Of a stretch of 22,709 bases of DNA, positions 1 through 22,709 are shown piece by piece. Source of the stretch: Pseudomonadota bacterium (GTDB lineage: Bacteria > Desulfobacterota > Syntrophobacteria > Syntrophobacterales > Syntrophobacteraceae); NCBI GenBank assembly GCA_023416335.1, contig JAEZHY010000110.1:1-22709 (forward strand), read 5' to 3'. Within the stretch, counting starts at the first letter, position 1. Every line of letters starts with the position of its first letter. Position numbers and translations under genes: made by a program. Below the pieces are notes generated by a model. The model saw only the letters and a program-made list of their open reading frames with translations, searched no databases and had not been told where the DNA came from.

Positions 1-498
1 GGCCAGGGCTCGCGCTATCTCCAACCGCCGCCTTTCGCCATACGAAAGGCTCTTTGCAGGTACGTCGGCATGGTGGGCGATTCCGACCCTTTCCAGGCAA
101 GCCATTGCCTCGCTTCTGCTTCGCCGCTCTTCGCGCATGGAGGAAGGCAGGCAAAACAGCCGCGGCAACAGGCTCCTTTGCGACTTGAGATGCTGCCCCG
201 CAATGACGTTCTCAACGCAGGTCATGGCAGGAAAAAGCCGGATGTTTTGAAAAGTCCGGGCTACTCCCAGGGCGGCAACACGGTGCGCCGGCAGATCGTG
301 GACCGGTTGGCCGGCAAGCAGCACGCTCCCGGAATCCGGCGGGGTCAGGCCGCTCAATACATTGATCAAAGTGGTCTTGCCTGCCCCGTTGGGACCGATC
401 AGCCCGTGGATAGTTCCCGCCTTTACGGAAAAAGAAACGCCCGCAAGAGCGCTCACTCCCCCGAAGGACCTTGCTATTTCTTCGATTTGTAACAACAT
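1..498 (-). CDS. livG: Branched-chain amino-acid ABC transporter ATPase (LivG-like), 3' end cut by window
   Basis: The minus-strand frame is open from an ATG at 498 down to base 1 (166 codons, no stop), so the gene runs off the window. The visible part has a Walker A motif GPNGAGKT at about residues 35-42, a LivG-typical segment reading VARTFQNIRLFP near residues 80-92, and a signature region SYGERRRLEIARALA at the very end. The LivG class energises import of leucine/isoleucine/valine or related amino acids through the LivHM permease. The C-terminal Walker B and H-loop lie outside the window. It follows livK-livH-livM on the same strand, but after an unusual gap of about 550 bases. The identification as a LivG-type ATPase is firm; the substrate is inferred from neighbours only. 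Confidence 0.93.
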   Translation of the reverse strand, partial: MLLQIEEIARSFGGVSALAGVSFSVKAGTIHGLIGPNGAGKTTLINVLSGLTPPDSGSVLLAGQPVHDLPAHRVAALGVARTFQNIRLFPAMTCVENVIAGQHLKSQRSLLPRLFCLPSSMREERRSRSEAMACLERVGIAHHADVPAKSLSYGERRRLEIARALA

Positions 499-1046
499 GG
501 CCGCAACCTGAATGCAAAAGACAAAAAACTTACAACCACGAAATTCTCGAAAATCACGAAAGAAAAAAACGTAGAAGCTGCTTTGTTCCGCTGTTTTGCA
601 ATCTCCAGCGGGCTGTTGTCTGACACATACAACCCCCTTAATGGACGAATTAAGCGGGAGAATGTCCTATCTCCGTCATCCCGGCAGAGCTTTTGAGCCG
701 GGATCCAGAGCATTTGGTTAATGAATTCACAAGTGATCCCCTCGGGACCCTCTTATAAAGCTTCAATTCGGAATCGGGTTATGGCGCGTTTTCCCAACCG
801 CGACTTTTTCGGTTCCAGGCCGGCACGGTCAGGAAACCATGCCTGAACTCAACAGGGCGTTCCATTCAACAGCGAAGTTTCATTCTCGTTCAAACCGCAT
901 CCGGGAATGGCGGCTCCGCTGGATTCCGGTGTGAGCTTGTCCTGATCGAAGAGAAGGGCCGGAATGGCGGAACTCTCGGTCCATAAGCCATTCGAGGCTA
1001 CCGCGCCGGTTTGGGTCCTGTCCTCTCCGCATGGGAACCCACACTA
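499..1046. other. Non-coding gap inside the liv operon, carrying dispersed repeats
   Basis: No convincing gene is seen between livM and livG. The stretch holds a repeat with an 8-bp inverted repeat at 678-704, a related copy of which lies at 17011-17052. It also has two copies of the 10-mer GGAATGGCGG at 904-913 and 961-970. An A-rich tract lies near 535-570. The composition resembles short interspersed repeat debris, not a promoter region, although a promoter for livG cannot be excluded. Confidence 0.6.
673..710 (+). repeat. Dispersed repeat with internal hairpin (copy 1)
   Basis: Bases 678-685 (ATCCCGGC) and 697-704 (GCCGGGAT) form a perfect 8-bp inverted repeat with an 11-base spacer. The flanks (CCGTC at 673, CAGAG at 706) and the GCTTTTGAGCCGGG core recur in reverse orientation at 17011-17052, more than 16 kb away. 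This marks a short interspersed repeat family in this genome. Confidence 0.65.
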
Positions 1047-1973
1047 TTATCCCTGGACCGCAATCTTTCCTTTTGGACTTTCGCGGTCCTCTTTGATGTT
1101 TTTGATATTACTTTCATCCCCCGAACTTCGCGGCGAGCGGCTGAACAGGGAAACCAAACCATTCGGAAGATACAGTATCACCAGGAGAAGAATCACTCCG
1201 TTCAGGCCCATACGGAGCGGTCCGGCCGTTACTCCCGCACCTCGAAGCACCTCGGGGAGGGCCGTCAGAAGCAGCGCCCCCAATATGGGGCCGTACCAGA
1301 TCCGGGTTCCGCCGACGATGTTATAGATGAGCAGTTGGACTGCGGCCGAAAAGCCAAACTCACCCGGCGATACGATGAAATTGAGATGGGCGTTGAGGGC
1401 CCCGGCAAGACCTGCGATGAAAGCTCCCGTCGCAAAAGCAAGGGTTTTATAGTAGGTCCTGTTGATACCCATTGCCGCTGCGGCGACTTCGTCTTCGCGG
1501 ATGGCGGCAAGACTCCAGCCGATCTTCGAGCCGCGCAGCCTGGCAAGAAAGTAAGCCGTGGCCGCCAGCGCCCCGTATATGATCCACGTCGTGGTCTTGT
1601 TCGGAATTCCAACCAGTCCTTGGGCGCCGCCCGTGATCTGCAGGTTGACCGCGGTGATGCGCACGACCTCTCCGAAGGCCAGGGTCGCCATGGCCAAAAA
1701 CACGCCCCGGATGCGAAGGACCGGCAGGCCGATCAGGAGCGCCACGAGTGCGGAAAGGCTCGCGCCGGCAAGGAGAGAGAGAACATAGGGGGAATTCATG
1801 TTCATCGTGAGAATGCCCGCAGTGTAGGCCCCTATGCCGGCGAAGGCCGCGTTTCCGAGTGAAAGCTGTCCTGCCGAAAGCGTCACATAAAGGCTTAGTG
1901 CCAGGAGCGAGTTGATCCCGATGAAGTTTATCAGGCTGCCGTAGACGGCAATGAAGTGTGTGAAGAATTCCAT
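1047..1973 (-). CDS. livM: Branched-chain amino-acid ABC transporter permease (LivM-like)
   Basis: This 308-residue multi-spanning membrane protein has LivM-family landmarks: an N-terminal segment with LSLGNAAFAGIGAYTAG (about residues 36-52), the coupling-helix region around SLAAIREDEVAAAAMGIN (about 153-170), and the motif NIVGGTRIWYGPILGA (about 217-232). It forms the inner-membrane channel together with LivH. Its ATG overlaps the livH stop codon by one base (TAATG), so the two are translationally coupled. The last 35 or so residues are a charged tail (SRSPRSSGDESNIKNIKEDRESPKGK) that is probably cytoplasmic. Length is normal for the family. The transported amino acid cannot be told from the sequence. 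Confidence 0.95.
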   Translation of the reverse strand: MEFFTHFIAVYGSLINFIGINSLLALSLYVTLSAGQLSLGNAAFAGIGAYTAGILTMNMNSPYVLSLLAGASLSALVALLIGLPVLRIRGVFLAMATLAFGEVVRITAVNLQITGGAQGLVGIPNKTTTWIIYGALAATAYFLARLRGSKIGWSLAAIREDEVAAAAMGINRTYYKTLAFATGAFIAGLAGALNAHLNFIVSPGEFGFSAAVQLLIYNIVGGTRIWYGPILGALLLTALPEVLRGAGVTAGPLRMGLNGVILLLVILYLPNGLVSLFSRSPRSSGDESNIKNIKEDRESPKGKIAVQG

Positions 1974-2863
1974 TATGCCTCCCGCACTTTTCCGCGCCCG
2001 AAAAGCCCCGAGGGTTTCAGGATCAGAATGGCAAAAAGCACAGAGAAGGCAACGGCATCGCGCAGGTTCGATGTTCCTGAAATGGCCACGGTCAGGACCT
2101 CGCTCAGTCCGAAAGCGATTCCGCCCAGGATTGCGCCGGGAATGCTCCCCATACCTCCGAGAATGATAACGGCAAGGCCTTTCAGTTCAATCGATCTTCC
2201 CATATCGGTCGAGAGGGAATCGAAGTAGAGTCCGTAGAGGATTCCTGCAGCGCCGCCGAGGGCGGAAGAGACAAAGAAGGTTGTGGAGATGATCCCCTCG
2301 ACATTGATTCCCAGAAGCCGTGCCGTTCGCTCGCTCTCCGCAACCGCACGAATCGCCTTGCCGATCCGGGCGCGCTTCAGGAATATGGTGAGCGCCGCCA
2401 TCAGCAGCACCGCTGTTATGACAATCCCCAGTTGGAGCGAGGTTATCGAAACGGACCCGATATGCAGGATGTGGTTTTTGATTGTTCCTTCAGGAAACCG
2501 CACGGTCCTGGCCCCGAAAATGCCGAGTGCGGCACTTTCGAAAATTATGGCCATTGCAATGCTCGAAATGAGGCCGGAGAGGTTCGAGTCGGCTCGCAGG
2601 CGCAGGGGGGCAAAGGCAATCCTGTCGAGCAGGACTCCCAGAATTCCCGCTGCCATGACTGCCAGGGGAAAGGCAGCCCAGATCGAGAGGCCCGCTCCCG
2701 TCACGAACCATAATCCTATCAGGCCGGCGAGGGTGAAAATCGCGGGGTGAGCGAGGTTCAGAATGTCCAGAACGCCAAATACCAGGGTGTAGCCGACGGC
2801 AAACAGCCCATAGACGCTTCCGATAAAAAGACCGTTTATCAATTGCTGCATCAGCACAGCCAT
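1973..2863 (-). CDS. livH: Branched-chain amino-acid ABC transporter permease (LivH-like)
   Basis: This 296-residue hydrophobic permease begins LMQQLINGLFIGSVYGLFAVGYTLVFGV, the classic LivH opening, followed by LNLAHPAIFTLAG. The cytoplasmic coupling region AIRAVAESERTARLLGIN lies at about residues 170-187, and the segment AVIILGGMGSIPGAILGG at about 231-248. It pairs with LivM in the inner membrane. The start at 2863 has a GAAGGTG ribosome-binding-site-like sequence about 7 bases upstream. It lies 57 bases downstream of the binding-protein gene and overlaps livM by one base, so it belongs to one operon. The family call is solid. Confidence 0.95.
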   Translation of the reverse strand: MAVLMQQLINGLFIGSVYGLFAVGYTLVFGVLDILNLAHPAIFTLAGLIGLWFVTGAGLSIWAAFPLAVMAAGILGVLLDRIAFAPLRLRADSNLSGLISSIAMAIIFESAALGIFGARTVRFPEGTIKNHILHIGSVSITSLQLGIVITAVLLMAALTIFLKRARIGKAIRAVAESERTARLLGINVEGIISTTFFVSSALGGAAGILYGLYFDSLSTDMGRSIELKGLAVIILGGMGSIPGAILGGIAFGLSEVLTVAISGTSNLRDAVAFSVLFAILILKPSGLFGRGKVREA

Positions 2864-2920
2864 GGGCGTGCACCTTCATTTTTTCGGGAAGAAGGGGGGC
2901 AACGGCCCCCTGTGTGCTTC

Positions 2921-4066
2921 CTATTCCAGGAGGGCGAACTTGCCGCCCTTCACCACCTGGACGACCGGCGTGTGATCCGCATCGCGGGATTGGGTGAACG
3001 AGAACTTCCCAAGCACGGTGTCAAAATCCCTGATCTTGGCCATCGCATCACGCAGTGCCTTTCGATCGTCGGTGGTACCCGCCCGTTTCAAAGCCTCTTG
3101 AGCGATGAAAACCGCCGCATAGGCCTGAGCCGCGAACTGGTCGGGCGGGTTGCCGTACTTGGAGGTGTAGGCCTCGATAAAATGGCTGTTCAAGGGATTG
3201 GTGGAAGTTGCGAACCAGGACGCACCGACGATGACATTCTCCGAGGCCTGCCCGGCATTCTTGATAAGAGTCGGCGAATTGAAACCGTTTCCGCCAATAA
3301 TGGGAATGCTCGTCGGGATCCCGAGCTGCCGTGCCTGGCCGACGATACCGGATGCTTCCTCGACCAGGGCGGAGACTATTATGGCATCCGGATTGAGGCT
3401 CTTTATCTGGGTCAGCTGCGGCGAGAAGTCCCGGTCCCCTTTCGCAAACGTCTGCTCGTTCAGAACTTCGATACCCGACTCTTTCAGCGCGTGTTTGAAT
3501 GCGTCGTAGCCGCCCTTCGTGTACGCATCGTCGTTGCCGTAAAGCACCACGACTTTCTTTATCCCGAGCTTTTCCTTCGCTACCCGGATGGTGTTCGGTA
3601 TGACAACCATTTCCATCAGCGAGTCGCGAAAGATGTTGTCGCCAATTTCCGTAATGCCCTTGGCCGTGTTGCTGATTGCCAAGACCGGCACGCCGGCCTG
3701 CTGGGCAATTCGGTCGGTCACCTGCGCCGTGTTGCTGAGCGTCGGGCCGATAATCAGGACCACCTTGTCGGCATTGATGAATTTGTTGAAAACGTTGACG
3801 CCCTGTTGCGGCACGCTGGCATCATCGTCGAAAAGTGCCTGAATCCTGATGTCGCCCTGTGCGGCTTTGGCGTTTATCTCTTCGACCGCGAGCTGGGCGC
3901 CGTTCTTTTGCGTATCCCCATAAGCGGCCGAGCCTCCCGTCATGCTGAAAGCAAAACCGATCTTCGCTTCCTTTTCGGCGGCCAGGGCGGAACTGCCCAC
4001 CAGGGCCATGATGAGAGCCGCGGTTACTGCCGTGATCGCCCCGATTTTCTTTTTGCCGGACTGCAT
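2921..4066 (-). CDS. livK: Branched-chain amino-acid ABC transporter substrate-binding protein (LivK/LivJ-like)
   Basis: Type I periplasmic binding protein of the Leu/Ile/Val family, 381 residues from the start chosen here. That start is the ATG at 4066, preceded by GGGAGG with a 5-base spacer. The same frame is open upstream to 4150, but that extension would precede the signal peptide and has no ribosome binding site. The N-terminus is a classical signal peptide: MQSGKKK, a hydrophobic core, then ALA cleavage at about residue 29. The mature part begins AEKEAKIGFAFSMTGGSAAYG, with later family segments IIGPTLSNTAQ and VVVLYGNDDAYTKGGYDAF. There is no lipobox cysteine, so it is probably soluble in the periplasm. 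It heads the livKHM-G operon and delivers substrate to LivHM. Confidence 0.95.
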   Translation of the reverse strand: MQSGKKKIGAITAVTAALIMALVGSSALAAEKEAKIGFAFSMTGGSAAYGDTQKNGAQLAVEEINAKAAQGDIRIQALFDDDASVPQQGVNVFNKFINADKVVLIIGPTLSNTAQVTDRIAQQAGVPVLAISNTAKGITEIGDNIFRDSLMEMVVIPNTIRVAKEKLGIKKVVVLYGNDDAYTKGGYDAFKHALKESGIEVLNEQTFAKGDRDFSPQLTQIKSLNPDAIIVSALVEEASGIVGQARQLGIPTSIPIIGGNGFNSPTLIKNAGQASENVIVGASWFATSTNPLNSHFIEAYTSKYGNPPDQFAAQAYAAVFIAQEALKRAGTTDDRKALRDAMAKIRDFDTVLGKFSFTQSRDADHTPVVQVVKGGKFALLE

Positions 4067-4343
4067 TGATGCCTCCCAGGTCTGAATTATTAGGATGCGA
4101 TATTCTTCATCTGCCACAACGTGCATGCCGCACGAGGTCAGGCTGTCCAAGCTAGAGGAATTGCGCAGCTTCCCGGAGAGATCCGTTTCGAAGGGTGAGA
4201 GAAGGAGATCCGCCCGTCACTTTCGACCCAAACTGACCGGCGGCGGAACCTGCTTTGAGTGCGAATCAGCGATCTTTTCGACTCTGTTGTCTTACTCCAG
4301 CGAGCATAGCGTATGAGAAAAATGACGTATCCTACTCCAAGTG
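4067..4343 (-). promoter_or_regulatory. Upstream region of the liv operon
   Basis: This stretch must hold the liv promoter. On the minus strand a TTGACA hexamer (from about 4347 downward) has no good TATAAT partner at 16-18 bases, and a TATGCT hexamer occurs further down near 4305. Neither pair is convincing, so no exact promoter is claimed. No GG-N10-GC sigma-54 site was found here. Confidence 0.3.
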
Positions 4344-4774
4344 TCAAGCTGAAAAAAGGCCGTCAAAGTGAACAATTCTCATTGCAGATCGAACTCTTAG
4401 AGGCGATCCAATCCCGGTTATAAACCGGTTGGAGTTATCGTCCAGAGGAAAACATTGCGTAAGTGAATGGGTATTTTTTATCGGGAAAGGAGGAACTATT
4501 TTCGTGGGGATTTGGCGATGATTTTCGAGCCAATCCGAGAACCTGGCTTCATCCTTTTCTCCCGCCGCCAGGGCCAATACGGCGGTCACGGCTTCAGCTT
4601 CCGGTGCAGCCAGTTCCCATCCATTGAGATCAAGAAACATGTAGGCAGCGAGAAAACCCATGCGCTTGTTGCCGTCCACGAAATGTCACCTTTTTTCACC
4701 TTAAGCCGGGCGGCAGCTTTCTTCGGCAGAATAACTCCGGTTGAATTGCCGATCTGAGTCACCGTAGCGCGCAT
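4344..4774 (-). pseudogene. Decayed toxin-antitoxin pair: AbrB/MazE-like antitoxin N-terminus joined to Doc/Fic-like toxin C-terminus
   Basis: Reading starts at ATG 4774, with GGAGGT 5 bases upstream. The first 30 codons (MRATVTQIGNSTGVILPKKA...RLKVKKGD) are a swapped-hairpin AbrB/MazE DNA-binding domain. After codon 30 (base 4685) this frame becomes nonsense. In another frame the sequence from about 4682 reads FVDGNKRMGFLAAYMFLDLNGW, the core of the Doc/Fic motif HxFxDGNKR plus the following helix, and continues to a stop at 4344. The rest of the antitoxin and roughly the first half of the toxin are missing, so a deletion fused the two genes out of frame. The histidine codon just before the F may come from antitoxin sequence, so the catalytic-type His is probably lost. 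The last 60 or so residues do not look Doc-like. I infer a non-functional relic. Confidence 0.8.
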
Positions 4775-4791
4775 TGAATACCTCCTTTTTT

Positions 4792-4815
4792 GTTATGACT
4801 TACGTTATAATTTAG
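4792..4815 (-). promoter_or_regulatory. Tandem 12-base repeat, probable operator of the relic antitoxin
   Basis: Two adjacent 12-mers, GTTATGACTTAC and GTTATAATTTAG on the plus strand, match at 9 of 12 positions. They sit 17 bases in front of the antitoxin start codon, overlapping where its promoter should be. AbrB/MazE-type antitoxins autoregulate by binding such repeats, so an operator/promoter role is inferred. Confidence 0.45.
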
Positions 4816-5096
4816 CACAAATGGTCAAGCGCATTTGTTATTTGCACTCTCGAAATGATCGACTTCCCTGGTCACATATCGACGTCGCTCTTTTTCGTTC
4901 GCGCACGGGGCATCAACTGCCTTTTCCCTACCTTGCCGAAGGTTCAAAATCCGCAGAAAGGAACGAATTTTGCTAACCACTTTAAGAGGGCAAACCTGCA
5001 CAATAAACCGGGTTCGCTCTACCGCGCTATGACCATGCAATCTTCTCAGGAACGGCTCAAAGACCAGGACTGGTATACAGGCTGTAAAGGATGAAA
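4816..5096 (+). other. Divergent intergenic region before the sigma-54 regulator gene
   Basis: No gene is supported here. The start of the regulator is best placed at 5097, because AAAGGA at 5086-5091 sits 5 bases before that ATG. No clear -35/-10 pair and no sigma-54 element is seen on the plus strand. Confidence 0.4.
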
Positions 5097-6956
5097 ATGC
5101 AAACTGACGAGAAGCTTGAGAAGCGTATTGCCTATGAAAGAATGCTGGCGGGCATATCGGAAAGGGCTGTGCTGGTAGATGATCTGCACGACCTTTTAAA
5201 TGAGTCGCTGAAAAGCATGGGAAGCATTCTGGATGTCAGTCGCGCATTTATATTCACGTATTATCCGAAGTCAGACATCTTCAGCTGTGCCTGTGAATGG
5301 GATTCGCCGGGAACAGCGACCCTGAAAGACCTCAATGAATTAACGCTTTCGATACCCTGGGCGACTCAACAGCTGAAAAACGGCAGCGTGATCAATTACC
5401 AGGACACGCGGGAAATGCCCGGCGTATGCTACCGGGAAAGGCTGCTGGCCGCCAAGGTCGAATCCACCCTGAATGTGCCTATGTTTGTGAGAGGCGAACT
5501 GTACGGTTTCATGGGATTCGACGAGTGCCGTTTCCACCGGAAATGGATAGATGAAGACCTCTATATCTTGACAACTGCTGCTCAGATCATCACCCGCGCG
5601 ATTGAAAACAAGAAGTATGAAGAAGCATTGGAAGAACATCGCAGCCGTCTTGAATCTATTTTCAGCAGCGTACAGGATGCCATAATCACCGTCGATACGA
5701 AGATGCACGTAATTGAAGCGAATAAGGCCGCCGAGCAGATATGTGGAATTAAAATTACCACAGGTAAACCCTTCACCGATTGCACCACCGGATGTGATCG
5801 GTCGTGCGTAAATATTTTGAATGAAACATTACTGAAGAAGGACACCGTCAGGGAATACAAGATAGAGTGCCGACACCCTGAGCGAAAAAATCTGATCGCA
5901 GCCGTTAACTGTTCCCCCCTGCTAAATCACAATGGGAATTTCATGGGGGCTGTATTGGTCATTCGCGATATCACCCGGCTCACCCATCTTGAGAAAGAGT
6001 TGAAGGAGCGGCAACACTATCAAAATATTATAGGAAAAAGCGAAAGAATGCAGAAGATTTACAGCCTGCTCAAGAGCCTGGCCAACATGGGCACTACCGT
6101 TTTGATTACGGGTGAGAGCGGTACCGGGAAAGAACTGGTTGCCCGGGCTTTACACTATGGCGGCCCACGAGCAAGCAAGCCGTTCGTAACGGTCAATTGC
6201 TCAGCACTTGCCGAAAATTTGCTCGAAAGTGAACTGTTCGGGCATGCCAAAGGGGCTTTCACGGGAGCAGACAAAGACAGAATGGGGCGTTTTGAGGCAG
6301 CTGACGGCGGAACCATAGTATTGGATGAGATTGGCGATATTTCTCCTCTCATACAGCTCAAGCTGCTGAGAGTCCTTCAGACCAAACAATTCGAGAGGGT
6401 GGGAGAATTGACCCCGCGAAAAGTCGACGTCCGGGTGGTTGCTTCAACTAACCGGGATTTGAGGAAGGAGATTCTGGCGGGAAGATTTCGAGAAGACCTG
6501 TATTATCGTCTCAATGTCATGGATATCGAAATCCCGCCCCTGCGTGAGCGCTACGAGGACCTTTCCCTGCTGGTCGATCATTTTCTCAAGATGTTCAACA
6601 GAAACTATCACAAGGGAATTGAAAACCTATCTGCTGAGGTCATGCAGGCTTTCATGAATTATCCCTGGCCAGGGAATATTCGCGAGTTGGAACACGCAAT
6701 CGAGAGGGCTTTCGTCTTATGTCAGGACAGGACCATCCTCCTGGAGCATATTCCTGCTGAAATCACGAGTTACACCATGCGAAAAAGGCAGCACACACCG
6801 CACCAGAAAACGGCGGACAATCCCAACGACCTTCTTGTCGCTCTGGAGAAAACGGACTGGAATATCTCGAAGGCTGCCCGGATTTTGGGGCTCAGCCGCT
6901 GGACGGTCTATCGGAGAATCGAGCAACTCAAAATCGGAAGACCGGTAAGAGTGTAG
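5097..6956 (+). CDS. Sigma-54-dependent transcriptional activator (GAF-PAS-AAA+-Fis HTH)
   Basis: This 619-residue enhancer-binding protein starts at the ATG at 5097, which has AAAGGA 5 bases upstream; the ATG two codons earlier lacks spacing. Domains in order: GAF-like sensor (about 20-170), PAS (about 183-295), AAA+ (about 310-535) and a C-terminal Fis-type helix-turn-helix (about 588-612, [20 protein letters not shown]). The AAA+ module has Walker A GESGTGKE (339-346), the sigma-54 contact loop GAFTGA (386-391) and Walker B IVLDEI (407-412). The PAS has three evenly spaced cysteines (229, 233, 237; CxxxCxxxC) plus C258, which could bind a metal or sense redox. The gene directly precedes a canonical sigma-54 promoter with an upstream palindrome, so its target is very probably the sulfotransferase/ABC operon. 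The effector is unknown. Confidence 0.95.
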
Positions 6957-6958
6957 CA

Positions 6959-6976
6959 CCGCACAGTTTCGTGCGG
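6959..6976 (+). repeat. Hairpin just after the regulator stop codon
   Basis: CCGCAC and GTGCGG flank a 6-base loop (AGTTTC). The outer bases GTGT (6951) and ACAC (6980) extend the symmetry imperfectly. It may be part of the 3' end of the regulator mRNA or a second, weaker activator site. It is not followed directly by a T run. Confidence 0.45.
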
Positions 6977-6985
6977 CAACACTCA

Positions 6986-7002
6986 TGTAGCAAGCCGCTA
7001 CA
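6986..7002 (+). promoter_or_regulatory. Palindrome TGTAGC-N5-GCTACA, likely enhancer (UAS) for the sigma-54 activator
   Basis: This is a perfect 6-5-6 inverted repeat, the geometry typical of Fis-type HTH sites of NtrC-family activators. Its centre is about 94 bases upstream of the GG of the sigma-54 promoter at 7087, a normal enhancer distance. It is also followed by CTTTTTTT at 7003-7010, so it could serve as an intrinsic terminator for the regulator gene; both roles are possible. A second TGTAGC half-site lies 34 bases upstream at 6952. Confidence 0.6.
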
Positions 7003-7086
7003 CTTTTTTTCGCCTGCCCATACAAATCACTCGTCAGTCCAACAATTACTTCAGTAAATCCGACATCTTACATCATTTTCTCGACC

Positions 7087-7103
7087 TGGCACTCTATTTG
7101 CTT
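7087..7103 (+). promoter_or_regulatory. Sigma-54 (-24/-12) promoter
   Basis: TGGCAC (7087-7092), five bases, then TTGCTT (7098-7103): an essentially consensus RpoN promoter with the required GG-N10-GC spacing. Transcription would begin near 7113, leaving a leader of about 110 bases before the sulfotransferase-like gene. It lies directly downstream of a sigma-54 activator gene, which supports function. Confidence 0.88.
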
Positions 7104-7221
7104 TTGTCAATGTTCGAGTCTGCGCGGTTTTGCAGACGGCAGTACTCAAGGAGGGATAGAACATCAGGTTCTGTATTACGCGGTATTGGTGATTTCTTTA
7201 TTATCCAAAGGAAGGACAGAG

Positions 7222-8034
7222 ATGAACAAGATCATCGTAAACTGGATGTATCCAAGATCACTTACAACAGTCTTCATGCGTGCGATAAAAAACCGGGGCG
7301 ACTTTCAGACCATATTCGAGCCGTGCCTTCCCATTTACTGGCGTGAGCGACATGATCCGGGCGTACAGTCCCATCAGGATTACGAGGGCTGGCCTGTGGT
7401 TTACGAAGAAGTCATCAAGAAAATATATTCGATCGCGGAAAACGGCCCCACTTTCATCAAGGAATGCCCCTATCACGCAATTGACAAGTACCTGGCCGAT
7501 GAGCAATACCTGAGGAGAGTCACCCATACCTTCCAGATCCGCGACCCGAAGTTCGTCGTCCTTTCCTTCTGGAAGGTCCTCGGCACCCAAAAATCCATAC
7601 GCATAGAAGATGTCGGCCCCCCTTCCGTTTATCGCATTTTTCAAAGAGTAACGGAATTGGGGCTCCATGCCCTGGACGGCGGCAAGACTCCGCTCGTTAT
7701 TGATGGTGAGGATTTCCAAAACGATCCCCAGGGGATAATGGCAGCATGGTGTGATGCGATCGGGGTTGAATACAAACCGGAATCCCTGAATTGGGACCCG
7801 GAATGGAGAAGTGAGTACAACCACTGCGATGGTTTTTACCATGATGTTGCCAACAGCACCGGCATCCAGAAAAACATGGAAGCGTTTATGTACGACGAGA
7901 AGGTAGTAAACGCAATTTTCGAAGACCTGCCCATGCTCAAGCTGCTCTACGAGCACTGTCTGCCAATCCACGAAGAACTGTATAAGCACAGGCTGAAGCC
8001 GAAGAAGATCGCAGGCACTTCAGCATCCAGGTAA
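7222..8034 (+). CDS. Sulfotransferase-like P-loop protein
   Basis: 270 residues from the ATG at 7222, which has GGAAGGA about 5 bases upstream; an upstream TTG in frame at 7186 lacks such a site. The N-terminus MNKIIVNWMYPRSLTTVFMRA resembles the PAPS-phosphate-binding loop (PRSxxT) of sulfotransferase-family proteins, with a predicted beta strand before it and a helix after. A later segment RIEDVGPPSVYRIFQRVTELG and the DGEDFQNDP region fit a small single-domain sulfotransferase fold. There is no signal peptide, so it is cytoplasmic. It is the first gene after the sigma-54 promoter and precedes a taurine/sulfonate-type importer. A sulfur-related role is inferred, but the substrate is unknown, and members of this superfamily do not all transfer sulfate. 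Confidence 0.72.
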   Translation: MNKIIVNWMYPRSLTTVFMRAIKNRGDFQTIFEPCLPIYWRERHDPGVQSHQDYEGWPVVYEEVIKKIYSIAENGPTFIKECPYHAIDKYLADEQYLRRVTHTFQIRDPKFVVLSFWKVLGTQKSIRIEDVGPPSVYRIFQRVTELGLHALDGGKTPLVIDGEDFQNDPQGIMAAWCDAIGVEYKPESLNWDPEWRSEYNHCDGFYHDVANSTGIQKNMEAFMYDEKVVNAIFEDLPMLKLLYEHCLPIHEELYKHRLKPKKIAGTSASR

Positions 8035-8075
8035 TTGAATATTGCCGGAGGTTTATTCACGGCGGGAATACGACC

Positions 8076-8105
8076 GGCAGGGGCGTTGCCTGTTCCGCCC
8101 CTGCC
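8076..8105 (+). repeat. Strong intercistronic hairpin between the sulfotransferase and first ATPase genes
   Basis: GGCAGGGGCG (8076-8085) and CGCCCCTGCC (8096-8105) form a perfect 10-bp GC-rich stem with a 10-base loop. It is followed by TTCTCTAT, not a clean T run. It may partially terminate transcription or stabilise the upstream message, setting different levels for the first gene and the transporter genes. Confidence 0.6.
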
Positions 8106-8171
8106 TTCTCTATCACGTGCCTTATCGCTCGGAGTTTCTCCCAAGTAGTCGAGAATCAGGAAGGAAATGAC

Positions 8172-8999
8172 GTGAGAGCCAAAGAAGGACATCTTCAAAT
8201 CAGGAATGCGACCAAGATTTACGATGCACAGGGCGTGGGTGTTCATGCCGTCGACAACTGTGACTTCGATATCAAGGCGGGAGAGTTTGTTGCAATCGTC
8301 GGTCCTTCCGGCTGCGGGAAAACGACGCTTCTTAACATGATTGCCGGCTTCGAATCGATAAGCGGGGGAGAAATTCACATGGACGGAAATGTCATCGCTT
8401 CTCCCCAAAAGCGACTGCATCCCGGACCCGATCGGGTGGTCGTCTTTCAGGCAGGCGCCCTTTTCGACTGGCAGACTGTTTTGGACAATATCACGTTCGG
8501 CCCGGTAATTACGGGGGCAATGAGCCACACCGAAGCGAAAAAGAAAGCACTCGATTTAATCCGAATGGCAGGGCTGAAGGGATATGAAAATGAATATCCG
8601 ATACGAATTTCATCCGGGATGAAACGTCGCGTCGAGATCCTGCGGGCATTGATAAACGAACCAAAAACACTTCTTCTCGACGAACCATACAGGGCAATGG
8701 ATGCCATTACAAAATCTGTGATGCACAAGTTCCTGCTCGATGTTTTTGACAGGGTCCACAAAACCGTCATGTTCATCACGCATGATCTCGACGAATCGAT
8801 TTACCTGTCCGATCGGGTTGGAATAATGACCACGCGGCCCGGCAAGTTCAAAAAATGGGTCACTGTCGATCTCCCACGACCGCGCGATTTCAAAATCAAG
8901 CAATCACCGGAATTCCTGGCGCTAAAAAAGGAGACGCTCGAGGCGGTTCACGAAGAGGCCAGGAAATCTTTTGAACGTGGCGAGCGAGAAGGCGCCTGA
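8172..8999 (+). CDS. ABC transporter ATPase, TauB/SsuB family, with degenerate signature motif
   Basis: 275 residues from the GTG at 8172, preceded by AGGAAGGA; an ATG five bases earlier meets a stop at once. Motifs: Walker A GPSGCGKT (44-51), Q-loop Q93 in VVFQAGALFDW, Walker B TLLLDE (166-171) and H-loop FITHDLDES with H204. The signature that should read LSGGM/Q is ISSGM (146-150): the first glycine is a serine. The D-loop reads AMDA. It acts on the cytoplasmic face of the membrane with the TauC-like permease downstream. A second, different ATPase gene follows 76 bases later, so the importer probably uses a heterodimer in which this subunit supplies intact Walker A/B and H-loop but a poor signature. 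The family is certain; the substrate is unknown. Confidence 0.92.
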   Translation: MRAKEGHLQIRNATKIYDAQGVGVHAVDNCDFDIKAGEFVAIVGPSGCGKTTLLNMIAGFESISGGEIHMDGNVIASPQKRLHPGPDRVVVFQAGALFDWQTVLDNITFGPVITGAMSHTEAKKKALDLIRMAGLKGYENEYPIRISSGMKRRVEILRALINEPKTLLLDEPYRAMDAITKSVMHKFLLDVFDRVHKTVMFITHDLDESIYLSDRVGIMTTRPGKFKKWVTVDLPRPRDFKIKQSPEFLALKKETLEAVHEEARKSFERGEREGA

Positions 9000-9075
9000 G
9001 AGGCTTACGAGGCCCGGGAGCACTCCCGCCCCGGATATTTCATACTGGCCAAAGGTCATTTCATAAGGATCGACC

Positions 9076-9879
9076 ATGTCTGGAGCACCAACGAACAGAG
9101 GGGCCGGCGAAATGCAGATGGAAAATGTCTGCGTCTCTTTCGGCAAAAAAAGGATTCTCGAAAATATTTCTCTGGACATACCAAAAGGTTCTTTCACCTG
9201 CATCTGCGGACCGTCCGGCTGCGGGAAGACGACTATCATGTCAATCCTTGCCGGTTACCTCAAACCCAATAGCGGCCTATGCACATTCAATGGCGTTCCG
9301 GTTTCCGGACCAAGTCCCGACCGGTTGGCCGTATTCCAGGAAAACACCCTGTTTCAATGGATGTCTCTCTGGGACAACACCTTGTTTGGCCCAAAGATTC
9401 AGGGGCAAGACCTGGAAAAAGCCGCCGACAAAGCCAGAGAGCTTATTGAGTTAAGCGGATTGGGCGGTTTTGAGAAGAAGTTCCCGGGGCAGCTTTCAGG
9501 TGGAATGCAAAGAAGGGCAGAGTTGATAAGGGCATTGATCAATGAACCTCAAATCCTCCTGATGGACGAACCTTTCCGCGGACTGGATGCGATGACCCGC
9601 GGAATGATGCAGGAATATTTCCTGAGAGTTTTCGAAAATTCACAGATCACGATGCTACTCATAACCTCGGAATTGGACGAGGCCATCTTTATGGGGGACA
9701 CCGTCTACCTGCTGTCCACCATGCCCGCTTCGATAAAGAAAAGAATAGCAATCACCATACCGCGACCCCGCATTTTAGAACATCAAACATCGAGCGATTT
9801 CGCAAACATTCAGAATGAAGCCTACGAAATCATGGAAACGGAAGCCCTGAAAGCTTTTGAACTCGTTCCAGCAGTTTAG
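9076..9879 (+). CDS. ABC transporter ATPase, TauB/SsuB family, lacking the H-loop histidine
   Basis: 267 residues. Walker A GPSGCGKT (45-52), Q88 in AVFQENTLFQW, signature LSGGM (140-144) and Walker B ILLMDE (160-165) are intact. The switch region reads LLITSELDEA, with serine 198 where the catalytic H-loop histidine is expected (THD in relatives). Its defect is complementary to that of the preceding ATPase. In a head-to-tail dimer, this protein's good signature completes the neighbour's intact site, while its own Walker A faces the neighbour's ISSGM, making a degenerate site. It lies between the first ATPase and the permease in the same operon. The gene shows no frameshift, so the change is unlikely to be simple decay. 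Confidence 0.92.
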   Translation: MSGAPTNRGAGEMQMENVCVSFGKKRILENISLDIPKGSFTCICGPSGCGKTTIMSILAGYLKPNSGLCTFNGVPVSGPSPDRLAVFQENTLFQWMSLWDNTLFGPKIQGQDLEKAADKARELIELSGLGGFEKKFPGQLSGGMQRRAELIRALINEPQILLMDEPFRGLDAMTRGMMQEYFLRVFENSQITMLLITSELDEAIFMGDTVYLLSTMPASIKKRIAITIPRPRILEHQTSSDFANIQNEAYEIMETEALKAFELVPAV

Positions 9880-9906
9880 AGTTTTTATCAAACGGGAGGT
9901 TCTCAA

Positions 9907-10773
9907 ATGAACAGCTACTCCAAAGACCTCGGAGAAGGGGGAGTCATCTCCGCCAAACAGGCGCCACAGGACAAGTCCGATGCTTTCCTGGCCGGATTGC
10001 GTCGGTACAAACCCAGCACAGAGAAAATGATCACCTTTTGTACTTTATCCATTATCTTTTTGGCCTGGTATGAAATCACCGCAAGAGATGTCGTTCCCCG
10101 AATCTTCATACCTTCGCCTTACGACGTCTGGCAGGGATTCGGAGAGACCCTCATCGAGGGCTATCACGGCAAGAGCATTATTTTTCATTTCCTGTACAGC
10201 CTCGCGCGGGTCCTGGTCGGATGGGTCGTCGCGTGTATACTGGCAATACCGCTTGGCCTGGCCATGGGGTTGAGTTCCAGAATCAGAGCAGTCTTCGACT
10301 ATATTATCGAGTTTTACCGCCCGCTTCCGCCTTTGGCATATTACACTCTCCTGGTACTCTGGTTCGGAATCGGAGAGTCATCCAAGATACTGCTGCTTTT
10401 CCTGGCAGCCATCCCGCCATTGACTATCGGGGCCGTAGAAGGCGTCAAGGAAGTCAGCCCTTCAGTAATACAGGCGGCCCGTTCTCTTGGGGCGAATTCA
10501 AAACAGGTCTTTTACAGGATAATTCTGCCGGCAACCACCCCTGCAATAATAACATCGATGCGGATCAGCCTCGGGTTTACCTATACCGTTCTCGTAGCTG
10601 CCGAGATTGTCGCGGCTACCGAAGGAATTGGCTGGATGGTCTGGGATGCGAGCAAGTTCCTGAGATCCGATATCATCTTTGTAGGCATAATCACCATGGG
10701 ATTAACAGGCATCGGCCTGGACGCATGCCTCAGACTCATAGCCAAACGACTGTTGCGATGGAAATACCAGTAG
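9907..10773 (+). CDS. ABC transporter permease, TauC/SsuC family
   Basis: 288-residue inner-membrane permease of the nitrate/taurine/sulfonate (BPD_transp_1) type. There is an unusually long hydrophilic N-terminal tail (about 40 residues), then a first membrane helix (ITFCTLSIIFLAWYEI) and the periplasmic segment RIFIPSPYDVWQGF. The EAA coupling loop is EGVKEVSPSVIQAARSLGANSKQVFYRIILPATTPAI (about 178-214). About six membrane helices are expected. A GGGAGG sequence lies 5 bases before the ATG. It is the only permease gene in the cluster, so the membrane part should be a homodimer, in contrast to the two distinct ATPases. Substrate class by family: sulfonates, nitrate/cyanate or related small anions. 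Confidence 0.94.
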   Translation: MNSYSKDLGEGGVISAKQAPQDKSDAFLAGLRRYKPSTEKMITFCTLSIIFLAWYEITARDVVPRIFIPSPYDVWQGFGETLIEGYHGKSIIFHFLYSLARVLVGWVVACILAIPLGLAMGLSSRIRAVFDYIIEFYRPLPPLAYYTLLVLWFGIGESSKILLLFLAAIPPLTIGAVEGVKEVSPSVIQAARSLGANSKQVFYRIILPATTPAIITSMRISLGFTYTVLVAAEIVAATEGIGWMVWDASKFLRSDIIFVGIITMGLTGIGLDACLRLIAKRLLRWKYQ

Positions 10774-10853
10774 AGATTCGAAACATTGCAGTTGCCAGTT
10801 CACGTAATATCAAAGGGATATTCCGACCTTAAAACCAATGACGGGGAAAAACG

Positions 10854-11873
10854 ATGAAGCGTATTCTTTGGACAGGCGTACTTTTGGGGCTCGTAATTCT
10901 GTTTACGGGTCAAATAGCTCTTGCGGAAGAAAAACCGCAGAAAGTGAGAATCGGTTATCTGTCTTTGGTAAACGCACAATTGATCACGAAACATCTCAAA
11001 TACCATGAGCAGGAGATGGGCGTGCCCATCGAATGGTTTAGATTCAATTCGGGCAGGGACGTCAATACCGCCATGGCTTCAGGAAGCATTGATTTTGGAA
11101 ATGTCGGGCTTCCCCCCGCGGCAATAGGAATTGCAGGAGGAATGGCTTACTGGGGAATCTTGAACGCCAACGTACTGGGAGATGTTGAGTCTCTCGCGGT
11201 GAGGCCGGGCATCAACTCCGTCAAAGACCTGGAAGGCAAAACGGTTGTGGCGCCATTTGGCTCAACGACTCATTACTTGCTAATGCGTGCATTCACCGAA
11301 GCAGGCGTTGATGTAAAGAAGGTGAAAGTTTTAGACATGGCGCCCGGCGAAGCATTGGCTTCTTACATGAGAGGTGACGTTGATGCTGCTTTCATCTGGG
11401 AACCCAGCCTGGGACAACTCGTTGCGAAGGGTGCAAAGATAATCCTCACGAGTTCGCAAATGGGTGCCCGTGGCGCGGTTACCTGGGACATCATCAGCGC
11501 CCAGCCCGAATTTGCCCGGAAATACCCGGACATGGTCAAGAAGTTCATCAAGAGCGAGTTGCGCGCCATCGATTACTGGCACCAAGATCCAGAGGAATCG
11601 GCAAAGATTATTGTTGAAGAACTGGGCGGAATAACGATTCAAGACGCCCGGCGGATGATGGCCGGAACCCAGCTTCTGGATATATCGAAGCAATTGAGCC
11701 CGGCATTTCTCGGCACTTCGAAGCAGAGAGGCTCCTCCGCCGACGATCTGGTAGCTGTCGGCAAATTCCTGCTTGAACAGGGTCGGATCAAGAAAGCGAT
11801 TACCAAAGAAGCCGCCGAGCAATTTATCCATCCGGAATTTCTCGAAGCGGTTCAGGCTGAACTAAAGAAGTAA
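10854..11873 (+). CDS. Taurine/sulfonate-type ABC substrate-binding protein (TauA-like)
   Basis: 339 residues with an N-terminal signal peptide (MKRILW, hydrophobic core, cleavage after ALA at about 24) and no lipobox cysteine. The mature protein shows segments recalling E. coli TauA: a FNSGRDVNTAMASGSIDFGNVG stretch with a following PPAAIGIA, then VVAPFGSTTHYLLMRAF and DVDAAFIWEPSLGQL. In TauA the equivalent STTHY region lies at the ligand cleft. This makes taurine or another small sulfonate the best guess, though no binding residue is proven. It is the last gene of the sigma-54 operon, a normal length for the family, and would hand substrate to the TauC-like permease. No taurine-degrading enzyme gene (TauD, Tpa, Xsc) is visible in the window. 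Confidence 0.92.
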   Translation: MKRILWTGVLLGLVILFTGQIALAEEKPQKVRIGYLSLVNAQLITKHLKYHEQEMGVPIEWFRFNSGRDVNTAMASGSIDFGNVGLPPAAIGIAGGMAYWGILNANVLGDVESLAVRPGINSVKDLEGKTVVAPFGSTTHYLLMRAFTEAGVDVKKVKVLDMAPGEALASYMRGDVDAAFIWEPSLGQLVAKGAKIILTSSQMGARGAVTWDIISAQPEFARKYPDMVKKFIKSELRAIDYWHQDPEESAKIIVEELGGITIQDARRMMAGTQLLDISKQLSPAFLGTSKQRGSSADDLVAVGKFLLEQGRIKKAITKEAAEQFIHPEFLEAVQAELKK

Positions 11874-11894
11874 CTCAATTCATCAAGGTCGGTA

Positions 11895-11914
11895 TATCCC
11901 TTTATATCCCTTTA
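11895..11914 (+). repeat. Perfect tandem 10-mer
   Basis: TATCCCTTTA occurs twice without spacer (11895-11904 and 11905-11914), between the TauA-like gene and the small membrane protein gene. It may be a simple slippage repeat or a binding site; no function is visible. Confidence 0.5.
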
Positions 11915-11981
11915 GAATCGGAATGAGTCTGAATACCGGCTCTGGCATAAGGCTCCGGATTAATGGAGATAGGACAGTAGC

Positions 11982-12254
11982 ATGAATTACACCTGGTATG
12001 ACTTGGTTGGGAATGTAGGTGTTGCGACCATTCTCATCACATATTTGCTATTGCAAATGAACAAATTCAAAAGCAGCGATTTCGTTTATTCTTTGCTCAA
12101 TGCCGTAGGAGCCTCGCTCATCCTGACATCGTTGATCTATGATTTCAATTTATCGGCATTTCTCATAGAATTCTTCTGGTTGCTCATAAGCATCTATGGG
12201 ATTGTGAAATACAGGCTAGCAGTCAATAAAGAGTATACATATCCAATCAACTAG
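11982..12254 (+). CDS. Small integral membrane protein, CBU_0592-like
   Basis: 90 residues with about three hydrophobic segments: GNVGVATILITYLLLQM (about 9-25), YSLLNAVGASLILTSLIY (36-53) and LSAFLIEFFWLLISIYGIV (57-75). The pattern YDLVGN at the start, YSLLNAVGASLIL and DFNLSAFLIEFFWLLIS matches the small CBU_0592-type membrane protein family as I recall it. Its function is not known. AGGACAG lies about 6 bases before the ATG. The gap to the TauA-like gene is 108 bases, so it may be read through from the sigma-54 operon or have its own promoter. Confidence 0.78.
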   Translation: MNYTWYDLVGNVGVATILITYLLLQMNKFKSSDFVYSLLNAVGASLILTSLIYDFNLSAFLIEFFWLLISIYGIVKYRLAVNKEYTYPIN

Positions 12255-12328
12255 ACGTGAATCATCCTTGCCGGGATTCACAGTACCTTAAAGACACAAG
12301 CAGAACCTCACCTGCCATCCGGTCAAGA

Positions 12329-12364
12329 CGAGCGTGCCCGGCAAGATTCTGCCGGGCACGCTCG
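12329..12364. repeat. Perfect 15-bp inverted repeat with 6-base loop
   Basis: Bases 12329-12343 (CGAGCGTGCCCGGCA) pair without mismatch with 12350-12364, leaving the loop AGATTC. It sits between two convergent genes, the CBU_0592-like gene (plus) and the AmpG-like gene (minus). It has no T run on the plus side and only a weak TCTTG on the minus side. A bidirectional, non-canonical terminator or a REP-like element is possible. Confidence 0.8.
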
Positions 12365-12498
12365 GGCAACTATCGGCTCGACGGCAAGAACTCCAACAAA
12401 TCATCCAGGGCAGATCACTTCACTCGAAACGACCGAAAGCCAAGGTCGGTGACTCTTTCATCAACGCCCTCCCCGCCTTGACCGCTGCTTTACCTTGC

Positions 12499-13740
12499 TC
12501 AGTGCTCATACGCTGCTGCCGCCCTTTTTCCGTTCCAGGGCGCAAAGCGGGTCAGGAGGAAAAGGCCCGGCAGGGCACCGAGCGTACTGACGGCAAAGAA
12601 GACCGGCCATCCGAAATAGTTGGCCATCGCGCCGGTGGGACCTCCGGCGATTATGCGGGACGCGGCCATGAAGCTGGTCAGCAGCGCGTACTGGGTCGCG
12701 GTGAAGCGCTTGTCGCACAGGCTCATCATGAATGCTATGTAGGCCGCATTGCCCATACCCCCGGAGATGTTTTCGATGCCGATTGCCGTTACCATCGCCG
12801 GATAGCTCTTGCCGATTACTGCCAGCGCGGTGAACGACAGGTTGGAGAGGGCCTGCAGAATTCCGAACACCCAGAGCGAGCGATTGATTCCAATCCTGGC
12901 AATAATGCCTCCACCCACCAGGGTCCCGAGGATGGTACTGATCAGGCCGAAAGCCTTGTTCACCGTCCCCACGTCGGACCGGCTGAAATCTATGGCGAGC
13001 AGAAAGGGCGTCGTCATTGCACCGGCGAGCGAATCTCCCAGTTTGTAGACCATGATAAAGATGAGCATCTCAACTGCGCCGGTACGTTTGAAATAATCGG
13101 ACAGCGGTCCGAATACAGCCTCCTTGAGGCTTCGGGGAGGAACGACCTCGACTTCCGGTTCCGGGGCAAGGAGTGTGAAAATAACGCACAGGAACATTAT
13201 CCCGGCGATGAGAAGATAGACGGAGCGCCAGGGAATATGATCAGAGGCAATCAGGGCCAGAGCGCCCGAAACGAGCATGGCGAGCCGGTAGCCGACGACA
13301 CCGGTTGCTGCTCCGGGCCCCAGTTCCTGTTCCCGCAGGACGTCGGCCCGGTATGCGTCGATAACGACGTCCTGGCTTGCGCTAAGGAAGGCCAGGACGA
13401 GGGCCGCAAAAGCCACGAGGGCCGGCATGGCGGCAGGTGATGTGTACCCCATGGCCAAGATGCTGATGACCAACATCAATTGTATTGATATAATCCAGCC
13501 GCGCCTTCTTCCCAGCCAAGGAGGACTGAACCTGTCCATGAGCGGGGCCCAGAACACTTTCAGAGCGTAGGGCAAGCCCACCAGGGAGAAGATGCCTATA
13601 GTAGTGAGATCGACCTTTTCGGTCATGAGCCAGGCCTGCAGGGTCGAGCTCGTCAGGGCAAGCGGCAGTCCGGAAGAAAATCCAAGGCCGAAAAGATTCA
13701 AAACGCGTCTATTACCGTATATATTGAGCCAATTGCTCAT
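12499..13740 (-). CDS. ampG: AmpG-like muropeptide/MFS permease
   Basis: 413-residue major facilitator superfamily protein with about 12 hydrophobic segments. AmpG landmarks are the opening LFGLGFSSGLPLAL (about 16-29) followed by STLQAWLMTEKVDLTTIGIFSLVGLPYALKVFWAPLMDRF (about 32-71), and ASQDVVIDAYRADVL (about 121-135). AmpG imports GlcNAc-anhydroMurNAc peptides from the periplasm for cell-wall recycling. The gene is monocistronic in this window and divergent from the radical SAM gene, with a 133-base shared upstream region. AGGTGAAAC lies just before its ATG. Substrate specificity beyond the family is inferred; related MFS transporters can carry other cargo. Confidence 0.87.
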   Translation of the reverse strand: MSNWLNIYGNRRVLNLFGLGFSSGLPLALTSSTLQAWLMTEKVDLTTIGIFSLVGLPYALKVFWAPLMDRFSPPWLGRRRGWIISIQLMLVISILAMGYTSPAAMPALVAFAALVLAFLSASQDVVIDAYRADVLREQELGPGAATGVVGYRLAMLVSGALALIASDHIPWRSVYLLIAGIMFLCVIFTLLAPEPEVEVVPPRSLKEAVFGPLSDYFKRTGAVEMLIFIMVYKLGDSLAGAMTTPFLLAIDFSRSDVGTVNKAFGLISTILGTLVGGGIIARIGINRSLWVFGILQALSNLSFTALAVIGKSYPAMVTAIGIENISGGMGNAAYIAFMMSLCDKRFTATQYALLTSFMAASRIIAGGPTGAMANYFGWPVFFAVSTLGALPGLFLLTRFAPWNGKRAAAAYEH

Positions 13741-13873
13741 GTTTCACCTGTTTTTGATGTAAGATCCCGCAAGACCGGGGCAATGTATCTGATATATCCG
13801 GCAGGGACAATGAAAATTCCGGAAACCCGACAAAGCGAATCATCCTCCGGTCCGAAGGATTCCTGAAAAGCTC
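13741..13873. promoter_or_regulatory. Divergent promoter region of the ampG-like and radical SAM genes
   Basis: A 133-base region between two divergent start codons must carry both promoters, unless upstream genes contribute. No -35/-10 pair stood out clearly. The radical SAM gene has only a weak ribosome-binding-site-like sequence before its ATG. Confidence 0.35.
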
Positions 13874-14926
13874 ATGATCCGATTTGAAGATTTTGCTGAA
13901 AAATGGAAGATCGACCCGGCCCCGTTGGAACCCGTCGTCCGGGCGCACCCATTCAAGCTGAACGCTTATTTCGAGCGGCTGATCGAAGCACCGGGAGATG
14001 CGGTCTGGCGGCAGGTGGTTCCGAATGCGGCCGAGCTTTCGGACGCAGAAGGGATGGATGATCCCCTTGCCGAAGAAAGCCTCTCGCCTGCTCCGAATCT
14101 GGTCCACAGGTATCCCAACCGGGTTTTGTGGCTGGTAAACGACCAGTGCGCCGTCCACTGCCGCTTCTGCACCAGAAAGCGCAAGTGGCGGGAAGGGGAA
14201 TCCCGTGCGCTCAACCAGGACCTGAACCCCGCGCTGGCCTACATCAAAGGAAATCCGCAGGTCCGGGACGTATTACTCTCCGGCGGCGATCCCCTTCTGC
14301 TCCCTCTCGAGCGGCTTCGGGAGATCCTGACCAAACTCCGATCGATCCGGCATGTCGAGGTCATTCGCATTGGAAGCCGCGTACCGGGGGCGCTCCCGCG
14401 CAGGATTACTCCGGAGCTGGCCGGATTGCTTTCACAATTCCATCCGCTCTACATCAACATCCACTTCAACCATCCGGCCGAGGTGACCCCTGATGCCGAA
14501 CGTGCCTGCGCCACCCTGGCAAGCGCCGGGATTCCGCTCGGCAGCCAGACGGTGCTCCTTCGCGGAATCAACGACAACGAAGCCGTCCTCGGCGATCTCT
14601 TCCACCGCCTTCTCACGGTCCGGGTGCGTCCCTACTACCTGATGCAAATGGACATAACGAAAAGCACGGCATATTTCCGGACTCCGGTCGGCACCGGCCT
14701 CAGAATTGTCCGCAACCTTCGCAACCACATATCGGGAATCGCCATGCCCCATTTCGTCATCGATCTTCCCGGCGGGCATGGGAAGGTAGCGCTCCTGCCG
14801 GAAATGGTGCGGGAGGTCTCCGACGGCAGGCTGATCGTGGAGAACTATCTCGGAAAGCTGTGTTCCTACCCGCTTCTCAGCGGCGAGGAAGAGGAACTGG
14901 CAAGGTTGATTCGGGCCGTTCCTTAG
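13874..14926 (+). CDS. Lysine 2,3-aminomutase-family radical SAM protein (KamA/EpmB-like)
   Basis: 350 residues. The radical SAM cluster motif CAVHCRFC (C92, C96, C99) is followed by TRKRKW, as in KamA. The glycine-rich LLSGGDPLLL comes at about 134-143. The PLP-binding lysine is K304 in DLPGGHGKV. Two aspartates that hold the lysine epsilon-amino group in lysine 2,3-aminomutase appear conserved: D260 (QMDITKSTAYFRTP) and D297 (VIDLPGG). It would use SAM, a 4Fe-4S cluster and PLP to move an amino group from carbon 2 to carbon 3. At 350 residues it is shorter than clostridial KamA and close in size to EpmB, which acts on lysine for elongation factor P. No epmA, efp or beta-lysine acetyltransferase gene is nearby, so free lysine versus EF-P maturation stays open. 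Confidence 0.88.
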   Translation: MIRFEDFAEKWKIDPAPLEPVVRAHPFKLNAYFERLIEAPGDAVWRQVVPNAAELSDAEGMDDPLAEESLSPAPNLVHRYPNRVLWLVNDQCAVHCRFCTRKRKWREGESRALNQDLNPALAYIKGNPQVRDVLLSGGDPLLLPLERLREILTKLRSIRHVEVIRIGSRVPGALPRRITPELAGLLSQFHPLYINIHFNHPAEVTPDAERACATLASAGIPLGSQTVLLRGINDNEAVLGDLFHRLLTVRVRPYYLMQMDITKSTAYFRTPVGTGLRIVRNLRNHISGIAMPHFVIDLPGGHGKVALLPEMVREVSDGRLIVENYLGKLCSYPLLSGEEEELARLIRAVP

Positions 14927-15314
14927 GCAGACCTTCCGCCTGCTCGCGTAAGACTCAATTCCAGGGACCGTAGGCGACTTAAAAGCCTGCGGCACCACTC
15001 CCCCTATTGAGAGACGGGGGGCTGGAATCTCTTGTGATGGTGGAATGTGAAACAAGTAGACCGTGAGTCGTGTAGGGTCCGGGCCGGTGATTTTTCGCAT
15101 TGATTCCAGGAAAATATCGCCGACGACTTAAGGACCGGCGGCTCATCACCGTCGTTGCCGCATTCCCAAATCCCAGGTACCATTCTCGAAATACGGCGCC
15201 GGAAAATTACATAAAAAGTATTAGACAGGAATGATTCTCCTTGAATCTCGTTCAATTTTGATGTAAACGCATATCTCGTTGTTTGCTTCCTTTTTAACTC
15301 TTCTGGGACAGAAA
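14927..15314 (+). other. Non-coding stretch before the secreted C39-like gene
   Basis: About 390 bases without a convincing gene. Two loosely similar segments around 14970-14995 (GCGACTTAAAAGCCTGCGGCACCAC) and 15121-15147 (ACGACTTAAGGACCGGCGGCTCATCA) look like diverged repeat copies. The last 120 bases are AT-rich and presumably hold the promoter of the following gene. No RNA gene is recognised. Confidence 0.4.
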
Positions 15315-16187
15315 ATGCGTAGAACACTCCTGTTGGCACTGGCGGGCTTCGCCTTACTTGCTCCACCGGTTTATGGGACGTCGTTTACAGATCGGATGGA
15401 TTCCATCCCCGACATCACACAAACCGACCCAAAGGCGGGTTTTCCCTACGGCGGCGTTCACTACTGCGGACCGTGCGCCATATCCAATTCCCTTGTCTGG
15501 CTGGGCGAGAACGGGTACGAGAGGCTCCTGCCCAAAGCGGCGGACCGCATGCGGGTGCAGGTGGAACTCGTGAACATCATTGCATCATCCAAGTATATGG
15601 ACACAACCCTTGAATGGGGGACCTCCCCTGCGGGAGTTCTTCAGGGGATAGATAAATACCTTGCAGACTGCGGGTACCGGAACTGCCGGCTTACTTACCA
15701 GGGATACCGGAAGGTGCCTGCAAAATATGCAAGCGGGACAACGGTGCCCCAGCTGGATTGGGTAGAGGCGGGCCTGAGCGGGGATTCGGCGGTTTGGCTG
15801 AACGTCGGATGGTACAGGTACTCCGCCAGGAAAAGGGAATATGCACGGCTGGGCGGCCATTGGGTTACGATGGTCGGCTTCGGTAAAGACGAGAATGGGC
15901 AGATTGATCCCAATATCCTTATCGTTCACGACCCGGGAGCCCCAACCGGCGAAAACCCGAACGGTTACGTCAGGGTCTTGAACATGGAGTCCGGCCGAAG
16001 GCTCGTAACAGGTTCCGGTCCCCCCCTCGACTCCGAAGGTCTGTACAAATTGAGAGGCGGATTGCGGATTGGCGGCAATGTCGATGCGGCCGTGCTCGAC
16101 GGCGCCATCCGGCTCGAAATGGAAAAACCCGGCATTACCGCATCGTCCGGAAATGCGGGAGGTCCGGGAGCCTGCCCTATAAAATAG
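15315..16187 (+). CDS. Secreted papain-like / C39-like protein
   Basis: 290 residues from the ATG at 15315. A frame extension to a TTG at 15279 would put 12 residues before the signal peptide and is rejected. The signal peptide is MRRTLLLALAGFALLAPPVYG, cleaved after about residue 21. A papain-like catalytic set is visible: C51 in HYCGPCAISNS, H182 in LGGHWVTMVGF and D206 in IVHDPGAP. The spacing fits the C39-like peptidase fold. It is therefore probably a periplasmic or extracellular cysteine hydrolase, but the substrate is unknown and some C39-like proteins are non-catalytic. The glycine-rich C-terminus (from about 270) is likely disordered. The gene stands alone and ends at a clear intrinsic terminator. 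Confidence 0.75.
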   Translation: MRRTLLLALAGFALLAPPVYGTSFTDRMDSIPDITQTDPKAGFPYGGVHYCGPCAISNSLVWLGENGYERLLPKAADRMRVQVELVNIIASSKYMDTTLEWGTSPAGVLQGIDKYLADCGYRNCRLTYQGYRKVPAKYASGTTVPQLDWVEAGLSGDSAVWLNVGWYRYSARKREYARLGGHWVTMVGFGKDENGQIDPNILIVHDPGAPTGENPNGYVRVLNMESGRRLVTGSGPPLDSEGLYKLRGGLRIGGNVDAAVLDGAIRLEMEKPGITASSGNAGGPGACPIK

Positions 16188-16195
16188 CTGAATCG

Positions 16196-16232
16196 TGCCC
16201 CGCTCTATTCCGATAAAAGCGGGGCATTTTTT
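16196..16232 (+). terminator. Intrinsic terminator after the C39-like gene
   Basis: TGCCCCGCT (16196-16204) pairs perfectly with AGCGGGGCA (16218-16226), followed at once by TTTTTT (16227-16232). It begins 8 bases after the stop codon of the plus-strand gene and lies between two convergent genes. Confidence 0.93.
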
Positions 16233-16241
16233 CGTCCGCTC

Positions 16242-16865
16242 TTAATCCTTCCTTCCCCACATCTTGTCAAGAAACGATTGCCTGCCCGAGCCGATCTTGT
16301 AGAAAGTATAATGCACCGGATCCTTCCGGTAGTACTCCTGGTGGTAGTCCTCGGCCTTGTAGAACGGCCCCGCCGGTTCTATTTCCGTGGCAATCCTTCC
16401 TCCGAACTTCCCCGATTCCTCCAGTTCCTGTTTCGATGCTTCGGCCTGAAGTCTCTGTCCTTCATCATGATAGAAAATGACGGTCCTGTATTGAGAGCCT
16501 TTATCTGCGAACTGCCCGTTTTCCTGGGCCGGGTTGATGTTTTTCCAGAATATCTCGATCAGTTCTCGAAAGCCGATCTTCGAAGGATCGAACACGATTT
16601 CGATCGCCTCCGTGTGCCCCGTCCTGCCCAAGCTGACCTCTTCGTACGTGGGATTTTCGGTTCTGCCGCCGGTGTAGCCCACCGCTGTCGATATCACCCC
16701 GGGCAGATGGTCGAAAGCCGGCTGCATGCACCAGAAGCACCCTCCGGCAAAGATCGCTTTTTCCAGGTGCTTTTCATTCGTGTCGGCGTCGGTTCGGGGC
16801 TCGTTGTCGCTCTCGATGAGAGCCAACAAGAACGCAAAGGCAAGGCTGATTAAACCTATATCCAT
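16242..16865 (-). CDS. msrA: Peptide methionine sulfoxide reductase MsrA, probably exported or membrane-anchored
   Basis: 207 residues. The MsrA catalytic motif GGCFWCMQPAFDHLPGV starts at residue 41, with catalytic C43. Later family blocks are VGYTGGRTENPTYEEVSLGRTGHTEAIEI and FADKGSQYRTVIFYHDE, then EDYHQEYYRKDP. It reduces methionine-S-sulfoxide using thioredoxin-type reductants. The N-terminus MDIGLISLAFAFLLALIESDNEP is hydrophobic and unlike cytosolic MsrA, suggesting a short membrane anchor or uncleaved signal. A cytosolic form would need a start at a codon nearer the HLEKAIFAGG segment, but the first ATG has AAGGAA 6 bases upstream, so the long form is preferred. It has no msrB partner in the window. 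Confidence 0.94.
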   Translation of the reverse strand: MDIGLISLAFAFLLALIESDNEPRTDADTNEKHLEKAIFAGGCFWCMQPAFDHLPGVISTAVGYTGGRTENPTYEEVSLGRTGHTEAIEIVFDPSKIGFRELIEIFWKNINPAQENGQFADKGSQYRTVIFYHDEGQRLQAEASKQELEESGKFGGRIATEIEPAGPFYKAEDYHQEYYRKDPVHYTFYKIGSGRQSFLDKMWGRKD

Positions 16866-17010
16866 GCGGGTTCCTTTCAGAATAAAAAAATATATAAAGA
16901 TTCAATCAGCAAGATAAGATTCAGAAGAGTAATCTTAAGGGAGAAGGAGAATTATTCTCTAAGTTAAAAATATGAATCGATCTTGTTCCGGGAATTCAAT
17001 ACCTTAAAAA

Positions 17011-17052
17011 CTCTGGGACCCGGCTCAAAAGCACTCAAACACGGGATGACGG
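17011..17052 (-). repeat. Dispersed repeat (copy 2, reverse orientation)
   Basis: The minus strand of this segment shares with 673-710 the end CCGTCATCCCG, the core GCTTTTGAGCCGGG and the terminal CCAGAG, with a few extra bases in the middle. Its left part overlaps a second perfect 8-bp inverted repeat, 17046-17053 with 17063-17070. Confidence 0.62.
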
Positions 17053-17132
17053 AATTGGGGAATCCGTCATAAAATGCCTGGGACTGCCCCGGCGGGGGCC
17101 ATGCAGGGTGCGCAAAGCTCTATCGTCAATGC

Positions 17133-17261
17133 TGTTGCTTTAATGCCCGTCCCGGTAGGCCAAGTATTTTGGACAGCGCGTACCGGATACTCTCCGGCCT
17201 GCCGGGGTGGGGTTCCCAAGGCGGACCTTGGGAACCAGCGGCGTATTTCCTTAAAGCAACA
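17133..17261. repeat. 129-base element with nested inverted repeats (possible structured RNA or MITE)
   Basis: Closing stem: 17133-17143 (TGTTGCTTTAA) pairs perfectly with 17251-17261. Inside, 17151-17161 (CCCGGTAGGCC) pairs with 17196-17206 (GGCCTGCCGGG) with one G-T wobble. Nested in that, 17163-17167 pairs with 17187-17191. Beside it, 17211-17221 (GGTTCCCAAGG) pairs perfectly with 17226-17236 over a 4-base loop. The result is a three-way-junction-like fold. No open frame is supported inside it. No T run follows on either strand. Confidence 0.55.
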
Positions 17262-17325
17262 ACATTGGGTCTCATCGTGTCCACCATCCGTCCCCTCGGA
17301 TCAGGGTTCATCGGGATTGCCGGGC

Positions 17326-17355
17326 GGTGGGCACCCAAAATGCAGGGTACCCACC
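17326..17355. repeat. Imperfect 11-bp hairpin
   Basis: GGTGGGCACCC (17326-17336) and GGGTACCCACC (17345-17355) pair at 10 of 11 positions around an 8-base loop. It lies about 80 bases beyond the stop of the rhodanese-ferritin gene, reading on the minus strand, so it could limit read-through, although no T run is attached. Confidence 0.45.
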
Positions 17356-17432
17356 CCAGCTGCCGTTCTCATTGCAGGTGCTGGCTTTCTGCTTAAAGAA
17401 GGTTTTGAACCGGGGGGCAATAAATATACGCA

Positions 17433-18272
17433 TCAATTCTTCGCGGGCTCGGACCCTGCAAACTCTTTCCCGAGCAACTCGCCCAGCGAATTAAGATGGC
17501 TCTTTTCCTCGTCCGCGAGGCCGAAGAAGACCTCACGCGCCGCTTTATCCGAACTGGATTGGGCCATCTGCAAATAAAGATCGAGCGCCTGGACTTCTAT
17601 CATCATGGCCAGTTCCAGGCAGCCGTGCGGCGATTGCAGGAAGGATTCGTTTCGGCGCAGGAAATCGTCCACTTCCAAACCGCCCTCCATCTTCCCGGCA
17701 AGAACGGGAGGATCTGCATTGCTCCCGAGTTCCGCCAGGAGATTCCGAAGTTTCTCTATATGACTTCCCTCGGCCCTGACGAGTTTTTCGAGAAGACCTC
17801 TCACCAGCGGGCTATCGCTTTTCTCAAGGGCTTTCCTGTGGAACTGCTCCAGCCCGCTTTCCATTCCGAGGGCGATTCGTGCCGCTTCCTCGGCCGACTC
17901 ATCTCCACGGACAAATTGAAGGTACAGCTCGGAAGGGCCGGAGGCGGTCCTTTCCTCCCAGGCTTCGATTCCGCCTTCGAGCTGGAAAGTGCGGGCAAAT
18001 CCGCGGGCTGCAAGAAACCGGGCAGCCATCAGGCTTCTTCCGCCCACGCTGCAGTAGACGATTGTGTCCTTTTGCGGATCCATCTCACCCAAGCTGCTCG
18101 CAAGCATCGGCAGGGGGATCGATTTTGAGCCGGGAAGGTGGTTATCCTCATATTCTTCCGGCTGGCGCACGTCGAGGAGCAGGTACGATCCCTCCCTGTG
18201 CCTGCCGATATATTCCTTCAAATCGTCCGGAAACAGAATCGTCACGCCGGCCGCGCTTTCCTTTCCCGCCAT
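17433..18272 (-). CDS. Rhodanese-ferritin-like (rubrerythrin-type) fusion protein
   Basis: 279 residues in two domains. Residues 10-110 are a single rhodanese domain with SYLLLDVRQPEEYEDNHLPGSKSIP and the active-site loop CSVGGRS (C74), which carries persulfide sulfur. Residues about 118-270 are a four-helix ferritin-like domain with carboxylate and histidine pairs suited to a di-iron centre: E138 region (GMESGLEQFH), E168/H171 (AEGSHIEKL), E220-E225 (LELAMMIEVQ) and E255/H259 (ADEEKSHL). No signal peptide is present. It is the last gene of a minus-strand cluster with the deacetylase-like gene. A role in sulfane sulfur handling or oxidative stress is inferred; the natural substrate is unknown. 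Confidence 0.88.
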   Translation of the reverse strand: MAGKESAAGVTILFPDDLKEYIGRHREGSYLLLDVRQPEEYEDNHLPGSKSIPLPMLASSLGEMDPQKDTIVYCSVGGRSLMAARFLAARGFARTFQLEGGIEAWEERTASGPSELYLQFVRGDESAEEAARIALGMESGLEQFHRKALEKSDSPLVRGLLEKLVRAEGSHIEKLRNLLAELGSNADPPVLAGKMEGGLEVDDFLRRNESFLQSPHGCLELAMMIEVQALDLYLQMAQSSSDKAAREVFFGLADEEKSHLNSLGELLGKEFAGSEPAKN

Positions 18273-18314
18273 TTTTCATTGCCTCCGTTTTTCTCCCGGG
18301 TATCCCGGGGCAAA

Positions 18315-19061
18315 TCAGATGCCCTGGAGCCCTCTCAAGAATGCGCGCACATTTTTCCCGAGCACTCCGTGATTATACCCGCCTTCGAGCAGGGCGAAGC
18401 ACCCGATTTTCAGGCGTTCGCATGTGCTGTGAACCATTCGGCCCATTTCCTGGTAATCTTCGGTATGAAGCGTGTGGCCCCAATCTTCGATGTGGTTGTC
18501 GAATCCGGCGGAAACCCCGATGATATCCGTATCGAGCGAATCGAGCTGCGAGGCCACTTCCAACAGGTAGCTCTTCCGGTCGATCGCATCGGGGTTGTGG
18601 ATCGAAACATAACCTTTTCCGCCCAGAATATTTACCGTCCCGTCGCCATAGTGCAAATCGAAATCCAGGACGTGCGCCTTTTTGATGCTGCCCTTTGCCT
18701 TCAAGTGTTCCAGGGCTATAGCTATGTTGTTGAAATAGCAAAATCCCCACGAGTAATCGGAAGAAGCATGATGTCCGGGAGGGCGGACGAGGCCGAAAGC
18801 CGGCTCATCGAGTCCTGCCGCGGCAGCCTGTATCGAGGCGCCTGCCGCGAGGGCGGCAATATTATACAGACGCGCCCTCTCGACGCTTTGGACATGCGAC
18901 TTGCTGTGTACCGCAAGAATATCGTCTTCGCCCGCCGGATAGGCTTCTTCCAGCTCAACTTCGCCTTTGATCTCGTTGAGGATGGCCTCGATCCTTCCCT
19001 TGGAAGCCGCCGGATCGTTCACATAGACGTCGAGAAAATCATTGTGCGTGAAGACTTTCAT
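18315..19061 (-). CDS. Histone deacetylase superfamily amidohydrolase
   Basis: 248 residues with the HDAC/acetylpolyamine amidohydrolase motif series: RPPGHHAS (catalytic H97-H98), GFCYFNNIAIA (107-117), VLDFDLHYGDGT (zinc ligands D135 and H137), SAGFDNH (zinc ligand D188) and LLEGGYN (transition-state Y229). The set is complete, so it should be an active Zn-dependent deacetylase. It is shorter than most members (about 300 or more residues), mainly through a reduced N-terminal part. AGAAGGAG lies 6 bases before the ATG. It is 40 bases downstream of a 54-residue membrane protein gene and 42 bases upstream of the rhodanese-ferritin gene, consistent with an operon. The substrate could be an acetylated polyamine, another small amide or acetyl-lysine. 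Confidence 0.92.
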   Translation of the reverse strand: MKVFTHNDFLDVYVNDPAASKGRIEAILNEIKGEVELEEAYPAGEDDILAVHSKSHVQSVERARLYNIAALAAGASIQAAAAGLDEPAFGLVRPPGHHASSDYSWGFCYFNNIAIALEHLKAKGSIKKAHVLDFDLHYGDGTVNILGGKGYVSIHNPDAIDRKSYLLEVASQLDSLDTDIIGVSAGFDNHIEDWGHTLHTEDYQEMGRMVHSTCERLKIGCFALLEGGYNHGVLGKNVRAFLRGLQGI

Positions 19062-19101
19062 GGTCCGCTCCTTCTCTTTGGACTTCCGAAACCGGTGCCC
19101 G

Positions 19102-19266
19102 TCAGCGGCCGTGGAGCCCCCCGAGAAGACCGAAAAGGATGCTCAGGAGCACAGCCAGAATGATGAAGGCGGGGATGGAGGCTACGGCCCATTTCACCAT
19201 AAACACCACCATCGACCAGAAGCGCATTTTCACATCGACTACTACGACTTCTTCATGAACGTTCAC
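19102..19266 (-). CDS. 54-residue single-pass membrane protein
   Basis: The frame starts at GTG 19266 with a strong AGGAGG 7 bases upstream and ends at TGA 19102. The protein has a short acidic/valine-rich N-terminus (VNVHEEVVVVDVKMRF), a basic-aromatic stretch (FWSMVVFMVKW) and one long hydrophobic segment (about 27-48, ASIPAFIILAVLLSILFGLLG), ending HGR. The good ribosome binding site, a membrane segment in frame and the close position 40 bases before the deacetylase-like gene argue for a real gene. I do not recognise a family. It may anchor or modulate the neighbouring enzymes. Confidence 0.68.
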   Translation of the reverse strand: MNVHEEVVVVDVKMRFWSMVVFMVKWAVASIPAFIILAVLLSILFGLLGGLHGR

Positions 19267-19406
19267 GGATGGCCCTCCTTTGGAAGAATAGGTATCGGCA
19301 TGGAAAACCGGGAGAGGAATTCCCTGTGCGGAAATTCACTCGGCGCGCGTGCAGGATCGGGCAAGGGGTTCAAATCAAGAGAAAATGGGCATCCGCATTA
19401 TGATGA

Positions 19407-19425
19407 CCCGGGAATGGTTCCCGGG
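19407..19425. repeat. Perfect 8-bp hairpin
   Basis: CCCGGGAA (19407-19414) and TTCCCGGG (19418-19425) with loop TGG. It is palindromic enough to work on either strand, in a gap between genes. A terminator or REP-like role is possible. Confidence 0.5.
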
Positions 19426-19462
19426 CAGTTCATACTCATGTGACCGATTCGGTCCGCCACGC

Positions 19463-19479
19463 GGCGGGGAAGCCCCGCC
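19463..19479. repeat. Perfect 7-bp GC hairpin
   Basis: GGCGGGG (19463-19469) and CCCCGCC (19473-19479) with loop AAG. It lies about 40 bases from the preceding hairpin and also lacks an adjacent T run. Confidence 0.5.
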
Positions 19480-19633
19480 CATGCGGATGTGAGTTGACGG
19501 AGTCTTTTCGACTCCAGTGAGTGCAGTTTACCAGATTTTTTGGGAAAATGCCGAGGATAATCGGAAAACCCCGGAGCGGTCTCACCCGGCTTTCGTACGC
19601 CCGGCGCACAGGGATCGACTCTGCTCCGGTTCG

Positions 19634-19885
19634 CTAAAACGGCTCGTCGGATTCGGGCCCCTGCACCGGCTCACCGGGTTTCGCCCAGAGGATGTGGTTC
19701 TTGTTGATGAAGTAGACTTCCGGTTCCACTCCGTCGCCTATAACGGCATCGAAAATAGTAATAAAAGTCGAGTCGCTTTTTTTGAAAAAATCGGAGAGCC
19801 GCCTTGCGGAACCGATATTCGTAAATCCCTGGAACACCGTTCCGTCCCTCATCATAATAGTTACCCGCTTTGCGTTCATTTCCAT
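19634..19885 (-). CDS. Small conserved-looking protein, possibly DUF6812-like
   Basis: 83 residues from the ATG at 19885, which has AGAAGG 4 bases upstream. The frame is open further up to an ATG at 20014, adding 43 residues of low-complexity, charged sequence; that longer form is less likely but not excluded. The body reads as beta-rich: KRVTIMMRDGTVFQGFTNIG, then RRLSDFFKKSDSTFITIFDAVIGDG, then EVYFINKNHILWAKPGEP. The pattern of a strand with DG, an RLSDFF segment and a following FI-x-I-x-DA strand recalls small DUF6812-type domains, from memory only. It is cytoplasmic, with no known function. It is divergent from the second sigma-54 regulator. Confidence 0.7.
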   Translation of the reverse strand: MEMNAKRVTIMMRDGTVFQGFTNIGSARRLSDFFKKSDSTFITIFDAVIGDGVEPEVYFINKNHILWAKPGEPVQGPESDEPF

Positions 19886-20027
19886 ATTGCCTTCTCCATC
19901 CGCTTCATTGCCCGGCTCTGTCAAAATCCCCCTGCGGGAGCCGCTTTCCGCCGATTCATTCGTGAGAATCTTTCCAACTTGACCTGGTTTGAAATACTTG
20001 CAAGGATAATGCATTCTCTTTTTTGTC

Positions 20028-20080
20028 GCTTCCGGATATAAGATCGGAACTTTTTAAGAATTACTGAATAGCCCGGAAGC
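20028..20080. promoter_or_regulatory. Spaced inverted repeat in the divergent promoter region of the GAF regulator
   Basis: GCTTCCGG (20028-20035) and CCGGAAGC (20073-20080) are perfect inverted copies 37 bases apart, with flanking TTTTT and AAAAA that extend the symmetry past a short bulge. The pair lies just upstream of the GAF-type regulator and opposite the small minus-strand gene. It may be a pair of operator half-sites or a leader hairpin. Confidence 0.4.
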
Positions 20081-20123
20081 AAAAAGGTCCGTATCAACCG
20101 GATTTTTCGCACTGTGAGGTTTT

Positions 20124-21668
20124 ATGGGCGACAAGTCTTTTGATTTCTATAAAGCCGTATCCGAAGAACTCGATCCCGAGAAGCTTCAGCACAACTTCCT
20201 CACGGCCCTGCTCGAACTTCAGAATGTGGAGCGCGGATCCATATGGGTCAAGAGCGAAGGGGGATATACCTGCATCGAAGCAGCGGGAGCCCAGAGCGGG
20301 CCGGTCAAGGGCATGACCATCGCCGCCGACCGTCCGAGCATAGTCGGGTGGGTCATCGAAAACGGCAAGATGACGATTGCCGAACCCGGCAAGGATGCGC
20401 GCCATTACGGCAAGGTCGAGGAAGGCATCGAAATAAAAAGCAAGCTTATCCTGTGCTTTCCGCTCGTCCTCAGGACCGGCGAGGTATACGGCGCCGTTCA
20501 GATAATCGATACAAGCGCGGGTGGAAACCGCCTGAACCTGGAGAAGAGCTATCTCGAACTGCTTCAGCATTTGATCGATATCGGGTCGATAGCCCTCGGG
20601 AATTCGCTTGTCTACTCCAACCAGGTGAAAGAAAACCTGAAGCTCAGGCAGACCCTGGATGCGATCCGCGGCGAAGAAGTCATCGTGGGCAAGAGCACCA
20701 CTTTTCTGGGAGTGAGAAAACGGGCGGCAGAATATGCCCGGACCGATTTCCCGGTGTTGATTACGGGTGAGAGCGGCACGGGAAAGGAACTCCTGGCAAA
20801 AGAGATTCATCGCCTGAGCGCCCGGAACGGCGGGCCGTTTCTGGTCCAGAACTGCAGTTGCATCCCGGACACGCTTCTGGAAAGCGAACTTTTCGGCTAC
20901 GCGAAAGGGGCATTCACCGGGGCGGTAAAAAGCAAGATCGGGCTTTTCGAAGCGGCAAACGGCGGCACGGTTTTCCTGGACGAAATAGGCGACATGCCGC
21001 TCCAGCTCCAGGCGCGCATCCTGCGCGTAATCCAGGAAAACGAAGTAAAGCCCCTGGGAGAAGTGCGTCCGAGGAAGATCAACGTTCGGATCATCTCCGC
21101 GACCAACCGGGACCTCAAGAGCGCAATCACCAAAGAGCAGTTTCGGGAAGACCTCTTTTACCGGCTGAACGTCCTTCCGCTTCATATTCCCGCGCTGAAG
21201 GACCGGCCCGAGGACATTCCCATGCTCCTGGACCATTTTTTGAGGAAAGAAGCGCTCCGGGCCGAAATCGACCGCAAGTCGTTTTCCCGCGACGCACTGG
21301 ATTACGTTGTGTCATATGCCTGGCCGGGGAACGTCCGCGAACTCGAAAATTTCGTGAAACACATACTCGTCATTACCCGTGGAAACAGGATCACTCGCAC
21401 CGACCTCTCAGACCACTTCCTATCCCTGCCCCCGGGCGTATCGGAGGTTTCCGTTCAGGAAGACGAAAAGGAACGGGATGAACCCGCGGGAAAGAGACCG
21501 GACGCAAGAAACCTTTTCGACGGGTACACGTGGGAGACGCTCGAACGGGACTACGTGCTGTATCTTCTCGAAAAGAACAAGTGGCACATTACGCGCGCTG
21601 CCAGGGACGCCGGGGTGAACCGGTCGACTTTCGATTCGAGAATGAAGAAACTGAACATCAGAAAATAG
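20124..21668 (+). CDS. Sigma-54-dependent transcriptional activator (GAF-AAA+-Fis HTH)
   Basis: 514 residues. The N-terminal GAF-like sensor (about 5-165) is followed by a linker and an AAA+ domain: Walker A GESGTGKE (215-222), the sigma-54 loop GAFTGA (262-267), Walker B LDEIGD (285-290) and arginine-rich REDLFYRLN (341-349). The C-terminal Fis-type helix-turn-helix is at about 486-510 (WHITRAARDAGVNRSTFDSRMKKL). There is no receiver domain, so control is by a ligand or partner at the GAF domain, not by a histidine kinase. GAGG lies 4-5 bases before the ATG. It is followed 35 bases later by a cysteine-rich protein and a methyltransferase on the same strand. No sigma-54 promoter is visible immediately around it, so its targets are unknown. 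Confidence 0.95.
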   Translation: MGDKSFDFYKAVSEELDPEKLQHNFLTALLELQNVERGSIWVKSEGGYTCIEAAGAQSGPVKGMTIAADRPSIVGWVIENGKMTIAEPGKDARHYGKVEEGIEIKSKLILCFPLVLRTGEVYGAVQIIDTSAGGNRLNLEKSYLELLQHLIDIGSIALGNSLVYSNQVKENLKLRQTLDAIRGEEVIVGKSTTFLGVRKRAAEYARTDFPVLITGESGTGKELLAKEIHRLSARNGGPFLVQNCSCIPDTLLESELFGYAKGAFTGAVKSKIGLFEAANGGTVFLDEIGDMPLQLQARILRVIQENEVKPLGEVRPRKINVRIISATNRDLKSAITKEQFREDLFYRLNVLPLHIPALKDRPEDIPMLLDHFLRKEALRAEIDRKSFSRDALDYVVSYAWPGNVRELENFVKHILVITRGNRITRTDLSDHFLSLPPGVSEVSVQEDEKERDEPAGKRPDARNLFDGYTWETLERDYVLYLLEKNKWHITRAARDAGVNRSTFDSRMKKLNIRK

Positions 21669-21703
21669 AAAGACAGTTACCGGCCAGTCCGGAATCACGT
21701 TAA

Positions 21704-22201
21704 ATGAATATAATCGAAAAGATAAATACTGCGCGAGAGCTGTATCGCACCTGGAGCGACGCCCTCGGCGCCGAAGCCTCCATATCGGAGCGGCTCAAGG
21801 AATTAAAGAATAAAGCGGACGCTTCGAGCCGGATGGCCGTTCGCTCGGGAGTAGCCGATGCGTGCCGCAGGTGCGACCGGGAAGAAGGCGGAAGCTGCTG
21901 CGGAGCGGGAATAGAAAACCGCTACACTCCAGAACTTCTGTTGATCAATCTCATGCTCGGGGCCGATCTGCCCGATTCGAGACCCATGGAGGGCAGTTGC
22001 TTCTTTCTGGGGACTCGGGGCTGCACCCTTCCCGCCCGGGACATTCTCTGTATAAATTACCTCTGCACGAGGCTTCAAAAGGAAATCCCCTCTGAAGAGC
22101 TGCATCGGCTTCAGAGCATCACGGGAGAGGAGATGGATTTCCTTTTCAGGCTGCACAACGATATCAGGAACTTCATAAAGCGAAAAACGGATGAAATCTG
22201 A
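21704..22201 (+). CDS. Cysteine-rich protein of unknown function (possible metal-binding)
   Basis: 165 residues. An N-terminal helical part (1-50, charged, coiled-coil-like) precedes a cysteine block: CRRC at about 54-57, GGSCCG near 62-67, SCFFLGTRGC near 98-107 and LCINYLC near 114-120. The eight cysteines in CxxC, CC, C-x8-C and C-x5-C patterns suggest an iron-sulfur or zinc site, resembling the YkgJ-type chelating domain in general style. The C-terminus is helical and basic (RLHNDIRNFIKRK). It starts 35 bases after the regulator and overlaps the methyltransferase start by 11 bases, implying coupled translation. I do not recognise a named family, and metal identity is unknown. Confidence 0.8.
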   Translation: MNIIEKINTARELYRTWSDALGAEASISERLKELKNKADASSRMAVRSGVADACRRCDREEGGSCCGAGIENRYTPELLLINLMLGADLPDSRPMEGSCFFLGTRGCTLPARDILCINYLCTRLQKEIPSEELHRLQSITGEEMDFLFRLHNDIRNFIKRKTDEI

Positions 22202-22709
22202 ACTGGAAAAAACCGTTCGGCTGGTCGCCGACTACTTCGATCGGTGCAAAGTCGGCTGTACCGGCACGAAAGGCTATAGAAAAACGACCGATCTTTCCAA
22301 ACTGGCAGCCTGCATCGAGGACCTTGAATCGCGCCGACTGCTCGATCCCGAGAGAACCGTCTTTACCGACCTGGGATGCGGAGACGGTCGGGTCAACTTT
22401 CTGATGAGCTATTTTGTCAGGCGCTCGATCGGAATTGAAATCGACTCCGAGATCCTGTCCGAATACGAACAGAGGACGCAGGAACTGTTCGCGATCCTGG
22501 AACGGGACGGCGGGCTGATTCCGCCTGCGAACACATTCCTGTTCCGGGGAAGTTCGCTGGAAAACGCAACGTTTGCGGAAATCCGCTCCAGGGCTGGAGT
22601 GGACATCGAAAATATCGATATTTTTTACACGTATATCACCCTGCACGATGTTTTCGCGGAGAAGATCGCGGAGTGCGGCCGCCCGGGGGCCTACTACATG
22701 GTGTACGGC
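22191..22709 (+). CDS. SAM-dependent class I methyltransferase, 3' end cut by window
   Basis: The frame is open from ATG 22191 to the end of the window (173 codons, no stop). Motif I is FTDLGCGDGRVNF (about residues 57-69), followed by the acidic motif SIGIEIDSEIL (about 78-88), which together form the SAM pocket. A downstream DIENIDIFYTYITLHDVF segment is the likely motif IV strand. The substrate cannot be told. The gene overlaps the cysteine-rich gene by 11 bases, so the two products may act together. The N-terminal 50 residues contain two cysteines (CKVGC) of unclear importance. Confidence 0.85.
   Translation, partial: MKSELEKTVRLVADYFDRCKVGCTGTKGYRKTTDLSKLAACIEDLESRRLLDPERTVFTDLGCGDGRVNFLMSYFVRRSIGIEIDSEILSEYEQRTQELFAILERDGGLIPPANTFLFRGSSLENATFAEIRSRAGVDIENIDIFYTYITLHDVFAEKIAECGRPGAYYMVYG

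Follow-up and report, generated by a model that had tools for sequence, protein, structure and literature searches.

Two adjacent ATPases with complementary motif changes beside a TauC-type permease in a predicted importer operon

In a closed head-to-tail ABC dimer, each ATP site combines the Walker A/B motifs and H-loop of one subunit with the signature of the other. Many exporters have asymmetric ATP sites, as do importers with fused RbsA-type (CUT2) ATPases. In CFTR, TAP, TM287/288 and other degenerate-site exporters, a single composite site is altered: one NBD has a changed signature, and in some of these proteins the partner NBD has a changed H-loop as well. They have exporter folds, and the catalytic Glu of the degenerate site is often changed too. 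All human degenerate sites are described as having an altered signature in one NBD, and that of CFTR as having an H-loop deviation and no catalytic Glu (PMC7756269). The NBD2 signature of CFTR is given as LSHGH (PMC3268037), and for exporters, loss of the catalytic Glu has been named a hallmark of the degenerate site (PMC7544095). B. subtilis RbsA and NupO are each described with one degenerate site (PMC11466899).

The nearest solved relatives of the ATPases studied here are, by sequence, NrtBCD and CmpBCD, the cyanobacterial nitrate and bicarbonate importers, which use two different ATPases. NrtC and CmpC carry a C-terminal solute-binding-like region and CmpB is described as likely homodimeric (PMC13249358). 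NrtBCD and CmpBCD are a precedent for two different ATPases on a probably homodimeric permease. As opposed to our pair, all aligned NrtC, NrtD, CmpC and CmpD sequences keep SGGM and the H-loop His, and both of our ATPases stop after about 270 aa, before any region like that of NrtC and CmpC. E. coli TauABC and SsuABC resemble our locus in the type of substrate-binding protein (SBP), in permease type and in broad ATPase superfamily, but have one ATPase gene with LSGGQ and His intact, in place of two altered ones.

The locus lies in a contig of 22,709 nucleotides from a member of the Syntrophobacteraceae (JAEZHY010000110.1), hereafter the window; all features described are on the forward (+) strand. 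A sigma-54 activator, a sulfotransferase-like gene, two ATPases (ABC1 and ABC2), a single permease and a single SBP follow one another, an order shared by three Desulfovibrio MAG contigs, L001–L003. As in NrtCD/CmpCD-type systems, two different ATPases thus stand beside one permease gene in the window and in L001–L003. The window departs from the family pattern, in which one ATPase with a canonical signature and a canonical H-loop acts as a homodimer: it has two ATPases, with complementary changes. We consider it probable that these sister ATPases form an obligate heterodimer with one working and one largely non-hydrolysing site, predicted to drive a single TauC-type permease that imports a sulfonate-like or similar small organic anion. 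This proposal builds on the motifs and on how they are conserved in 97 linked pairs, on the one clade formed by each subunit and on the TauC-type permease; the site roles and the history set out below are predictions.

Motifs of the two ATPases and their conservation

ABC1 (positions 8172–8999) is an ABC ATPase of 275 aa with a GTG start and an altered signature (Pfam ABC_tran, 107 bits), and ABC2 (9076–9879) is an ABC ATPase of 267 aa that has lost the H-loop His (99 bits). Read from the translations, the motif series are GPSGCGKTT, VVFQ, ISSGM, LLLDEP, RAMDA and ITHDL in ABC1, and GPSGCGKTT, AVFQ, LSGGM, LLMDEP, RGLDA and ITSEL in ABC2; neither protein has a defect in Walker A, the Q-loop or the catalytic Glu. 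The ABC1 signature ISSGM (aa 146–150, positions 8607–8621) has Ser148, encoded by TCC, for Gly at its third position, followed by the D-loop RAMDA (8691–8705), with Arg at position 1, and the H-loop ITHDL (8775–8789), with His204 intact. In ABC2, the signature LSGGM (aa 140–144, 9493–9507) is intact, the D-loop RGLDA (9577–9591) also starts with Arg, and in the H-loop ITSEL (9661–9675) Ser198, encoded by TCG, replaces His. Frames, coordinates and residues agree with an earlier sequence-only reading of this DNA, which had reported ISSGM with intact Walker A/B and His204 in the first ATPase and LSGGM with Ser198 in the second. That reading had named a sequencing error at either motif as grounds for giving up its proposal; by the code table, TCC is at least two substitutions from a Gly codon and TCG three from a His codon, so a single-base read error is excluded at Ser148 and Ser198, and relatives share the same states.

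AlphaFold2 single-chain models give confident, normal NBD folds for both proteins (mean pLDDT 89.8 for ABC1 and 88.4 for ABC2), and in a fold search run with the ABC2 model only, CmpCD and NrtCD chains were the best matches. The top NCBIfam matches of the two ATPases are SaoA, ntrCD and TauB, at 226 to 174 bits, all under the curated cut-offs. Together, the NCBIfam matches, the tree and the best PDB matches (CmpD/NrtD) assign ABC1 and ABC2, by sequence, to the TauB/SsuB/NrtCD group.

The two changes are not peculiar to the window. For each subunit we aligned 121 rows, made up of the window row and the best 120 database rows listed, headed by the window protein's own entry. All 121 ABC1-like rows combine Ser at signature position 3 with an intact H-loop His, and all 121 ABC2-like rows combine LSGGM with replacement of the H-loop His, by Ala, Ser, Thr or, once, Asp. 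We also collected 97 linked ABC1–ABC2 pairs, 77 from a scan of genome contigs and the rest from whole-genome surveys, with repeats of the same contig removed. Both changes are present in 88 pairs, the signature change only in 5 (L059, L066, L189, L233, L234) and the H-loop loss only, with the ABC1 signature intact, in 4 (L011, L069, L078, L184). Within the contig-scan subset of 77 the figures are 72, 2 and 3, and the asymmetry is retained across distant lineages. Viewed by subunit, the ABC1 signature has Ser in 93 of the 97 pairs and lacks it in 4, and ABC2 has lost the H-loop His in 92. By these comparisons, the complementary change is an old, conserved family trait. A check set in advance, that related pairs should keep the same substitutions, came out in favour of the earlier reading, with 0/97 pairs having both motifs intact, and its view that the matched losses do not reflect decay is supported as well. 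Its claim that the losses co-occur stands for most pairs, but not as a strict rule: the two losses are not strictly coupled, and 9/97 pairs carry a single change.

These changes are confined to one of the two composite sites, as the sequence-only reading had predicted. The other site, made of the ABC1 Walker motifs and His with the ABC2 signature, keeps His and SGG in 97/97 pairs, and like the degenerate-site class the family therefore has all its defects in one composite site, with an altered signature in one NBD in the window and 93/97 pairs. Replacement of the catalytic Glu, which is common in that class but not universal, is absent; the residue is present in both subunits in 97/97 pairs. 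The Walker A Lys is present in ABC2 in 97/97 pairs and in ABC1 in 90, the remaining 7 lying outside the fetched stretch. D-loops start with Arg in both subunits in 97/97 pairs. As a control, SGG and His are both retained in 48/48 distinct other superfamily ATPases (genome-survey loci together with E. coli TauB and SsuB), whose D-loops start with Gly, Ala or Ser; Arg-type D-loops had been filtered out of this set beforehand, which in part builds in the D-loop contrast. Discarded by this filter were fragmentary pair ATPases and two full-length proteins, the ABC2 of the L141 pair and the orphan L142, in each of which the H-loop His is replaced.

One group of relatives carries only half of the asymmetry. 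The L066 ABC2 keeps its His, as do 99 of the best 120 rows listed for it (itself included), so a sizeable ABC2 clade is only half-degenerate. The partners of His-retaining ABC2 proteins are visible at five loci, those listed above with the signature change only, and all have the Ser signature.

The closest parallel to this arrangement is found in importers. The sequence-only reading had likened the pair to CFTR, and the likeness holds for the signature position and the H-loop deviation, but fails at the catalytic Glu, absent from CFTR and kept here in 97/97 pairs. A comparison with E. coli RbsA and five paralogues replaced CFTR as the best analogue. In RbsA, MglA, AraG, XylG, AlsA and LsrA, the N half combines His with an altered signature (6/6), and the C half has LSGGN, an H-loop Ser followed by Glu or Asp, and an R-G-[VI]-D D-loop (6/6). 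The polarity is the same as in the window pair, and in both systems the R-G-x-D D-loop and Ser-acid H-loop fall in the H-loop-less half, which makes the fused CUT2-type ATPases (RbsA and kin), on sequence comparison, the closer analogue. As opposed to these single chains with fused halves, the window has two genes, of 275 and 267 aa, and where the six C halves have Arg for the Walker A Lys (6/6), window-type ABC2 proteins keep Lys in 97/97 pairs. Since the window pair consists of two genes, keeps the Walker Lys and sits inside the nitrate/taurine family, the likeness to CUT2 is likely convergent.

The altered motifs could instead be tolerated variants, with both composite sites hydrolysing ATP; Ser at signature position 3 and a small H-loop residue would slow a site without idling it, as the Glu and the Walker Lys remain. 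Such an explanation fits the retention in 97/97 pairs of the catalytic Glu and, in ABC2, of the Walker A Lys, and also the 9/97 pairs with a single change. It does not readily account for both changes falling in the same composite site in 88/97 pairs and the other site being hit in none, or for the same polarity in 6/6 CUT2-type ATPases of E. coli, where the degenerate half has no Walker A Lys either. We consider tolerated variation unlikely, and favour a heterodimer with unequal sites.

Permease, operon and regulator

Downstream of the ATPases, the single permease (9907–10773) contains Pfam BPD_transp_1 and scores 230 bits against the NCBIfam TauC model, below its cut-off of 342; its TauC type was assigned from a tree and an AU test. 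In most other loci of the family the order is SBP, permease, ABC1, permease, ABC2. Permease trees group the window and L001–L003 permeases with E. coli TauC and the permeases of L144–L146, which adjoin canonical ATPases; support is 99 for the window group with L144–L146 and 85 for the nine-row TauC group. Placing the window permeases inside the two-permease-type clade of the rest of the family is rejected by the AU test (p 1.4e-10), in which L141 rows were counted with the asymmetric family, four canonical rows nested there were added and two long rows were excluded. L004 has yet another permease type. Because the window permease is TauC-type, unlike those of most of the family, the two ATPase genes appear, from these trees, to have moved together and to have been joined to another permease at least once.

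The SBP (10854–11873) is TauA/SsuA-like, with matches to Pfam NMT1 families and 182 bits against TIGR01729; this is below the taurine cut-off of 304. It scores 508–544 bits against the SBPs of L001–L003 and only 23–60 bits against those of other family loci. The neighbouring genes indicate no substrate; downstream genes vary among the loci examined and include TauE, a nitrilase, an amidohydrolase, EamA and a Gld-like ABC unit.

Long-branch attraction offers another explanation of the permease result: the window permease would be TauC-like by artefact, no motor would have been transferred, and one permease would have been lost from a two-permease system. Permease branches are indeed long, E. 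coli TauC was among the long rows of the first tree and the nine-row TauC group has a support of 85. Against this stand the AU rejection, the support of 99 for grouping with permeases that adjoin canonical ATPases, and the SBP, which is TauA-like and close to those of L001–L003 but distant from those of other family loci. We judge the artefact decidedly improbable, and transfer of the ATPase pair to a TauC-type permease remains our reading of the permease data.

Upstream, the sulfotransferase-like gene (7222–8034, Sulfotransfer_5) lies ahead of the ATPases and is found also in L001–L003. It is preceded by a −24/−12 sigma-54 promoter-like site at 7087–7102, a perfect pattern match to TGGCAC-N5-TTGCT and the only match in the window at one mismatch or fewer. 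As 46 of 100 shuffles also contained at least one match at one mismatch, the argument for this site draws on its position and on the adjoining regulator, a sigma-54 activator with GAF, PAS, AAA+ and Fis HTH domains by Pfam (5091–6956), which keeps the same place in L001–L003. A perfect −24/−12 site is present in L002 too, and TGGCAT variants occur in L001 and L003; these sites lie ahead of the corresponding sulfotransferase-like gene or at its start. The activator is likely the regulator of the ABC operon.

Linkage and origin of the pair

The genome-contig scan used the peptide patterns GGMQRRAE and RGLDAMTR, and the best 80 of 311 confirmed loci were kept. As the patterns contain GGM and RGLDAMTR, the intact ABC2 signature and its D-loop are partly selected in this 80-locus set; the 121-row alignments are free of such selection. 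Both genes are present in 77 of the best 80 loci, on the same strand in 77/77 and no more than 2.1 kb apart. A permease gene usually lies between them, and ABC1 and ABC2 are directly adjacent (200 bases or fewer) in 11 loci. ABC1 is missing from three loci, of which L040 and L067 are both cut by the contig end; at the third, L055, neither ABC1 nor a permease was found in the 1.8 kb upstream of ABC2. A survey of whole genomes, 149 from the family group of G007 and 247 from the phylum group of G001 (396 in all), gave 15 ABC1 matches in 12 genomes, every one beside an ABC2 match, and two further matches to the A2 model were ABC2 partners themselves. For an extra ABC2-like gene in G007 (L142/L188), two 11-kb stretches around the gene contained no ABC1. 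The pair family is uncommon, being found in 6/149 and 6/247 genomes of these groups and in 2/299 of another phylum group, and a model of the His-retaining ABC2 matched in 1/24 and 2/240 genomes.

Distances within ABC1 covary with those within ABC2 over 76 pairs (r 0.84; 0 of 2,000 permutations as high), and the nearest neighbour is identical for the two subunits in 49/76. This covariation fits co-inheritance of the two genes, with shared species history also contained in r.

The ATPase tree was built from 35 of the 80 loci together with survey loci, with the signature, D-loop and H-loop columns excluded and repeats, fragments and 12/45 canonical rows left out; a rebuilt tree dropped two more long rows. 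ABC1 forms one clade (38 rows; SH-aLRT 99, rebuild 100), as does ABC2 (40, then 39 rows; SH-aLRT 92, rebuild 96). The canonical ATPases, 34 in the first tree and 33 in the rebuild, are separated from both subunits combined with a support of 99. An AU test rejects joining ABC1 with one nearby canonical subgroup (p 0.006). Since each subunit makes up a single clade and the two clades are sister groups within the nitrate/taurine ATPases, a single duplication in that family, followed by complementary change in the copies, is the likely origin of the pair as judged from the tree. Two changes are needed on the tree for the H-loop state and two for the signature state; the simplest reading would be a change close to the base of each clade with another following later, gain and loss being indistinguishable.

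ABC1 and ABC2 might also act as separate homodimers, for different permeases or under different conditions. Each gene does encode a complete NBD and most related loci have two permease genes, but every such homodimer would hold two defective sites, the two genes are closely linked with covarying distances, and the window and L001–L003 have one permease for two ATPases. We regard separate homodimers as very improbable. A redundant second ATPase that is decaying neutrally or was misassembled is an explanation with one point in its favour, the departure from consensus. It is ruled out, together with read error and a mix-up of paralogues, by Ser codons that lie two to three substitutions from those for Gly or His, by identical motif states in 121/121 rows for each subunit, by open frames, and by pN of 0.12–0.24 against pS of 0.72–0.81 between the window and L001–L003, where synonymous sites are near saturation.

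A predicted asymmetric motor

In the favoured heterodimer, the consensus site would be formed by the ABC1 Walker motifs and His204 with LSGGM of ABC2, and the degenerate site by the ABC2 Walker motifs and Ser198 with ISSGM of ABC1. Because the Walker A Lys, Q-loop and catalytic Glu are kept, the degenerate site is expected to bind ATP; it would hydrolyse slowly and serve mainly as a hinge that holds the dimer, with about one ATP hydrolysed per cycle, at the consensus site. A hinge-like, dimer-holding role of the weak site has been proposed for exporters (PMC7756269). Historically, a nitrate/taurine-type ATPase would have duplicated once, the copies would have acquired opposite changes, and the pair would later have been transferred to a taurine-type permease in the lineage of the window.

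Several observations count against the proposed motor. The catalytic Glu is intact in the supposedly idle site. Further points are the 9/97 single-change pairs, the clade of His-keeping ABC2 proteins, L055 and the ABC2-like orphan L142/L188.

A broader proposition is that of a widespread two-gene asymmetric motor of single origin inside the nitrate/taurine family, which would have converged on the CUT2 solution (D-loop Arg-Gly, Ser-acid H-loop), would spend one ATP per transport cycle and would form a portable cassette re-coupled to new permeases, driving a TauC-type homodimeric channel in the window. In our estimate the case for this composite is evenly balanced. Among the titles and abstract openings listed from mostly open-licence literature, we found no description of a two-gene degenerate pair in nitrate/taurine-type importers. 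Asymmetric sites as such are already known; what would be new, judging from the genes, is a two-gene asymmetric motor in importers of this type.

The reason for which many ABC transporters retain a weak ATP site has been sought mostly in exporters, where the halves are tied to membrane domains. Here the halves are separate proteins, natural relatives with a single change exist on each side, and L144–L146 place a canonical ATPase beside the same permease type, so experiments can address directly what each defect does and how much ATP is spent per molecule transported. That CUT2 ATPases carry the same residues suggests a solution reached more than once. Plasmid relatives, searched as a further source, gave 597 matching records, of which the best two (H1 and H2) are ordinary single-ATPase systems.

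Relatives that keep the H-loop histidine, and a pair on an archaeal-labelled contig

The H-loop histidine lost from ABC2 of the asymmetric pair is retained in a large ABC2 clade, in which 99 of the 120 listed relatives of the L066 ABC2 (P0247–P0366) keep it. Walker A reads GPSGCGKTV in 63 of these 120 listed rows, and the ABC1 partners of His-keeping ABC2 proteins carry the Ser signature (5 loci). Separately, one pair lies on a contig labelled as a Thaumarchaeota metagenome-assembled genome (L037), and its branch is long in the tree of ABC2 proteins; its presence under that label may reflect a binning error or transfer.

Additional and orphan ATPases

Immediately 3′ of the asymmetric pair, several proteobacterial loci encode a different ABC ATPase (within L042:9151–12472, L236:5492–6202, L242:5528–6388 and L243:2793–3542). 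That of L042 is GldA-like, with an NCBIfam match below the cut-off, and is followed by an 858-aa GldF/GldG-like fusion. Those of L236, L237, L242 and L243 share an unusual signature, LSKGL or LSKGW. One genome encodes an orphan ABC2-like ATPase (L142:1607–2794, the same gene in L188) with the motifs LSGGM, ITTEI and RGLDA; no ABC1 neighbour was found within the two 11-kb stretches around the gene.

Gene context in the window

The first gene of the transporter operon is sulfotransferase-like (7222–8034, Pfam), and it occupies the same place in L001–L003. It is preceded by a sigma-54 activator gene (5091–6956, Pfam) and by a perfect match to a sigma-54 promoter-like site (7087–7102). Another importer gene set lies at 1–4150 on the minus strand: Pfam assigns two permeases of the branched-chain type and one binding protein of the Peripla_BP_6 family, and an ABC ATPase fragment was read by eye. 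Downstream of the operon, Pfam matches mark an MFS permease (12499–13740), a radical-SAM lysine-2,3-aminomutase-like gene (13874–14926), a methionine sulfoxide reductase (16242–16865), a rhodanese/rubrerythrin-type protein (17433–18272), a histone-deacetylase-like gene (18315–19061) and, at the far end, a second sigma-54 activator gene (20124–21668).
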